Position numbers and translations under genes: made by a program. DNA of 64,000 bases. It comes from Lysobacter silvisoli. Its GTDB lineage: Bacteria; Pseudomonadota; Gammaproteobacteria; Xanthomonadales; Xanthomonadaceae. Position 1 is the stretch's first letter; every line of letters begins with the position of its first letter. The notes beneath the pieces were generated by a model. The model searched no databases and was not told the origin of the DNA. It worked only from the letters and a program-made list of their open reading frames with translations. The stretch is taken from contig NZ_QTSU01000003.1 of assembly GCF_003382365.1 (NCBI RefSeq), positions 186,001 through 250,000 on the forward strand, read 5' to 3'. Shown here piece by piece: positions 1 to 64,000 of this stretch.

Positions 1-614
1 GCGACCGGACCGCGCGCGCGACCGATGCGCCCGCGCTGTGGCTGGCCTTATGGCTGTGGTTGCCGTTGCTGCTGTTCTGCCTGGCGCGCTCGCGCATGCC
101 GCTGTACGTACTGCCGCTGTTCCTGCCGTTGGCGGTGATCGCGGCGATGCAGCGCCAGCGCGAAGGCCGCGCCCTGCCCGCCTGGCCGCGGCTGGCGGCC
201 TGGGCCGCGCTGCTGCTGGCGCTGAAGCTGGCCGCGGTGCACTGGCCCACGCACAAGGACGCCTCGGCCTGGGCCGAGGCGATCCGCGCGCGCGCCGGCC
301 GGCCGGTGCCCGAGGTGGTGTTCGTCGAGGACATGGCGCGCTACGGCCTGCACCTGCATCTGGATGCGCAGATCGAGAAGATCTCGCTGGACCCGGTGCC
401 CGATGCGCCGCGCTTCAATCCGGAGTTCGACGAGTCGCTGGCGCAGGAGCTGGCCGAGCACGAAGTATCGGCGGTGTGGGTGTGCAAGCAGGCGCTGTGG
501 CCGCAATTGCGCGCGCGCATCGCCGCGGCCGGCTATCGCGCGACCGCGTTGGGAACGCCGTACGAGCAGCGGGTGATCTTCGAAGTCGAACTGGCGACGC
601 ATCGATCTCGATAA
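1..614 (+). CDS. Glycosyltransferase family 39 (ArnT-like), C-terminal part
   Basis: The reading frame is open from the window edge (first full codon at base 3) to a TAA at 612-614, so only about the last 200 residues are present. The visible part starts with hydrophobic membrane helices containing the segment LARSRMPLYVLPLFLPLAV. That arrangement (an arginine-rich loop, then P-x-Y-x-L-P and a helix) is typical of the final membrane helices of ArnT/PMT-type integral membrane glycosyltransferases. A soluble C-terminal domain follows. The family transfers sugars from polyprenyl-phosphate donors at the periplasmic face of the inner membrane. The acceptor cannot be told from this fragment. Family assignment is by recognition and moderately sure. 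Confidence 0.7.
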   Translation, partial: DRTARATDAPALWLALWLWLPLLLFCLARSRMPLYVLPLFLPLAVIAAMQRQREGRALPAWPRLAAWAALLLALKLAAVHWPTHKDASAWAEAIRARAGRPVPEVVFVEDMARYGLHLHLDAQIEKISLDPVPDAPRFNPEFDESLAQELAEHEVSAVWVCKQALWPQLRARIAAAGYRATALGTPYEQRVIFEVELATHRSR

Positions 615-630
615 CGCAAGTTCACTTCTC

Positions 631-725
631 CGTCATTCCGGCGAAAGCCGGAACCCATGTTGCTGTTGCTCTCCGGGCTCTCGTGAGCAAGATCAAAATG
701 GGTTCCGGCTTTCGCCGGAATGACG
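631..725. repeat. Interspersed inverted repeat, perfect 27-bp arms
   Basis: Bases 631-657 and 699-725 are exact reverse complements, each containing TCATTCCGGCGAAAGCCGG, separated by 41 bases. Each arm also holds its own small palindrome (CCGGCGAAAGCCGG). The element lies between the 3' ends of two convergent genes. It looks like one of the short non-coding elements scattered in xanthomonad genomes and may also act as a bidirectional transcription stop. There is no T-tract. Confidence 0.8.
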
Positions 726-777
726 GGGATGGGTCGGCGACACGAGGAACCCGCCGCATCGCGCTTCCGTCGCGAGC

Positions 778-1770
778 TCAAGCCCCGCGATCGCTACTCA
801 ACTCGCGCGTGCGATGATCGTCGCCCGCCGCCGCGCGCGCGGCGACCAGGCTGAAAGCGACGATGCCCGCCACCACCAGCACCGCGCCCAGCAAGGCGCG
901 CCCCTGCGGCCAGGCTTCGCCCAGCCACAACGCGCCGATCAGGGTCGCAAACAAAATCTCGGCCGCCTGCATGGCCTCGGCCGCGGCCAGCGCGGTGGGC
1001 TCGTTGCGGACCATGCCGGTGGCCTGGAAGAACAGCACCGTGGCGATCACGCCCGCGCCCAGCGCCACGCCCGCGGCCAGCCACAGCTGACCGGCCGACG
1101 GCACGCCGGCCTGGGTGTAGGCGTACACCGCCACCGCCAGCCACAGCGGCTGGCTGGCCAGGGTCATGCCGTACACGCGCTGGGTCGCGTTGAGCTCGAC
1201 GCCGCTGTGCTCCAGGTGCAGCAGCAAGCCGCGGTTGCCCAGCGGATAGGCGAACGCCGACACCGCCACGCACACCAGCGCGATCCAGCCGTCGCGGTCC
1301 AGGCGGCCGCCGCCGTGGCCGAACTGCATCAGCAGCACGCCGGCCACCACCACCGCGCCCACCGCCAGCGCCGGCAGTGGAATGCGCGCGCGCTCGTCGC
1401 GGTACAGGAAGGGCGCGCACAGCATGCCGGCGATCACGGTGAGCTGGAACGTGCCGGCCACCAGCCACGAAGGACCGCTGGACGCGGCCCAGCTCAGGCA
1501 TACGTAGAACAGCACGAAGCCGATGCCGCTCCACAGCAGCCACGGTCCCGGCCGCGCGCGGATCGCGCGCCACACCGGCGCCGCGCCGCCTTGCAGCGGC
1601 ATGATCGCCAGCAGCAGCGGCAGGGTAATCAGATAACGCAGCGACGCGGTCCAGGCCCAATGCCCGCCGCCGACCGCTGCGGCGCGGTTGAGCACGTAGG
1701 TGCAGGTGAAGAACAGCGCCGAGGCCAGCGCGATGGCGACCGCCAGCAGCGCGGCTCGGCGCCGGTTCAC
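778..1770 (-). CDS. EmrE/DMT-type multidrug-efflux family permease
   Basis: 330 residues with about ten hydrophobic segments, fitting the ten-helix drug/metabolite transporter superfamily. The opening FTCTYVLNRAAA segment followed by a WTASLRY motif resembles the 'multidrug resistance efflux transporter' subfamily of about 300 residues. Its start codon overlaps the stop of bioC by four bases (ATGA), so it is translationally coupled and the last gene of the biotin operon. The substrate is unknown. Position suggests a link with biotin, its precursors or by-products, but this is inference. The family call is firm, the transport role in the pathway is not. Confidence 0.8.
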   Translation of the reverse strand: MNRRRAALLAVAIALASALFFTCTYVLNRAAAVGGGHWAWTASLRYLITLPLLLAIMPLQGGAAPVWRAIRARPGPWLLWSGIGFVLFYVCLSWAASSGPSWLVAGTFQLTVIAGMLCAPFLYRDERARIPLPALAVGAVVVAGVLLMQFGHGGGRLDRDGWIALVCVAVSAFAYPLGNRGLLLHLEHSGVELNATQRVYGMTLASQPLWLAVAVYAYTQAGVPSAGQLWLAAGVALGAGVIATVLFFQATGMVRNEPTALAAAEAMQAAEILFATLIGALWLGEAWPQGRALLGAVLVVAGIVAFSLVAARAAAGDDHRTRELSSDRGA

Positions 1771-2675
1771 GGCCGCCTCCGGATCGGAATGCTGGACAGC
1801 GGCACCTGCACTTCGTCGATGCCGCCGCTGCGGATCGGCGTGCCGGGCGCCGGGCCCCAGGCCTGGGCGTAAATCACTTCCCAGGTCGCGGGCAGGCGGC
1901 CGTCGGCAGCGCGCAGGCCTTCGTAGGCCTGCGCTGCACGGGCGAAGCGCGCGCGGCCGGTCAGGCTGCGGCGGCGGTCGCTCATGGCGTTGGTCGCGCC
2001 CAGGGTGCGCAGTTCGCGCATCAGGCCGCCCAGGTCGTCATGGCCGAGCACGAATTCGTCGCGGTCCAGCACCGGGTTCTTGAAGCCCGCGGCGATCAGC
2101 GCGTCGCCGAATTGGGCGATGGACGCGAACGGACTCACGTGCGGCGCGTTGTCGGCCTGAGCGAAGGCGCTGCGCAGCTCGAACAGCGTGTCCGGGCCGA
2201 AGGTCGACACCAGCAGCAGGCCTTCGGGCTTAAGCACGCGGCGGAAGCCGGCGAACACCGCCGGCAGGTCCTCGACCCATTGCAGGCACAGGTTGGAATA
2301 CAGCACGTCCACGCTGGCGTCGCGCAACGGCAGCGCGCGCGCGTCGGCGCAGACCAGGTCGGGGCGGCGCGCGCCACCGAGAAAGCGCGGCAGCACGCCG
2401 CCGCCGGCATGGACGCGGGTCTCGCCCAGCATCGGCAGGGCCAGGTCCAGCGCGATCACCTGCGCGCGCGGCCAGCGCTTCTGCATGGCCACGGCGGCGT
2501 GGCCGGGGCCGCTGCCCACGTCCACCACCACCGCCGGCGCGCGGTCGTCCAGGTAATCCAGGGCTTCGGACAAGCGGGCGCCGACTTCGCGCTGCAGCGC
2601 GGCGGCGCCGTCGTAGCCATGCGCGGCGCGCGAGAACGCGCGGCGGACTTGGCGGTGGTCGAACAATTCGGTCAT
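1767..2675 (-). CDS. bioC: Malonyl-ACP O-methyltransferase BioC
   Basis: 302-residue SAM-dependent methyltransferase. The N-terminus (FDHRQVRRAFSRAAHGYD) is the BioC signature, and VDVGSGPG at residues 51-58 is methyltransferase motif I. BioC methylates the free carboxyl of malonyl-ACP, disguising it so that the fatty acid synthase can elongate it to pimeloyl-ACP methyl ester. It sits directly downstream of bioH, which later removes that methyl group, with a 55-bp gap. It overlaps the following permease gene by four bases. Length is normal for the family. Identity is supported by both sequence and operon. Confidence 0.93.
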   Translation of the reverse strand: MTELFDHRQVRRAFSRAAHGYDGAAALQREVGARLSEALDYLDDRAPAVVVDVGSGPGHAAVAMQKRWPRAQVIALDLALPMLGETRVHAGGGVLPRFLGGARRPDLVCADARALPLRDASVDVLYSNLCLQWVEDLPAVFAGFRRVLKPEGLLLVSTFGPDTLFELRSAFAQADNAPHVSPFASIAQFGDALIAAGFKNPVLDRDEFVLGHDDLGGLMRELRTLGATNAMSDRRRSLTGRARFARAAQAYEGLRAADGRLPATWEVIYAQAWGPAPGTPIRSGGIDEVQVPLSSIPIRRRP

Positions 2676-2730
2676 CGGTCGTACGGGTTCTGCGTGACGT
2701 CGCGGCGCGGGCGCCGCGGCGGTGGGGGAT

Positions 2731-3504
2731 TCAGTGCGGCGCCAGCAACGCGGCGATGAAGTCGTCGATCAGCTGCGCGACTTGCTCGGCCGCGCTCAGG
2801 AACGGCGCGTGGCCGGCGCGGTCGATGACCACGCTGCGCGCCTGCGGCGCCAGCGCCGCCGCCGCCGGCATGGCGCCGGCCGGCACCAAGCGGTCGCGGC
2901 GGCCGGAGATCCACAGGCTGGGCACGGCCAGGCGCGGCAGTTCGTCGCGCATGTCGAGGGTGTCCAGCAGGGTCAGGCCCTCCTGCAAGGCATGCTCGGC
3001 CGGTTCGCCGCGCTCGAAGGCCTGGCTGCGCAGCCGCCGCAGTTCGTCCTGCGCGGCGGGCGAGCCCAGCGCTTCCAACGCCAGGAACCCTTCCAGGGTG
3101 CCGCGGAAGTCGTGGCGCAGCGCCTGGCCGAAATCGCGGAACAGACTGGGCGACACGCCGTGCGGCCAGTCCGGCCCACCCACGAAGCGCGGCGAGGACG
3201 CGATCATGATCAGGCCGCGCACGCGGTCGGGATAGTCGAGCGCGGCGCGCAAGGCGAACTGCCCGCCCAATGACCAGCCCAGCCACACCGCGTCGGGCAC
3301 GCGCTGCACCAGTTCGGCGGCCAAGGTTTGCGGCTGCAACGCGGTGCGTTCGTCGCGGGCGTAGCCGTGGCCCGGCAGGTCGATCAGGTGCAGGGTGTAG
3401 GCATCGGCCAGGCGTTCGACCAGCGGCGCGAACAGGCCGCCGTGCATGGCCCAGCCGTGGATCAGCGCCAGCGAGGGTCCGCTGCCGAGGGTCTGCACGT
3501 ACAT
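2731..3504 (-). CDS. bioH: Pimeloyl-ACP methyl ester carboxylesterase BioH
   Basis: 257-residue alpha/beta hydrolase. It has the oxyanion-side HGWAMHGG loop near residues 16-23, the nucleophile elbow GWSLGG with Ser78, and a C-terminal DRAGHAPF segment carrying the catalytic histidine. BioH cleaves the methyl ester of pimeloyl-ACP, giving the substrate for BioF and stopping further elongation. The gene starts nine bases after the preceding ACT-domain gene and precedes bioC, the usual order in xanthomonads. No signal peptide is visible, consistent with a cytoplasmic enzyme. Confidence 0.93.
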   Translation of the reverse strand: MYVQTLGSGPSLALIHGWAMHGGLFAPLVERLADAYTLHLIDLPGHGYARDERTALQPQTLAAELVQRVPDAVWLGWSLGGQFALRAALDYPDRVRGLIMIASSPRFVGGPDWPHGVSPSLFRDFGQALRHDFRGTLEGFLALEALGSPAAQDELRRLRSQAFERGEPAEHALQEGLTLLDTLDMRDELPRLAVPSLWISGRRDRLVPAGAMPAAAALAPQARSVVIDRAGHAPFLSAAEQVAQLIDDFIAALLAPH

Positions 3505-3513
3505 GCGCGGCCC

Positions 3514-3929
3514 TCAGTGCGTATCGGCCGGACGCCGCAACGCGGCCAGCGCCGCGAGCGCGTCGCCGGCGCGATCGGCCGGCACCAGCAGGTGGTCGTG
3601 GTAGTAGCCGGCCAGCACGTTGCAGGCGATGCCCTGCCGCGCCAGCGCGGTGGAGAACGCGGCGGTCAGGCCCACCGCTTCCAGTGCCGAATGCACCTGC
3701 AGGCTCAGCCAGGCGGCGACGAAGGCGTAGTCCAATCCTTGCGCATCGGCGTCCTCGCGCGCGATCACGTAGCTGATGCCTTCGGCTTCGCGGATCCAGG
3801 CGTGGGCCTGCGCGGCGAGCGTCGCATCCGGCTGCGCGCGGCTGACGTAGACGTACTCGCCTTCGCGCCGGGTGGCCTGCAGGGTGGCGAGCATGCGCGC
3901 CAGGTCGCGTTCGGCGACGGGGACCGCGC

Positions 3930-3933
<4 letters not shown>
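3514..3933 (-). CDS. ACT-domain protein inside the biotin operon
   Basis: 139 residues, starting at the ATG at 3931-3933, which overlaps the bioF stop by four bases. The sequence splits into an N-terminal segment with EGEYVYVSR and ISYVIARED and a C-terminal half with hydrophobic beta/alpha alternation ending in [14 protein letters not shown]. That resembles proteins with paired ACT-type (ACT_3/ACT_7-like) domains, which usually bind amino acids or other small ligands. Coupling to bioF and bioH on both sides suggests a role tied to biotin synthesis, perhaps sensing alanine or another precursor. That role is inference; no catalytic residues are apparent. Confidence 0.75.
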
Positions 3934-5156
<1,223 letters not shown>

Positions 5157-5161
5157 GGTGG

Positions 5162-6229
5162 TCAGGCCGCGCAGGAATGGGTGGGCGGGACGCCGGTTTC
5201 GACGATGTCGGCGTGTACGGTAGAACTTTCCTCGACGATCTGCATCGGCCGCAGCCCCAGGCGCTCGAACAGGGCCAGGTCGCGCTCGGTGTCCGGGTTA
5301 CCGGTGGTCAGCAGCTTTTCGCCGTAGAAGATCGAGTTGGCGCCGGCCAGGAAGCACAGCGCCTGCAGCTCGTCGGACATGCTCTCGCGGCCGGCCGACA
5401 GGCGCACCATGGAGCGCGGCATCAGCAGGCGGGCCACCGCGATGGTGCGCACGAACTCGAACGGGTCCAGCTCGGCCGTGCCCGCCAGCGGCGTGCCCTC
5501 GACCTGGACCAGGCGGTTGATCGGCACCGAATCCGGGTGCGCGGGCAGGTTGGCCAGGGTCTGCAGCAGGCCGGCGCGCTGCGCGCGCGACTCGCCCATG
5601 CCGACGATGCCGCCGCAGCAGGTCTTCATGCCCACGTCGCGCACGTGCGCCAGCGTGTCCAGGCGGTCCTGGAACTCGCGGGTGTGGATGATCTCGTTGT
5701 AGAACTCCGGCGCGGTGTCCAGGTTGTGGTTGTAGTAGTCCAGGCCGGCCGCCTTCAGCGCCAGCGCCTGTTCGCCCGAGAGCATGCCCAGGGTGGCGCA
5801 GGTCTCCAGGCCCAGGGCCTTCACTTCGCTGATCATGGCCGCCACCTTGGGGATGTCGCGGTCCTTGGGCGAGCGCCAGGCCGCGCCCATGCAGAAGCGC
5901 GAGGCGCCGGCGGCCTTGGCCTGCTTGGCCTTTTCCAGCACCGTCTCGGTGCTCATCAGCTTGGTCGCGTCCACGCCGGTGTGGTAACGCGCCGCCTGCG
6001 GGCAGTAGCCGCAGTCCTCGGGGCAGCCGCCGGTCTTCACCGACAACAAAGTGCTGACCTGGACCTCGGTCGCGTCGAAATGCTCGCGGTGGACGCTGGC
6101 CGCACGGTGCAGCAGCTCCGGGAACGGCAGGTCGAATAGCGCGCGGACTTCGGCGCGCGACCAGTCGTGGCGCAGCGCCCGGGGGGACGTTACGGACGGC
6201 TCGGCGGGGACTTTACTGACAACGGACAT
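5162..6229 (-). CDS. bioB: Biotin synthase BioB
   Basis: 355 residues from the ATG at 6227-6229. A longer frame upstream is rejected because it would run through comF on the other strand and adds low-complexity Arg/Ala sequence. The radical-SAM cluster motif CPEDCGYC gives Cys69, Cys73 and Cys76, and [13 protein letters not shown] is the classic BioB substrate-site region. The enzyme inserts sulfur into dethiobiotin, using a [4Fe-4S] cluster and a sacrificial [2Fe-2S] cluster. It is the first gene of the operon. A GGAAG-like ribosome site lies upstream of the chosen start. bioA and bioD are not in the window. Confidence 0.95.
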
Positions 6230-6266
6230 GGGCGGCTTCCGACGGACGACGCGAGGCAGGAGCGGC

Positions 6267-6295
6267 AGTCTGGAAAGCATGGACCCACCTGTCAA
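6267..6295 (-). promoter_or_regulatory. Candidate sigma-70 promoter for the bio operon
   Basis: On the minus strand TTGACA (6290-6295) is followed after 17 bases by CAGACT (6267-6272), a consensus -35 with a weak -10. This places transcription about 30 bases before the bioB start. The -35 lies inside the first codons of comF on the other strand, so the divergent genes share almost no intergenic space (49 bp). Prediction by eye only. Confidence 0.4.
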
Positions 6296-7022
6296 CCAAA
6301 TCCCGACCGCCGCGGTTGACGGCCCGCCCGCCGGCTGGGCCCGGCTGGCCCGCGCGCTGTGGCCGCCGCGCTGCCTGGCCTGCCGGGAGCCGGGCCAGGG
6401 CGCGCTGGACCTGTGCGCGGCCTGCGCGCGCGACCTGCCCTGGAACCGGTGCGCCTGCAGCCACTGCGCCCTGCCCTTGCCGGCGCCGGGGGTGTGCGGG
6501 GCCTGCCTGCGCAAGCCGCCGCCGCTGGACGCGGTGCGCGCGGCCTTCGTCTACGCCGCGCCGCTGGACCAATGGTTGCGGCGTTTCAAATTCCACGACG
6601 ATCTCGCCGCCGGCCGGCTGCTGGCGGCGCTGATGGCCGCCGACCCGCAGCGGCCGCCGGCCCTGCCCGCGGCCACGGCCCTGGTCGCGGTGCCGCTGGC
6701 GCGGCGGCGCCTGCGCGCGCGCGGCTACGACCAGGGGCGCGAGCTGGCCCGGCCGCTGGCGCGCGCCTTGGGCGTGCCGCTGCTGGGCGGGGCCTTGCGG
6801 CGCGTGCGCGACACCGCCGCGCAGTCGCGGCTGGACGCGCCCGCGCGCCGGCGCAACCTGCGCGGCGCCTTCCTCGCCACCTTCGACGGCGCGCCGCCGC
6901 CGCGGGTGTTGCTGGTGGACGACGTGATGACCACGGGCGCGACCTTGCATGCGGCGGCGGCCGCGCTCAAACGCGCGGGGGTGGCGCAGGTGGAGGCTTG
7001 GGTATGTGCGCGGGTGCCGTGA
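6279..7022 (+). CDS. ComF family phosphoribosyltransferase-like protein
   Basis: 247 residues from the ATG at 6279. The first third carries paired cysteines (CLAC, CAAC, CSHC, CGAC) that look like a zinc-binding module. The C-terminal half is a type I phosphoribosyltransferase fold with the PRPP-loop motif [12 protein letters not shown] near residues 216-227. This is the architecture of ComF/GntX proteins, which are needed for DNA uptake in naturally competent bacteria. The exact reaction is not established. The gene diverges from bioB, and its start codon overlaps the predicted bioB promoter. Family call is confident. Confidence 0.88.
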
Positions 7023-7057
7023 AGACGCTTAGCCACCCGCGGCGGCGCCCACCGCGT

Positions 7058-7555
7058 TCAGTCGGACAGATGCTTGTCGATCTTGGCGCCGATGGCATCC
7101 ATAGCGCCCTGCTGCCAGCCGTCCTGCAGCTGATGCAATTCGCGGCTGTAGAACAGCAGCATGCCGATCGACAGGTACAGGAAGACCACCGTCGCGATCA
7201 AGGCCAGCGCCCAGGGATTGGTCCAGGACACTTGGCTACTGCGCAACAGCAGCGTCGTCACCAGGGTCATGCCGATCGTCAGGATGGACGCCACTCCCAT
7301 GAACACTGCCGATCGCGTGCGATCGCCTTCGAACTCGATGGCGCGCAGGGTCAGATAGGCATGGATGTCGGCCCGGCGTTCCGGATTGGTCGCACGCGAG
7401 GCCAGTTCTCGCGCCAGCGCCCGTCCCTGCTCACTGGCCTGGCGAGTCTCGGCGATGCGCCGGCGCAGAGTGCGCGCGAAGCGCCACAACCCGCCGATGA
7501 TGAGCACCACGCCACCGAGTACGCCGAGGATGTCCGCTATCGTCGAAAGCTCCAT
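7058..7555 (-). CDS. Hypothetical inner-membrane protein
   Basis: 165 residues, not recognised as a named family. An N-terminal helix (residues 8-25, ILGVLGGVVLIIGGLWRF) is followed by a basic, probably cytoplasmic stretch rich in Arg and Glu. Two further helices lie near residues 83-103 (a GVASILTIGMTL-type segment) and 111-131. The C-terminus is soluble. It stands alone between convergent comF and the fatty acid transporter gene. Coding is supported by plausible membrane topology and GC-rich third positions. Function unknown. Confidence 0.7.
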   Translation of the reverse strand: MELSTIADILGVLGGVVLIIGGLWRFARTLRRRIAETRQASEQGRALARELASRATNPERRADIHAYLTLRAIEFEGDRTRSAVFMGVASILTIGMTLVTTLLLRSSQVSWTNPWALALIATVVFLYLSIGMLLFYSRELHQLQDGWQQGAMDAIGAKIDKHLSD

Positions 7556-7621
7556 GGCCCGATTCTAATCAAGGCCGATCCGCACCGGGAGGCGTTCGCC
7601 CTCGGCGCAAAGCCGCTGCCG

Positions 7622-9052
7622 CTACGGCATCACCGGCGGCTGGTAGGTCAGCGTCAGCCCCAGCGCCCACAGCAGGCCCAGCACCAGCGGGATATGCACC
7701 AGCAGCTGGACGAAGGTGAAGCCGACGATGTCGCGCGCCTTCAGCCCCAGCACGCCCAGCAGCGGCAGCATCCAGAACGGGTTGATCAGGTTGGGCAGGG
7801 CCTCGGCGGCGTTGTAGACCTGCACTGCCCAGCCCAGGTGCACCTTCAGATCGTTGGCGGCCTGCATCACATACGGCGCCTCGATGATCCACTTGCCGCC
7901 GCCGGAGGGCACGAAGAAACCCAGCACCGCCGAGTAGGCGCCCATCACGATCGAGAAGGTCTCGGCGTTGGCGACGCGCACGAACACGCTGGACAGGTGG
8001 TGGGCCAGGGTTTCGCCGCCGTGGCCGGGCGCAGCGGTGAGCAGCGCGGCGATGCCGCCGTACAGCGGGAACTGGATCAGCACGCCGGTGGTGCTGGGCA
8101 CCGCGCGCGCGACCGCATCCAGGAAGCTGCGCGGGCGCCAGTGCAGCAGCAGGCCCAGGGTCAGGAACAGGAAGTTGTAGGTGTTGAGGCTGGCAATGGC
8201 GGTCACCGCCGGCTTGTTCGCGAACTCGTACGCCAGCCAGCCCAGGCCCAGCGCCGACAATGCGAGGGTGATCAGCGGGCTGTACTCCAGCCATTCGCCC
8301 GGGCGCGTGCGCGGCGGCAGCGCCGGCGCGGCGTCGCGCGCTTCGGCCACGAATTCGCTCGCGCGCCGCACCGAAGCGCCGCGCGGCGCGGTCACGTAGC
8401 ACACCAGCAGCGAGACCAGGATCAGCGCGGCGGTCAGCGCGATCGACTGCCACAGGAAGATGGTCTGGCTGAAGGGAATCACGCCGGTGATCGCCAGCAG
8501 CGCCGGCGGCATGCTCGCGGGATTGGCCTGCAGCTGCGCGGCCGAGGAGCTCAGGCCCATCGCCCACACTGCGCCCAGGCCCAGGTAGGCGGCCGCGCCG
8601 GCGGCGCGGTAGTCCATGTCCAAGTCCTCGCGGCGCGCCAGCGCGCGCACCAGCAGGCCGCCGAACACCAGCGAGAAGCCCCAGCTCAGCAGCGAGGTCA
8701 GCATGCTCAGCAGGCCCACGTAGCAGACCGCGCCGCGTCCGCTGCGCGGCACCCGCGCCAGCGCGTCGATCAGCTTGGCCACCGCCGGCGCGGTGGCCAC
8801 CACGTAACCGCCGATGACCACGAAGGCCATCTGCATGGTGAAGGGAATCAGGCTCCAGTAGCCCTCGCCGAAGGCGCTCACCGTGGCCCGGGGCGTGGCG
8901 CCGAAGGCCAACGCAACCGCCGCCACGGCCACCACCGCCAGCGCGGCGAATACGTAGGCATCGGGAAACCAGCGCTCGGCCCAGGCGGCGCTGCGCAAAG
9001 CGAAGCGGGCAAGCGGACCATCGGTGGCGGTGAGGGGCGTGCTGGCATTCAT
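7622..9052 (-). CDS. Short-chain fatty acid transporter, AtoE family
   Basis: 476 residues from the ATG at 9050-9052. A GTG 13 codons upstream is possible but gives only polar residues. The protein is mostly hydrophobic, with at least ten predicted membrane segments. It resembles the AtoE/short-chain fatty acid transporter family through FTMQMAFVVIGGYVVA, SSSAAQLQANPASMP and PSGGGKWIIEAPYV. These proteins import acetoacetate, butyrate and similar acids. No ato catabolic genes are adjacent, so the physiological substrate is open. The 3' end faces the small membrane-protein gene in the same direction with a 66-bp gap. Confidence 0.88.
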   Translation of the reverse strand: MNASTPLTATDGPLARFALRSAAWAERWFPDAYVFAALAVVAVAAVALAFGATPRATVSAFGEGYWSLIPFTMQMAFVVIGGYVVATAPAVAKLIDALARVPRSGRGAVCYVGLLSMLTSLLSWGFSLVFGGLLVRALARREDLDMDYRAAGAAAYLGLGAVWAMGLSSSAAQLQANPASMPPALLAITGVIPFSQTIFLWQSIALTAALILVSLLVCYVTAPRGASVRRASEFVAEARDAAPALPPRTRPGEWLEYSPLITLALSALGLGWLAYEFANKPAVTAIASLNTYNFLFLTLGLLLHWRPRSFLDAVARAVPSTTGVLIQFPLYGGIAALLTAAPGHGGETLAHHLSSVFVRVANAETFSIVMGAYSAVLGFFVPSGGGKWIIEAPYVMQAANDLKVHLGWAVQVYNAAEALPNLINPFWMLPLLGVLGLKARDIVGFTFVQLLVHIPLVLGLLWALGLTLTYQPPVMP

Positions 9053-9218
9053 GGCAAGGGATTCCGAGGTGGCCGCGTCATGGTCGGCCACGACAGGCGT
9101 GGCGCCACTAGCACTTTAGTCGCAGCGCGGGCGCAAGGGACGGCGCCCTCATTTCGACACCCCGCTTTGGGGGAGGAACGTCATAAGCCGCCACTGCGAC
9201 GAAGGCCGCGCCACCCCT

Positions 9219-9317
9219 GTAGGAGCTGCGCAAGCTGCGACCGCGAATCCGCAACTACTGCGACGGCCTCGGTCTGCGTGTGATCTGCTTTCTGTAGGAG
9301 CGGCGTGAGCCGCGATC
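9219..9317. repeat. Two GTAGGAGC-type interspersed elements
   Basis: Elements at 9219-9243 (variant with AGCTGCGCAAGCTGCGACC) and 9293-9317 (AGCGGCGTGAGCCGCGAT) belong to the same short-hairpin family found throughout the window. Each can fold through a GCGGC/GCCGC or GCTGC/GCAGC stem. They lie upstream of the fatty acid transporter in a 950-bp stretch with no supported gene. Confidence 0.7.
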
Positions 9318-9400
9318 AGCTCCGAACTCGCGAGGGTGTGTGGGTGTGCTTTTTTAGGAGCAACAGCAACAGCTTCCGTCCGCAAGCGGCCGGGTTATTT

Positions 9401-9422
9401 TCTTTTGATAAGCGTCAAAAGA
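9401..9422. repeat. TCTTTTG/CAAAAGA hairpin of an interspersed element
   Basis: TCTTTTGA and TCAAAAGA flank a six-base loop, followed by an A-rich stretch (AAGTTACCAAAGAAAAACG). This composition is unlike the surrounding GC-rich DNA and resembles a repeated non-coding element seen in xanthomonad genomes. No gene is supported here; the open frame running through it is repeat-derived. Confidence 0.55.
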
Positions 9423-9606
9423 AAGTTACCAAAGAAAAACGCTTCGCCAGAGCTCCCGTGCGAGAGCGGAGTGGGCGCGGGGATTTTTCGATAGGTCATC
9501 CCTGGCCTAGCGAAAAAACGGCGCACCTCCTGTGCGCCGCCCTACGGGTCTTCTATTGGGATGGCGAGTTCGGAGCCCGAGCGAGGGTCAAGAGCATTCG
9601 CGCTGC

Positions 9607-9795
9607 GCGCTCACCCCTCACCCTAGCCCTCTCCCGCAAGCGGGGTGAGGGGCGGCGCTTGCGAGCCACTGGCTCGCGCCGCACCGAACGCCCGACCGCT
9701 ATGCGGTCGGGCCGGGGTGCTGGTTGAAGTCGGCGGTGATGATGCCTGCTTTAGCCCCTCTCCCGCTTGCGGGAGAGGGGTTGGGGTGAGGGCAG
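9607..9795. repeat. Pair of CCCTCTCCCGC-type palindromic elements
   Basis: Around 9607-9652 and 9750-9795 are two oppositely oriented copies of an element containing CCTCACCC, TAGCCC and a CTCTCCCGC palindrome. In the second copy 9755-9780 is a perfect 26-base palindrome (CCCCTCTCCCGC on the left, its complement on the right). Such elements are scattered between genes in this bacterial family. The flanks up to base 10000 show nothing else. Confidence 0.65.
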
Positions 9796-10007
9796 CTCGC
9801 AAGCAGACTCGCTCCGTATCAAACGCCTACCCGCTGCGCGGCCCGATTGGAGCGCGGTTCGAAATGTGGTCGTGCGCCCCTGCTAATCCTTTTACCCCCG
9901 GTCATCCGCATCGGCGTCAAATCCACTCTCCCTTCTACGTCAGCCCAATCTCACCCTCTGCGACGCCGCCCTGCTAGCGTCCCCACCCTTCCCCGGCGAG
10001 GCTCGCT

Positions 10008-10568
10008 TTGAAGACCGTCTACTACACCTCCTCCAGCCTCGACGGCTTCCTCGCCACCGAAAGCGACTCCCTGGACTGGCTGTTCCCACTGGGCGACATC
10101 GCCCAGACCAGCTATCCCGCCTTCATCGAAAGCGTAGGCGCGATCGCGATGGGCTCCTCGACCTACGAGTGGATCCTGCGCAACGCCGGGGCGGTGTCGG
10201 AGCAAACCGGCTCCGCTTGGCCTTACCTCCAGCCGACCTGGGTATTCACCACGCGTGAATTGCCGCGCATCGACGGCGCGCAGGTGACCTTCGCCCAAGG
10301 CGACGTGCGCGCCGCGCATCGGGACATGCAGGCCGCTGCCGACGGCAAAACGATCTGGATCATGGGCGGCGGCGATCTGGCCGGCCAGTTCCACGATGCC
10401 GGGCTGCTGGACGAAATCGTCGTCCAGATCGGCTCGGCCACGCTAGGCCGGGGCAAGCCGCTGTTCCCACGCCAGGTGCTGGGCCCGGGCCTGAGCCTGG
10501 TGTCGGTTAATCAGGTGGGCAGCGGTTTCGCCGAATTGAGCTACCGCGTATCGAAGGACGCGCGCTGA
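10008..10568 (+). CDS. Dihydrofolate reductase-like (RibD C-terminal) family protein
   Basis: 186 residues, starting with a TTG at 10008 preceded by a GGCGAGG ribosome site. No ATG fits, because MKTVYYTSSSLDGFLA is the conserved N-terminal beta strand of the family. Other landmarks are MGSSTYEW near residues 48-55, WVFTTRELP and the nucleotide-binding segment IWIMGGGDLAG near 117-127. These are the features of RibD C-terminal/DHFR-like NADPH-dependent reductases. The substrate is not predictable; no riboflavin or folate genes are adjacent. The gene is convergent with the DUF11 protein gene. Confidence 0.82.
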   Translation: MKTVYYTSSSLDGFLATESDSLDWLFPLGDIAQTSYPAFIESVGAIAMGSSTYEWILRNAGAVSEQTGSAWPYLQPTWVFTTRELPRIDGAQVTFAQGDVRAAHRDMQAAADGKTIWIMGGGDLAGQFHDAGLLDEIVVQIGSATLGRGKPLFPRQVLGPGLSLVSVNQVGSGFAELSYRVSKDAR

Positions 10569-10612
10569 GCCGATGCGCGTCCGTCTGCCCGCGGTGAGAG
10601 CGGGCGCCCCGC

Positions 10613-12838
10613 TCAGTACCCTGTCGGATCCGCCGCAAACCGTACCGGCACGGTGATCGTCGCAGTGCCGCCGTTGTTGAGGCTCACGCTGAGATTGACC
10701 GCGCTGTCGCCGGCATTGCCGCCCGAAGCCGGGCAGCTGCCGCCGGTCGCGGTGCAGGACCACGCGCCGGCCAGGGTCACCCCGGTAGGCAAACTGTCGC
10801 TGACCGTGGCGGCATTGGCCGCATCCGGCCCGCTATTGACCACGGTCAGGGTGTAGCTCGCGGTGCCGCCGGGCGTGTACGTGGTTGCGCCGTCGCTCTT
10901 GCTGATGCTCAGGTCGGCCTGGCGCAGCGCATTGACGATGGTGCAGCTGAGGTCGTCGCCGGCGGCGGGCGAGAACTCCGGCCACTGCTGCCGATTGCCC
11001 GCGTTGCTGCCGCTGCCCGAGGGCAGCACCGTGGCCGAACCGCTGTGGGCGTTGCTGCAGCTCAGCGACACGCGGTAGTCGGTCAGCGCCTGGTCGGCGC
11101 CGCCGGGCGTGGTGCGGATGGCTTCCTCGAACTGCATGGTGTTGCCGGCCGGCACGATCACCACGCCGGTGGTCGCCGTGCCAGGCAGGGTGCCGCCGCT
11201 GGTCGCGGCGCTGGCGGCCAGGATGCCGCCGGAATAGACGCGCACCGTGGCCTGGTGATTGCCGGCGAAACGCGCCTGCAATTGCTTGGACAGGCTCACC
11301 CACACCGGCGTGGGCGTGGGCCGGCAAGCGGAAGCGTCGAAGTTGGTGTTGCTGATCAAACCGCGCAGCACCGCGCGCGCGGCGTTGTGCAAGCCGCTGC
11401 CCGACGCGCTGGGCGAGGCGCAGGCGTCGTTGCCCGTGCCGCCGCCGCGGGCGATGCGCACGCGCACGTCGATCACATAGGTGTCGGTCTGCCCCGCCGC
11501 GAGGTTGCGCCATTGTCCCTGCAGCTGCCACGGCCCGCCGCCGGTCAGCGCGGCCGAGGCGCCGCCGTTGAGGGTGTAGCTGGCCGAGACCACGCTGGCA
11601 TCGGGATCGAAACCCGGCGTGTCGGTCAGGCTGTAGCTCGCGCTCACCAGGCTGGGGTTGTTCACCGCCACGGTGTAGCGGATGTCGGCCAGGTCGGCGC
11701 TGCCGGCCACGGTCACCGGCGCGGCCGCGTTCTTGGTGATGGCCAGGTTGGCGTCGTCGTCGGTGATGGTGTAGCTGCGCGTGTTCTGCGCGGCAGCGCC
11801 GCAGGTGCCGCTGGAAGCGATCAGGAACGGCGCCGGCACCGCCGTGGGCGGGGAAACGCTGAGCGTGATGGTCTCGTTCGCTTCGGGCAGAAAATCGCTG
11901 GTGATCGCGATCGGCAGCGTGATCAGGCTGCTCGCGCCGCCGTCGTAGGTGCCCGCCGGCACCGTCACGTTGAACGTCGTCGCATTGCCCGGCGTGGTGT
12001 AGTCCACCCCCAGGGTCGCGGTGCCGCCGGTCACCTGCACCTGCACCGTGATGCCGCCGGCCGGCACGGTGCCGTTGATGCGCAGCGCCGGTAGGTTGCC
12101 GCCGGTGGATTCGGGCGAGGAGCTGCTGGGCTGGTCGAACTCGACGAAGGGCCGCAGCACCAGTTGGATCGCGTCCAGGAAGTTGCCGACGGTGAGATCG
12201 CCGCCGGCGGTGCTGATGGACTCGAAACCCAGGCTGTTGGTGCCGGTGGCGCCGGCATAGCTGAAGTTGCCGGCGTAATCGACCCAGCCGTTGCCGCCGG
12301 CCACCGGCGTGCTGGCGGTGCCCTGCGACACGACCGGCGTATCGAACGTGCCGTTGCTGGTGGTGCCCACGCGGATCACGGTGGAGGACGCGCCGACCTT
12401 CATCTCGGCGATGTCGCGCACCGTGGCGCTGCTGCGGCCGCGATGGCTGAACACCCAGTCGATGCGCTCGCCGTTGATCATGCACACGTTCTGGTACATG
12501 CGCGATGTGGCCGCGGCGTTGAGCTCGGCGAACTGCCGGCCCTCGCGCGCGGGCACGCCGTTGAAACTGTTGGCCCACAGTTCCATCAGCCGGCCCGTGG
12601 TGCCGACCGAGCCGGCCGGCACGCAGGTGCCGCTGGCGGTGCCGTTGGGATGGGTGGTGGTCCAGCCGGGGATCGCGCCCTCGGGGATCAGCGCGTAGCA
12701 GGCGGTGGTGCCGTTACCCAGCACCGGCTGCTCGAAACCGATGTTGACGAAACTGCGCTGGACCTGCGCGGCGGCAGGAAACGCGAGGCAGACGGCGGCT
12801 AACGCGGTCAGGCCGCGTGCGAACGGACGTAAGACCAT
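10613..12838 (-). CDS. Secreted DUF11/Calx-beta surface protein
   Basis: 740 residues from the ATG at 12836-12838, preceded by AGGGGGAG; a start ten codons upstream is less likely. A signal peptide (GLTALAAVCLAFPAAAQ) leads into a Ser/Thr/Gly-rich beta-sandwich region. Near residues 270-350 is a Calx-beta-like motif (TATLGVDYTTPG, then PEANETITLSVSPP). The C-terminus is a DUF11 module (ADLSISKSDGATTYTPGG). DUF11 proteins are exported surface or adhesion proteins of unclear role. The protein ends within or right after a single DUF11 module without an evident anchor, so it may be shortened. A related protein lies at 15566. Confidence 0.82.
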   Translation of the reverse strand: MVLRPFARGLTALAAVCLAFPAAAQVQRSFVNIGFEQPVLGNGTTACYALIPEGAIPGWTTTHPNGTASGTCVPAGSVGTTGRLMELWANSFNGVPAREGRQFAELNAAATSRMYQNVCMINGERIDWVFSHRGRSSATVRDIAEMKVGASSTVIRVGTTSNGTFDTPVVSQGTASTPVAGGNGWVDYAGNFSYAGATGTNSLGFESISTAGGDLTVGNFLDAIQLVLRPFVEFDQPSSSSPESTGGNLPALRINGTVPAGGITVQVQVTGGTATLGVDYTTPGNATTFNVTVPAGTYDGGASSLITLPIAITSDFLPEANETITLSVSPPTAVPAPFLIASSGTCGAAAQNTRSYTITDDDANLAITKNAAAPVTVAGSADLADIRYTVAVNNPSLVSASYSLTDTPGFDPDASVVSASYTLNGGASAALTGGGPWQLQGQWRNLAAGQTDTYVIDVRVRIARGGGTGNDACASPSASGSGLHNAARAVLRGLISNTNFDASACRPTPTPVWVSLSKQLQARFAGNHQATVRVYSGGILAASAATSGGTLPGTATTGVVIVPAGNTMQFEEAIRTTPGGADQALTDYRVSLSCSNAHSGSATVLPSGSGSNAGNRQQWPEFSPAAGDDLSCTIVNALRQADLSISKSDGATTYTPGGTASYTLTVVNSGPDAANAATVSDSLPTGVTLAGAWSCTATGGSCPASGGNAGDSAVNLSVSLNNGGTATITVPVRFAADPTGY

Positions 12839-12953
12839 GGACTCCCCCTGTAGCGTGACTAGTGTCACAAAATCACGGAGGGCGTACCTGAACTGGTCTT
12901 CACATGCCGCTGTTTTTAATCACTTTTCCACAAAAACGGTGCCAGCCGTCCCG

Positions 12954-13496
12954 TCAGGGCTTGGCCGCCTTGGGCGGCTCCGGCGGTACCTCGGAGCGCG
13001 GGCGCTTGCCCGAGCCGATGATGGCCTCGGCCCGGATTTCCATTGGCGCGCCCTTGGAGAACAGCGCGGTGGTGCCCACCGCGGTCCAGGCCGGGTAATG
13101 GTCCTTGAAGAACTCGCGGTGCACCTTCAGCGCCGGCGCGGCGCGGCGGCGGAACTCCTCGTGGTCCTGGGCCACGTGGAAGCTGGTCAGTTCGACCACG
13201 TCCTCCAGGCTGGCGCCGGCGCGCTTGAGGTGCGCCTCCAACTGCTGGAAGGCCCAGCGGATCTTGGCCTCGTCGTCGGCGCCCTCGATGGCCGGGATGC
13301 CCGACACGATCACCCGGTCGCCGATGCGCACCACCGGGGTGTAGTGGAAGCCGTGATACGAGCCTTCCCAGCCGGGCGGCGCCATGTGCACGCGCGTGGC
13401 GTCGTCCCCCGTGGCGGGCGCCGTCTGCGCGAACGCAGTGGCGGAAAATGCGGCGGCCAGACCGGCCAGGACGAACGCAGCGGGCACTCGGCGCAT
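12954..13496 (-). CDS. Exported RidA-family protein
   Basis: 180 residues with an N-terminal signal peptide (FVLAGLAAAFSATAFAQ). The rest matches the Rid/YjgF fold: VIVSGIPAIEG, AFQQLEAHLKRAGASLEDVVELTSFH, then PAWTAVGTTALFSKGAPMEI near the C-terminus. Classical RidA hydrolyses reactive enamine/imine intermediates from PLP enzymes in the cytoplasm. Exported relatives like this one have no settled function. The catalytic arginine seen in RidA near the C-terminal motif appears replaced (PMEIRAEAI), so deaminase activity is uncertain. It stands between the DUF11 gene and ubiA. Confidence 0.82.
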   Translation of the reverse strand: MRRVPAAFVLAGLAAAFSATAFAQTAPATGDDATRVHMAPPGWEGSYHGFHYTPVVRIGDRVIVSGIPAIEGADDEAKIRWAFQQLEAHLKRAGASLEDVVELTSFHVAQDHEEFRRRAAPALKVHREFFKDHYPAWTAVGTTALFSKGAPMEIRAEAIIGSGKRPRSEVPPEPPKAAKP

Positions 13497-13571
13497 GACG
13501 GCGCTCCTTGCTCAGGACGGTGCCGCGATTCTAGGCACGGCCCGCCGGCCGCCCGCCCCTGCCGAAAGGCC

Positions 13572-14495
13572 TCAGCCGGCGCGCGCCGCGCCGCCCAGGG
13601 CGTAGTCCAGCGCCAGGCCGGCGAACACCGCCAGGCCCACCCAATGGTTGTGCAGGAAGGCCTTGAAGCAGGCCGCGCGCTCGCGCCGGCGCGCGATCGC
13701 GAACTGGTAGACGATCAGCAGCGCCGCCACGCCCAGGCCGGCGTAATACCAGACGCCCAGCCCGGCGCGCTGCCCCGCCAGCGCCAGCGCGGCCAGGAAC
13801 AGCGCGTACAGCACGCCCTGCGCGACCAAGTCCATCTCGCCGAACAGGATCGCGGTGGACTTGGCGCCCATCTTCAGGTCGTCCTCGCGGTCGACCATGG
13901 CGTACCAGGTGTCGTAGGCGGTGGACCACAGGATGTTGGCCGCATACAGCAGCCAGGCCACCGCCGGCACCTCGCCGCGCACCGCCGCGAACGCCATCGG
14001 GATGCCCCAGCCGAAGGCCATGCCCAGGTAGACCTGCGGCAGGTAGGTGTAGCGCTTGAGGTAGGGGTAACTGGCCGCCAGCACCACGCCCACCACGCTC
14101 ATCAGCACGGTCAGCCGGTTGGTGGTCAGCACCAGGGCGAAGGCGGCCAGCATCAGCACCGCGAACACGGCCAGCGCCTCGCGCCCGCGCACCGCGCCGG
14201 ACGCCAGCGGGCGGTCCTTGGTGCGCTCCACATGCGGGTCCAGCCAGCGGTCGGCGTAGTCGTTGATCACGCAGCCGGCCGAGCGGGTCAGCCACACCCC
14301 GGCGCTGAACACGAACAGCAGCCACAGCGACGGCACTCCGCCCGCGGCCACCCACAGGCCCCACCAGGTCGGCCACAGCAGCAGCAACCAGCCGATCGGG
14401 CGGTCGCCGCGCACCAGCTTCCAGTACAGGCGCAGGCGCGCCTGCCAGGCCGGCACCGGGGCGGGAACGGGGGATTCGTAACGCTCGTAAGTCAT
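13572..14495 (-). CDS. ubiA: 4-hydroxybenzoate octaprenyltransferase UbiA
   Basis: 307 residues, integral membrane prenyltransferase of ubiquinone synthesis that attaches the polyprenyl tail to 4-hydroxybenzoate. The two Asp-rich motifs are visible: [19 protein letters not shown] near residues 79-97, and [12 protein letters not shown] near 198-209. They bind the prenyl diphosphate through magnesium. About eight hydrophobic segments and the [19 protein letters not shown]-terminal signature support the bacterial UbiA subtype. The usual partner ubiC is not adjacent. Length is typical. Confidence 0.94.
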
Positions 14496-14640
14496 CGGAT
14501 CAGAGTAACAAGGCCGGCGGCGCGGACGCGGCGCCGGATCGGGCGGTTGCGCGCGGCGCCACCTTGGCCCGCGTTTGCGGCTAGAATGCCGATCCCGCGC
14601 GGCCCCGGCGAATACCGGTGCGGCACGGGATCTCAGCCAG

Positions 14641-14717
14641 GCGCCCGTAGCTCAGCCGGATAGAGTAGTGGCTTCCGAAGCCATTGGTCGGGGGTTCGAA
14701 TCCCTCCGGGCGCGCCA
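14641..14717 (+). tRNA. tRNA-Arg (anticodon CCG)
   Basis: A 77-base cloverleaf folds by eye. The acceptor GCGCCCG pairs with CGGGCGC. The D arm is GCTC/GAGT. The anticodon stem GTGGC/GCCAT carries loop TTCCGAA with anticodon CCG, reading the Arg codon CGG. The T arm has loop TTCGAAT, and the discriminator G is followed by an encoded CCA. It lies alone between ubiA and the cytochrome gene. No integrase or attachment-site duplication is seen next to it. Confidence 0.96.
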
Positions 14718-14828
14718 CTCCCTGCCTGCGGGCGTGGGAGTGGGCTTTATACTGGCGCGCGGCCGCACCCGGTGCGGCTTTGTCGATGGCTACGCGGGCC
14801 CCGGCCGGGCTTGCGCAATAGGTGGATC

Positions 14829-15344
14829 GTGCGCAATTACGACCTCGAATTCCTGAAGAAATTCTCGATGGTGATCGGCTTCCTGATGCTGGTCACCCTC
14901 GGGCTGATGATCGCCGCCTACTTCGTGCACCAGCAGCTGCCGCCGGAGCCCAATCCGCAGGCGGTCAAGCGCCAGCAGGACCGCATCGCTCCGTCCGGCG
15001 CGGTCTACGCCGGCGCCACCGGCGCCTCGGCCCAGGCCGCCGCCAAGGCCGCCGCCGCCGCCAAGGCCGCGGCCCAGGTCGCCTACGGCGGCACCCTGGA
15101 CGGCCAGGTGATCTTCGACAACCTCTGCGCGGGCTGCCACAAGTCCGGCGCCGGCGGTGCCCCGACCATGGACCAGGCCCATTGGGGCCCGCGTCTGGCC
15201 AAGGGCAAGGACACCCTGCACAAGCACGCGATCGAAGGCTTCACCGGCACCGCCGGCATCATGCCGCCCAAGGGCGGCAACCCGGCCCTGACCAACGAGC
15301 AGGTCGCCGCCACGGTCGACTGGATGCTGGGCAATCTGAAGTAA
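14829..15344 (+). CDS. Cytochrome c5 family protein
   Basis: 171 residues from a GTG at 14829, preceded by GGTGGA; a longer frame adds Arg/Trp-rich sequence that looks non-coding. An N-terminal membrane anchor (FSMVIGFLMLVTLGLMIAAYFV) is followed by an Ala/Lys-rich linker near residues 70-86. A single c-type haem domain has the CAGCHKSG attachment site and a GIMPPKGG segment supplying the axial Met, as in cytochrome c5. It probably works as a membrane-tethered periplasmic electron carrier to terminal oxidases. A Rho-independent-like hairpin follows. Confidence 0.9.
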   Translation: MRNYDLEFLKKFSMVIGFLMLVTLGLMIAAYFVHQQLPPEPNPQAVKRQQDRIAPSGAVYAGATGASAQAAAKAAAAAKAAAQVAYGGTLDGQVIFDNLCAGCHKSGAGGAPTMDQAHWGPRLAKGKDTLHKHAIEGFTGTAGIMPPKGGNPALTNEQVAATVDWMLGNLK

Positions 15345-15368
15345 GCGCTTGCCCGCTTCGTCATACGC

Positions 15369-15394
15369 ACAACGCCGCCTCCGGGCGGCGTTGT
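15369..15394 (+). terminator. Hairpin after cytochrome c5 gene
   Basis: ACAACGCCGCC pairs perfectly with GGCGGCGTTGT around a four-base TCCG loop, 25 bases after the stop codon. It is followed by CGTTTCC rather than a pure T-run, so termination is likely but not certain. Confidence 0.65.
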
Positions 15395-15565
15395 CGTTTC
15401 CGGATCCGCTTCTCATCAGCCGCTTCTCATCAGCCGCTCCGCCAGCCGATGTCTGACACGGTGCCGATGCTGCGATTCCCCAATTGACCGCCAGCCCGCC
15501 CGAAATCGGAGTCGGGCGTAGGCGTCCCGTCAGCGATGGCGGTTTACTGGGCCAAAGGGGACTCC

Positions 15566-17629
15566 ATGCATTCGTTCCGCAAGACCGCGCCGACCCGCAC
15601 ACCCGACTGCCGACACGGCGATGGCTTGAGCGAACGGCGCCCGATCAGGCCGGTGTCCGGCCTGATCGGTGCCGTCCTCTCCCTGGGCCTGTGCTTCGGC
15701 GCGCAAGCGCACGAACAGAACGGCGCGCCCAATGCGGCCGGTACCCAGGCCACCACGCCCTCGGGCGTCACCATCACCTTGTCCCAGGTCGACGGCCCCG
15801 CCAGCGCCTGTCTGGACGGCTCCAGCCCGGGCGGCACCACCTTCACCGCCAACGGCGCCGCGTTCAACGGCAACCCACCCGCCAACTACGATCCTGGCAT
15901 CAACACCGCCGCAACCAGCTTCAACCTGACCACGGCGGGCACCGCGGGCGCCTGCCAATTGGTTGCGGTCGGCGGCGAAGTGGTCAAGGGCACGGTCACG
16001 CTGAGCTTCAGTCAGCCGGTAACCAACCCGCGCCTGCATTTCGCCCGCGTGGGCGGCATCAACGGCACCGAGGCCCAGGTCACGGCCTGGACGCTGGCCA
16101 ACGGCGCCACCGGCACCACCGCCGACATGACCGCGGTGGCCGGAGCGATGACCGTGATCGACGAACCTGGCGCGGGCACGCGCGCACGCTTGCAGACCAC
16201 CAGCAACAACCCGACCACCGCCTGCGGCAATCCGGCCACCACCTCGGGTTGCGGCACGATCCGGGTCAACGGCACCTACACCGTGCTGAGCTTCAACGTG
16301 GCGCTGGCGCATCGCAGCGGTACCGGGCCGTTCAACCAGGCTGCCGACGCCTATGGCCTCATCGTCAGCATCGACGAGGACTTCGCCGACGCTCCCGCCA
16401 GCTACGGCGCCGCCAGCCACGCCTACGGCGACCTGGCCATCGGCAGCGGCGGCACCCCGGAACCGAATCCGCCCGTGGCCGGTGTGGCCGCCAACACCGG
16501 CGTCAGCGCCGACACCGCCACCACGATGTACGCCACCACCGCGGCCCTGGCGGTCACGCCGCTGGCCGGCGCCGCCGCGTCCACCGACACCGACAACGGC
16601 CTGGCCAGCCTGGCCGCCGTGGCCGGCAACGCGACCACCCACACCCTCACCGTGCCGGTCTCGGGCGCGAGCAAGGCCGGACAGCTGTGCGGCTGGATCG
16701 ACTTCAACCGCAACGGCAGCTTCGACGGCGGCGAAAGCGCCTGCGCCGCGCTGGCGGCCAATGCCGCCAGCGCCAATCTCAATTGGACCCTGCCGGCCGG
16801 CAACGCCTATGTTGCCGGCAACAGCTATTTGCGTTTGCGCGCCGTCTACGGCGCGACCGCGCCGGCCGCGACCGGCGCGGCCGACAGCGGCGAGGTCGAG
16901 GACCACCGGATCGCGCTGCAGCCGCGCCTGCGCGTCAACAAGGCGATCGTGCCGAACACCGATGGCGGCCGCTTCAACCTCAGCATCAACCCCGCGCCGG
17001 CGGCCGCTTTCACCGCCAACAACCAGGGGCATGGCGGCAGCACCGGCTTCCAGTCCATTCCACTCGGCAGCGCGGTCGCGGTCGCCGAGACCGCGGGCAC
17101 CGCCACCAACCTGGGCGCCTATCGCAGCAGCCTGAGCTGCACCAATCGCGCCGGCGCCACCGTGCTGGGACCGACCGCGGCCACCTCCGCCAACTACACC
17201 TACACCAGCGCCAGCACCAGCGGCGCGAGCAGCGACACGCCGGCCACCAGCGCCAACATCGACGACACCGAACTCACCTGCGTGTTCACCAATACCTTGA
17301 GCTCCGATCTATCGGTCACCAAGACCAACACCTTCGCGCCCGGCCAGGCCAGCGACCTGGCCAACGACACCGTGCAACGCGGTCCCACCACCTACACGCT
17401 GGTGGTCACCAACAACGGCCTGATGCCGGTCACCGGCGCGGTGGTGCGCGACACGCCGGGCGCCGGCATCGCCTGCGCTGCCGGCAACGCCGTCACGATC
17501 ACCGGCAACGGCATCCCCGGCGGCGGCCCGTATACCGTCGGCCATCTGACCGGCGCAGGTGGCATCGTGTTGGGCGCTTTGGGCAGCGGGCAAAGCGCCA
17601 CGCTGAGCTTTCAATGCACGGTGCAATGA
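15566..17629 (+). CDS. Secreted GEVED/DUF11-domain surface protein
   Basis: 687 residues starting at the ATG at 15566, which has an AAAGGGG ribosome site. A long N-terminal region precedes a signal-type hydrophobic segment (LIGAVLSLGLCFGAQA, ending near residue 50). The middle contains a GEVED-type module (CGWIDFNRNGSFDGGE near residues 373-388). The C-terminal 110 residues are a DUF11 module (SDLSVTKTNTFAPG, then TTYTLVVTNNGLMPVTGAVV). Low Lys and high Ala/Thr/Gly fit an exported beta-sandwich protein. It is related to the protein at 10613-12838. Role in adhesion is inferred from the domains. Confidence 0.82.
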   Translation: MHSFRKTAPTRTPDCRHGDGLSERRPIRPVSGLIGAVLSLGLCFGAQAHEQNGAPNAAGTQATTPSGVTITLSQVDGPASACLDGSSPGGTTFTANGAAFNGNPPANYDPGINTAATSFNLTTAGTAGACQLVAVGGEVVKGTVTLSFSQPVTNPRLHFARVGGINGTEAQVTAWTLANGATGTTADMTAVAGAMTVIDEPGAGTRARLQTTSNNPTTACGNPATTSGCGTIRVNGTYTVLSFNVALAHRSGTGPFNQAADAYGLIVSIDEDFADAPASYGAASHAYGDLAIGSGGTPEPNPPVAGVAANTGVSADTATTMYATTAALAVTPLAGAAASTDTDNGLASLAAVAGNATTHTLTVPVSGASKAGQLCGWIDFNRNGSFDGGESACAALAANAASANLNWTLPAGNAYVAGNSYLRLRAVYGATAPAATGAADSGEVEDHRIALQPRLRVNKAIVPNTDGGRFNLSINPAPAAAFTANNQGHGGSTGFQSIPLGSAVAVAETAGTATNLGAYRSSLSCTNRAGATVLGPTAATSANYTYTSASTSGASSDTPATSANIDDTELTCVFTNTLSSDLSVTKTNTFAPGQASDLANDTVQRGPTTYTLVVTNNGLMPVTGAVVRDTPGAGIACAAGNAVTITGNGIPGGGPYTVGHLTGAGGIVLGALGSGQSATLSFQCTVQ

Positions 17630-17906
17630 CGGACGCAGCCGCTGCATCGCGCCGGCTCCGACTTTCGGCTGATGGCACAAATATTCTGAGGATTTAGTAG
17701 CGATACGCCATTCGACTAGTGCCACTCAACACAAATCCACGCGCAATGTCCTGATTCGCGCGGTGAATTCGATTTGCTGATTCAAACCACCGCAATCATG
17801 GACGTTTGGAGCAGCGCGTGGATGGCATCTTCCACATCTTCGGTGGAAAGACCGGTCTTTCCGCCACCGCCGCGCGAGTACGAAGCCCCGCGCGATCGGC
17901 CTAGCG

Positions 17907-18458
17907 GTGGCGGCCGGCCGCGCAACCGCGTTGCGCGCGATGCTGTGCCTGGCCACGGCGCCGGCGATCGCGCCCGCAGCGGCGCAAACGCCTAGTCTGG
18001 TCCAGCGCAACTGCAATAACGTTTGGGGCGACGGTCTCACCGCCGACAACGGCCTGAACTTTTTCAACGTGAGCACCGCGCCCACGTCGGGCACCCCGCT
18101 GGTCACCAGCGGTTCCAACACGCGCGGCGCGGCCATGGCCATCGACGGGCGCACCGGCTACCTCTACGTGATCCAGGACGATCTGCGCATCGTCCGTTAC
18201 GACGGCCGCAGCGGCGGCGGAACCCAGGTCGTGGACATGGACGGCGCGGGCGCCAATCCGTCGGCAGGCAACCGCTATGCGCGCGCCACCATCGTCAACG
18301 GCATCCTGTTGATCATGAGCTCGGGCGCCGCCTCGTCCACCGGCATGACGGCCGGGCAAGTGACCCCGGCGCCGGGCACGTCGCGGACCAGCGCGCCGGT
18401 CACGCTGTCCGGCCCATCGATCCGGCGGATAATGCGCCACCCCTCCTCGGCACCCTGA
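17907..18458 (+). pseudogene. Broken DUF11-type surface protein gene with an inverted fragment
   Basis: A GTG-started frame of 183 codons begins with a signal peptide (MLCLATAPAIAPAAAQ). It continues as a plausible exported domain (NGLNFFNVSTAPTSG, AMAIDGRTGYLYVIQ), then turns into Arg/Pro-rich sequence after about residue 145. On the opposite strand at about 18340-18420 the translation SVTGALVRDVPGAGVTC closely parallels PVTGAVVRDTPGAGIAC in the DUF11 domain of the gene just upstream. So the 3' part appears to be a piece of a DUF11 gene in reverse orientation, and the locus is probably a rearranged remnant. It may still be annotated as a small hypothetical protein. Confidence 0.5.
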
Positions 18459-18460
18459 CG

Positions 18461-20260
18461 ATGCCCGCACCGCGCCCCCGTTCCGTCGCCCTGCTGCTGC
18501 CCTGCCTGCTCGCCGCCTGCGCCGCCGGGCCTGATGCGGCCCTGCGCGACGACGCTCCACGCACGCCGATCGGCGCGGTGCAGGGCCGCGAGACGCGCAG
18601 CCCCCTGGCCGGCAACGAAGTCACCGTGGGCGGCACCGTCACCGCCGCGCTCAGCGCCGGCGACGCGGCCGGGCCGGCGGGCTGGTTCGTGCAGGACGAA
18701 GGCGACGGCGACGAGGCCACGTCCGACGCGCTGTTCGTGCTCGCCGCCCCGGGCGTGTCGTTGCGCGTGGGCGACCGCGTGCGCGTGCACGGCCAGGTGC
18801 AGGAACTGGACACCGGCCGCGGCAGCCGCCTGACCGCGCTGCAGCCCAGCCTGGCACGCAGCCTGGGCCCGGGCCGCGCCGACACCGTGGTGCTGGACGC
18901 CGCACCCGCGGATTGGTCGCGCTACGAAGGCATGCGCGTCGGCATCGGCCGGCCGCTGACCCTGGCCGACAGCGGACAGATCGCCAGCGAAGGCCGCCCC
19001 CTGGTCGCCTTCGACGGCCCGCTGTGGCAGCCGGCCGAACGCGCCCAGCCCGGCAGCGAGGCCGCGCGCGCGGTTGCCGCCGACAACGCGCGCCGCCGCC
19101 TGTGGCTGGACGACGGCCGCCTGTCCGGCGCACCCGCGCTGGACAGCGGCGTGCTGCCGCCGGGCCTGGCCGCCGCACGCAGCGGCAGTACCCTGGACGG
19201 CGTGGAAGGCGTGCTCGATGCGCGCGACGGCGGCTGGCGCCTGCAACTCACCGCCACCCCGGTGCTGCACGCGGCCGCGCGCGCGCCGGCGCCGCGCGTG
19301 GGCGAGGACGGCGACCTGCGCGTGGCCGCCTTCAACCTGGAAAACCTGTTCAACGGCGACGGCCACGGCGCCGGGTTCCCGACCCCGCGCGGCGCGCGCA
19401 CCGCGCAGGAGTACGCGCTGCAGCAGGACAAGCTGGTCGCCACCATCCAGGGCCTGCGCCCCGACGTGGCCGCGCTGATGGAGCTGGAGAACGACGGCTA
19501 CGGCCCCGATTCCACCCTGGCCCAGCTGGTCGCGCGGCTCAACCGCGACGGCGGCCACTGGCGCTACGTGTCCACCTGCCGCCAGCCCTGCGCGGCCGAT
19601 GCGCGCGGCCCCGGCGACGACCAGATCCGGGTCGGCCTGATCTACCGAGGCGACCGCGTGGCCCCGCGCGGCGCCGCCGCCAGCCTGCACGGCGGGCCCT
19701 TCGGCAACGGCAGCCGCGAACCGCTGGCGCAGGCCTTCGTGCCGCAGCGCGGCGGCCGCGCCGTCGGCCCGGCCTTCGTGGTCGTGGCCAACCACTTCAA
19801 GTCCAAGGGCTGCGGCCAGGCCCAGGGCGCCGACCGCGACCAGGGCGACGGCGCGGCCTGCTGGAATGCCCTGCGTACCGAGTCGGCGCGCCGCCTGGAT
19901 GCCTGGCTGAAGACCGATCCCACCCGATCGGGCAGCGATCTGACGCTGATCCTCGGCGATCTGAACGCCTACGCCGAAGAAGACCCGGTGCGCCTGCTGA
20001 AGGACGCGGGCTGGCGCGACGCTTTCGCCGTGGCCGCCATCGAGCGCCCTTACAGCTACGTCTACCGCGGCGAACTGGGACGCCTGGACCACGCCCTGCT
20101 GAGCCCGGCGCTGGCCGGCCGCCTGCGCGGCGCGGCCGAGTGGCACAGCAACGCCGACGAGCCCGAAAGCGCCGGCTACCGTGGCGGCGGCGCCGGCCCC
20201 TGGCGCAGCTCCGACCACGACCCGCTGGTGCTGGCGCTGCGCCTGGCGCCGGGCCGCTGA
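18461..20260 (+). CDS. ExeM/NucH-family extracellular endonuclease, lipoprotein
   Basis: 599 residues from the ATG at 18461. The N-terminus is a lipoprotein signal with lipobox LLAAC near residues 13-17. An OB-fold-like region (VTVGGTVTAALS, RVRVHGQVQELD) comes first. Then follows an endonuclease/exonuclease/phosphatase domain with its motifs in order: AAFNLENLF, ALMELENDGYG, VVANHFKSKGC, LILGDLNAYAEEDP, LGRLDHALLSP and SSDHDPLVL. All metal-binding and catalytic Asp, Asn and His positions are present. These enzymes degrade extracellular DNA for nutrients, biofilm turnover or trap escape. The next gene starts 24 bases downstream. Confidence 0.88.
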   Translation: MPAPRPRSVALLLPCLLAACAAGPDAALRDDAPRTPIGAVQGRETRSPLAGNEVTVGGTVTAALSAGDAAGPAGWFVQDEGDGDEATSDALFVLAAPGVSLRVGDRVRVHGQVQELDTGRGSRLTALQPSLARSLGPGRADTVVLDAAPADWSRYEGMRVGIGRPLTLADSGQIASEGRPLVAFDGPLWQPAERAQPGSEAARAVAADNARRRLWLDDGRLSGAPALDSGVLPPGLAAARSGSTLDGVEGVLDARDGGWRLQLTATPVLHAAARAPAPRVGEDGDLRVAAFNLENLFNGDGHGAGFPTPRGARTAQEYALQQDKLVATIQGLRPDVAALMELENDGYGPDSTLAQLVARLNRDGGHWRYVSTCRQPCAADARGPGDDQIRVGLIYRGDRVAPRGAAASLHGGPFGNGSREPLAQAFVPQRGGRAVGPAFVVVANHFKSKGCGQAQGADRDQGDGAACWNALRTESARRLDAWLKTDPTRSGSDLTLILGDLNAYAEEDPVRLLKDAGWRDAFAVAAIERPYSYVYRGELGRLDHALLSPALAGRLRGAAEWHSNADEPESAGYRGGGAGPWRSSDHDPLVLALRLAPGR

Positions 20261-20283
20261 GGCCCGCCCGGTATGATGCGCGC

Positions 20284-20955
20284 ATGACCACCCCCGCCTT
20301 CCCCGGCGACGCCAGCACCGCGCTGACCCTGCAAGGGCCGGCCGGCGGGCTCGAAGCCATCGTCGAAGCAGCCGAAGCCGACACCCCGGCGCGGCCGCTG
20401 GTCGCGATCGTCTGCCACCCGCTGCCCACCGAGGGCGGGACCATGCACAACAAGGTCGTGACCATGACCGCGCGCTCCCTGCGCGAAAGCGGCGCGGCCA
20501 CGGTGCGCTTCAACTACCGCGGCGTGGGCCAGTCCGAGGGCGAGTTCGACCACGGCAACGGCGAGGCCGACGACCTGCGCGCAGTCGCCGCCTGGGTCCG
20601 TGCCGCGCGCCCCGACGCCCAGCTCTGGCTGGCCGGTTTCAGCTTCGGCGCCTACGTCTCGCTGAAGCTGGCCGACGAGCTCAAGCCCGGCATGCTGATC
20701 TCGATCGCGCCGCCGGCCGGCCGCTGGGATTTCGCCGGCATCGTGCCGCCGGATTGCCCCTGGCTGGTGATCCAGGGCGAGGCCGACGAGATCGTCGATC
20801 CGCAGGCGGTGTACGCCTGGATCGACAGCCTCAAGCAGCCGCCGGAACTGGTGCGCATGCCCGACACCAGCCACTTCTTCCATCGCCGCCTGATCGACCT
20901 GCGCGGCGCGATCAAGAACGGCATCAAGCCCTACCTGCCCGCCGAGATCGGTTGA
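20284..20955 (+). CDS. Alpha/beta hydrolase (dienelactone hydrolase-like)
   Basis: 223 residues. Landmarks of the small prokaryotic alpha/beta hydrolase family are VCHPLPTEGGTMHNKVV near residues 43-59, FNYRGVGQSEG near 78-88, the nucleophile elbow GFSFGAY near 119-125, GEADEIV (acid), and DTSHFFHRRL (histidine). The catalytic triad is complete, but the natural ester substrate is unknown. It lies between the nuclease gene and zapE and ends three bases before zapE begins, so it is probably co-transcribed with it. The same neighbourhood with zapE is plausible in related genomes but was not checked. Confidence 0.87.
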   Translation: MTTPAFPGDASTALTLQGPAGGLEAIVEAAEADTPARPLVAIVCHPLPTEGGTMHNKVVTMTARSLRESGAATVRFNYRGVGQSEGEFDHGNGEADDLRAVAAWVRAARPDAQLWLAGFSFGAYVSLKLADELKPGMLISIAPPAGRWDFAGIVPPDCPWLVIQGEADEIVDPQAVYAWIDSLKQPPELVRMPDTSHFFHRRLIDLRGAIKNGIKPYLPAEIG

Positions 20956-20958
20956 CGC

Positions 20959-22059
20959 ATGAGCGATGCCACCCCGGCGGCGCCGCCGTCGGCCGCCTAT
21001 GCCGCCGGCCACGCGCGCGGCGACTGGAACGACGATCCCGCCCAGCACGCCGCGCTGGCCGAACTCGACCGCATCCATCACGCGCTGCTGGCGCCGCAAC
21101 GCCGCGGCCTGCTCGACGGCCTGCTGGGCAAGAAGCCCGAACCGGTGCAGGGCCTGTACCTGTGGGGCGGCGTCGGCCGCGGCAAGACCTTCCTGATCGA
21201 TCTGTTCTACGACGGCCTGCCGATCGCCGAGAAGCGCCGCACCCACTTCCACCGCTTCATGCGCGAGGTGCACGCGCAGCTGCGCGCGCACGCGGGCGAA
21301 AGCGATCCGCTGGCCAAGATCGCGCGGCAATGGCGGCGCGACCTGCGCGTGCTGGTGCTGGACGAGTTCTTCGTCATCGACATCGGCGACGCCATGCTGC
21401 TGGGGCGTTTGCTGGAACGGCTGTTCGCCGAAGGCGTGACCCTGGTGACCACGTCCAACACCGCGCCGCCGAATCTCTATGCCGATGGCCTGCAGCGCGA
21501 CCGCTTCAAACCGGCGATCGAACAGATCCAGCGCCATTGCGCGGTGCTGTACCTGGACAGCGCGCACGACTACCGCCTGCGCGCGCTGACCCGCTCGCCG
21601 GTGTACCGCGCGCCGCTGGACGCCGAGTCCGACGCCTGGCTGGCCGCGCGCTGGAAGGAGTTGTCGATGGCCTGCCCCAAGGAGGCCGGCCCGCTGCATA
21701 TCGACGGTCGCGACATCCCCGTGCGCGCCCTGGCCGAAGGCCACGCCTGGTTCGATTTCGCCGCGCTGTGCGAAGGGCCGCGCGCGGCCAGCGACTACAT
21801 CGAGATCGCCACCGAGCACCACACCGTGCTGCTGGGCGGCATCCCGCTGTTCGACGGCCGCAACGACGATCCGGCGCGCCGCTTCGTCAACCTGATCGAC
21901 GAGTTCTACGACCGCCACGTCAACCTGGTCTGCACCGCCGCGGCCGCGCCCACCGAGCTCTACCGCGGCCAGCGTTTGAGCGGCGCGTTCGAGCGCACCG
22001 CCTCGCGCCTGATCGAAATGCAGTCGGCCGAGTACCTGGCGCTGGAACATCGCGGCTGA
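20959..22059 (+). CDS. zapE: Cell division protein ZapE (AFG1-like ATPase)
   Basis: 366-residue P-loop ATPase. Walker A is GGVGRGKTFLID near residues 70-81, Walker B is LVLDEFFVID near 132-141, and VTTSNTAPPNLYADGLQR is the sensor-1 region typical of AFG1/ZapE. ZapE associates with FtsZ at the constricting division ring and affects ring stability under stress or low oxygen. The alternative mitochondrial-type role in protein quality control is known for eukaryotic homologues. Length fits the family, and the gene starts three bases after the hydrolase stop. Confidence 0.93.
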   Translation: MSDATPAAPPSAAYAAGHARGDWNDDPAQHAALAELDRIHHALLAPQRRGLLDGLLGKKPEPVQGLYLWGGVGRGKTFLIDLFYDGLPIAEKRRTHFHRFMREVHAQLRAHAGESDPLAKIARQWRRDLRVLVLDEFFVIDIGDAMLLGRLLERLFAEGVTLVTTSNTAPPNLYADGLQRDRFKPAIEQIQRHCAVLYLDSAHDYRLRALTRSPVYRAPLDAESDAWLAARWKELSMACPKEAGPLHIDGRDIPVRALAEGHAWFDFAALCEGPRAASDYIEIATEHHTVLLGGIPLFDGRNDDPARRFVNLIDEFYDRHVNLVCTAAAAPTELYRGQRLSGAFERTASRLIEMQSAEYLALEHRG

Positions 22060-22190
22060 GCGCCTAGGCCGAATCGGGATCGCGGCATCCTAACGGTGCC
22101 AACGCGCACCAGCGATCCGCACGAACACACGATCGCAACAAATGCGCCGCTACCCTCCCCCGACGGACGCGTTCAGGGACGGAGGGAGCG

Positions 22191-22307
22191 ATGGGCGGAA
22201 TCAGCCTCTGGCACTGGATCATCGTGCTGGGACTGCTGGTGGGCGTGGCGGTGCTGGCGGTGCTCGTCGCCGTGATGGTGCGCACCGGCCGCCGGCCGGG
22301 GGAATGA
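22191..22307 (+). CDS. 38-residue TatA-like single-span peptide
   Basis: An ATG at 22191 with a strong GGAGGGAG ribosome site seven bases upstream opens a 38-codon frame. The peptide starts MGGISLWHWIIVLGLLVG and ends in a short basic tail (RTGRRPGE). The N-terminus strongly resembles TatA, whose proteins typically begin with a Gly-Ile-Ser-Leu-Trp-His-Trp segment and a short hydrophobic helix. The amphipathic helix and acidic tail of a working TatA are missing, and the hydrophobic span is longer (about 22 residues). It may be a small membrane peptide in its own right or a TatA remnant. It is too short for routine gene callers. Confidence 0.5.
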   Translation: MGGISLWHWIIVLGLLVGVAVLAVLVAVMVRTGRRPGE

Positions 22308-22334
22308 GCGACGGAAGGTCACACCCGCGCCCTG

Positions 22335-22660
22335 TAGGAGCGGCACACGCCGCGACCGCGCAAACACGACAACCGCGCATGCGCCGCCGAGCGAATTTTC
22401 GCGGTCGCAGCTCACGCAGCTCCTACAGTCGGAATCGAAGCCGCGCGCTACTGTGGGAGCGACGTCGCTTGCTTTGGGGTAGGAGCGGCGTAAGCCGCGA
22501 CCGCGCCACACGACGCACCGCGCATGCGCCGCCGAGCGAATTTTCGCGGTCGCAGCTTACGCAGCTCCTACAGTCGGAATCGAAGCCGCGCGCTACTGTG
22601 GGAGCGACGTCGCTGGCTTTGGGGTAGGAGCGGCGTAAGCCGCGACCGCTACAACCCCGC
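22335..22660. repeat. Tandem 145-bp units built from GTAGGAGC elements
   Basis: TAGGAG motifs recur at 22335, 22480 and 22625, an exact 145-bp period. The first two units are nearly identical, sharing CGCATGCGCCGCCGAGCG, TTTTCGCGGTCGCAGC and TCGGAATCGAAGCCGCG. Each unit contains a direct and an inverted copy of the hairpin element. The third unit is cut short. The whole space between the 38-residue ORF and the TonB receptor (about 700 bp) carries no supported gene. Confidence 0.85.
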
Positions 22661-22746
22661 CACCGCGCAAGCGCCAAAGGCTAGGTTCCACGATCACGGC
22701 TTACGCCGCTCCACCGCCACTGCCGCACCGCCTGCGCTCCACGCAG

Positions 22747-22782
22747 GCGCGCGAGGCCGGTCCGTGTGCCGGCCTCGCGCGC
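22747..22782. other. Perfect 14-bp-stem hairpin
   Basis: GCGCGCGAGGCCGG and CCGGCCTCGCGCGC flank an eight-base loop. It lies 234 bases beyond the stop of the TonB receptor gene. There is no T-tract on either side, so a role in termination is unproven. Confidence 0.6.
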
Positions 22783-23015
22783 CGCAAGAGTCGCTGTCGG
22801 CCTGAGGCCGAGCCATCTTCCTGGCGGAGCGATGGAACCGCGCAATCCTGGGCGGTCCGTTATTGAAGAACGCAGGTGGCGCGCAACACCGGCCACGCAC
22901 GCATGCAAGCGATCGCGCCGACGTCTGCGACGCGCCATCGCCGCGCAAACTCCGGGCGCGGCGACCGCTACGTCGCCACGCCCGGCCCCCATGCAGACGT
23001 AGGCCGCCACGCGGC

Positions 23016-25364
23016 TCAGAACTTGTAACGCGCGATCAGCTGATACACCGGCCCGGCCTGCTCGCTCTCGCGCTCGAACTCGTCGTAATCGCGGTCGAGC
23101 TGATCGCCCAGGGTGTCGAACTTGTGGAAGTCCTCGCGCTTCTTCGCATCCAGCAGATTGGACCCGGTCAGGCGAATCGAGAAGCTCTCGCCGAAGCGCT
23201 TCTCCACGAACACCTCCAGATCCGCGCCATAGCGCGTCAGCACTTCCTCGGCCAGCGCCCGCGAGCGCACGTCGCCCTGGCGACGATAGCTGGCGCCGAA
23301 GGCCCAGCCGTACTCGCGCACGTCGTGGATGAAGCCCACGTTGTAGACATAGCGCGACTGGTTGTTGAAGCGGCGCTTGCCCAGCGCGTCCTCGACCTCG
23401 CTGTCCAGCCAGGAATAGTTCGCGAACACGCCGGTGTCCGGCAGGCCCAGCGCGGTCAGCGGCGTGGAGGCGTCGAACTCGATGCCGTAGACGTAACCGT
23501 CGCCCACGTTGGCGGCCGTATAGACGAAGCTGTTCGGATCCAGCTGCGGATAACCCGGCGTGGCCGGCGTGGCGCCGGGGTGATCGCCCAGGAACTCCTC
23601 CAGCTCGTCCTCGTAGTCGTCCAGCGCGGTGGCGCTGGGCCGGCCGGTGTTGACGACCTCGATCAGGTCCTTGACGTCGCGGTAGAACAGATTGACGCCG
23701 ACGATGCCGTGCGCGCCCAGGCGGCGCTCGAAGCCCAGGTCCAGGCCCCAGGCGGTTTCCGGGTCCAGCTTCGGGTTGCCGGCGAAGTCGTTGTCGCCGT
23801 ACTCCTCTTCCAGGGTCAGCGGCAGCACGTAGTTGAAGCTGGGGCGGCGCACGGTGCGCGCCAGCGACAGACTGATGCGGTCGCGCTCGCCCAGGTTCCA
23901 GCGCAGGTGCGCCGAGGGCAGCAGCACCGCGTAGTCGTTGGATGCGCGCTCGTCCTCCTCGCGCACGTCCACGTCGGTGGTCTCGTAACGCAGGCCGGCC
24001 TCCCACTCGAACGCGCCGCCGCCTGGGCCGGACAGCATCAGGTAGGGATCCAGGCGACGTTCCTCGATGCGGCTGGCGGCGCGCTCGAAGTCGGCGTAGG
24101 GCGGCAACGGCGCGCCTTCGTCGTCGGTGTCCACCTCGCTGGTGCGGCGCAGGGTGTCGCGGTCCTTGGACTGCGCGTCGATGCCGAACTCCAGCTTGGC
24201 GCCGCCGGCCAGGCGGCGCTGGTGCGACAGCGACAGGCTGCGCTCCACGTCCTTCTGGTCGCTGAGGATGCGCGTGCCCTCACGCTCGTCGAACGCCGGC
24301 GGCGTGTCGTCGTCGTCGTAGCCGGTCTCTTCCTCGGTGTCGGTGCGCACGTCCTCGAAGCGCGAATAGCCCAGATCCGCCGTGGTCCGGCCGCCGAGCA
24401 TGTCGAAACGGTAGCTGCCCGACAGGGCCAGGTTCTTCTGGTCGATATCCACGACCTGGTCGTTGTCCGACAACAGATGATCGCGGTCGTTGCGCGTGGG
24501 ATCGTTGTACTCCAGCGAGTGCTCGCGCTCGGTGCGGTCGGTGCGCACGTACAGACCGCTCAGCGACAGCTGGCCGCTGCCGATCTCGCGGGTGTAGGAC
24601 AGGTTGGCCGAGTAGTCGGTACCGTCGCGGGTGTCGGTCTGGTTCTCGGCGTCGGTGAAGTCGCCGTCCGGCTCCTCGAAACGGTCGCTGCGCTTGAGCT
24701 TGGGGTTGTAGCGCCCCTGCACGTTGAAGCCGCCAAGCAGGCGGCCGCCGCCGAAGTCGCCGCTGGCCACGCCGCCCACCGTGCCCTTGACCTCGCCGTC
24801 GTCGAACCGCAGCGCGCCGGCGCGCAGGTAGCCGCCGTCGAACTCGTAGGCATCGCGCAGCACGATGTTGAGCGCGCCGGCGACCGCGTCGCCGGAACGG
24901 TTGGCGCTAGGGCTGCGCACGATCTCGATACGCTCCACCAGCTCGGCCGGAATGCGGTCGACGAAGAACGAACGGTCGTCGCCGGCGCCCGGCACCTTCT
25001 TGCCGTTGATCAGCACCTGGGTATAGCCCGGGTCCAGGCCGCGCAGGCGCGCGCCGTCGTACTCCAGCACGTCGGACACGAAGGTCACGCTGGGCACGCG
25101 CTTGAGCATGTCGCCCACGGTCAGCGGCTCGAAGCGCTGGAAGTACTCCAGGTCGTAGGACAGCGTCGGCGCCAGCGCGTCGGTGCGGTTGCGGTAGACG
25201 ATCTGGCCTTCCACCACCACCGCGTCCAGGTCGCGCGCATCGGCTGCGGGCGCGGCGGCGGCGGCGGTCATCGGCGCCTGCGCGAACGCGGCGCCGGTGG
25301 CGGCGAACAGGGCCGCGCCGGCAAGCGCGCGCGCCAGGCCGGCGGCCAGGGGAGTGTGGTTCAT
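23016..25364 (-). CDS. TonB-dependent outer membrane receptor
   Basis: 782 residues from the ATG at 25362-25364. A frame 21 codons longer is rejected because the signal peptide (ALAGAALFAATGAAFAQ) fits the shorter start. The plug domain spans roughly residues 40-160 (VGDMLKRVPSVTFVSD, LRGLDPGYTQVLINGKKVPG, ELVERIEIVRSPSANRSGDAVAGALNIVL). The beta-barrel follows and ends in the usual C-terminal aromatic (RYKF). Such receptors import iron complexes, carbohydrates or other nutrients. The divergent neighbour is a phytase-like lipoprotein, so a phosphorylated inositol or a breakdown product is a reasonable but untested ligand. Confidence 0.92.
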   Translation of the reverse strand: MNHTPLAAGLARALAGAALFAATGAAFAQAPMTAAAAAPAADARDLDAVVVEGQIVYRNRTDALAPTLSYDLEYFQRFEPLTVGDMLKRVPSVTFVSDVLEYDGARLRGLDPGYTQVLINGKKVPGAGDDRSFFVDRIPAELVERIEIVRSPSANRSGDAVAGALNIVLRDAYEFDGGYLRAGALRFDDGEVKGTVGGVASGDFGGGRLLGGFNVQGRYNPKLKRSDRFEEPDGDFTDAENQTDTRDGTDYSANLSYTREIGSGQLSLSGLYVRTDRTEREHSLEYNDPTRNDRDHLLSDNDQVVDIDQKNLALSGSYRFDMLGGRTTADLGYSRFEDVRTDTEEETGYDDDDTPPAFDEREGTRILSDQKDVERSLSLSHQRRLAGGAKLEFGIDAQSKDRDTLRRTSEVDTDDEGAPLPPYADFERAASRIEERRLDPYLMLSGPGGGAFEWEAGLRYETTDVDVREEDERASNDYAVLLPSAHLRWNLGERDRISLSLARTVRRPSFNYVLPLTLEEEYGDNDFAGNPKLDPETAWGLDLGFERRLGAHGIVGVNLFYRDVKDLIEVVNTGRPSATALDDYEDELEEFLGDHPGATPATPGYPQLDPNSFVYTAANVGDGYVYGIEFDASTPLTALGLPDTGVFANYSWLDSEVEDALGKRRFNNQSRYVYNVGFIHDVREYGWAFGASYRRQGDVRSRALAEEVLTRYGADLEVFVEKRFGESFSIRLTGSNLLDAKKREDFHKFDTLGDQLDRDYDEFERESEQAGPVYQLIARYKF

Positions 25365-25513
25365 GACGGAAGTCCGCTTCGGGGAAGCGCGACTATTTAC
25401 GTAGGCTGCATGGCGGAACGATGACACCTGGCGTTTCTCGCAACTGTCACGATCGCGCTTTACGCTCCGCGCGCCGCGGACCGTCGCTCCGCACCACCCT
25501 GTCGAGACTCCGT

Positions 25514-26632
25514 ATGCGCCTACGCCACGCGCCGCTGCTGTCCCTGTTGCTGCTGAGCGCCTGCGCCAGCGACCGCGCCGCGCGCGAGCCCGACGAGACC
25601 GGCGCCGAGCCCATGCTCACCGCCGCGCAGCTGCCGCACGCGGTGGTGCGCGAGGCCTTCGTCACCGCGCTCACGCCCAAGGAGAACGTGGACTCGCCTG
25701 CGTCCTGGGTCGCGCCCGACGGCCGCGTGCTGCTGCTGGCCACGGCCAAGAAAACCAGCCGGCTGATGGTGTACGACGGCGACAGCGGCACCGAACTGCG
25801 CCGCTACGGCAGCCCCGGCGCCAAGCCCGGCCAGTTCCTGCGCCCCAACGGCATCGCCGTGCACGGCGACTACGCGTTCGTGGTCGAGCGCGACAACCGC
25901 CGCGTGCAGGTGCTGCGCCTGCCCGACCTGACCCCGGTGGGCATGTTCGGCAACGCCGAGCTCAAGCAGCCCTACGGCCTGTGGGTGCGCGAGATGGGCC
26001 AGCGGCAAGTCGAAGTGCTGGTCAGCGATGCCTATATGGCCGGCGAGGACGCCAACGGCGACGAGATCCCGCCGCCGCTGGCGGAGTTGAACCAACGCTA
26101 CCAGCGCTATGCCATCACGCTAGAAGGCGCCAGCTTGCAGGCGCGCTCGCTGGGCGCATTCGGCGATACCAGCGAAGCCGGCGCCATCCGCGTGCCCGAA
26201 TCGCTGTGGGGCGACGTGGCCCACGACCGCCTGCTGATCGCCGAGGAAGACCTCAAGACCGGCACCGCCCTGCGCGAGTACGACCTGCAAGGCCGCTACC
26301 GCGGCCGCACCCTCGGCCTGGGCCTGTTCCGCGCCCAAGCCGAAGGCATCGCCCTGTGGACCTGCGCCGACGGCAGCGGCTATTGGCTGGCCACCGACCA
26401 GTTCAAGGACCGCAGCCTGTTCCACGTCTTCGACCGCAACACCCTGGCCCACCTGGGCGCCTTCGCTGGCGGCACCGTAGGCAACACCGACGGTGTCTGG
26501 CTGCAGCAGGGCGCGACGAAGCGCTTCCCCCGCGGCGTGTTCTACGCCGTGCACGACGACATGGGCGTAGCCGCATTCGACTGGCGCGATATCGCCAAAG
26601 CCCTGTCCCTGCGCGAGAGCTGCGAAAGCTGA
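25514..26632 (+). CDS. Phytase-like beta-propeller lipoprotein
   Basis: 372 residues from the ATG at 25514, with lipobox LLSAC near residues 12-16. The body resembles the beta-propeller phytase family: VDSPASWVAP near the start, SRLMVYDGDSG, FLRPNGIAV, FVVERDNRRVQVL, EGIALWTCADGSGYWLATDQ and VFDRNTLAHLGAF. These match blade motifs of calcium-dependent 3-phytases, which remove phosphate from inositol phosphates. A divergent TonB receptor 150 bp away forms a pair commonly seen in xanthomonads and Caulobacter-like bacteria. Activity depends on calcium-site residues that were not mapped individually. Confidence 0.78.
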   Translation: MRLRHAPLLSLLLLSACASDRAAREPDETGAEPMLTAAQLPHAVVREAFVTALTPKENVDSPASWVAPDGRVLLLATAKKTSRLMVYDGDSGTELRRYGSPGAKPGQFLRPNGIAVHGDYAFVVERDNRRVQVLRLPDLTPVGMFGNAELKQPYGLWVREMGQRQVEVLVSDAYMAGEDANGDEIPPPLAELNQRYQRYAITLEGASLQARSLGAFGDTSEAGAIRVPESLWGDVAHDRLLIAEEDLKTGTALREYDLQGRYRGRTLGLGLFRAQAEGIALWTCADGSGYWLATDQFKDRSLFHVFDRNTLAHLGAFAGGTVGNTDGVWLQQGATKRFPRGVFYAVHDDMGVAAFDWRDIAKALSLRESCES

Positions 26633-26662
26633 CCTTCCCCAACGTCGCCCCGACCGCCCCCT

Positions 26663-26974
26663 CTAGGAGCGGCGCAAGCCGCGACCGCGCCAACGCGATC
26701 CACCGCGACATGGCCTGCGCCCGCAACGCCCCATCGCGACTCGCAACGCGCTTTGGGGTAGGAGCGGCGCAAGCCGCGACCACGCCACCACGACCCACCG
26801 CGCACCGCTCCACCCCCAAGCGTCTCGCTTTGGGGTAGGAGCGGCGTAAGCCGCGACCACGCCACCGCGCTACACCGCGGCAGCGCCGCCGAGCGAGTTT
26901 TCGCGGTCGCAGCTTACGCAGCTCCTACCGTCGGAATCGAAACCCCGCCTTCTGTGGAAGCCGCGTGAGCCACG
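26663..26974. repeat. Cluster of GTAGGAGC hairpin elements
   Basis: Direct copies lie near 26663-26688, 26759-26782 and 26835-26860, and an inverted copy near 26901-26929 (TCGCGGTCGCAGCTTACG). A degenerate copy at 26951-26974 closes the cluster. The last 100 bases closely resemble the 145-bp unit at 22335-22660. These elements fill the roughly 500 bp between the phytase-like gene and the next hydrolase; no gene is seen there. Confidence 0.8.
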
Positions 26975-27140
26975 ATTGCCGCGCACGAAGCCGAACCCTC
27001 AGCGCCGAAGCATTCTCCACACATCGACGCGACCACGATCACGGAACGCCGCGTATCGCACACACGCAACCGCTACGCCTCCCACCGTATCCCTGATACT
27101 GCGCCCCCACGCCAGCAGCGCTAACCCGCCAGGAGACACG

Positions 27141-28301
27141 ATGGGATACCCAACCGCACCGAAATGGATCGCGTCCTGGCTGCTGGCACTGGCCTTGCCC
27201 TGCACCGCTTACGCCGCCGATCCCGACCAAGACGCCGCCAAGAACGCACCCAAAGACCCCTACAGCGACGCCCGCGCCATCGTCGCCGACCTCCAGCGCA
27301 TCGTCACACCCAACGGCGTGCAGGAAACCTTCAAGGCGCCCATCGGCGGCATCGACCAATGGGTCTCGGTGCGCGGCAAAGACCGCGCCCACCCGCTGCT
27401 GCTGTTCGTGCACGGCGGCCCCGCCTCGCCGTCCATGCCCGTGGCCTGGACCTTCCAGCGCCCCTGGGAGGACTACTACACCGTGGTCAACTGGGACCAG
27501 CGCGGCGCCGGCAAGACCTACCTGGCCAACCCGCCCGACCAGGTCGCACCGACCATCCGCATCGACCGCTACGTCGACGACACCATCGACCTGATCGAGC
27601 TGCTGGGCAAACGCTACGGCAAGCGCAAGGTGGTGCTGGTGGGCCACAGCTGGGGCAGCATCGTCGCCCTCAAGGCCGCCCTTAAGCGCCCCGACCTGAT
27701 CCACGCCTACGTCGGCATCGGCCAGGTCATCAGCGTGCCCGAGAACGAGCGACTGAGCTACGAATACGCGTTGCGCATGGCGCGCGAACACAACAACCAG
27801 GAAGCCATCCGCGACCTGCAGGCGTTGGCGCCCTACCCCGGCCCCGAGCCGCTGACCCGCGAACGCATCATCCGCGAACGCAACTGGGCCCAGCTGTACA
27901 GCGGCCTGACCGCCTACCGCACGCAGTCCGACTACTACTACGACGCCCCCAAGCTATCGCCCGAATACACCGCCGCCGACCGCGCCGCGATCGACCAAGG
28001 CAATCAGCTCACCCTGGGCCGGATCCTGCAGGAATGGAGCCGGGTCGACTTCACCCCCGTGCGCAACGTCCCGTTCCCGGTGTTCATGCACATGGGCCGC
28101 TACGACCAGACCACGCCCTCGGCGCCGACCGCGCGCTGGATAACCGCGGTGAAAGCCCCGGTGAAGCGCGGCATTTGGTTCGAGCATTCGGCGCATCTGT
28201 CGCCGATGGAGGAGCCGGGGAGGACGTTGGTGAGTTTGGTGGAGGATGTGTTGCCGGTGGTGAAAGGAGACGCCGCGGATACGAAGGCCGGTAACAGATA
28301 G
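27141..28301 (+). CDS. Exported alpha/beta hydrolase (proline iminopeptidase-like)
   Basis: 386 residues from the ATG at 27141 with AGGAGA upstream. A signal peptide (IASWLLALALPCTAYAA) is followed by an alpha/beta hydrolase domain. Visible are the HGGPASPS oxyanion loop near residues 93-100, WDQRGAGKT near 117-125, the nucleophile elbow GHSWGS near 169-174, and a C-terminal FEHSAHLSP with the catalytic histidine. HGGPG plus DQRGAG is characteristic of prolyl iminopeptidase-type enzymes, so an N-terminal proline peptidase or a related esterase is likely. Exact specificity cannot be decided by eye. The gene is flanked by repeats on the 5' side. Confidence 0.85.
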   Translation: MGYPTAPKWIASWLLALALPCTAYAADPDQDAAKNAPKDPYSDARAIVADLQRIVTPNGVQETFKAPIGGIDQWVSVRGKDRAHPLLLFVHGGPASPSMPVAWTFQRPWEDYYTVVNWDQRGAGKTYLANPPDQVAPTIRIDRYVDDTIDLIELLGKRYGKRKVVLVGHSWGSIVALKAALKRPDLIHAYVGIGQVISVPENERLSYEYALRMAREHNNQEAIRDLQALAPYPGPEPLTRERIIRERNWAQLYSGLTAYRTQSDYYYDAPKLSPEYTAADRAAIDQGNQLTLGRILQEWSRVDFTPVRNVPFPVFMHMGRYDQTTPSAPTARWITAVKAPVKRGIWFEHSAHLSPMEEPGRTLVSLVEDVLPVVKGDAADTKAGNR

Positions 28302-28471
28302 GAATCGGCTTGACGAAATCGTTATCCGGAGCGCAGTGGTCGCTGCCTTATCGCAGCGCATTCGCGATCCTGTCCTCGATGGCACAGCTCCTAGCTCGTG
28401 CGCGCCGCTAAGAAAGCGCGCCTTCACCAGAAGTTATGAGGGCCAAATGAACCTGACCCCTTTTTCTCAGA

Positions 28472-28945
28472 TTCAAGGCCCAGGTGCTGTGCAACGAACG
28501 GTCTGTGTTGGCCGCCATGGCCTATGTCGACCTCAACCCGGTTCGCGCTGGGTTAGCCGATCGCCTCGATGCATGCAAACACACCAGCATCAAAGCGCGT
28601 CTGGAGAGCCCGGATACGACGACTCCCTCCCAACCGCTGCGCCCCATGGCCGGTTCCATTGCGGCCTGCCTGCCGATACAGCTGGGCGAGTACCTCGCCT
28701 TAGTGGAATGGACGGCGCGGCAGGTCCGGCCGGACAAGCGTGGGGCATCGACCCCGTGTGCACCTGCGGTGTTGAGGCGAATCGAGCCGCACTCTGGGCG
28801 CTGGGCGGTGAGAGTGAAGGCGATCGGCTCGGGCTACTGGCGCGTCGTCGGAGACGTCGAGGATCTGGTGGAGCGAGCGGCGAACCTGGGGCAGCGCTGG
28901 CTCAAGGGACTGGGGTTGGCCAAGGCGCTGACGTACGAGAGGTGA
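28472..28945 (+). pseudogene. REP-associated (Y1) transposase, 5'-truncated remnant
   Basis: The frame opens with FKAQVLCNERSVLAAMAYVDLNPVRAGLA, the part of Y1/RAYT transposases just after the catalytic tyrosine region. It continues 150 codons to a normal C-terminal end. The N-terminal half with the HUH metal-binding motif is missing. The join is an AAATGAACCTGACCCC repeat at 28445-28467, the same motif found in the cluster at 29.1-29.3 kb. This is therefore the dead end of a repeat-mobilising transposase. It cannot be catalytically active. Confidence 0.8.
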
Positions 28946-29067
28946 AACATGCCGAACGCTTTGAAGCCCGCAAGGGAGGATGGCGCGTGCGCGACGTTAC
29001 TTCCGGCTGATCGCCGGGAAGCAACCCTTGCGCCTTGAATAGCAACTCTTCAACACGCGCATGAGGC

Positions 29068-29325
29068 ACCGGAAGACAATGGGTCTCCTAGTTCGCTTCT
29101 CTGCGCCCCTCGGAGAACATGGGTGTCCTAGTTCGCCCTCACTCGTCCTAGTTCGCCCTCCTTGACACCGATGCTATCGGGTAAATGAACCTGACCCCTT
29201 TTCTGGGGAAAATTATGGGTGTCCTAGTTCATTCTGCCGTTCGTCGATATCGATTGGGGGTAAATGAACCTGCCCCCTTTTTTCGAGGGCACCGAAAGAC
29301 AATGGGTGTCCTAAGTTCTTGCCCC
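29068..29325. repeat. Cluster of transposase-associated REP-like motifs
   Basis: Two short motifs alternate. ATGGGT(G/C)TCCTAGTTC occurs near 29078, 29118, 29143 (partial), 29214 and 29300 (variant). AAATGAACCTGACCCC occurs near 29182 and, as TGCCCCC, near 29261, in addition to 28445. They lie between the transposase remnant and the 3' end of the RHS locus. The 29-29.34 kb interval holds no supported gene. Confidence 0.7.
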
Positions 29326-29340
29326 TCTAGTTTGCCTCCC

Positions 29341-29775
29341 TCACACCCCTCTACCGTGCACGAAACACGAAGCACCTTTGTTGGGCTTGGAAAGTGTTTC
29401 GTGTGCACTGTTAAGCATGGCATTGACGATCACCGGACTTGGAGCATGCTCGCCAGCTGTCATCTCCCTTAAGGCGTGCAAGACCCGGGCTGCGTCGCGT
29501 AGAGCTCCAGCCTCATGAAACTCTCGGCACTTCGATCCAGCGCTTATTGCATAGGGCACGCAACGGTCAATGAGTTTTGAATACCGTTGGTCCATAGATG
29601 CGATGCGCGCAGTTAGATCCACATTTCCCGCCTTCGCGGAAAGCTGCATTCTTTGAATTTCGACTCTCTGCTCGTCCAGCATAGCTGATAGCCGCTGACA
29701 TTCCGTCGGAAGTGCGTTGTCGTTAGCGCAAGCACATAAGACCAAGCAAAGAGCGATCATCGATAAGCGCGTCAT
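29341..29775 (-). CDS. Small lipoprotein, candidate immunity protein of the RHS toxin
   Basis: 144 residues. The N-terminus is a lipoprotein signal with lipobox LCAC near residues 13-16 (MIALCLVLCACANDN). The mature part is mostly helical and charged (SAMLDEQRVEIQRMQLS, TARIASMDQRYSKLI) and contains several cysteines. Its start codon overlaps the stop of the RHS gene by four bases, so the two are translationally coupled. GC content is visibly lower than in the RHS repeat region. The position is that expected of an immunity gene for the RHS tip, and a lipoprotein would protect the periplasm. No homologue is recognised; the immunity role is inference. Confidence 0.65.
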   Translation of the reverse strand: MTRLSMIALCLVLCACANDNALPTECQRLSAMLDEQRVEIQRMQLSAKAGNVDLTARIASMDQRYSKLIDRCVPYAISAGSKCREFHEAGALRDAARVLHALREMTAGEHAPSPVIVNAMLNSAHETLSKPNKGASCFVHGRGV

Positions 29776-32700
29776 GGCACTGGACCTCTAGGAGCTTTCG
29801 TTCCAACGATTCCCAAATTGCAAAGCTGACCAACGATGTCCCACCACGGCACAGGATCAACCAAATTCAAAGTCTTCTTCTCTTCCTCCAACTCGCAATC
29901 CACTGCTCGTGTCATTGCCTCGCAAGCTCTAACTGCATCTGGAACACAGGATGGGCCCGCATTGGGTGACTGGCAGGCCCAGTAAATTCGCGTGCACTCA
30001 TTCGCCACGTTTTGCCTGCGCTCGCTACTCCATTTCTTGAAATGATCTTCCTTCCTTTTATGCCAGTATCCTCCCGTTCCGGTTATTAGCTCACATACAC
30101 CTTGAGCTACCATCTGACCAAGAAGTCCATACTGATCGAATATAAGAAAAGGATTTGCATCGCTATATAAGTATGTATTTAGGCCGCCGTTAAGCCCTAT
30201 CGGATCACTGGTGCTGTAGCGACCGACAGCCGCCTCATAATCTCGGAAGTAGTTGTAGTTCAGCCCACTGGCCGCGTCATACCGCTGCCCCGGATAGCGC
30301 AGATCGAATACGAAGCTCGTCCCGTCCAGGTCCGGGTCCTGCTCCGGCGGACTCGCGCCGAACGCCTCGCCCTTGAGCTGCCACTTCCACACGCTCACGT
30401 TGCGCTGCGGGTCGATCACCTCGCGCGGCGTGCCCAGGTGGTCGGGCTGGATGTAATGCAGTTTCTGCGCGGCACCGCTGCCGACCAATAGACCGACAGG
30501 GTAGTTATCCAGCCAGATTACCTGCTGTAGCGGCGTGGCGCCGTCGTACTCGCCCAGCCATTGCCCGGCCTCGTCGTACACGCTCAGCTTGCTGTTGGCG
30601 CCCAGGTAACGGCGCACCTGCTCGCCACGGCCGTTGTAGGCGTAGTTCATGACGACCGCGTTGTTGACCTGGGTCTGCACCAGGCGGTTGCTGTCGTCGT
30701 AGCTCAGCTGCAGCGCGGTGCCGCCCACGGACGTGGTGTTGCCGTTATCGCTGTAGGTGCGTACCACCCCGCCCACCGTGCTCAGGCGGTGGCTGGTGCT
30801 CGGGTAGGTGTAGGCCGCCGTGCCGGCCGACGTGGTCTTGCCGGTGCGGTTGCCGGTGGCGTCGTAGGTGTAGGTCTCGATCGGCGTGCCGCTGGGGCCG
30901 TCCTGCAGCTGGTCCAGGCGGCTCAGGGCGTCGTAGCGGTAGCGGGCGTCCAGCGCGTTGGAGCGGTTGCGCAGTTCGCTGATGCGGCTGACGTTGTCCA
31001 GGGTGAAGTCCACATACAGGCCGCTGCCCGACGTGTCGGCTACCCGAGTGGGGGCGTAGTTCTGGTCGTACAGGCGCTGCAGCACCCGGCCGTTGTCGTA
31101 GGTCCAGGCGGTGACCGGGCCGAAAGCGGCGTACTGCACGTTGTGGACCAGGCGCTGGCGGCTGCCCCCCACGGGGGTGTAGCCCACTTCGCTGATGCGG
31201 CCCTGGGCGTCGCGCTGGTAGTCCACCGCCGTGCCGTCGGGGTAGACGATCCCGGTCAGGGCGCCGCCCAGGGCGTAGCTGTAGCGCGTGGCCAGGGTGG
31301 TGCCGGTGGCGAAGGCGGTGGTCTTGCGGACCAGATTCCCGAAGCGGTCGTAGCAGTAGTCGGTCTGGCCGCTGGCGTCGCTCATCCGGGTCAGACGACC
31401 CTGGGTGTAGGTCTCTCCCGTGGTGCAGCTGGCCTGGGCGGTGTCGTAGCTGTAGGCCACGTTGAGGCTGGCCGTGGGGTAGGTCACCGCGGTCAGGCGG
31501 TTGAGCGCGTCGTACTGGTAGCCGCTGGCCACGGCGCGCGCGTCGGTCTGGCCGGTGCGGTTGCCGGCGGCGTCGTAGCTGTAGGTGGTGACGCCGGTGT
31601 CCGGGCTGGTCAGCTGGGTCAGGTCGCCCAGGCCGTTGTACTGGTACTGGGTGTGCAGGCCCTTGGGATCGGTGACCTTGGTCAGGCGGTCCAGAGCGTC
31701 GTACTGGAACTGGGTGTTGGCGTTGATCCCGGCGGTGTCCTGCAGGGTCTGGGTCAGGCGGCCCAGCGGGTCGTAGGCGTTGTCGGTGACCGTGCCCTGG
31801 GCGTCGGTGGTCGTGTCCAGGTTGCCGGCGGCGTCGTAGACGTAGCCGGTGGCGTGGTTGTAGGCGTCCTTGCCGGTCTTGAGCTGGCCCAGCTGGTTGT
31901 AGACCCGCGACAGGGTGCGCTTGAGAGCGCCGCCGCTGTCTTTGGTGTCTTCCCGGGTCCGGCTGCCGGCGTTGTCCAGGGTGTAGACGATCTGGTTGCC
32001 GGCGTTGTCGGTGATGCTGGTCAGCCGGTGCGCGGCGTCGTAGCCGAACACGGTATAGGCGCCGTCGGGCTGGGTGATCTGGCTGACCAGGCCGGTGGGC
32101 GTGTAGGTGTAGCGGGTGATGGCGTCGTCGGTTTCGCTGCCGGCGTTGGGGCCGCGGACCTTGCTGGCGGCCAGCCAGCCGCGCGGGTGGTACTCCAGGT
32201 CGGTGACCACGCCGTTGGCGTCCTTGACCGAGCGCGGGCGGCCGGCGCCGTCGTAGGCCAGGGTCTCCACCACCTGGCCCAGTGCATTGGTGACCTTCCA
32301 CAGGTCGCCCTTGCGGTGCGGGCAGGTGGCCGGGGCGCTGGTGCAGCTGGCGTCGTCGCTGGCGTAGTAGGTGTAGGTCGTGGTGTCGTTGAGGTCGGTG
32401 CGTGGGCCGTTGACCGCGGTGACCAGACCCAGCAGCGGGCAGGTGCCGGCGGTGATGTCGGCCTGTTCGCAGTAGGTCGTGGTGCTGCTGCGGGTGTTAG
32501 TGGGAGTGGCCGGGTCGATCGACGTGGCCGTCAGCGGCTGGCCGCGGGTGTTGTAGGTCCAGGTGGACTTGCCGACCAGGACGTTGGCGTTGTTGTAGGT
32601 GCGGCGCTCGCTGGGCGCGGCCCAGGGTGCGTTCCAGTCGGTCTGGATGGTGCGCGTGGTCGCTATGACCGTGCCCCAGAAGTCCATGCCTTCGGTGCGG

Positions 32701-34529
32701 CTGGTCTGGCGCCAGTTGGTGTAGACGTAGGTGGTCCGTGAGCCCTGCTGGTCAATGGACCAATTGAGCCGGTCTCCCGAGTAGTTCGCGTGCGTGGTGT
32801 AGCCCAACGAGCCATCGGTACTGGCCAGCGTCATGTGGCTCGGCGCTTTGCCTGTGTTGTGCGACAGGTAGGAATAGGTCTTGGTAGCGCCCTGCGGCAG
32901 CGTGACCTTGGATTTGCCGTCGGCCTGATACTCCACCGTTACGCGGCCGGTGCCGCCGGCATGCTCGCTGAGCGTGGCGCGGCCGCGGTCGTCGTAGGTA
33001 TAGGTGGCGTAACGAACGCCGTACTCATCCAACACACCGGTGAGGTAGTTGGAAAAGAACTGCGGATCGCATCCGGAGATGGCAGCGCCAGCCGCGTCAC
33101 GGCAGAGCTTGGTCGTCTCCGCGTACAGATACTCGCGGCTGTCCATGGCCGACGGTGCGCCATGACTGGCGTACTTCACCCGGCCCAGGCTGTCGTAGGT
33201 GTAGGCCGCCATAGCCACGCCGTCGGCGCTGATGGCGGTGATGCGCGGCGGCGCACCTTCTGCGCCACCCGTGGGCGTGGCGGTGTAGGCGAAACTCAAG
33301 CTGCGACCCGACGGGCTATGTACCTTCAGCAGTAAGCCCTCTTTAAGACACTGCCCCAAGGCGACGGCCGCAGCTTCGCAGTACTCGTAAGAGAACACAC
33401 GGTCGCCGTTGCGGCTGTACTTCATACGGCCGGCTTCGTCGAACCAGCGCACCTGGCCGGGGCCGGTGGTGACGCGCCAACGCGCGTAGGCCACCGGATC
33501 GGGCTCGCGGAACACGGCCGTCGACGTCGAGGTCCGCGAAACGAAATTGGACGCGTCGATCTTGACCAGAAGCTCGTAGTAGCCGTCGCTCTGGCGCCAG
33601 CTTTCCGGCTCTCCGCTGACCATATTCAGGCGATCGGAGAAAGAATGCGCCCAGTTGTTGCCCATGCCCGAATGCAAGGACAAGTCGCTGCTCGAGTTAT
33701 AGGAGCGGCGGAAGGCAATGCCTTCCCACGAGAAATCTTCCTCGTTGTACTCCTTATTGCCGGTGGCGGCGACCAGCGGGTTGCCGTCCTTCGGGCATTT
33801 GCTGCATTGCGCCGCGCGATAGACGACGATCTGCCCTTGCGCATAGCTGCGGCAGACCTTGGACCATACCGGAACATCGCCGCTGAACGCGGTCTGAGCC
33901 ACGTAGAACTGCGGGCATTCGAACCAGTCGGTCCTATTAACGCTGCTATCTTCGGTAACGCCATTGGTTGTCAATGTCGCTCGAAATCCCCGCATTTCAG
34001 GCCGGCTCGGATTGCGATTGACGAAGGCGTAACGGTCCGATGAGATCCAAGCGCCCCATCCGCTGGGCTCGGTCAGTACATAACTTCCAAAGAACGAGCC
34101 GCTCCAGGGCGAACCGGCGTAGGGGTAATTGTTAAGGATATCCTGCTGGAGTTGGACCTCATCCTCACACCCTCGGTGGTTGGGATCGGCTGGCACGCTC
34201 GGACAGTCACGCGTGTGCCCTTGAACGCTGGTGGCGTAGTAGTCCCCGATGAAGGTGGCCGCCGTGTCTGGCAGGTTGTACTGCAGCAGCAACGTGCCTT
34301 CAGTGAGTTGCTGCTCGCTGACCCGAACCAATTGCGCATTGCCCACGGCTGGCGAAGGCTCGGTGCGGATATAGGCTTCAGCTTCGCCCAATGTCTTGAA
34401 GCATTCGGATTGTTGTCCGGGCATATAGCGGGCGGCGCAGTACTGATCGGCCGCCAGAGATACACGGGGCAAGGCCAGCAGTACGAGCAGCATCAGCCAT
34501 TGGATCGCGTTCTTCCCCAGCGTGCTCAT
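29772..34529 (-). CDS. RHS repeat protein with variable C-terminal tip
   Basis: 1585 residues from the ATG at 34527-34529. A signal peptide (MLLVLLALPRVSLAA) is followed by a cysteine-containing N-terminal region. A DUF6531-type start of the RHS shell (AFRRSYNSSSDLSLHSGMGN) comes next. Then come about 900 residues of YD repeats (YTYDSLGRV, YQYDALNRL and many more). The core ends with the conserved SGLNYNYFRDYEAAVGRY and DPIGLNGGLNTYLYSDANP. The last roughly 110 residues, rich in Cys, Trp and charged residues, are unlike the rest and are encoded by AT-richer DNA. That is the layout of polymorphic toxins, whose tip carries the activity. The tip matches no fold recognised here. No vgrG, paar or tcA-type partner is in the window. 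Confidence 0.88.
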   Translation of the reverse strand: MSTLGKNAIQWLMLLVLLALPRVSLAADQYCAARYMPGQQSECFKTLGEAEAYIRTEPSPAVGNAQLVRVSEQQLTEGTLLLQYNLPDTAATFIGDYYATSVQGHTRDCPSVPADPNHRGCEDEVQLQQDILNNYPYAGSPWSGSFFGSYVLTEPSGWGAWISSDRYAFVNRNPSRPEMRGFRATLTTNGVTEDSSVNRTDWFECPQFYVAQTAFSGDVPVWSKVCRSYAQGQIVVYRAAQCSKCPKDGNPLVAATGNKEYNEEDFSWEGIAFRRSYNSSSDLSLHSGMGNNWAHSFSDRLNMVSGEPESWRQSDGYYELLVKIDASNFVSRTSTSTAVFREPDPVAYARWRVTTGPGQVRWFDEAGRMKYSRNGDRVFSYEYCEAAAVALGQCLKEGLLLKVHSPSGRSLSFAYTATPTGGAEGAPPRITAISADGVAMAAYTYDSLGRVKYASHGAPSAMDSREYLYAETTKLCRDAAGAAISGCDPQFFSNYLTGVLDEYGVRYATYTYDDRGRATLSEHAGGTGRVTVEYQADGKSKVTLPQGATKTYSYLSHNTGKAPSHMTLASTDGSLGYTTHANYSGDRLNWSIDQQGSRTTYVYTNWRQTSRTEGMDFWGTVIATTRTIQTDWNAPWAAPSERRTYNNANVLVGKSTWTYNTRGQPLTATSIDPATPTNTRSSTTTYCEQADITAGTCPLLGLVTAVNGPRTDLNDTTTYTYYASDDASCTSAPATCPHRKGDLWKVTNALGQVVETLAYDGAGRPRSVKDANGVVTDLEYHPRGWLAASKVRGPNAGSETDDAITRYTYTPTGLVSQITQPDGAYTVFGYDAAHRLTSITDNAGNQIVYTLDNAGSRTREDTKDSGGALKRTLSRVYNQLGQLKTGKDAYNHATGYVYDAAGNLDTTTDAQGTVTDNAYDPLGRLTQTLQDTAGINANTQFQYDALDRLTKVTDPKGLHTQYQYNGLGDLTQLTSPDTGVTTYSYDAAGNRTGQTDARAVASGYQYDALNRLTAVTYPTASLNVAYSYDTAQASCTTGETYTQGRLTRMSDASGQTDYCYDRFGNLVRKTTAFATGTTLATRYSYALGGALTGIVYPDGTAVDYQRDAQGRISEVGYTPVGGSRQRLVHNVQYAAFGPVTAWTYDNGRVLQRLYDQNYAPTRVADTSGSGLYVDFTLDNVSRISELRNRSNALDARYRYDALSRLDQLQDGPSGTPIETYTYDATGNRTGKTTSAGTAAYTYPSTSHRLSTVGGVVRTYSDNGNTTSVGGTALQLSYDDSNRLVQTQVNNAVVMNYAYNGRGEQVRRYLGANSKLSVYDEAGQWLGEYDGATPLQQVIWLDNYPVGLLVGSGAAQKLHYIQPDHLGTPREVIDPQRNVSVWKWQLKGEAFGASPPEQDPDLDGTSFVFDLRYPGQRYDAASGLNYNYFRDYEAAVGRYSTSDPIGLNGGLNTYLYSDANPFLIFDQYGLLGQMVAQGVCELITGTGGYWHKRKEDHFKKWSSERRQNVANECTRIYWACQSPNAGPSCVPDAVRACEAMTRAVDCELEEEKKTLNLVDPVPWWDIVGQLCNLGIVGTKAPRGPVP

Positions 34530-34703
34530 ACGACCGTCCCTTGATGCGTGTTGGATTTGTGCACCTATCATCCGGGAAGCCCGTCTCACCGTTCAAGACA
34601 GCACGCGGCACGTTTTATGACGGTTGCGCCAACCGCCAATTGCAATCAAGCGCAACGCCAGGCGCGAGATGAAAAAGCGTGATACGCACCACGCAGCGTC
34701 TCC

Positions 34704-36029
34704 TCAGCGCACGCTTCCCCGCCAAGCCCGCAACCCCAAATACACCAACACCAACCCCGCCAACGACACTCCGATCGCGCTCCACTCACGCGCGCTCATC
34801 GTGGCCAGGATGGCGGCCATGGTGAGTACGGCGACGGCGGGGATCACCGGGCCACCGGGCAGCACGAAAGGTTCGCCGCGTTCGCGCAGGTCGATGCGCT
34901 GCGCGCGCCAGGCCGCGATGGAGACGGCGGCGAAGACCAGGCAGATCGCGCCGCCGGAAATCAGCGCCAGCGATTCGAAGCTGCCGCCCAGGGCCAGCGC
35001 GGCGGCGACGCCGGCGTGAGTGAGCAGGGCCAGGCGCGGCACGCGGTGTTTGGCGTCGACGCGGCCGTAGGCGTGCGGCAGGTAGCCGTCGCGGCCCAGC
35101 GCGAACAGCAGGCGCGAGGAGGCGAACAGGTTGCCCATCAGAAAGCCGGTCATCGACACGCAGGCGGTGATCAGCAGCAAGCCGCGGCCCGGCGTCCACA
35201 GGCTGCCGGCGGCGTCGGCGATGGGCGCGCCGCTGGCCGGCAGCGCGGCGCCCAGCGTGCCTTGGCAGACCACCTGCAGGCCGATGTAGAGCAGCACGAC
35301 CAGGCCGATGGCCGACAGCGTCGCGCGCGGCACGTGGCGCGCGGGGTCGCGCACTTCGCCGGTGGGCACCAGCGCGGTTTCCATGCCGGAGTAGGCGAAC
35401 ACCACCAGCACCATCGCGCTGCCCATCGCGCTCCATGAGCCGATGCCGCCCCAGCCCAGGTGCTGCCAGTCGACGAACAACAGGCCCAGCGTGGCCAGCA
35501 GGAACAGCGGCGCGAGCTTCAAGGTCGCCAGCAGCACGATCATGCGCGCGCCCAGGCGCACGCCGAAGGCGTTGAGCGCGAACAGCGCGGCGTAGGCACC
35601 CAGGATCAGCAGCGCGCGCGGCTGCGGTTGCGCGAACGCGGGCCAGGCTTGCGCGACCTGCGTGGCCAGCGCCGCGGCCACGCCGGCGCTGGAAGCGGTG
35701 TTGCAGATCCACATCAGCGCGCCGGCGATGAAGCCGGCGAACGGTCCGTAGGCTGCGCCCACATAGGTGTAGGGCCCGCCGGTGGCGGCGGCGCGGCTGC
35801 CCACCGCGGAGAAGCACATCGCGATCGGAACGATGGCGATCGCGCCGGCGATGAAGGCCAGCGGCGCGGCCGTGCCCAGGCGCGAGGACAGCAGCGCCGG
35901 CAGCATGAAGATGCCGGCGCCGACGATGATGTTGATGATCGAGGCGCCCAGCTGGAACGGTCCCAGCGCGCGCACCAGGGCGGCGTCGCCCTGCAGCGGT
36001 GCGGCGGCGGGCGGATCGGCGGTGCGCAT
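34704..36029 (-). CDS. APC-family amino acid permease
   Basis: 441 residues from the ATG at 36027-36029, chosen because AGGGG lies nine bases before it; an in-frame ATG nine bases upstream is too close to that site. Twelve membrane segments are expected. The first carries the unwound-helix motif IVGAGIFMLPA, and VFAYSGMETALVPTGEVRDPARHVPRA is typical of APC transporters. The family exchanges or imports amino acids or polyamines across the inner membrane. The C-terminal RKxx-type signature is absent and the substrate is not predictable. Flanks are an RHS gene and a LysR gene. Confidence 0.87.
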   Translation of the reverse strand: MRTADPPAAAPLQGDAALVRALGPFQLGASIINIIVGAGIFMLPALLSSRLGTAAPLAFIAGAIAIVPIAMCFSAVGSRAAATGGPYTYVGAAYGPFAGFIAGALMWICNTASSAGVAAALATQVAQAWPAFAQPQPRALLILGAYAALFALNAFGVRLGARMIVLLATLKLAPLFLLATLGLLFVDWQHLGWGGIGSWSAMGSAMVLVVFAYSGMETALVPTGEVRDPARHVPRATLSAIGLVVLLYIGLQVVCQGTLGAALPASGAPIADAAGSLWTPGRGLLLITACVSMTGFLMGNLFASSRLLFALGRDGYLPHAYGRVDAKHRVPRLALLTHAGVAAALALGGSFESLALISGGAICLVFAAVSIAAWRAQRIDLRERGEPFVLPGGPVIPAVAVLTMAAILATMSAREWSAIGVSLAGLVLVYLGLRAWRGSVR

Positions 36030-36285
36030 GGGCGGCATCCCCTGGAAGGCTGCGCGGCAGCCTCGCACGGCACGGGGACGAAAGCGAGAAGGTGGCCGGC
36101 AGCGGCGGAGTAAGCCGCGATCCGCGTTCGACACGTATCGCCACGGCGCGATGCGTGACGGCGCGGATCGCGACTTACCCCGCCGCTGCGCAGGCCCCGG
36201 GGGACGCCGCCACCCTAGCTGCGCAGGTTGCGCACATAAATCCGGGGTTTCACTCAGGCCAGCGGCACAGAGTTCGCGCTTTGGA

Positions 36286-37179
36286 TCATTCGTCCTGGCA
36301 CATGAAGTCGACGAAGGCGCGCAGCTTGGGTGCCAGCTGGCGGCGTGCGGTGTAGTAAATGTGGAAGCCGGGGAAGGGCGGCGTGTAGCGGTCCAGCACC
36401 TGCACCAGGCGGCCGGCGGCGAGGTGGTCGGCGACCAGGACCGGAAACAGCTGGCCCAGGCCCAGGCCGGCCAGCAGCGGGGCGCGCGCCAGGCTGCTGT
36501 CGTTGAAGATCAGCCGCCCGCCCACGTCCACCTCGAAATCGCGGCCGTCGCGGGTGAACTCCCAGGGCTGCATGCGGCCGCTGCCGGGCAGGCGCTGGCG
36601 GATGCAGTCGTGGTGGATGAGGTCCTCGGGCACGCGCGGGGTGCCGCGGCGGGCGTAGTAGTCCGGCGAGCCGACCACGATGGTGCGCTGCGGGCCGCCG
36701 ATGGGCCGGGCGACCATGTCGCGGGCCAGGCATTCGCCCAGGCGGATGCCGGCATCGAAGCCGCCCGCGACCAGGTCGGCGAGGGTGTCGTCGGCGAACA
36801 GCTCCACCTGCACATCCGGGTATCGTGCCAGGAACTCCGGCAAACGCGGCTCGATCAGGCTGCGTATGGCGATGCGGCCGGCATTGATGCGCAGCCGCCC
36901 GGTGGGCCGTTCGCGCACCGCGTCCAGGTCGTCGAAGGCGGCGTCGATCTGGGCCAGGCCCGGTCCGACCTGGGCCAGGAAGCGCGCGCCGTGCTCGGTC
37001 AGGCCGACCCGGCGGGTGGTGCGGTTGAGCAGGCGCACGCCCAGGCGCTCCTCCAGGCCGCGCACGGTCTGCGACAGGGCCGAGGTCGACACCTCCAGTT
37101 CGGCCGCGGCGCGGGTGAAGCTGCCCAGGTGGGCGACGCGGGCGAAGGCGATCACGGCGGGGAGCGGGTGCGCGGCCAT
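36286..37179 (-). CDS. LysR-type transcriptional regulator
   Basis: 297 residues from the ATG at 37177-37179. The N-terminal winged helix-turn-helix (FARVAHLGSFTRAAAELEVSTSALSQTVRGLEERLGVRLLNRTTRRV, residues 12-58) is standard for LysR regulators. A periplasmic-binding-protein-like effector domain follows (GRLRINAGRIAIRSLIEPRLPEFL and onward). The gene is divergent from an SDR and an aldo/keto reductase gene, a pairing commonly seen with this subfamily, so it probably controls them and itself. The inducer is unknown. A short symmetric TCGG/CCGA site lies between the genes. Confidence 0.92.
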   Translation of the reverse strand: MAAHPLPAVIAFARVAHLGSFTRAAAELEVSTSALSQTVRGLEERLGVRLLNRTTRRVGLTEHGARFLAQVGPGLAQIDAAFDDLDAVRERPTGRLRINAGRIAIRSLIEPRLPEFLARYPDVQVELFADDTLADLVAGGFDAGIRLGECLARDMVARPIGGPQRTIVVGSPDYYARRGTPRVPEDLIHHDCIRQRLPGSGRMQPWEFTRDGRDFEVDVGGRLIFNDSSLARAPLLAGLGLGQLFPVLVADHLAAGRLVQVLDRYTPPFPGFHIYYTARRQLAPKLRAFVDFMCQDE

Positions 37180-37286
37180 TGTGAAGCGTTCCTTCAAGAC
37201 ACGTTCGGATAATCCCGATTTTTCGCCAAGTCGGCCAGCCCTAGAGTGGCCTCCGTCGGTCCCCACACCCCTAACGGAGCCACCCC
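37180..37286. promoter_or_regulatory. Divergent control region, LysR / SDR-AKR
   Basis: This 107-bp intergenic space must hold both promoters. TCGGATAATCCCGA at 37205-37218 is a short inverted repeat (TCGG/CCGA arms with an AT centre) and the best candidate LysR binding half-site. CTAACGGAGCCACC just before the SDR start includes a GGAG ribosome site. No clear -35/-10 pair was identified. Confidence 0.4.
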
Positions 37287-38060
37287 ATGAACCTCCCCCT
37301 TTCCGGCTTCGGCCTGCGCGACAAGATCGTCCTGGTCACCGGCGCGTCCTCCGGCATCGGCGCGGCCAGCGCCCGCGCCTTCGCCCGCGAGGGCGCCATC
37401 GTCCTGGCCGCCGCCCGCCGCGCCGCCGAAGGCGAGGCCGTGGCCGCCGCCATCCGCGCCGAAGGCGGCCGCGCCCGTTTCCTGCAAGCCGACGTCACCC
37501 GCCAGGACGACCTCCGCCGCCTGGTCGACACCGCGGTGGCCGACTACGGCCGCCTGGACGTGGCCTTCAACAACGCCGGCACCGACGGCCGCTTCTCGCC
37601 GTTCCTGGAGCAGGACGACGCCAACTACGACCTGGTGATGAACACCAACGTGCGCAGCGTGTTCTGGGCCATGCAGCACCAGATCGCGGCCATGCTGAAG
37701 ACCGGCGGCGGCGCGATCGTCAACAACGCCTCGATGGGCGCGCTGATCGGCTTCCAGTCCGCGGCGGTGTACGTGGCCAGCAAGCATGCGGTGATGGGCC
37801 TGACCAAGACCGCGGCGCTGGAGTACTTCCCGCGCGGCATCCGCATCAACGCGGTGCTGCCGGGCATCATCGACACGCCGTTCCAGGATCGCGTCTGGGG
37901 CGACGAAGCCAGCAAGCAGGCCTTCGCCAATGCGACCGTGGCTGGCCGCAGCGGCACCGCCGAGGAAGTGGCGGGCGCCGCGTTGTTCCTGGCCTCCGAC
38001 CACGCCAGCTTCTTCAGCGGCCAGGGCCTGGTGATGGACGGCGGCTACGTCGCGCAGTGA
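37287..38060 (+). CDS. SDR-family oxidoreductase
   Basis: 257-residue classical short-chain dehydrogenase. TGASSGIGAASARAF near residues 18-32 is the nucleotide-binding glycine motif, and NNAGTDG is the NNAG motif near 91-97. The active site has Ser (NNASMGALIG) and YVASKHA with the catalytic Tyr and Lys. The C-terminal GQGLVMDGGYVAQ is typical. An Arg-Arg after the second strand (AAARRAAEG) suggests NADP(H) preference. It is followed 48 bases later by an aldo/keto reductase and is probably under control of the divergent LysR protein. Substrate unknown. Confidence 0.92.
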   Translation: MNLPLSGFGLRDKIVLVTGASSGIGAASARAFAREGAIVLAAARRAAEGEAVAAAIRAEGGRARFLQADVTRQDDLRRLVDTAVADYGRLDVAFNNAGTDGRFSPFLEQDDANYDLVMNTNVRSVFWAMQHQIAAMLKTGGGAIVNNASMGALIGFQSAAVYVASKHAVMGLTKTAALEYFPRGIRINAVLPGIIDTPFQDRVWGDEASKQAFANATVAGRSGTAEEVAGAALFLASDHASFFSGQGLVMDGGYVAQ

Positions 38061-38108
38061 CGCGCCGTTGCTAGCTCCCCTTTCGATCCTTCCCCCAAGG
38101 AGACACCG

Positions 38109-39101
<993 letters not shown>

Positions 39102-39108
39102 CGGCCGG

Positions 39109-39305
39109 GGGGAGCGGCGTAAGCCGCGATGGGCTTCCCAGCACTGGCGCCCTCGCGACTCACGTCGCTCCCGCAACCCAAGCCGCCCAACGTTCCGCTT
39201 TGGGGTAGGAGCGGCGTAAGCCGCGACCGTGATGTCGCACCTGACGTCATTGTCGCGGTGGTTCGCATTGCCGCGGTCGCGGCTCACGCCGCTCCTACCC
39301 CACAG
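39109..39305. repeat. GTAGGAGC hairpin elements, direct and inverted
   Basis: Copies at about 39109-39131 (degenerate), 39206-39232 (direct) and 39268-39305 (inverted, CGGCTCACGCCGCTCCTACC) lie between the aldo/keto reductase and the first M20 gene. The interval has no supported gene. Confidence 0.75.
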
Positions 39306-39387
39306 CAACGCTACGACCCGCCGGCGCAACACCGCTGGGGTTGCGGCCGAGCTAGCATCGGCGTTCGTCCTTTCGGCTCCCGCCCGC

Positions 39388-40689
39388 ATGCGCCCTACCC
39401 GCCTCCTGCTCGCCAGCGCCCTGCTCGCGGCCACTTCCGCCGCTGCGCAAACGCCCGCCGCCGTCGACCGCGGCGCCCGCGCCGTGCAGGCCGAGGTCGT
39501 GGCCTGGCGCCGCGACCTGCACCAGCATCCGGAACTGGGCAACAACGAAGTGCGCACGGCCAAGCTGATCGCCGACCAGCTGCGCCGCATCGGCCTGCAA
39601 CCCAAGACCGGCATCGCGCACACCGGCGTGGTCGCGGTGCTCAAGGGCGGCAAGCCAGGCCCGCGCATCGCCCTGCGCGCCGACATGGACGCACTGCCGG
39701 TCACCGAGCAGACGAACCTGCCGTTCGCGTCCAAGGTCACCAGCACTTACCGCGGCCAGCCGGTGGGCGTGATGCACGCCTGCGGCCACGACGCGCACGT
39801 GGCGATCCTGCTGGGCGTGGCCACCGCGCTGGCGGCGCAGCAGGCCGACCTGGCCGGCGAGGTGATGTTCGTGTTCCAGCCTTCCGAAGAAGGCCCGCCC
39901 AATCCCGGCGAGCCCTTCGGCGCGGCCTTGATGCTGGAGCAAGGCGTGTTCCGCGACTTCAAGCCCGAGGCGGTGTTCGGCCTGCACGTGTGGGCCGGCC
40001 TGCCGGTGGGCAGCATCGGCGTGCGCGCCGGCCCCTCGCTGGCCAGCGCCGACGAATGGAGCCTGACCGTGCGCGGCCAGCAAACCCACGGCTCGCGGCC
40101 CTGGGACGGCGTGGACCCGATCACCGTGGGTGCGCAGATCCTGCTGGCCTCGCAGAGCCTGATCGCGCGCCAGGTCAACATCGCCGCCACGCCGGTGGTG
40201 CTGACCGCCGGCCAGTTCAACGCCGGCGTGCGCTTCAACATCATCCCGGACGAAGCCAAGCTGGTCGGCACCCTGCGCACCTTCGACGCCAAGGTGCGCG
40301 AGGACGTGATCGCGCGCCTGCGCCGCACCGCCGAGGACCTGGCCCACGCCAGCGGCGCCACCGCAAAGCTCGACGTGGTCAACAACGCCCCGGCCACCAT
40401 CAACGACCCGGCCCTGACCCGGCGCGTGCTGCCTTCGCTGCAGCGCGCGGTCGGCGCCGAGCGCGTGGTGGAAATGCCGATGGTGACCGTGGCCGAGGAT
40501 TTCTCCCAGTTCGCCAACGCGGTGCCGGGCGTGTACTTCTTCGTCGGCTCCACCGCCGCCGGCACCGACCCGGCCCAGGCGCCGATCAACCATTCGCCGC
40601 AGTTCCTGCTCGACGAAGGCGCGCTGGACGTGGGCACGCGGGCGATGCTGCAGCTGACGCTGGATTACCTGGGGCAGCCCTCGCCCTGA
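39388..40689 (+). CDS. Exported M20 family amidohydrolase (first of a tandem pair)
   Basis: 433 residues from the ATG at 39388. A signal peptide (LLLASALLAATSAAAQ) precedes an M20D-type metallohydrolase: WRRDLHQHPELG near residues 44-55, LRADMDALPV near 99-108, MHACGHDAHVA near 129-139, and FQPSEEG with the catalytic Glu near 165-171. All metal-ligand motifs are intact. Relatives hydrolyse N-acyl amino acids, hippurate or indole-acetyl conjugates; export to the periplasm suggests scavenging. A paralogue of similar length follows at 41148, separated only by tandem repeats. Confidence 0.9.
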   Translation: MRPTRLLLASALLAATSAAAQTPAAVDRGARAVQAEVVAWRRDLHQHPELGNNEVRTAKLIADQLRRIGLQPKTGIAHTGVVAVLKGGKPGPRIALRADMDALPVTEQTNLPFASKVTSTYRGQPVGVMHACGHDAHVAILLGVATALAAQQADLAGEVMFVFQPSEEGPPNPGEPFGAALMLEQGVFRDFKPEAVFGLHVWAGLPVGSIGVRAGPSLASADEWSLTVRGQQTHGSRPWDGVDPITVGAQILLASQSLIARQVNIAATPVVLTAGQFNAGVRFNIIPDEAKLVGTLRTFDAKVREDVIARLRRTAEDLAHASGATAKLDVVNNAPATINDPALTRRVLPSLQRAVGAERVVEMPMVTVAEDFSQFANAVPGVYFFVGSTAAGTDPAQAPINHSPQFLLDEGALDVGTRAMLQLTLDYLGQPSP

Positions 40690-40710
40690 ATCTGTCGCCG
40701 TCCCGGGGTA

Positions 40711-41056
40711 GGAGCGGCGCGAGCCGCGATCGCGGCAGTGCGAGCGGCCGCGCCAACGCCGGTAGTCGAGACATCACGGTCGCGGCTTGCGCCGCTCCTA
40801 CAGGTAGCGGCCGAACCACCGCTGCCGTCTGTGGGAGCGGCGTGAGCCGCGATCGCGGCAATGCGAGCGGCCGCGCCAACGCCGGTGGTCGAGACATCAC
40901 GGTCGCGGCTTGCGCCGCTCCTACAGGTAGCGGCCGAACCATTACTGCCGTCTGTGGGAGCGGCGTGAACCGCGATCGCGGCAACGCGAGCGGCCGCGCC
41001 AAAGCCGGTAGCCGAGACATCACGGTCGCGGCTTACGCCGCTCCTACCCCAAAGCG
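40711..41056. repeat. Three tandem 123-bp units of GTAGGAGC elements
   Basis: GGAGCGGCG motifs recur at 40711, 40834 and 40957, an exact 123-bp period. Each unit has a direct hairpin element, a shared middle (GCGAGCGGCCGCGCCAA, GAGACATCACGGTCGCGG) and an inverted element ending in GCCGCTCCTAC. The array fills the 458-bp gap between the two M20 genes. It is not a CRISPR: units are near-identical throughout, with no unique spacers. Confidence 0.88.
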
Positions 41057-41147
41057 CTGAGGCCGCCGCTTGGCGAATCGACCAAAGTGGACAGCCCTCG
41101 GCCGCGGGCTTGGGCTAGCATCGGGGCTTTCCTGCCGGAGTCCGTCG

Positions 41148-42464
41148 ATGAAGCGTCCGCTGTCCGTCGCCCTGAGCTGCGCCCTGTTCGCCCTGCCCCT
41201 GGCCGCCGCGGCGCAGGACGCGCAACGCCCCGAGGTGCAGGCCGCGGCGGCGAAGGTCAAGGACAAGGTGGTGGCCTGGCGCCGCGACTTCCACCAGCAC
41301 CCGGAGCTGTCCAACCGCGAGGAGCGCACCGCCGCCAAGGTCGCCGAGCACCTGCGCGCGCTGGGGCTGAAGCCGCGCACCGGCATCGCCCGCCACGGCG
41401 TGGTCGCGATCATCGAGGGCGGCAAGCCCGGCCCTCGCATCGCCCTGCGCGCCGACATGGACGCGCTGCCGGTGACCGAGCAGGTCGACCTGCCGTTCGC
41501 CTCCAAGGTCACCACCACCTTCAACGGCCAGACCACCGGCGTGATGCACGCCTGCGGCCACGACGCCCACACCGGCATCCTGCTCGGCGTGGCCGATGCA
41601 TTGGTGGCGATGAAGGACCAGCTGCCGGGCCAGGTGATGCTGGTGTTCCAGCCCTCCGAGGAAGGCGCGCCGGGCAACGAGGAAGGCGGCGCCTCGCTGA
41701 TGCTCAAGGAAGGGCTGTTCAAGGACTTCAAGCCCGAGGCCATGTTCGGCCTGCATGTGTTCTCCACCGTGCAGGCGGGCCAGATCGCGGTGCGCCAAGG
41801 CCCGCTGATGGCCGCCTCGGACCGCTTCAGCATCAAGATCAAGGGCCGCCAGACCCACGGCTCGCGGCCCTGGGGCGGCGTGGACCCGGTGGTGGCCGCG
41901 GCCGAGGTGATCGGCAGCGCGCAGACCATCGTCAGCCGCCGCACCGACATCGCCAAGCTGCCGGCGGTGGTCAGCTTCGGCGCGATCCACGGCGGCATCC
42001 GCTACAACATCATTCCCGACGAAGTGGAAATGGTCGGCACCATCCGCACCTTCGACGAGGCCATGCGCCAGCGCATCTTCGCCGACCTGAAGAACGTGAG
42101 CGAACACGTCAGCGCCGCGCACGGCGCCACCGCGGTGGCCAACGTGCCCGACAGCGAAGGCAATCCGGTCACCTACAACGACCCGGCGCTGACCGCGCGC
42201 ATGCTGCCCAGCCTGCAGGCCGTGGCCGGGCGCGACAACGTGATCGAGCCTTCGCTGCAGATGGGCGCGGAGGATTTCTCGTACTACGCCAAGGAAGTGC
42301 CGTCGATGTTCTTCTTCGTCGGCGCGACCGAAAAGGGCGTGGACCCGGTGACCGCGCCCAGCAACCACTCGCCGCAGTTCAAGCTGGACGAGTCGTCGCT
42401 GGATCTGGGTGTGCGCGCGCTGTTGCAGGTGACGTTGGATTATTTGCATCAGCCCAAGGGTTGA
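41148..42464 (+). CDS. Exported M20 family amidohydrolase (second of a tandem pair)
   Basis: 438 residues from the ATG at 41148, with a signal peptide (SCALFALPLAAAAQ). It shares nearly every motif with the preceding gene product: WRRDFHQHPELS, LRADMDALPV, MHACGHDAHTG, FQPSEEG, then GRQTHGSRPWGGVDP and IRYNIIPDEVEMVGT. The two are clear paralogues from tandem duplication, now diverged through much of their length. Metal-binding residues are intact. Substrate range is unknown; peptides or N-acylated amino acids are likely. Confidence 0.9.
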   Translation: MKRPLSVALSCALFALPLAAAAQDAQRPEVQAAAAKVKDKVVAWRRDFHQHPELSNREERTAAKVAEHLRALGLKPRTGIARHGVVAIIEGGKPGPRIALRADMDALPVTEQVDLPFASKVTTTFNGQTTGVMHACGHDAHTGILLGVADALVAMKDQLPGQVMLVFQPSEEGAPGNEEGGASLMLKEGLFKDFKPEAMFGLHVFSTVQAGQIAVRQGPLMAASDRFSIKIKGRQTHGSRPWGGVDPVVAAAEVIGSAQTIVSRRTDIAKLPAVVSFGAIHGGIRYNIIPDEVEMVGTIRTFDEAMRQRIFADLKNVSEHVSAAHGATAVANVPDSEGNPVTYNDPALTARMLPSLQAVAGRDNVIEPSLQMGAEDFSYYAKEVPSMFFFVGATEKGVDPVTAPSNHSPQFKLDESSLDLGVRALLQVTLDYLHQPKG

Positions 42465-42502
42465 CGCGCGCATCGCGATAACAGCGCGACGGGAAACATC
42501 AC

Positions 42503-42600
42503 GGTCGCGGCTCGCGCCGCTCCTACAGGGGGCGGCCGTAGCCACGCTGGCTCGGGGTAGGAGCGGCGCAAGCCGCGACCGCGCCAATACGAACCACCGC
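42503..42600. repeat. GTAGGAGC elements after the M20 pair
   Basis: An inverted copy (42503-42528, CGGCTCGCGCCGCTCCTAC) and a direct copy (42556-42585, AGGAGCGGCGCAAGCCGCG) lie in the 238-bp interval between the convergent M20 and glutathione transferase genes. A degenerate element follows near 42650. Confidence 0.7.
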
Positions 42601-42702
42601 GACAGCAACGCCAGCCGAAAGCATCACGACCGCGACACCGCCGCTCTCTGCGGGAGCGGCGTCCCACGGGATTTCCTACGGTCATGAGCCGCGACCGTCA
42701 CC

Positions 42703-43341
42703 TCACAACTCCTTCCACGAATGCGGATCGATGTCGTACAGGTGGACCTCGCCCAGGTGCCCAGGCTGCGACTGCACGCGCGCGATCCAGGCGCGGAACT
42801 GCGGATACGGCGCCAAGTCCAGACCCGCGTCCTCGGCGCGGCCGGCATAGGCGTACAGCGCGATGTCGGCGATGCCGTAGTCCTCGCCGGCCGCGAACGG
42901 GCGCAGGCCGAACTCGCGCTCCAGGATCGCCAGCGACTTCAGCGCGCCGTTACGCTTGGCTTCCACCAGTGCCGGATTGCGCTGCGGCAGCTTGCCGGTC
43001 AGGGTCCAGTAGCGCAGCGAACCGATGGTCATCTCCACGTACTGCTGCTCGAACGACAGCCACTGCCGCACCTTGGCCTGGCCGTAGGCATCGGCCGGCA
43101 GATAGGCCGTGCCCTGCGCCAGGTAGTCGAGAATCGCGTTGGACTCGGCCAGCGTGCGGCCGTCGTCCAGTTCGATCGCCGGCACCGCGCCGGTGGGGTT
43201 GATGCGGCGGTACTCCTCGCGCCGGCCCTCGCCCTCGAAGATGCTGACGATCCGGCTGCGGTAGGGCCGCTGCAGGTGGGCCAGCAGCTGGCGGATCTTC
43301 CAGGCGTTGCGCGAAGGCAGGTAGTCGTAAAGCGTGATCAT
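42703..43341 (-). CDS. Glutathione S-transferase family protein
   Basis: 212 residues from the ATG at 43339-43341. The N-terminal thioredoxin-like domain has LYDYLPSRNAWKIRQLLAHL (active Ser/Asn region) and NPTGAVPAIELDDGRTLAESNAILDYL, the cis-Pro and Glu-Ser glutathione-binding motif near residues 49-74. The helical C-terminal domain follows and ends in HLYDIDPHSW. This is a bacterial, beta/theta-like cytosolic GST. Substrates are unknown. It diverges from queF with 111 bp between start codons. Confidence 0.9.
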   Translation of the reverse strand: MITLYDYLPSRNAWKIRQLLAHLQRPYRSRIVSIFEGEGRREEYRRINPTGAVPAIELDDGRTLAESNAILDYLAQGTAYLPADAYGQAKVRQWLSFEQQYVEMTIGSLRYWTLTGKLPQRNPALVEAKRNGALKSLAILEREFGLRPFAAGEDYGIADIALYAYAGRAEDAGLDLAPYPQFRAWIARVQSQPGHLGEVHLYDIDPHSWKEL

Positions 43342-43452
43342 GGTGCGGACCGTTGCGGCGGGAAGCGCAGTCTCCGCCGCCGCGCCGGGCGCCGATATCC
43401 GATCCTTGCGCATGCCGACGGCGCGCCGGCCGCATAGGCGTAAAATGCGCGC

Positions 43453-44259
43453 ATGACCCAAGAACTGCCGCTCGGCCGCCACGTCGACTACCCGCGCCAC
43501 TACGACCCGGCGCTGCTGTTCCCGATCGCCCGCGCGCTGGGCCGCTCGCACATCGGCCTGTCCGACCGGGCCCTGCCCTTCGTCGGCGTGGACCGCTGGC
43601 ATGCCTACGAACTGAGCTGGCTGGACGGCCGCGGCAAGCCGCGCATGGCCACCGCCACCCTGACCGTGCCGGCGCACTCGCCCCACCTGGTCGAATCCAA
43701 GTCGCTGAAGCTGTACCTGAACTCCTACAACGCCTCGCGCTACGACAGCGACGAGGCCGTGCGCACGCAGATCGCCGCCGACCTCAGCGCCGCCGCCGGC
43801 GCGCCGGTCGAGGTCGCCTTCGGCCTGCCGCCGGTGCAGGGCAGCGCCGCGCTGTCGCTGGACGAACAGGACCTGACGGTGGACGACTACGGCCCACCCA
43901 ACGCCGCCCACCTGGCCGCCGACCCAACCGTGGTCGTCGAGGAAACCCTGAGCAGCGGCCTGCTCAAGTCCAACTGCCCGGTCACCGGCCAGCCCGACTG
44001 GGCGCGCGTGGACATCGCCTACCGCGGCCCGCGCCTGGACCGCGCCGGCTTGCTGCGCTACCTGGTCTCGTTCCGCGACCACGCCGAGTTCCACGAGCAA
44101 TGCGTGGAACGGATCTTCGCCGACCTGATGCGCGTGGCCGCGCCGCAGTCGCTATCGGTGGAAGCGCGCTACACCCGCCGCGGCGGCCTGGACATCAACC
44201 CCTGGCGCGCCACGGCAGATTTTTTGCGCCCCCTGGCACACCGCGACGAGCGCCAGTAA
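43453..44259 (+). CDS. queF: NADPH-dependent 7-cyano-7-deazaguanine reductase QueF (long type)
   Basis: 268 residues, the two-domain form found in gammaproteobacteria (the short form is about 150). The motif [20 protein letters not shown] near residues 175-194 contains the catalytic Cys that forms a thioimide with preQ0 and the proton-donating Asp. [19 protein letters not shown] supplies substrate-binding residues. The N-terminal half includes [12 protein letters not shown], the NADPH-side QueF motif. The enzyme reduces preQ0 to preQ1 for queuosine in tRNA. No other queuosine genes are adjacent. A terminator hairpin follows. Confidence 0.95.
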
Positions 44260-44265
44260 ATCCCC

Positions 44266-44296
44266 GCGCCGGCGTTCACGCCGGCGCAATACGATT
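44266..44296 (+). terminator. Terminator after queF
   Basis: GCGCCGGCG and CGCCGGCGC form a perfect nine-pair stem with loop TTCA, beginning seven bases after the stop codon. An AT-rich AATACGATTTTAA tail follows. Confidence 0.75.
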
Positions 44297-44353
44297 TTAA
44301 CAATCGGCATGTCATCGTGAATCCGCCAATGATTGGCAGGAGCACGCTAACCC

Positions 44354-44671
44354 ATGACTACCCCGGACAAGAAAGCCGATTTCTCCGACGTGCAGAGCAA
44401 CGTCGACAGCACCGAACAGGTAACGAAGCGGGCCGATTTCAGCGACGTGCAATCTTCGGTCAGCTCCACCGAAGAGATCACGGCGTCGACCGCGCCCACC
44501 GATCAGACCTACACGGTGGAAAAGGGCGACACGCTGTCGCATATCGCCAAGCAGTTCTACGGCAAGGCGAACAAGTGGAATACGATCTTCGAAGCCAACC
44601 GCGACCAGCTCGACGATCCCGACAAGATCAAGCCGGGCCAGGTGCTGAAGATCCCCGCGATCAACGATTGA
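44354..44671 (+). CDS. Small LysM-domain protein
   Basis: 105 residues with no signal peptide. The C-terminal 55 residues are a LysM module ([32 protein letters not shown] and a [11 protein letters not shown] ending), closest in pattern to the single LysM of Kbp/YgaU-type cytoplasmic proteins. The N-terminal half repeats the phrase KADFSDVQS (residues 7-15) as RADFSDVQS (26-34), an internal duplication. Kbp relatives bind potassium through a BON domain, which is absent here, so that function should not be assumed. A lipoprotein gene follows 82 bases later. Confidence 0.85.
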
Positions 44672-44753
44672 CCCCAACCACGGGAGCCGCCGCCTGCGCT
44701 GCGCCGACGGCCGCGCTCCAACGCCTGTTCGCACGTCTTCCAGGAGAAACACC

Positions 44754-45251
44754 ATGATGATCCGCAACCGCATGCACTACGTTCTGGCCGCCGCCCTGGT
44801 CGCTTCCATCGGACTGGTCGGCTGCAAGAAGAAAGAAGAGCCCGTAGCCACCCCGGCGCCGGCGCCGACCCCGGTCGAGCCGGTCGCACCGACCCCGCCG
44901 CCGGCGGCCGCCACCGCCAGCGTCACCGCCGTGGACCTGGGCAGCGCCGTGGGCGCCGACAAGAAGGTCACCACCGCCACCACCACCTTCAAGCCCAAGG
45001 ACACGATCTACGTCGCCATCAGCACCAGCACCTCCGACGCGGCCGCGACCGTGCCGGCCAAGCTGGGCGCGAAGTGGACCTTCCAGGACGGCCAAACCGT
45101 GAAGGACGACAGCGCCGACGCGCAGCTGATGGGCGCGGGCGTGACCAACTTCAGCATCAACAGCCCCAAGGGCTTCCCGACCGGCAAGTACAAGGTCGAC
45201 GTCTCCCTGGACGGCAACGTGGTGCAGTCGAAGGAATTCGAGGTCAAGTAA
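44754..45251 (+). CDS. Hypothetical lipoprotein with beta-rich domain
   Basis: 165 residues with lipobox LVGC near residues 20-23 and a Lys-rich start of the mature protein (CKKKEEP). A Pro/Ala/Thr linker (residues 30-55) leads to a compact domain of about 105 residues. It has alternating beta segments (ATTTFKPKDTIYVAISTST, GKYKVDVSLDGNVVQSKEFEVK) and resembles small immunoglobulin-like domains of envelope proteins. No precise family is recognised. A strong terminator follows. Confidence 0.75.
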   Translation: MMIRNRMHYVLAAALVASIGLVGCKKKEEPVATPAPAPTPVEPVAPTPPPAAATASVTAVDLGSAVGADKKVTTATTTFKPKDTIYVAISTSTSDAAATVPAKLGAKWTFQDGQTVKDDSADAQLMGAGVTNFSINSPKGFPTGKYKVDVSLDGNVVQSKEFEVK

Positions 45252-45286
45252 ACGACTCTCTCCCCGCCTGTTGGGCGGGCAAGCCC

Positions 45287-45319
45287 GGGCGCGGTTCTCC
45301 AGGACCGCGCCCTTTTTTT
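45287..45319 (+). terminator. Rho-independent terminator
   Basis: GGGCGCGGT pairs with ACCGCGCCC around an eight-base loop, followed by seven T residues, 35 bases after the lipoprotein stop. The strongest classical terminator on this strand in the window. Confidence 0.9.
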
Positions 45320-45362
45320 GTCCGTGCGATGCGTGCGCGCGGTTGCGTAAGCGCGCGGCGGC

Positions 45363-45743
45363 TCAGCCGTTCGGGAAGCTTCCGTCCAGGTAGGTCCAGC
45401 GGCCGTGCTCGCGCAGGAAGCGGCTGAGTTCGTGCAGCCGCACCGCCGAGCCGCCGCCCACGCGGTAGCGGGCCACGAACTCCACCGTCGCGCGATCGCC
45501 CTGCGGCCGGTGCGCGCGCACCTCCAGGCCCAGCCAGCGCGTGGCGCCAGGCGCGCCCAGCTCCAGCGTTTCCGGCCGGGTGCTGGGGTGCCAGCTGGCC
45601 AGCACGTAGTCGGCCAGGCCCAGGGCATAGGCGCTGTAGCGCGAGCGCATCAGGGCCTCGGCGTCGGCCGCGGGCGCGCCCTGGTGCAGGCGGCCGCAGC
45701 AGTCGGCGTAGCGTCGGGCGGGGTCGCAGGGGCAGGCGGTCAT
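45363..45743 (-). CDS. YchJ family SEC-C protein
   Basis: 126 residues from the ATG at 45741-45743. It opens with a zinc-type SEC-C motif (CPCDPARRYADCCGRLH; Cys4, Cys6, Cys15, Cys16). The YchJ-like body follows: AEALMRSRYSAYALGLADYVLASWHPSTRP, then an NTF2-like beta sheet ending with RWTYLDGSF. YchJ proteins are small, conserved and of unknown function. Another SEC-C protein is encoded divergently 91 bp away. Confidence 0.88.
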   Translation of the reverse strand: MTACPCDPARRYADCCGRLHQGAPAADAEALMRSRYSAYALGLADYVLASWHPSTRPETLELGAPGATRWLGLEVRAHRPQGDRATVEFVARYRVGGGSAVRLHELSRFLREHGRWTYLDGSFPNG

Positions 45744-45834
45744 GGGGTCGGAGGCCGGGGTCGGAAGGCGAATTCTCGGCGAGCGCACGCCGCTGCGACT
45801 ACCATGCGCGTCCCGACCCGCCACGCGACCGCCC

Positions 45835-46545
<711 letters not shown>

Positions 46546-46585
46546 GCGGCGCCGCTTCCCTTCGTTAGCTACTCCGCAATCGGCG

Positions 46586-46942
46586 ATGACGGCTCATCCC
46601 TGCCAGCAGTGCGGCGCCTGCTGCGCCCACTTCCGCGTCGCCTTCCATTGGAGCGAAACCGACGCGGCCACGCCGGCCGGCACGCCGGTGGCGGCGACCG
46701 AAGTCCTGGACCCGCACCGCGTGGCCATGCGCGGCACCTACGGCGGAGCGGCGCTGCGTTGCCAGCAGCTGCATGGCGAGATCGGCACCGCCGCGCACTG
46801 CGCCATCTACGCGCAACGCCCCTCGCCTTGCCGCGAGCTGCGGGCCGCCTGGGAACACGGACAGCCGAGCCCGCAATGCGACCGCGCACGCGCCGCGTAC
46901 GGCCTGGCACCGCTGACGCCGCAGACGTGGGACATCGCCTAA
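46586..46942 (+). CDS. YkgJ family cysteine cluster protein
   Basis: 118 residues with conserved Cys residues in the YkgJ/UPF0153 pattern: CQQCGACCAHF near residues 6-16, then CQQLHGEIGTAAHCAIYAQRPSPCREL near 59-85, and a last Cys near 98. The cluster is thought to bind zinc or an iron-sulfur centre. Function is unknown. It follows the UPF0149 gene closely in the same direction. Confidence 0.85.
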   Translation: MTAHPCQQCGACCAHFRVAFHWSETDAATPAGTPVAATEVLDPHRVAMRGTYGGAALRCQQLHGEIGTAAHCAIYAQRPSPCRELRAAWEHGQPSPQCDRARAAYGLAPLTPQTWDIA

Positions 46943-46961
46943 CCGCTGCCGCGTTTCTGGG

Positions 46962-47158
46962 GGTAGGAGCGGCGCAAGCCGCGACCACGCCAACACGATC
47001 CACCGCGCAGCGTCGGTCACTGTGAAGGCGATCCAAGGCGTCGCCGACACCGTCGTGGGGTAGGAGCGGCGTGAGCCGCGACCGCCATGCCCCGGCTGTC
47101 GGCGTTGACACGGCCGCTCGCTTTGTCGCGTCGCGGCTCACGCCGCTCCTACCCCACA
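46962..47158. repeat. GTAGGAGC hairpin elements upstream of icd
   Basis: Direct copies at about 46964-46988 and 47057-47083 and an inverted copy at 47131-47155 fill much of the 402-bp interval between the cysteine-cluster gene and icd. The icd promoter must lie in the remaining roughly 180 bases; no clear consensus was found. Confidence 0.75.
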
Positions 47159-47344
47159 GCCATCGGCGCCGCGCGCGCGGAAAACATCATTCCATCCCGC
47201 GCCCCCGTCATGCCCCCGCGGCCTTTGCCTCCCCCGGCCCGAACCGCGACAATGGCCGGCCGGGCCGCAGCGATGCCGCGTCCCGCCAGCACCCTGCTTC
47301 GCGCCCATGCGCCCGCGCACGGGACGGCCCCACTGGAGACCGTA

Positions 47345-48673
<1,329 letters not shown>

Positions 48674-48710
48674 GGCGGCCTGGCCCACCAGGTACGACGG
48701 ACGAAGGGCG

Positions 48711-48736
48711 CTGCGGCGCCCTTCGTTTTTTGGCGG
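48711..48736 (+). terminator. Rho-independent terminator after icd
   Basis: ACGAAGGGCGC pairs perfectly with GCGCCCTTCGT around a short TGCG-type loop, followed by a run of T residues, 38 bases after the icd stop. Confidence 0.9.
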
Positions 48737-48849
48737 GCCGGAAGTCGCGCATTCAGGCCGGTGAAACCGCGGCCGGCGCGGGGCTCACTTGATAGCTCCA
48801 CGGAAAGCTGGCAGTTTCCTGGCGACCAGCGCACAGGAAAGGATTTCCG

Positions 48850-49821
48850 ATGGCCGACCCCGTCCAGCCCACGCCGCTACTGCCCTTCGACGCGGCCCAC
48901 CCCGATCACGCCCGTTACCAGAAGGTGTTCGATGGCGTGAAAGCCACCGGGCAGTGGAACGACGCCGAGTCGCGCAACGTCGCCGCCGGCCTCTACGACC
49001 AGCTCCGGCGCAACCCGCAAATGGGCGACTTCGACCGCATCGTGGTCGGCAAACCCGACGCCGCGGTGCCCTCGGTGTTCGCGATGAAAGGCGCCGGCAA
49101 CCCGCCCGACGCGCAGCCCTGGGTCAGCGTGCCCACGGCCATGAGCAAGACCGGCGCCGACCAAACCCTGGCCGCCTACGCGCACACGCCGCAGGTGGGC
49201 AAGGACGGTTACCTGGTCGATCCCGACATCACCAGGAAGCCGATCCCGGCGCTGGAGAAGGGGCCGCTCAAGGACATCAACGCGGTCGTCATGCACCGCA
49301 CCGAGGGCTCCAGCGCGCAAGGCGCGTTCAACTCCTTCAAGACCGGTACCGGCACCCACTTCCTGATCGACAAGGACGGCACGATCTACCAGACCGCCAG
49401 CCTCAACGAGCACACGCAGCACGTGGGCAAGATCCGCGGCCGTTGCATGGAGGAAGGCACCTGCTCGAAAGAGGAAAAGGCCTTCTTCGACAAGACCGGC
49501 TGGAACCCCAAGGCCATCCACGACCACGAGAAGGCCAAGCCCTACCCCGAACGCTTCCCGATGAATTCCGACAGCGTCGGCATCGAGGTGGTCGGCAGCT
49601 ACAACGCCAAGACCAAGACCTGGGACGCGCCGACACCCGAGCAGACCGCGTCGATCAACAAGCTGGTGGGCATCTTGCAGAAGGAATACGGGCTCAATGA
49701 CAAAGACGTCTACAAACACGATGCCATCTCGTACAAGACCCAGGGCGAAGGCGCGGATCTGTACGTGCCTAACCGCACTCCCCCTGCTCCTGTCGTGCAG
49801 CCATCCGGGCCCAGCCGCTGA
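48850..49821 (+). CDS. Peptidoglycan amidase with XVIPCD-like type IV secretion domain
   Basis: 323 residues, no signal peptide. Residues 13-112 (FDAAHPDHARYQKVFDGV, SRNVAAGLYDQLR, DFDRIVVGKP, PSVFAMKGAG, then VPTAMSKTGADQTL) read like the XVIPCD, the recruitment domain of Xanthomonas/Lysobacter type IV secretion killing effectors. In known effectors this domain is usually at the C-terminus; here it is N-terminal. Residues 140-308 are an amidase_2/PGRP domain with likely zinc ligands His149 (AVVMHRTEG) and His290 (YKHDAIS), plus THFLIDKDGTIYQ and DSVGIEVVG. It would cut N-acetylmuramoyl-L-alanine bonds in rival cells. The next gene overlaps it and encodes a probable immunity lipoprotein. Confidence 0.82.
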   Translation: MADPVQPTPLLPFDAAHPDHARYQKVFDGVKATGQWNDAESRNVAAGLYDQLRRNPQMGDFDRIVVGKPDAAVPSVFAMKGAGNPPDAQPWVSVPTAMSKTGADQTLAAYAHTPQVGKDGYLVDPDITRKPIPALEKGPLKDINAVVMHRTEGSSAQGAFNSFKTGTGTHFLIDKDGTIYQTASLNEHTQHVGKIRGRCMEEGTCSKEEKAFFDKTGWNPKAIHDHEKAKPYPERFPMNSDSVGIEVVGSYNAKTKTWDAPTPEQTASINKLVGILQKEYGLNDKDVYKHDAISYKTQGEGADLYVPNRTPPAPVVQPSGPSR

Positions 49822-50185
49822 TCCCCAGGCCGGCGCGGGCACCGCGATCGCGGTCGTCCGCGTCGACCGCGCCGTGTTCGACGCCGCCGCCGGCAAGGAC
49901 GCCGCGCTCAAGCCCACCTGCGAAGCCTGGAACCTGACCCCGCAACAGGTCGAGCGCTATTTCACCGCCGCCCGCGAATATCCCGACGGCACCCGCGACG
50001 CCTATTACTGGGTGCCCTGCTCGATCAAGGGCCGCCTGCGCACGCAGGGACAGGATTGGGAGTTCGAGATCAACGGAGCTTCCACCGCCACCTGGACCAG
50101 CGGCGATACCGTGCGCAAGTGGGGCTGCGATGCGAAGGTGTGCGAGTCGCTGGTGTTGATGATGCCGGATGGCAACGATCCCTGA
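49697..50185 (+). CDS. Lipoprotein, probable immunity partner of the amidase effector
   Basis: 162 residues if the first ATG (49697) is used; the second in-frame ATG at 49721 gives a better signal peptide (MPSRTRPRAKARICTCLTAL). Either way the gene overlaps the 3' end of the amidase gene by 100-125 bases in another frame. The lipobox is LLSC, followed by a mature domain of about 125 residues (VDRAVFDAAAGKD, LTPQQVERYFTAARE, YYWVPCSIKGRLRTQG). Periplasmic lipoproteins encoded next to amidase effectors typically bind and block the amidase. The pair therefore fits an effector/immunity unit. No named family is recognised. Confidence 0.72.
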   Translation: MTKTSTNTMPSRTRPRAKARICTCLTALPLLLSCSHPGPAADPQAGAGTAIAVVRVDRAVFDAAAGKDAALKPTCEAWNLTPQQVERYFTAAREYPDGTRDAYYWVPCSIKGRLRTQGQDWEFEINGASTATWTSGDTVRKWGCDAKVCESLVLMMPDGNDP

Positions 50186-50333
50186 CCGCACCATCGCCTT
50201 CAATGCGTAATCCGATGATGTGGCTGACCCCGCATCCTTATCTGCTGGGCTACGGATTTACTCCTGTGAACAAGCCCGCCGCATCGTCGGCATAAAACTT
50301 CAGCAGGTACGACAGCGACATCGCAGCCCGCTC

Positions 50334-50610
50334 CTAGTCTTTGATGGGTGGGTTTTGTGGACTCTTGGGTACCGTGAAATGGCGAACGCCTACGATCACC
50401 CACTTTCCGTCCACGTACTTCATGTCCGTGATGGTGACCGTGCAGGTATCTGCACCGAGCGCACAGTTGATGATACGTGTGCCATGGGTATTCCCCCTCC
50501 CGATTTGCAAGCGCATTCTGCGCCTGCGCACATAAAATAACGGCCATCATTGCTGCCATGATGAGAACCCATCCAAAGCCGCACTTTGCCCCGGCGACGG
50601 CATTTTCGTC
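50334..50610 (-). pseudogene. Possible frameshifted small exported protein
   Basis: The minus strand reads a hydrophobic leader (GFGWVLIMAAMMAVILCAQA) in one frame at about 50500-50590. After a C/G-rich run (plus-strand TTCCCCCTCCCG, 50491-50502) the adjacent frame continues as protein-like sequence (GTRIINCALGADTCTVTITD, VDGKWVIVGVRHF) to a stop at 50334. A one-base change in the run would join them into a small exported protein of about 85 residues. A clear start codon was not fixed. The rest of the 600-bp interval before capV shows no gene. Low confidence. Confidence 0.3.
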
Positions 50611-50794
50611 AGAGTAGGGTGGAAACGACGAACATCTTCGCGCCTCCGTAAGGTTGCTCAGTCCCGTAGATGCGTAGCCGCCGCATACGGAGCGGAGCAG
50701 CTGCGCAGCACTCTTTCAGGGAGCGAGCAAGGGAAGGCTGATTGTAGGTCCCTGTTCTGCGTTAGGCGGGACATCAGCTGTACGTACCCTGCGA

Positions 50795-51802
50795 TCAACT
50801 GCGAGACAGGAAGACGTCAGCCAAAGTTGGACCGTGCTTCTCGACTGTGCTCAAAGCCGCGCTTGGCAGGTGGAGTGACGCCCGATCATAGTCATCCAGG
50901 GAGATAGGGGGGGACGCCGAGTCGGGAACCAAGCGCATCACGCGCTCGGCCCCCAACAAAAGCTTCGCTTGACCGAGCGCGTTCTGGGATTGGAATGCGA
51001 TTGCACCGTCGATGACAGTTCGCCAGGAAAACAGGCCTCCCCAGCGCATCATGGCATCAGACACTTTGTAAGGCTCATCTCCGCAGCCAAGGCTAAGGAC
51101 ACGAATGCGATGACGGTCAATGTCGAAGGCCGTCATCGCGTCCACAACCCCCACCATGATAGGATTGTTGGCCCAGATGCCCCCATCAACGAAGCGATAT
51201 CCGCCCGCCGGCAACGGCTGGAAAAATGTGGGTGCAGCAGCCGTAGCCATCGCAACCGTTGTCATCGGCTGGACCGCATCCTTGACGAAGTCAGGATGGT
51301 GCGGTGTCTTGAAGATGTAGACGTCACCAAACGTGCCGTCACACGAAGGAATACACAGCCGACTTGTAGTCTGGCCGAAGCGGGTGTCCCCGAAGGTTTC
51401 CGCAAGCAAGCTGGCAAGTGCGGCGCGGTCGTAGCGATGGTAGGCAAGGTTGCGCATACGAGCCCATGCGCGACCCAGTTTGCCAAACCGAGGCTCAGGA
51501 AAGATTGTCTTACCGTGATCGAGATAGAGGTTCGCCATCTCACGGGCCCGGATGCGCATGGACAGACCGAGCGCGATGATCCCGCCGGTAGACGTGCCGG
51601 TAATCATGTCGAAGTGGTCGGCAATCGACTCGCCACCGAGATGCTGTTCTTCTAGCTCGGCCAGGACGCTGGCCGGATAGATGCCCTTAATGCCACCGCC
51701 GTCGATGGACAGGATCTTGAACTCACGGTCTGCGGGCCAAGGCTGCGGCACGCGACGGCGCGTCAACGCGCCCCGGGAGCGTGGCTCGACGTCCATGGTC
51801 AT
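50795..51802 (-). CDS. capV: CBASS effector phospholipase CapV (patatin-like)
   Basis: 335 residues. The patatin domain is complete: LSIDGGGIKGIYPA near residues 31-44 (oxyanion loop), the nucleophile elbow GTSTGG with Ser71, and FVDGGIWANNP with catalytic Asp206. In CBASS, CapV is switched on by the cyclic dinucleotide made by the CD-NTase and hydrolyses membrane phospholipids, killing the infected cell before phage release. Its ATG overlaps the stop of the E2-like gene by four bases, so it is the last gene of the operon. Sequence and context together support CapV over a housekeeping patatin. Confidence 0.9.
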   Translation of the reverse strand: MTMDVEPRSRGALTRRRVPQPWPADREFKILSIDGGGIKGIYPASVLAELEEQHLGGESIADHFDMITGTSTGGIIALGLSMRIRAREMANLYLDHGKTIFPEPRFGKLGRAWARMRNLAYHRYDRAALASLLAETFGDTRFGQTTSRLCIPSCDGTFGDVYIFKTPHHPDFVKDAVQPMTTVAMATAAAPTFFQPLPAGGYRFVDGGIWANNPIMVGVVDAMTAFDIDRHRIRVLSLGCGDEPYKVSDAMMRWGGLFSWRTVIDGAIAFQSQNALGQAKLLLGAERVMRLVPDSASPPISLDDYDRASLHLPSAALSTVEKHGPTLADVFLSRS

Positions 51803-52254
51803 TTGGCCACCACCGGATGACGCCCGCCGCCGGTCCAGATGCCCGTGGCCCGCCAGCCTTCGTAGCTCGCTAGCCAGTCAATCGTCCAAGGGATGATGGT
51901 ATCGGCCAAGGCCATGTTGCGTGTCCATTCATCGGTGGCTGGGTCGAACAGGCAAAGGCGGGACTTAGTCGGCGTGTTCTGGCTCCAGTAGAGATGGGGC
52001 GTTGACTCGCCGGGCGCAAAATCGCTGGTCAATTCGAGCTCGGGCGCGACGAGCGTTACCTGGGCACCGCAGGTGCCAAGAACGCGCAGGTTGTCGATCT
52101 GTCGCGGCTCCACCGCATTGACGCGCACCCAGTAAGTGCGCGCCAGCGGCCGGAGGGGTCCTTCCCACACCACATGCCAGCCGCCGTTGAAGACGACCTC
52201 AAACGCCGGGAACTGCTGGTGCATCCGACGAATCTGCTCGCTCATGTGCATCAT
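51799..52254 (-). CDS. Stand-alone E2-like protein of type II-short CBASS
   Basis: 151 residues, overlapping both neighbours by four bases. It has the prokaryotic E2-like pattern: a WEGPLRPLARTYWVRV beta region, TPHLYWSQN with His87, and RLCLFDP with Cys101 as the probable catalytic cysteine. The trailing segment EWTRNMALADTIIPWTIDWL is followed by the family end (WRATGIWTGGGRHP). In type II CBASS, an E2-containing protein forms a thioester with the C-terminus of the CD-NTase and primes it. The short variants keep only the E2 and lack E1 and JAB modules, as here. Family call rests on recognition of the pattern and on operon position. Confidence 0.75.
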   Translation of the reverse strand: MMHMSEQIRRMHQQFPAFEVVFNGGWHVVWEGPLRPLARTYWVRVNAVEPRQIDNLRVLGTCGAQVTLVAPELELTSDFAPGESTPHLYWSQNTPTKSRLCLFDPATDEWTRNMALADTIIPWTIDWLASYEGWRATGIWTGGGRHPVVAK

Positions 52255-53525
52255 GCGCAGGGCTCATCGCCGAAGTGCGTGTGCTTGGGGGTGGCGCGCA
52301 CGATGCCGGGCACCGCCGCCACGCCAAGGGCGGCAACTTCGGCTGCGGTGGGCAGCACGATACGGCCGCTGCCGGGGGTATGGCGCGACTGCCCGTAGAC
52401 AATCTGCTGGCCAGTGCGCTCGTTGAACTGCTTGACCGCCTCGATGGTGGCCCGCTCGCCGAACATTGTCGCCAAGGTCGCCTGCATCTGCACCAGGTCG
52501 ACATCGCCACGCAGCTGCTGCAGCTTCTCGATGAACTCGTCCAGGTCACCGATGAACACCTGTTGTGCCATCAGCGTGTCCGGCCAGCGGTCGGTAAATA
52601 CGTCCGGCGCACAGGCTGGATTGGCTACGATGACCGTGCGCCCCCGGTCCTGAGCCTCCTGCAGCACACCCCGCAGCTGACCGGCTTGCAGCAGCAGTTC
52701 TTCCGAGAGCGTGCCCGTATGGCCCGCGTTGTCCGCAACCACTTTGGCCATCATCACCGACGGCGGGCACCGGACATCACGTTGGTCGTAACGCACATTG
52801 CGGTAGCGTTTGAGCAGCTGCAGCGCGATGACTGCCATGGACTTGGCATGCATGGGTTCCTGCTCGGGCACTTGCTCCACCTCCGCCTGTGCCTCAACCA
52901 ATAGGTGCGCCGTCTCGAACTCGCGCGCGCGAGCCATGAAGGCCGCCTCGAACAGTACATCCTTGGGCGTGTGCTCGATGAAGTGCTGGGCGAAGCCCCA
53001 AGGATTTGCAACGATCTTGGTGTCATCGTCCGTGGCGTGCCTTTTGGGTGCGTGATAGATGTACCCGCACTTTTCCGGCATGGTCTCGATGCGCACCATG
53101 GGGGTGACGTCCAGATGCATCCCATCGGCATACTGGACTTGGACGCAGCGGGTGCACCGGGTGGTCTTGCCGTAGTAGCGCGAACCCGGCTCGCCAGCGA
53201 TGGCTTCTTCCAGCAGGTCGAGCATGCGGTGCGGCGGCGTGTCAGACGGCAGGTCGAGCGTGGCGATTAGGTCGATATCGAACTCATCGTTCTCCAGCTT
53301 CGAGGAAATGGTCGCGCCGATGGCCATCGACCCCTGGGCATAGACCAAGGTGACCAAGTCATGCAGCGGGCTGTCCTCGCGCTGGATGTATTCCTGGATG
53401 GCGTGGAAGCGGGCGACCGCCTTCTTGTAGTTGCTCTCGCTCAACTGCACGCGAATGGCGATGTCGGCCAACAGGGCGTCCAACGGTTCGGCGAAGGGGG
53501 GTGGGAGGGACTGCAGATGCTTCAT
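52251..53525 (-). CDS. CBASS CD-NTase (cGAS/DncV-like nucleotidyltransferase)
   Basis: 424 residues from the ATG at 53523-53525; upstream extension is Arg/Pro-rich and unlikely. The nucleotidyltransferase core is clear: AQGSMAIGATIS near residues 64-74, EFDIDLIATLD with metal-binding Asp83 and Asp85, and MHLDVTPMVR with the third Asp near 139. A helical OAS-type C-terminal domain follows. On phage infection such enzymes make a cyclic di- or trinucleotide that activates CapV. The C-terminus (HFGDEPCA) is the expected site of modification by the E2-like protein. Clade and product are not assignable by eye. Confidence 0.9.
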   Translation of the reverse strand: MKHLQSLPPPFAEPLDALLADIAIRVQLSESNYKKAVARFHAIQEYIQREDSPLHDLVTLVYAQGSMAIGATISSKLENDEFDIDLIATLDLPSDTPPHRMLDLLEEAIAGEPGSRYYGKTTRCTRCVQVQYADGMHLDVTPMVRIETMPEKCGYIYHAPKRHATDDDTKIVANPWGFAQHFIEHTPKDVLFEAAFMARAREFETAHLLVEAQAEVEQVPEQEPMHAKSMAVIALQLLKRYRNVRYDQRDVRCPPSVMMAKVVADNAGHTGTLSEELLLQAGQLRGVLQEAQDRGRTVIVANPACAPDVFTDRWPDTLMAQQVFIGDLDEFIEKLQQLRGDVDLVQMQATLATMFGERATIEAVKQFNERTGQQIVYGQSRHTPGSGRIVLPTAAEVAALGVAAVPGIVRATPKHTHFGDEPCA

Positions 53526-53586
53526 TTCTGTCTCCGGGAGCGGGACCGCATCGCGGCCGGCACGGGGGTACCGGCCGCGACGGGGC

Positions 53587-53769
53587 TTACTTGGTCTTGG
53601 TGGGGTCCACCAAGGTGTAGGTCTGGCCCGGCTTGGGCGTGGGCGGCATGGGCTCGTCGCGGACGACCGTCCGCTCCGGACCCTGGCCACCACGCGGGCC
53701 GTTGATCTGGTACTGGCCGGACTTCGGGGCCGGCTGCCCGGGCTTGAGCCCGCTCGTCTTGCTGGTCAT
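53587..53769 (-). CDS. YjzC-like small protein, first gene of the CBASS operon
   Basis: 60 residues from the ATG at 53767-53769, preceded by GGAGAA. The sequence MTSKTSGLKPGQPAPKSGQY, then INGPRGG and ERTVVRDEPMPPTPKPGQTY, matches the pattern of YjzC-like proteins, small Gly/Pro-rich proteins of unknown function. It lies 61 bases before the CD-NTase gene and is the first gene after the shared promoter, so it is transcribed with the CBASS genes. A regulatory or target-binding role can only be guessed. It may also be an unrelated passenger. Confidence 0.75.
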   Translation of the reverse strand: MTSKTSGLKPGQPAPKSGQYQINGPRGGQGPERTVVRDEPMPPTPKPGQTYTLVDPTKTK

Positions 53770-53869
53770 GCGTGTAGTTCTCCGAATGAACCCAGGGCCA
53801 GGGACCCCGGGCAGGTTGCCGCCCCGTGCGACGCCGCCCAATCGGCACCTGCAACCGATCAGTTAAGTT

Positions 53870-53897
53870 AGTTTAGCCAAGTTATACTACATGTCAA
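53870..53897 (-). promoter_or_regulatory. Promoter of the CBASS operon
   Basis: On the minus strand TTGACA (53892-53897) and TAAACT (53870-53875) are 16 bases apart, a consensus -35 and a four-of-six -10, about 100 bases before the YjzC-like start. The region is strikingly AT-rich for this genome. It contains AAGTTA-like direct repeats (53865, 53879, 53896) and a TTAGTT/AACTAA inverted pair (53868-53873, 53900-53905), which are candidate CapW contacts. Confidence 0.5.
53883..53888 (+). promoter_or_regulatory. Candidate -10 element of capW
   Basis: TATACT on the plus strand, 57 bases before the capW start, matches five of six consensus positions. No good -35 is visible upstream. It falls between the -35 and -10 of the divergent CBASS promoter, so one bound repressor could cover both. 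Confidence 0.4.
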
Positions 53898-53944
53898 GTA
53901 ACTAATGGTGTGATAGGCTTGCCGCTGTCCCTACAGGTCGCCCC

Positions 53945-54835
53945 ATGGACGCCCCCTCTTCCTCCCCCACCACGTCCCCGCGCTGGGGGCAGGTCCGTCG
54001 CCTGGCCTTCATCGACCTGCGCCTGCAGTACGACGGGAAGATCAACCGGACCGATCTGACGACCTTCTTTGACGTGTCGTCTCCCCAGGCCTCAGCCGAC
54101 TTACGCCTCTACGACGACATGGCCAAGGGCAACATGTCCTATGACGCCAGCGCGAAGGCTTACGTGGCGCAGCCTGGTTTCACGCCGCAGTTTGGACAGG
54201 CCTCTGCGACCAGTTACCTGAACGAGCTCTACCGACTTGCATGTGGCGTCATCAAGCGCGATGAGAGCTTTGTGGGCTTCGTTCCCCCCACCGGTATCGT
54301 CGCGACGCCGGCGCGCAAGATCTCCTCGCCTGAGGTTGCGTCGTGGGTTCAGGCCATCCGCGATAGACGGGCCGTGGCTGTTGAATATCAGTCAATGGAG
54401 CAGGACACGCCGGCGGCGTTGATCCTCAGCGCGCACGCAGTGGGCTTCGATGGGCTGCGCTGGCACATACGTGCTTGGTGCCACAAGCGCCTAGCCTTCC
54501 GGGACTTCGCGATCGGTCGTTTAGTGGTCGTCGATGATGATGTTGCCGCACCCCAGATAGACCCGAGCAATGACTTGGGCTGGGAGACCAAGGTCAATTT
54601 ACACTTAGTGCCGCACCCTGGCTTGACGCCGAGCCAGCGCGAAGTCGTCATGAAGGACTACAACATGGACGATGGGAAATTGGTTCTTCCCTGCAGACAG
54701 GCCATGCTGTTCTACACGCTTCGCCATCTCAACCTGCTCTCCCTAGAACAGGAGAAAGATCCAGCGCGTCAGCATGTGGTCGTGGACAATCCAGACCAAG
54801 TGCGCGAGTGGCTCAAGCAAGATCGCAAGGCTTAA
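53945..54835 (+). CDS. capW: CapW, WYL-domain regulator of CBASS
   Basis: 296 residues. Residues 13-75 form a winged helix-turn-helix (LAFIDLRLQYDGKINRTDLTTFFDVSSPQASADLRLY). Residues 130-200 are a WYL domain (RRAVAVEYQSMEQDTPAALILSAHAVGFDG) in which the name-giving triplet reads Trp173-His-Ile. A C-terminal WCX-like extension follows. CapW repressors are known to sit next to CBASS operons, repress them, and release DNA when damage or infection is sensed through the WYL domain. Here the gene is divergent from the CBASS operon across an AT-rich 175-bp gap, the expected arrangement. Confidence 0.85.
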   Translation: MDAPSSSPTTSPRWGQVRRLAFIDLRLQYDGKINRTDLTTFFDVSSPQASADLRLYDDMAKGNMSYDASAKAYVAQPGFTPQFGQASATSYLNELYRLACGVIKRDESFVGFVPPTGIVATPARKISSPEVASWVQAIRDRRAVAVEYQSMEQDTPAALILSAHAVGFDGLRWHIRAWCHKRLAFRDFAIGRLVVVDDDVAAPQIDPSNDLGWETKVNLHLVPHPGLTPSQREVVMKDYNMDDGKLVLPCRQAMLFYTLRHLNLLSLEQEKDPARQHVVVDNPDQVREWLKQDRKA

Positions 54836-54851
54836 CTAGAATCAGGCCCGT

Positions 54852-56990
54852 TCAGGTCAGTGTGTTGTCCAAGTGGCTGGGGAAGGAGCCGACGATGACG
54901 CGCTTATCTTCGTGCCAATGGAAGTAGAGACGGAAATGGAATCTGGGATTCTTATCCGTTCCGCGCTTCACGTGCATGTCTAGCGTGACGCGGCGATTCA
55001 TATACGTCGTTGTGTAACTGTCTTTAAAGCGTCGATGTTCCGCGCCCAGGCCGACTTCGGATATAGCAATGCGAAGGCGCGCCTTCTCTGCCTCAAGTGT
55101 GGCGTTATCTACCTCGCCGCGCCGACAGGGTACGTACGTTGAAGCCAGAAAGTGCAGCACCTCATAGGCGAAGGAGACATCCTCGAATTCTGAGTCACGA
55201 GCGGCACGGATGGCCTTAGGCGTTACGACAACGGCGTCACCAAGGTAGTCTGCGCACCAGCTCTCCAAGTCATCCCAGCTATTTGGAAAAGGCACCGTCG
55301 TGAGCGGGACGTTGTCACTGTGTTGCAACGCGCTAATGCGGCTCTGCAGTCGAAAGCTTTGTGCCTTGAGCTGATCTCGCTCATCGCGCAGAGCATCGCG
55401 CTCGCGACGCGCCTGCTTCAATTGCTGGTCCAGCGAATGGCTTTCGCCTTCAAACATCTGGCGTAGCGACTCTTCATCAGCCAACTGCTTGCGCAGCGCC
55501 TGCACGATCTCCTCGCTGTGCATGCCTGCTCTGGAGGCCTGCGACTGCGCAATGGCTCTGGCGTCATCGATCTGCCGGCGCAAAACGCGCTCGCGAATTC
55601 GATCGAACGGTGGAACCGCATCCTCACGATCTTGCGCTTGCAGTGAGGCGTATGCCGCCTCCCGAAGGAGGTACTGCTCGATCAAGTTGAGGGTCAGACC
55701 CTCGGACTTGAGCGTCGAAGGTTCCCAAACAGGGTGGTGCTCAGGTGGGTCGTCCGCTGAAAACCCGGGGCGGAACAGGCGCACGCATGCACCTGCCACA
55801 GCGAAGCGTTTGCTAAGTGCGTCGGTCAGGCGCCAGCTCATTTCCCGAGAGATGACGTAAACCTTGGCCAGGCCGCGTAATCGCTTAAGCCTGGCAGGGT
55901 CCAGGAAGGTGACGGGCCGATTGTCGCGCAGATAGGTCGACAAGACGATCGCAGGCCGGTGACGGCGTGGAGATTCCAGCGTTTCCAACATCGCCTTCAG
56001 CGCCGAAACGCTGTCGACCATCGTTGCCTCGGAGAACAACTGCTCGTTTGTCTCTGGATCCAGGAGTCCAACGTCGGCTAGTAGATCCGACACCAGACCG
56101 GGCACGCTGATTGGCGGAGGCGGTTGGTCCGCCGGCGAGATGGCAGTGAGACGGATAGCGACGCCTGGTGTAGGTTGGGCTTGCACCAACACCATTTCCA
56201 CGCGCCAACGACGCCCCGGAAGGACGTTGTCAGCGGTTTCGACTTGCAGGGCCCAGATGCCGGCCCATGCCACTGCAATTGCGGTGTTCTTGCCGTCGTT
56301 GGAGCGGGCCTCAAAGCCGTCTTGTCCGTTGCCCGGAACCTTTATCCCTTTCCGGACAAGCCACTTCATCGCAACGGTGCGCGCCCGCTCAAAGCTGTCT
56401 GGCAATGCCAAGCGCCCTTCAAGTGCCATCACCGGATCGGCGCGCGTCGAGTGAGTCGCGGCGAGGGACGTGGGAGGCAGCTTGCGCCAGCTTGCCTTCC
56501 TGGTTGCCGGCGCGGTAGGCAGCGCTTTAGTGATGCCTGCGGGGATCTCGTCACCCGCCTCTATCGGCTCAGACGCCGGCTCAAGCCGCAGCCGCAGTGC
56601 AGGCGCGGACGTCTGCACCAATCCTTGGATCGCATGAGCCAGTGGATGCCGAGCGAACTTGACCGCATCGGCGGTGTCGGCCGACGCCGGGCTATAGATG
56701 CCTTCCCACAGCGTGCGATCCAACCTTAGGCGACGCCGGGCGTGGCGTGTCTGTCGCAGCTGCAATTGGAACCGCTGCAGACGCCTAAGCAGTGAGCTCT
56801 TGCCGTTCCAGGGTACGTTTCGAATACGCTGGGCGAGCTGAACTGACTGGTGGGCCCACTGCTTGATCGTCGCCTCCGTGGGAGGAAGCGCCGAAGATTC
56901 CCGATCGAAGTGCGCAATGAGCTCGTCCAGCTCGCGCGTCAGTGCAGCCTTAGCCGCCTTGGGGTCGGCGGCGTTAGGGACAATCTCCAA
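54852..56990 (-). CDS. Large unknown protein beside CBASS, coiled-coil
   Basis: 712 residues, not recognised. Residues 185-285 look like a compact domain (LPDSFERARTVAMKWLVRKG, AVAWAGIWALQVET, GRRWRVEMVLV). Residues 345-422 contain a second conserved-looking block (RPAIVLSTYLRDNRPVTFLD, LAKVYVISREMSWRLTDAL, GACVRLFRPGF). About residues 495-557 are a charged coiled coil. The C-terminus (LHFLASTYVPCRRGEV, RLYFHWHEDKRVIVGSFPSH) looks like a small alpha/beta domain. No signal peptide, membrane helix or obvious nuclease motif. It converges on capW with 16 bp between stops, inside the accessory island, so a defence-related role is plausible. Moderate GC suggests transfer with the island. Confidence 0.75.
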   Translation of the reverse strand: MEIVPNAADPKAAKAALTRELDELIAHFDRESSALPPTEATIKQWAHQSVQLAQRIRNVPWNGKSSLLRRLQRFQLQLRQTRHARRRLRLDRTLWEGIYSPASADTADAVKFARHPLAHAIQGLVQTSAPALRLRLEPASEPIEAGDEIPAGITKALPTAPATRKASWRKLPPTSLAATHSTRADPVMALEGRLALPDSFERARTVAMKWLVRKGIKVPGNGQDGFEARSNDGKNTAIAVAWAGIWALQVETADNVLPGRRWRVEMVLVQAQPTPGVAIRLTAISPADQPPPPISVPGLVSDLLADVGLLDPETNEQLFSEATMVDSVSALKAMLETLESPRRHRPAIVLSTYLRDNRPVTFLDPARLKRLRGLAKVYVISREMSWRLTDALSKRFAVAGACVRLFRPGFSADDPPEHHPVWEPSTLKSEGLTLNLIEQYLLREAAYASLQAQDREDAVPPFDRIRERVLRRQIDDARAIAQSQASRAGMHSEEIVQALRKQLADEESLRQMFEGESHSLDQQLKQARRERDALRDERDQLKAQSFRLQSRISALQHSDNVPLTTVPFPNSWDDLESWCADYLGDAVVVTPKAIRAARDSEFEDVSFAYEVLHFLASTYVPCRRGEVDNATLEAEKARLRIAISEVGLGAEHRRFKDSYTTTYMNRRVTLDMHVKRGTDKNPRFHFRLYFHWHEDKRVIVGSFPSHLDNTLT

Positions 56991-57244
56991 GGCCTCGCGC
57001 CCTCGCCAGTGACTGGTATCACAAGATCATAGTTGCTTCCGGGCCTTGTATCTAAGTATTTTGTCTCGCGCTGCATTGAGACGCGCCTTGGCAAGCGCCA
57101 GCAATGTAGATGAATGCCGCACACCCCACACGATGCTGAGCGGCGACAACCGTCGAAGAGTCGGACCCAGTATCGAGGGAAGGGCCCAATAGCCCTCTTG
57201 TCTCGTCTTAGCGCCATGTTGGCGAACTACACGGCCCGCTGCTC

Positions 57245-57662
57245 TCAGGTTTGTAGTCGTTTGCGGATTGAGAGACGCAATGCAGGATAGAGATCACGCG
57301 TAATAGCAACTTTACCTCCCTTGGCCACAAACGCCATGGGTTCACTAGTTGAACACCACCGTCCTTGCGATTGCCTTAAACAAAGCAGCAGGTTTCTCGT
57401 CAGATGGTTATGACCAAATAGACGATCTACTCGCCAAGCGCTTCTAGGCGCTATCGACTCTGGATGAACCCACACCTCATGCAAGGATAGTGCTCGGTCT
57501 ATGGCGGCGAGGTCGCCTCGCATTACTTCGATTTATTCAGCCAAGCTAGATGCCCGAAATGCCGATGCTTTAGCCTCTTTAGCATCTCGCTCAAGGTCGT
57601 AAGCTAGCCTTGCACGACGGTCCACCAGCTACTTTAATGAGGGAGGGATCTTGGTTCGCATG
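57245..57662 (-). pseudogene. Degraded small ORF of the 'DLAAIDRAL' type
   Basis: The intact 3' part (92 codons, 57245-57523) reads MRGDLAAIDRALSLHEVWVH, then FGHNHLTRNLLLCLRQSQG and a basic end. Upstream the same protein continues as SLK-stop-LVDRRARLA, then in the next frame as DLERDAKEAKASAFR, SSLAE-stop-IEVMRG. So there are two nonsense codons (TAG and TAA, each one C-to-T change from a Gln codon) and one frameshift. The restored protein would be about 138 residues with an N-terminal coiled coil. This is the inner edge of the accessory island; 56991-57244 shows no gene. Confidence 0.6.
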
Positions 57663-57725
57663 ACCCAATCCTAGCCATTGGCGCACCTACCTTCATTGGG
57701 CAGGTGCGCCTTCATGGCGCATTGA

Positions 57726-57760
57726 AATAAAAAGGGCGCCCTGTAGGCGCTCTTTTTATT
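57726..57760. terminator. Bidirectional terminator at island edge
   Basis: AATAAAAAG plus GGCGCC on the left pair with GGCGC plus CTTTTTATT on the right around a CTGTA loop, with A- and T-runs on both sides. It can serve the alpha/beta hydrolase gene on the minus strand (24 bases beyond its stop) and block read-through from either direction. Confidence 0.85.
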
Positions 57761-57783
57761 GCCTTGGATGATGCGGGTCCGAC

Positions 57784-59157
57784 TCAAGGTTTGGCGCTCT
57801 TCGCGACCGGCGGCGCGGTCGGCGGCCCGCCCGCCAACACCTGCGCGTCGCCGTACGGGCCGCGGCCGAGCTTGCCGGTCTTGATCCAGTCCAGCTGCAT
57901 GCGGAAGTAGCCGTCGGCGATGCGGATCGGGGTGCGGCTGCCGTCGGCGGCGGTTTCGAACTTGAGGATGCCGTGGTCGGTCTCGGGGAAGACCGCCACG
58001 CTCAGCGGACGGCCGGCGGCGACCACCGACATCAGGCGATCGCGGGTTTCCTCCGGCGGCGCCTCGGCGTCGGCGCCGGCCAGCATCCACAGCTGCGGCT
58101 GCTTGAGTTCGCGCAGCACCGGCATGGGGTCGTAGTCCCAGGTGGTGCCCTGCTCCAGCTCGGCCTGCTTGGCCCTGAGCTGGTCGGGCGTGTGCGAGAC
58201 CACCAGGCCGGTGAACTCGCCCTTCATCGCCTTCCACCACGGCTCCTCGCCGTACTTCTGGCGCACGGCGGTGAGCGCGTCCCAGCCGTCCTTGCCGCGC
58301 GAGGCGACGATGGTGCCGGTGGCGTCGGTGACTTCGCGCGCCTTGGCCTGCACGTCTTCGCCGTAGCCGGCGTTCTTCAGGTCCAGCGCGACCTGGCTGG
58401 CGTCCTCGCCCAGCGGGCTGATCGCCATGCCGTAGCCGACCACGACGAAAGCCGCCTCGGGGGTCTTGCTCGCCGCCAGCGGCGCGACCCAGCCGGCCTG
58501 GCTGCCGCCGAGGTAGCCGATGCGGCTGGCGCGCTTGCCGGCCAGGCGCTTGGCTTCGCGCAACGCGGCGCTGGCGTCGTCGGACAGCAGGTAGAAGTCC
58601 TGGGTGTACTTGCCGCCGGACTCGCCGGTGCCGCGCTTGTCGTAGACGAACACGCCCACGCCGTTGGCCGGGTACAGGTTCTGCATGTGGTAGCGGTCGA
58701 CGCCGGAATAGCTCTCCGAGCCGTGCACGGTGACGATCACCGGCACCGGGCCGGCGCCGCGCGGCATGACCAGGCGGCCGCGCAGGTTGACGCCGTTGCC
58801 TTCGAAGCGGGTCTCGGTGATGTCGAACTGCAGCTTGCGGCCGTTGACGCCTTCGAAGCTGATCTTGTCCTGCTGGCAGCTGCCGAAGCTGACCTTGACG
58901 TTGTCGGGGCGGTCGGTCCAACCCAGGGTGCTGGTCCACGCGCCGTCGCGCTCGCTGAGGCGGCCGGTGCGGCCGTCGATCAGGCGCCAGCGCAGCGCGC
59001 CCTTGTCGGCGTTGGCCAAGTCGACCATGCGGCCGTCGTCGAGCTTGTAGGCGCCGGCGTAGCAGCTGTTGGAATCGGTGGCGTTGGAGGCCAGCGCCAT
59101 GGGGCTGATCAGCGCGGCGGTCAGGGCCAGGACGAGCGGAAGACGGGCGTGAGGCAT
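57784..59157 (-). CDS. Secreted alpha/beta hydrolase (acyl-peptidase-like)
   Basis: 457 residues with a signal peptide (LPLVLALTAALISPMALA). An N-terminal beta-rich domain (residues 30-120) precedes the hydrolase domain: VTVHGSESYSG near residues 143-153, YDKRGTGESGG near 171-181, the nucleophile elbow GGSQAGW near 217-223, and FPETDHGILKF with the catalytic His near 402-412. This fits S9-like or esterase-type secreted hydrolases of xanthomonads. Substrate unknown; peptides are suggested by the DUF885 gene upstream. It is the last gene before the terminator. Confidence 0.85.
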   Translation of the reverse strand: MPHARLPLVLALTAALISPMALASNATDSNSCYAGAYKLDDGRMVDLANADKGALRWRLIDGRTGRLSERDGAWTSTLGWTDRPDNVKVSFGSCQQDKISFEGVNGRKLQFDITETRFEGNGVNLRGRLVMPRGAGPVPVIVTVHGSESYSGVDRYHMQNLYPANGVGVFVYDKRGTGESGGKYTQDFYLLSDDASAALREAKRLAGKRASRIGYLGGSQAGWVAPLAASKTPEAAFVVVGYGMAISPLGEDASQVALDLKNAGYGEDVQAKAREVTDATGTIVASRGKDGWDALTAVRQKYGEEPWWKAMKGEFTGLVVSHTPDQLRAKQAELEQGTTWDYDPMPVLRELKQPQLWMLAGADAEAPPEETRDRLMSVVAAGRPLSVAVFPETDHGILKFETAADGSRTPIRIADGYFRMQLDWIKTGKLGRGPYGDAQVLAGGPPTAPPVAKSAKP

Positions 59158-59300
59158 GGTGCGGTCTCGGTGGGTGCGGCGGATGCCGGTGGCGGTCCTA
59201 GGGGTCGATGCGCTGGCGCGGCCTGGGGTTGCATTGCCGATGCTGCACTGCTGCGCTCTCCTGCTTCAAGCGGCGGAACGGCGCGTCTTGCTCGATGCGA

Positions 59301-59343
59301 AAAGCAAATCCTCCCCAGCCCTCCATTTTTCAAAGGAGGGAGC
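59301..59343. repeat. AAAGCAAATCCTCC-type interspersed element
   Basis: AAAGCAAATCCTCCCCAGCC followed by a CCCTCC/GGAGGG hairpin (59319-59324 with 59335-59340) resembles a short intergenic element common in this family. It lies between the DUF885 gene and the secreted hydrolase gene. The rest of that 250-bp gap shows nothing supported. Confidence 0.55.
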
Positions 59344-59406
59344 AGAGCATATCTTGCCGGCGCGCGCGGCGCCGGGGCCTGGGTCACGCGCGCCGCGGCG
59401 GCGGCG

Positions 59407-61197
59407 TCAGTGCGCGGCGGCGTCGGGCGCAGCTTGCGCCTTGGCCTGCTCGGTGGCGATGTAGCGACGCATCTCCCGCTCCATCACCGGCAGCGGCACC
59501 GAGCCCAGGTTGAGCAGGGCGGTGTGGAACGGCGCGGGGTTGAAGCGCTCGCCCAGCGCGGTCTCCGCTTCGCTGCGCAGCCCGCGGATGCTGCGATAGC
59601 CCAAGTAGTAGGCCAGCGCCTGGCCGGGCCAGCTGATGTAGCGGTCGATCTCGGTGCGGATATCGTGCGGCGCCAGCGCGGTGTGCTGCGACAGATAATC
59701 GATGGCCTGCTGCCGGGTCCAGCCGTATTCGTGCAGGCCGGTGTCGATGACCAGGCGCGCGGCGCGCCACATTTCGAAACTGAGCCGGCCGAAATCCTCG
59801 TACGGGGTTTCGTATACGCCCAACTCGATGCCCAGCCATTCGGTGTACAGGCCCCAGCCTTCGCCGTAGCCGGAGAAATAGGTCTGGCGGCGGAAGTCGG
59901 GGCGGTCCGGCGCCTCCAGCGCCATCGCCGCCTGGTGGCTGTGGCCGGGCACGCATTCGTGCAGGGTCAGCGCGGCCAGCGTGTACAGCGGGCGCGAGGG
60001 CAGGTCGTAGGTATTCATCAGGCACGAGTCCAGCCCGCCGCGGCCGGAGGTGTAGATCGGCGCGATGTCGGCCGGCACCGCCAGGATGGTGAAGCGCTTG
60101 CGCGGCAACTGGGTGAACAGGTCCTCGAGCCGGCCATCGACCTTCTTGGTCACGTAGGCCGAGTACGACAGCAGCTCGCGTGGGGTCTTGGCGTAGAACT
60201 GCGGATCGCTGCGCAGATAGGCCAGGAACTCGGCGAAGCTGCCCTTGAAACCGGCCTTGCGCATGACCTCGTGCATTTCCGCCGAGATCCGCGCGACTTC
60301 CTGCTTGCCGATCTCGTGGATCTGCGCAGCGCTCAACGGCAGCGTGGTGTATTCCAGGATCTGGCTGCGATAGAACGCCTGGCCGTCGGGCAGGTCGCGC
60401 GCGGCGGTGCTGGTGCGCGCCTGCGGCAGGTATTCCTCGCGCATGAAGCGCAGCAGCTTGGCGTAGGCCGGCGCCACCTCGTCGCGGATGGTGCGCTCGG
60501 CCTCGGCCTGCAGCGCGCGGCGGGTGTCTTCGCCCAGGTGCGCGGGAATGGCGGCGAAGGTGGCCGAAAACGGGTTGTCGGCGCCGGGCTTGGCGTAGGG
60601 CTCGATGGTCTTGTCGCGGCCTTCGATGGCCACGCGCGGCACGCTGTAGCCGCGCTTGAGACCGGCGCGCATGTTGGCGATGTTCTCGTCGAAGTAGCGC
60701 GGCAGGTCGTGCAGGCGGCCGAGCAGGCGGCGGTACTCTTCGGCCTTCTGGTACGGACGGCGCGGGTTCAGTCCGCCCCAGAAGAAGGTGTCGCTGTTGA
60801 ACGGCGCTTCATAGGTGCGGAAGCGCGCGTTGTTGAGCTGGGCCGCGACCGACGTGCGGAACACGGCGGCGTTGATGCGCTCCTCGTCCGACAGCTCGGC
60901 CTCGGGGATCGCGTCCAGGCCGGCCATCGCCTTTTCCCAATAGGCGATGCGCGCCTGCCAGGCCTGCGGCGTGACGCTGGGCATGCGGTCGCCGTCTTCC
61001 CAGCGCCCGTCGGGCTCGCGCACCTGCACGAACTCGCGCTGGCGCCACTGCCACTCCGCTTCGTACAGCGCGCGCAGGCGCTGGGTGGCGGCGTTGGGCG
61101 CCGGCCGGGCGGCCGCCTCGGTTTGTGCCGGTGCCGCCGCATGCGCGACGGGCAGCAGGGCGAGCAGGACGGACAGGCTCAGCGCACCGAATTTCAT
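59407..61197 (-). CDS. DUF885 family metallopeptidase-like protein
   Basis: 596 residues with a signal peptide (LSVLLALLPVAHAAA). The long helical body carries the DUF885 signature near the last third: LTLHECVPGHSHQAAMALE (zinc-type HExxxxH variant) followed by YFSGYGEGWGLYTEWLG, whose Glu-Gly-Trp completes the presumed metal site. Members are related to M32/M3-like peptidases and include exported dipeptidase or peptidase-like proteins. Catalysis has been shown for few. Placement next to hydroxyproline-type catabolic genes fits a role in peptide breakdown. Length is typical (about 600). Confidence 0.88.
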   Translation of the reverse strand: MKFGALSLSVLLALLPVAHAAAPAQTEAAARPAPNAATQRLRALYEAEWQWRQREFVQVREPDGRWEDGDRMPSVTPQAWQARIAYWEKAMAGLDAIPEAELSDEERINAAVFRTSVAAQLNNARFRTYEAPFNSDTFFWGGLNPRRPYQKAEEYRRLLGRLHDLPRYFDENIANMRAGLKRGYSVPRVAIEGRDKTIEPYAKPGADNPFSATFAAIPAHLGEDTRRALQAEAERTIRDEVAPAYAKLLRFMREEYLPQARTSTAARDLPDGQAFYRSQILEYTTLPLSAAQIHEIGKQEVARISAEMHEVMRKAGFKGSFAEFLAYLRSDPQFYAKTPRELLSYSAYVTKKVDGRLEDLFTQLPRKRFTILAVPADIAPIYTSGRGGLDSCLMNTYDLPSRPLYTLAALTLHECVPGHSHQAAMALEAPDRPDFRRQTYFSGYGEGWGLYTEWLGIELGVYETPYEDFGRLSFEMWRAARLVIDTGLHEYGWTRQQAIDYLSQHTALAPHDIRTEIDRYISWPGQALAYYLGYRSIRGLRSEAETALGERFNPAPFHTALLNLGSVPLPVMEREMRRYIATEQAKAQAAPDAAAH

Positions 61198-61264
61198 GCG
61201 GGGTTCCTAGGCAGCGGCGGAAGACCGAAGGATACGGGCGCGCGCGCCGGCCGGCATCTGCCGC

Positions 61265-62848
61265 TCAGGCACGCGCCACGTCGGCGACGGTCCACACGCC
61301 GTCGATGCAGCGCTGCACTTTGCCGGGATTGGCGTCGCGCAGTTCCGCCGGCAGGCGGTCGTCGCGCACCTGGTCGTAGCTGTGCAGTTGCGCGTAGCGG
61401 CGGATCGCCGCGGGCATGCCCACCGAGGTGAAGCCGGCGTGGCTGGTGCTCGGGTAGGGGCCGCCGTGCTGCATGGCCGGACTGACCGCCACGCCGGTGG
61501 GCCATTTGTCGTCGATCAGGCGGCCCACGCGCGGGCGCAACGCGGCGGCGATGCGCGCGTAGGCCGCGTCGTCGCTGCCGTCGGCGGCCGAGTGCAGGCT
61601 GCCGGTGAGGTTGCCGTCGAAGGCGCGGGCGACCGCCACGGCTTCGGTGGTGTCGCGGTAGCGCACCAGCAGCGACACCGGCCCGAAGGCTTCTTCCTGC
61701 AACGCGTCGGCCGCCGCTACGAATGAGTCGGTATCCACCGTCAGCAGCGTGGGCGCGTAGCGCGCGCCCGGACCGGCGCTTTGCGCGGCGCCCGCGACCA
61801 CCTGCGCGCCGGCCGCACGCAGGCGCTCTACCGCGTCGGCCAGGTGGCGCTGCACGCCCTGCGAGAACAGCACCGCGGGCGCGGCGTCGGCGAACCGCTG
61901 CGCGGCCGCCGCGACGAAGGCATCGCCGTCGGCGCCTGCGGACACCGCGACCACACCGGGATTGGTGCAGAACTGGCCGCTGCCCAGCGTGCACGAGGCG
62001 AAGAACTCCTGGGCCAAAGCGTCGCCGCGTTCGCGCAACGCGCCGGGCAGCAGGAACACCGGGTTCACGCTGGACATCTCGGCGTAGATCGGAATGCCGG
62101 CGCGGTCGGCGGCGGCTTTCAGCGCCATGCCGCCGGCACGGCTGCCGGTGAAGCCGATCGCGCCCAGGCGGCGGTCGCCGGCCAGCCGCAGACCCCGTTC
62201 GCTGTCGAAGTCGTACAGCAGCTGCACGGCGGCGGCCGGCAGGTCGTTGGCCAGCAATGCGGCATGCGCGATGCGCGCGAGCAACGCGCTGGTGGCCGGG
62301 TGCGAGGGATGCGCCTTGGCGATGACCGGATTGCGCGCGGCCAGGCTGCTGGCGAAATCGCTGCCGGCCACCGCGTTGAAGGCAAACGGAAAGTTGTTGG
62401 GACCGAAGATCAGCACCGGCTTGTGCAGAGGCGCGTAATGCGCGCGCAGGCCGGCCTGGGTGTCGATGACAGGATGGGTCCAGGCGTAGGCACGGACCGC
62501 GGCGGCGGCCTGTCGCAGCTGGTTGCAGGTACGCGGCAGTTCCACCGCCGACAGGCGCGGCGCGGTGGGCAAGGCGGTTTCGGCGTGGGCGGTGGCGACC
62601 AGCGCGTCCGCTGCGGCTTCGATGCCGGTGGCGTAGGCGTCGAGGAAGTCGGCGATGCGGGCGGGAGCGGCGGCGGCCAGTTCGTCGGCGATGGCGCTGG
62701 CGGCGGCTAGCGCGGCTTCCAGGTCTTGCGGACCCGAGCGCGGGAACTCCGGACCGATGGCTTCGCCGCTGCCGGGCGCGACGGCGCGGAAGCCGCCCAC
62801 TGGGTCGCGGCTGGGTTGCCATTGGCCGGCGATTAGGATCGGTTCCAT
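61265..62848 (-). CDS. Alpha-ketoglutarate (2,5-dioxovalerate) semialdehyde dehydrogenase
   Basis: 527 residues from the ATG at 62846-62848, eight bases after AGGAGA. It belongs to the aldehyde dehydrogenase superfamily: FGPNNFPFAFN near residues 148-158, GFTGSRAGG near 233-241, AEMSSVNP with the general-base Glu, and GSGQFCTNPG with the catalytic Cys near 297. The pattern fits the KGSADH group, which ends the L-hydroxyproline, L-arabinose or D-glucarate pathways by oxidising alpha-ketoglutarate semialdehyde. The adjacent DHDPS-family lyase favours the hydroxyproline pathway. Confidence 0.88.
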   Translation of the reverse strand: MEPILIAGQWQPSRDPVGGFRAVAPGSGEAIGPEFPRSGPQDLEAALAAASAIADELAAAAPARIADFLDAYATGIEAAADALVATAHAETALPTAPRLSAVELPRTCNQLRQAAAAVRAYAWTHPVIDTQAGLRAHYAPLHKPVLIFGPNNFPFAFNAVAGSDFASSLAARNPVIAKAHPSHPATSALLARIAHAALLANDLPAAAVQLLYDFDSERGLRLAGDRRLGAIGFTGSRAGGMALKAAADRAGIPIYAEMSSVNPVFLLPGALRERGDALAQEFFASCTLGSGQFCTNPGVVAVSAGADGDAFVAAAAQRFADAAPAVLFSQGVQRHLADAVERLRAAGAQVVAGAAQSAGPGARYAPTLLTVDTDSFVAAADALQEEAFGPVSLLVRYRDTTEAVAVARAFDGNLTGSLHSAADGSDDAAYARIAAALRPRVGRLIDDKWPTGVAVSPAMQHGGPYPSTSHAGFTSVGMPAAIRRYAQLHSYDQVRDDRLPAELRDANPGKVQRCIDGVWTVADVARA

Positions 62849-62886
62849 GGGCAAGTTCTCCTACTGATTCGAGGCGGCGCTGGCGG

Positions 62887-62973
62887 CCTGGATCCCCGCG
62901 TTCGCGGGGATGACGGTGTTGGAAGTCGCGACGCAACTTGGCCCGTGATCCCCGCGAACGCGGGGATCCAGGG
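62887..62973. repeat. Inverted pair of GATCCCCGCG elements
   Basis: 62887-62916 contains CTGGATCCCCGCGTTCGCGG and 62944-62973 its near-complement (GATCCCCGCGAACGCGGGGA). Each copy is itself a palindrome of about 20 bases. It is a counterpart of the element at 631-725 and lies between the lyase and dehydrogenase genes. Confidence 0.75.
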
Positions 62974-63013
62974 CTTTCGTGCGAACGACTCTCAACACCT
63001 CGACCCGTCGGCC

Positions 63014-63919
63014 TTAAAGCTTCGGCCGCGTAGCGATCGCATGATCGATCACCGCCAAGGCCTGCGCCCGCTCCTCGCCTTCCACCACCAGGCGCGGCGC
63101 GCGCACGCGCTCGTTGCCCATGTCCACGCGCTGCTGCATCAGTTTGATCAGCTGCACGAACTTGGGCACGGTGTCCATGCGCAGCAGCGGCAGCAGCCAG
63201 GCGTAGAGTTCCATCGCCGCCTTGGCGCCGCCGTCGCGGGCCTGTTCGAACACGCGCACCGATTCGGCCGGGAAGGCGTTGACCACGCCGGCGATCCAGC
63301 CCACCGCGCCCATGCACACGCCTTCGACGATCGCATCGTCCATACCCACCATCAGCTCCAGGCGATCGCCGAGCAGGGCCTTGATCGCGGCGAAGCGGCG
63401 GATGTCGCAGGACGATTCCTTGACCGCCTGCAGGTTCGGGTAGGCCGCGGCGAGTTCGGCGATGCGCTCGGGCACGAAGTCGGTCTTGTACGCGACCGGG
63501 TTGTTGTACAGCAGCACCGGCAGGTCGGTGGCTTCCAGGATCGCGCGCATGTGCGCGCCCATCTCGCGCCAGTCGGTGGAATAGACGTAAGGCGGCAGCG
63601 CCATCAGGCCGCGCGCGCCCAGGCGCTGCGCTTCCTGGGCCAGGCGCACGGCCTCGGCGGTGGACAGCGCGGCGATGCCGGGGATCACCGGCGCGCGATC
63701 GCCCAGCGCCTCGACCAGGGTGGCGATGATCGCGCGCTTCTCGTCGAAGCTCAGCGTCGCGCCTTCGCCCAGCGAGCCCAGCGGCACGATGCCGGTGCAG
63801 CCGACGTCGATGAGCTGGCGCGCGTGCTGGGCCAGGAAGGCATGGTCGACCGTGCCGTCGGCGGCGAACGGCGTGGTGATGGCGGGCACGACTCCGCGCC
63901 AGAAGGCGGCATTGCTCAT
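63014..63919 (-). CDS. DHDPS-family lyase, probable Pyr4H2C deaminase
   Basis: 301 residues, (beta/alpha)8 class I aldolase family. PLGSLGEGATLSFDEK near residues 46-61 is the phosphate/pyruvate-binding loop. LYNNPVAYKTD holds the conserved Tyr138, and AVKESSCD supplies Schiff-base Lys167. Next to an alpha-ketoglutarate semialdehyde dehydrogenase, the best fit is delta1-pyrroline-4-hydroxy-2-carboxylate deaminase. That enzyme makes alpha-ketoglutarate semialdehyde from the hydroxyproline breakdown product. A role in lysine synthesis or in sugar-acid breakdown cannot be excluded by sequence alone. Confidence 0.82.
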   Translation of the reverse strand: MSNAAFWRGVVPAITTPFAADGTVDHAFLAQHARQLIDVGCTGIVPLGSLGEGATLSFDEKRAIIATLVEALGDRAPVIPGIAALSTAEAVRLAQEAQRLGARGLMALPPYVYSTDWREMGAHMRAILEATDLPVLLYNNPVAYKTDFVPERIAELAAAYPNLQAVKESSCDIRRFAAIKALLGDRLELMVGMDDAIVEGVCMGAVGWIAGVVNAFPAESVRVFEQARDGGAKAAMELYAWLLPLLRMDTVPKFVQLIKLMQQRVDMGNERVRAPRLVVEGEERAQALAVIDHAIATRPKL

Positions 63920-63964
63920 GGACGGTTCCTGTATCGAAGCGTTGAAAGAAGAGGGGGCGGCGGC

Positions 63965-64000
63965 CTATTCCGGCCGCACGCCCCAGGCAAAGGGGTCGTC
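63965..64000 (-). CDS. C-terminal end of a further gene (possibly proline racemase family)
   Basis: The minus strand ends with DDPFAWGVRPE followed by TAG at 63965-63967, 46 bases before the lyase start. Only 11 residues are visible. Asp-Asp-Pro-Phe near a C-terminal Gly resembles the end of proline racemase/4-hydroxyproline epimerase proteins, and that enzyme would start the same pathway. The evidence is too short to be firm. Confidence 0.35.
   Translation of the reverse strand, partial: DDPFAWGVRPE

Follow-up and report, generated by a model that had tools for sequence, protein, structure and literature searches.

A type II-short CBASS locus in a variable defense island of Lysobacter silvisoli, and its leading YjzC-like gene

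The window, a 64,000-nt stretch of contig NZ_QTSU01000003.1 of Lysobacter silvisoli, very probably carries a type II-short (E2-only) CBASS locus, which lies in a variable defense island of about 7.6 kb and would act by the mechanism proposed below. Gene content, gene order, translational coupling, catalytic residues, the CapW-type regulator, and the island boundaries were all read from the DNA itself; phage protection and a nucleotide product are predicted by analogy with the protein families. The CBASS is a further well-formed example of an E2-only locus of CapW type, and its leading gene, a small YjzC-like gene referred to here as S, matters more. S is most likely a damage-controlled accessory and not a core part of CBASS.

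The CBASS operon and its island

The features of the locus are given below in window coordinates.

50189..57806, no strand: stretch of ~7.6 kb without counterpart between flanks conserved in close relatives (variable island)
50795..51802, minus: CapV, patatin-type phospholipase effector, 335 aa (PADLOC PDLC00757, 3.1e-110)
51799..52254, minus: E2-like protein, 151 aa, Cys101 in LCLFDP (PADLOC PDLC00877, 5.8e-41)
52251..53525, minus: CD-NTase, 424 aa (PADLOC PDLC00800, 1.7e-152; Pfam SMODS, 1.1e-11)
53546..53585, minus: GC-rich hairpin (arms of 18 nt, loop of 4 nt) between the S stop and the CD-NTase start, lacking a T-run
53587..53769, minus: S, YjzC-like small protein, 60 aa, leads the operon and is preceded by a GGAG ribosome site
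53870..53897, minus: promoter-like TTGACA-16-TAAACT ahead of S, a 10/12 consensus match only
53945..54835, plus: CapW-type WYL transcription regulator, 296 aa, divergent (Pfam WYL PF13280, 9.7e-9)
54852..56990, minus: HEC-07 candidate defense gene, in the same island as the CBASS (PADLOC PDLC04161, 4.2e-102)

The preliminary description had named a CD-NTase, an E2-like protein, CapV, and a divergent WYL gene, and these families were borne out by PADLOC, Pfam, and NCBIfam models, while the ORF list agreed with the coordinates and strands given for all five genes. The NTase was placed among the CD-NTases by both PADLOC PDLC00800 and Pfam SMODS, and the PADLOC E-values of the cyclase, E2, and CapV indicate that the placement of these core genes is not due to chance. 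CapV also matched NCBIfam NF041079 at 1e-75, with 254.9 bits against a cut-off of 200. The NCBIfam cyclase models scored far under the cut-off on the CD-NTase (21.4 vs. 150 bits), and Pfam Prok-E2_A was below its own on the E2-like protein (13.2 vs. 25); recognition of the E2 rests on PADLOC, and that of the cyclase on PADLOC and Pfam (SMODS, DncV-like).

The catalytic motifs were intact, as had been claimed. The CD-NTase carries G65-S66, D83-I-D85, and D139, and its C-terminus reads HFG419-DEPCA; CapV carries DGGGIKG at 34-40, GTS71TG, and D206GG, with Ser71 as the nucleophile and Asp206 present. The Ser71 earlier singled out for mutation is this CapV nucleophile and not the motif serine of the CD-NTase, which is Ser66. 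Among 14 CD-NTase/E2 pairs, the catalytic Cys was kept in all 14 aligned E2s, and 13 of the CD-NTases had a C-terminal Gly with 0 to ~10 tail residues behind it, which fits tail processing; an aromatic residue precedes this Gly in 11 of the aligned CD-NTases.

ATGA overlaps join the CD-NTase to the E2 and the E2 to CapV, so the four-base linkage described for three genes was correct; S ends 61 bp ahead of the CD-NTase and does not overlap it. The type II-short assignment also held, since a single E2 is present and no ORF in the island fits an E1 or JAB gene (ORF list inspected by eye, six main ORFs scanned with HMMs). The genes flanking the island are 7969 bp apart here; in four congeners, the corresponding distances are 1588, 1598, 1262, and 3916 bp. 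A tRNA-linked insertion was considered and rejected, the sole tRNA of the window being at 14641.

The CapW-type regulator and the proposed mechanism

In CapW, a Trp and then a His replace the Tyr, and the combination of CapW with "Type II (short)" CBASS has been published, according to passages of PMC9122588. The WYL protein of the window bears this signature, with W173-H174 in place of Tyr and Arg/Phe/Arg at 186/188/192, in agreement with the divergent CapW of the preliminary description. The scanned region held three promoter-like sites versus 2.1 expected, and the site at 53870..53897 is hence to be read as a consensus match. Published CapW sites overlap the -10 element; here, no palindrome over the -10 reached p <.15 in a simple shuffle test.

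In a mechanism drawn from the established families, CapW would silence the promoter until phage infection induces single-stranded DNA or damage. Cys101 of the E2 would then trim the CD-NTase tail after Gly419 and conjugate the CD-NTase, also to itself, activating cyclic nucleotide synthesis. The cyclic nucleotide would switch on CapV, which would degrade membrane phospholipid and kill the infected cell. S probably shares this promoter with the CBASS genes, and the hairpin behind it may raise S output above theirs; a folding energy of -38.1 kcal/mol was computed for 53526-53600 (z = -5.6 vs. shuffles).

The leading gene S and its neighbors

The name YjzC-like stood at the level of the family and was not reproduced for the window protein alone, which gave no match in PADLOC (0.001), NCBIfam (0.1), or Pfam (even at E ≤ 1). 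PF14168 (YjzC-like) was matched at E ≤ 1 by 71 of 81 S family members, with a best value of 2.2e-8, and by this profile evidence S probably belongs to the YjzC-like family, at family level only. The profile phrog_3202 (unknown function) was matched by the window protein at 2.6e-9 and by 81/81 members at E ≤ 0.1. Homologues with 55-85% identity to the window copy occur at 80 loci, which span many phyla and include one archaeal MAG. An AlphaFold2 model built with 75 sequences predicts, at a mean pLDDT of 84.5, a small beta protein of three strands. It matched no PDB fold at E ≤ 0.001, and a sequence search of the PDB with S gave nothing at E ≤ 1; therefore, no function can be read from the model. 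S as a classical phage gene was rejected, its phage matches being weak (51 records, E of at least 0.03, those listed belonging to the P22 group).

Five CBASS loci lie beside S (the window, L018, L019, L068, and L089), all of them E2-only and with three effector types between them. At six further S loci a ThiF gene follows S, with multiubiquitin in five. S comes first and on the same strand in these loci, with a gap to the next gene of ~39-99 bp in 10 of the 11 and of 226 bp in L017. Our own gene calls in the relatives missed the L019 E2 and the L089 operon, and both were recovered by tblastn and ORF lists.

Upstream of S, the scan covered 38/38 first and 19/35 second divergent proteins and found Peptidase_M78 (IrrE/CapP-type) in 11 and HTH_3 in 12 of the 57; downstream, ThiF, Multi_ubiq, and SMODS were found in 6, 5, and 4 of 82. 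The control consisted of genes lying over 5 kb away from S in the same loci (140 sampled from 289, minus 19 of the window, leaving 121); there, HTH_3 reached 2/121 and the other enriched families at most 1/121, an upper bound because the control table covers the 25 commonest of 150 families. PADLOC detected capH (1.9e-12) and capP (9.1e-40) upstream in L018; an M78 protease accompanies the CBASS in L068 and an M78-type one in L019, and no HTH or M78 control gene was found at L089. Of the 16 near-S loci found by a local IrrE profile, 10 had gone into building it, so only six near finds are independent (L023, L035, L048, L061, L072, and L085), versus one far find (L018, which stands in for L002 in this search). 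CapK/CapS-like pairs tentatively adjoin S at two loci, where HATPase_c scored 27.1 (L093) and 18.7 (L077) against a cut-off of 26.4, the wHTH matches were below cut-off, and no STAS match was found. CapW itself adjoins S in the window locus only; across 110 S loci (L010-L119), its sole tblastn relative lies ~5 kb from S (L078).

From these neighborhoods, we tentatively propose that S may be an accessory family that is mobile, crosses phyla, and is tied to the controllers through which DNA damage governs bacterial immunity, namely CapW here, CapH+CapP-type repeatedly, and probably CapK+CapS, and that it leads E2-type CBASS and multiubiquitin operons; on small Col plasmids, it accompanies an HTH+IrrE pair alone. 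If so, S would act as a common factor, induced by damage, that aids survival of the cell or mobile element or tunes conjugation-based immunity, comparable to the YegP gene that has been described behind CapK+CapS, and a role in the damage response would explain a widespread conserved hypothetical protein.

S could instead be a working part of E2-type systems that binds, is targeted by, or restrains the E2/E1 conjugation machinery and is hence co-inherited. The E2-only nature of all five CBASS loci, the six ThiF loci, and the constant leading position of S speak for this reading, which we nevertheless consider unlikely. E2s of the window type occurred in 9 of 398 genomes, and S was present in the window genome only and absent from the other eight; S is thus not needed for that CBASS type in general. 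It was likewise absent from all 14 multiubiquitin genomes of a Pseudomonadota sample, and S as an obligatory CBASS/Ubl component was rejected on these counts. None of 22 plasmids with a related CD-NTase was among the 30 listed of 36 plasmids with S. Conjugation genes lay beside S in 9 of 80 genome loci and were missing from 71 (tblastn, queries from the loci found), and together with the eight genomes lacking S this makes S a facultative companion. The small gene that the preliminary description counted as part of the locus leads the operon as such a companion. The family alignment, which took in 81 of ~110 S sequences, contains no invariant lysine, which argues against the machinery reading and led us to reject S as a conjugation substrate via a fixed lysine.

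It is similarly improbable that S is an unrelated mobile cassette of promoter, small ORF, and terminator-like hairpin that landed by chance ahead of operons in defense islands. In its favor, S also occurs in viral contigs (22 in IMG/VR), beside TA genes, in small Col-type plasmids, and elsewhere, and a strong hairpin follows 53 of 101 S genes, compared with 23% in a set of 933 other genes. Neither this census nor the IrrE search included 10 loci that were near-duplicate or truncated, and L119 had no usable ORF. The neighbors of S are, however, non-random, as the distance control indicates. As for the locus as a whole, passive retention of a decayed or inactive CBASS is highly improbable, with no stop or frame break in the locus and every checked catalytic residue in place.

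Comparison with known systems

E2-driven processing of the CD-NTase tail was reportedly described by Yan and colleagues in 2024 for the type II-short CBASS of Serratia marcescens. That system reportedly likewise comprises a CD-NTase with a tail after a C-terminal Gly, a single E2, and an effector, without E1 or JAB; the window adds the YjzC-like leader and the divergent CapW-type regulator. Passages of PMC11153139 propose cyclase-cyclase conjugation for a type II short system. The CapW-controlled CBASS of PMC9122588 resembles the window in its divergent WYL regulator with W-H and R/F/R, and its Fig. 1B legend includes type II-short; unlike the window, the three CapW proteins purified there came from type III systems, and no YjzC-like gene was noticed in passages of that paper.

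Tahibacter aquaticus (L018) and a Rhodanobacteraceae MAG (L019) share the order S, CD-NTase, E2, CapV, with S 81-85% identical, but carry upstream HTH and IrrE-type protease genes (the capH/capP match in L018) in place of CapW. Rv1954A is likewise a YjzC-like gene in first position, in the M. tuberculosis higBA operon, whose HigA represses the promoter upstream of it, according to extracts of PMC3912914; that operon is toxin-antitoxin and not CBASS, and the likeness is drawn from its published description. The Bub/multiubiquitin operons controlled by CapH+CapP, CapW, or CapK+CapS also place a conjugation operon behind DNA-damage controllers and have a small additional gene after the controller, and CapW and CapP are ssDNA-responsive, as sections of PMC13373217 report. 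The small gene there is a YegP homologue, with 57 cases, and the main text does not contain "yjzc"; the window instead has a YjzC-like small gene and a CBASS operon.

The window CBASS locus and its leading gene

The locus and its neighbour in the window comprise the following genes.

50795-51802, minus strand: CapV phospholipase effector
51799-52254, minus strand: E2-like protein
52251-53525, minus strand: CD-NTase
53587-53769, minus strand: S, the 60-aa YjzC-like small gene heading the operon
53945-54835, plus strand: CapW-type WYL protein
54852-56990: HEC-07 candidate anti-phage gene (PADLOC), sharing the variable stretch of the CBASS

The gene positions of the preliminary description were reproduced exactly, and the CD-NTase, E2 and CapV genes share ATGA pairwise, in line with the four-base linkage that it had claimed; a gap of 61 bp separates the S stop from the CD-NTase start. 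PADLOC models identified the CD-NTase (cyclase PDLC00800, 1.7e-152), the E2 (PDLC00877, 5.8e-41) and CapV (phospholipase effector PDLC00757, 3.1e-110). Pfam matched SMODS, Patatin and WYL, and NCBIfam CBASS_lipase scored above its cut-off, with the NCBIfam cyclase models scoring far under theirs. The expected motif residues are present in the CD-NTase (GS 65-66, D83/D85, D139), the E2 (C101) and CapV (DGGGIKG, S71, D206); Ser71, previously suggested for mutation, exists but belongs to CapV. The CBASS interpretation is supported, and the locus is ordinary in kind.

The name "YjzC-like" applies at family level only: the window S alone matched no Pfam, NCBIfam or PADLOC model, but 71 of 81 relatives matched PF14168 YjzC at E<=1, and all 81 matched phrog_3202 at E<=0.1. 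Searching one genome per species across 84,980 species yielded 139 relatives, the best 80 of which had 55-85% identity; relatives also occurred in viral contigs (22) and plasmids (36 records at E<=0.1). The alignment had 18 invariant columns in the first eight sequences and 6 in 81. A weak match to S was also seen in ORF59/59a of the Salmonella phage P22 group, at E 0.03-0.07 and 46-47% over stretches of some 45-50 residues.

A promoter-like TTGACA-16-TAAACT lies upstream of S, where the scanned region contained three such sites versus a chance expectation of 2.1. The 60 nt 3' of S folded at <= -20 kcal/mol in 53 of 101 S genes, compared with 23% of 933 other genes from the same loci, which were unmatched for coding overlap (Mann-Whitney p 1.8e-13). 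Since the window hairpin lacks a T-run, transcription from S may partially read through it into the CBASS genes.

Conjugation genes downstream of S

The downstream same-strand scan covered 82 proteins from 42 loci, including the window and the comparison locus L002, and gave Pfam counts of ThiF 6, Multi_ubiq 5, SMODS 4, TIR 3, DUF6791 2, Prok-E2_E 2 and Patatin 2. E1/E2 conjugation genes were located behind S in 9/80 genome loci, comprising CBASS (L018, L019, L068, L089) and E1/multiubiquitin operons (L076, L086, L085, L077, L093), and in 0/22 viral loci; the plasmid locus L017 also combines S with a ThiF gene. The only distant E1 match was a weak one about 7 kb from S (L060). Because the query alignment A1 included the window, L002 and L017, their close relatives L018, L019, L076 and L086 were not independent finds; L068, L089, L085, L077 and L093 were, with L077 and L093 mutually similar.

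All five S-bearing CBASS loci, including the window, are E2-only as far as seen. The effector is CapV in the window, L018 and L019, and a SAVED-domain protein in L068. The first gene of L089 encodes an HNH-SAVED effector, and its E2 matched PDLC00859 at 3.4e-81; in the 0.9 kb between this E2 and the contig end, the next open frame (11488-12192) by eye resembled a Tn7-type TnsA protein and not an E1, so this CBASS may be carried on a transposon.

Fourteen CD-NTase/E2 pairs were aligned (window, L003, L018, L019, L068, L089 and eight loci of the Pseudomonadota sample, L150-L152 and L154-L158). The E2 Cys lay in an LC[LM] motif in all 14, and a C-terminal CD-NTase Gly was found in 13, all except L089, with a preceding aromatic residue in 11 and 0 to about 10 residues following; the window CD-NTase ends in HFG419-DEPCA. 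This pattern is compatible with processing and conjugation of the cyclase by E2-only systems; for "type II short", conjugation of cyclase to cyclase is cited in the discussion of PMC11153139.

S is a facultative companion, since most sampled genomes with such an E2 or with multiubiquitin lacked it. In a sample of 398 Pseudomonadota genomes, nine matched PDLC00877, the E2 model, and eight had S (E<=1e-6); the two occurred together only in the window's genome. Multiubiquitin occurred in 14 genomes (12 above cut-off), none of them among the eight with S, and S was absent from flanks of up to 1.5 kb in all 14. Likewise, L003, carrying an E2 and a CD-NTase 48% identical to that of the window, had no S in the 4.2 kb of sequence covered.

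Controllers and other genes beside S

Among 57 divergent upstream proteins, window included, we counted HTH_3 12, Peptidase_M78 11, S24 2, LexA 1 and WYL 1. In the distance control of 121 genes, drawn from these loci at >5 kb from S, HTH_3 was counted twice, and M78, ThiF, Multi_ubiq and SMODS fell outside the 25 commonest families listed, hence at most one each. A local IrrE/M78 profile detected the protease no farther than 2.5 kb from S in 16/101 loci and beyond 4 kb in one, flanks of 5 kb being reached in 147/202 cases; ten of the 16 near loci built the profile, leaving six near versus one far as independent finds. It missed L017 and L086, both M78-positive by Pfam. The divergent pair of L018 matched PADLOC capH (1.9e-12) and capP (9.1e-40). 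CapW adjoins S directly in the window only, with one other relative about 5 kb from S (L078).

Other neighbours were also observed. One related large gene adjoins S in L079, L081, L089 and L092, and was a ribonucleotide reductase by Pfam in the two scanned (L079, L089; class II B12-dependent in L089). A two-gene module, HigB-like (named by eye) and HTH-IrrE fusion, precedes S on the same strand in L042, L044, L045, L057, L080 and L104. On three small enterobacterial plasmids (L010, L011, L012), S is accompanied by a divergent HTH gene (and ImmA/IrrE gene), and no E1/E2 gene is annotated.

Genomic setting and known systems

The genes flanking the window locus (amidase-like, 48850-49821; hydrolase, 57784-59157) were near each other in 4/15 congeners, 1262-3916 bp apart versus 7969 bp in the window. 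Local alignment with three of these four congener sites ended on the left at 50188/50185 and resumed on the right at 57807/57809; therefore, the congener sites lack an equivalent of a window stretch of about 7.6 kb containing CBASS and HEC-07. The G+C content of this stretch is 0.59-0.64, versus 0.66-0.72 immediately outside. HEC-07 had one match among the 15 other congeners, at a different genome position with only 30% identity. The counterpart site in one congener (L177, G698) holds other open frames, so the site looks like a variable spot. A further low-G+C patch of the window contains a long protein, RHS-repeat-like by eye (29772-34589).

The W173-H174 and R186/F188/R192 residues of the window WYL protein match the CapW description in PMC9122588, whose Fig. 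1B legend already includes Type II (short) among CapW-associated CBASS. PMC3912914 describes Rv1954A, YjzC-like and of unknown function, as the first gene of a higBA operon, with an upstream promoter repressed by HigA. Upstream of S in L077 and L093 are genes for a GHKL-type ATPase and a wHTH protein that resemble the CapK+CapS pair of PMC13373217, which reports the pair at Bub operons and, in 57 cases, a YegP homologue after it; of the L077 and L093 genes, only the L093 ATPase passed the Pfam cut-off, and Pfam detected no STAS domain in them. According to PMC13373217, CapW and CapH+CapP react to single-stranded DNA, and one or the other occurs at 219/544 Bub operons. PMC4963859 places 70% of multiubiquitin proteins near TA-like loci with COG2856/DUF955 (IrrE-type) proteins. 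The association of controllers with conjugation is therefore already known. A YjzC-like gene recurring in this setting did not come up in searches of open-access literature, and the added value of the locus is this gene, S, and its controllers.
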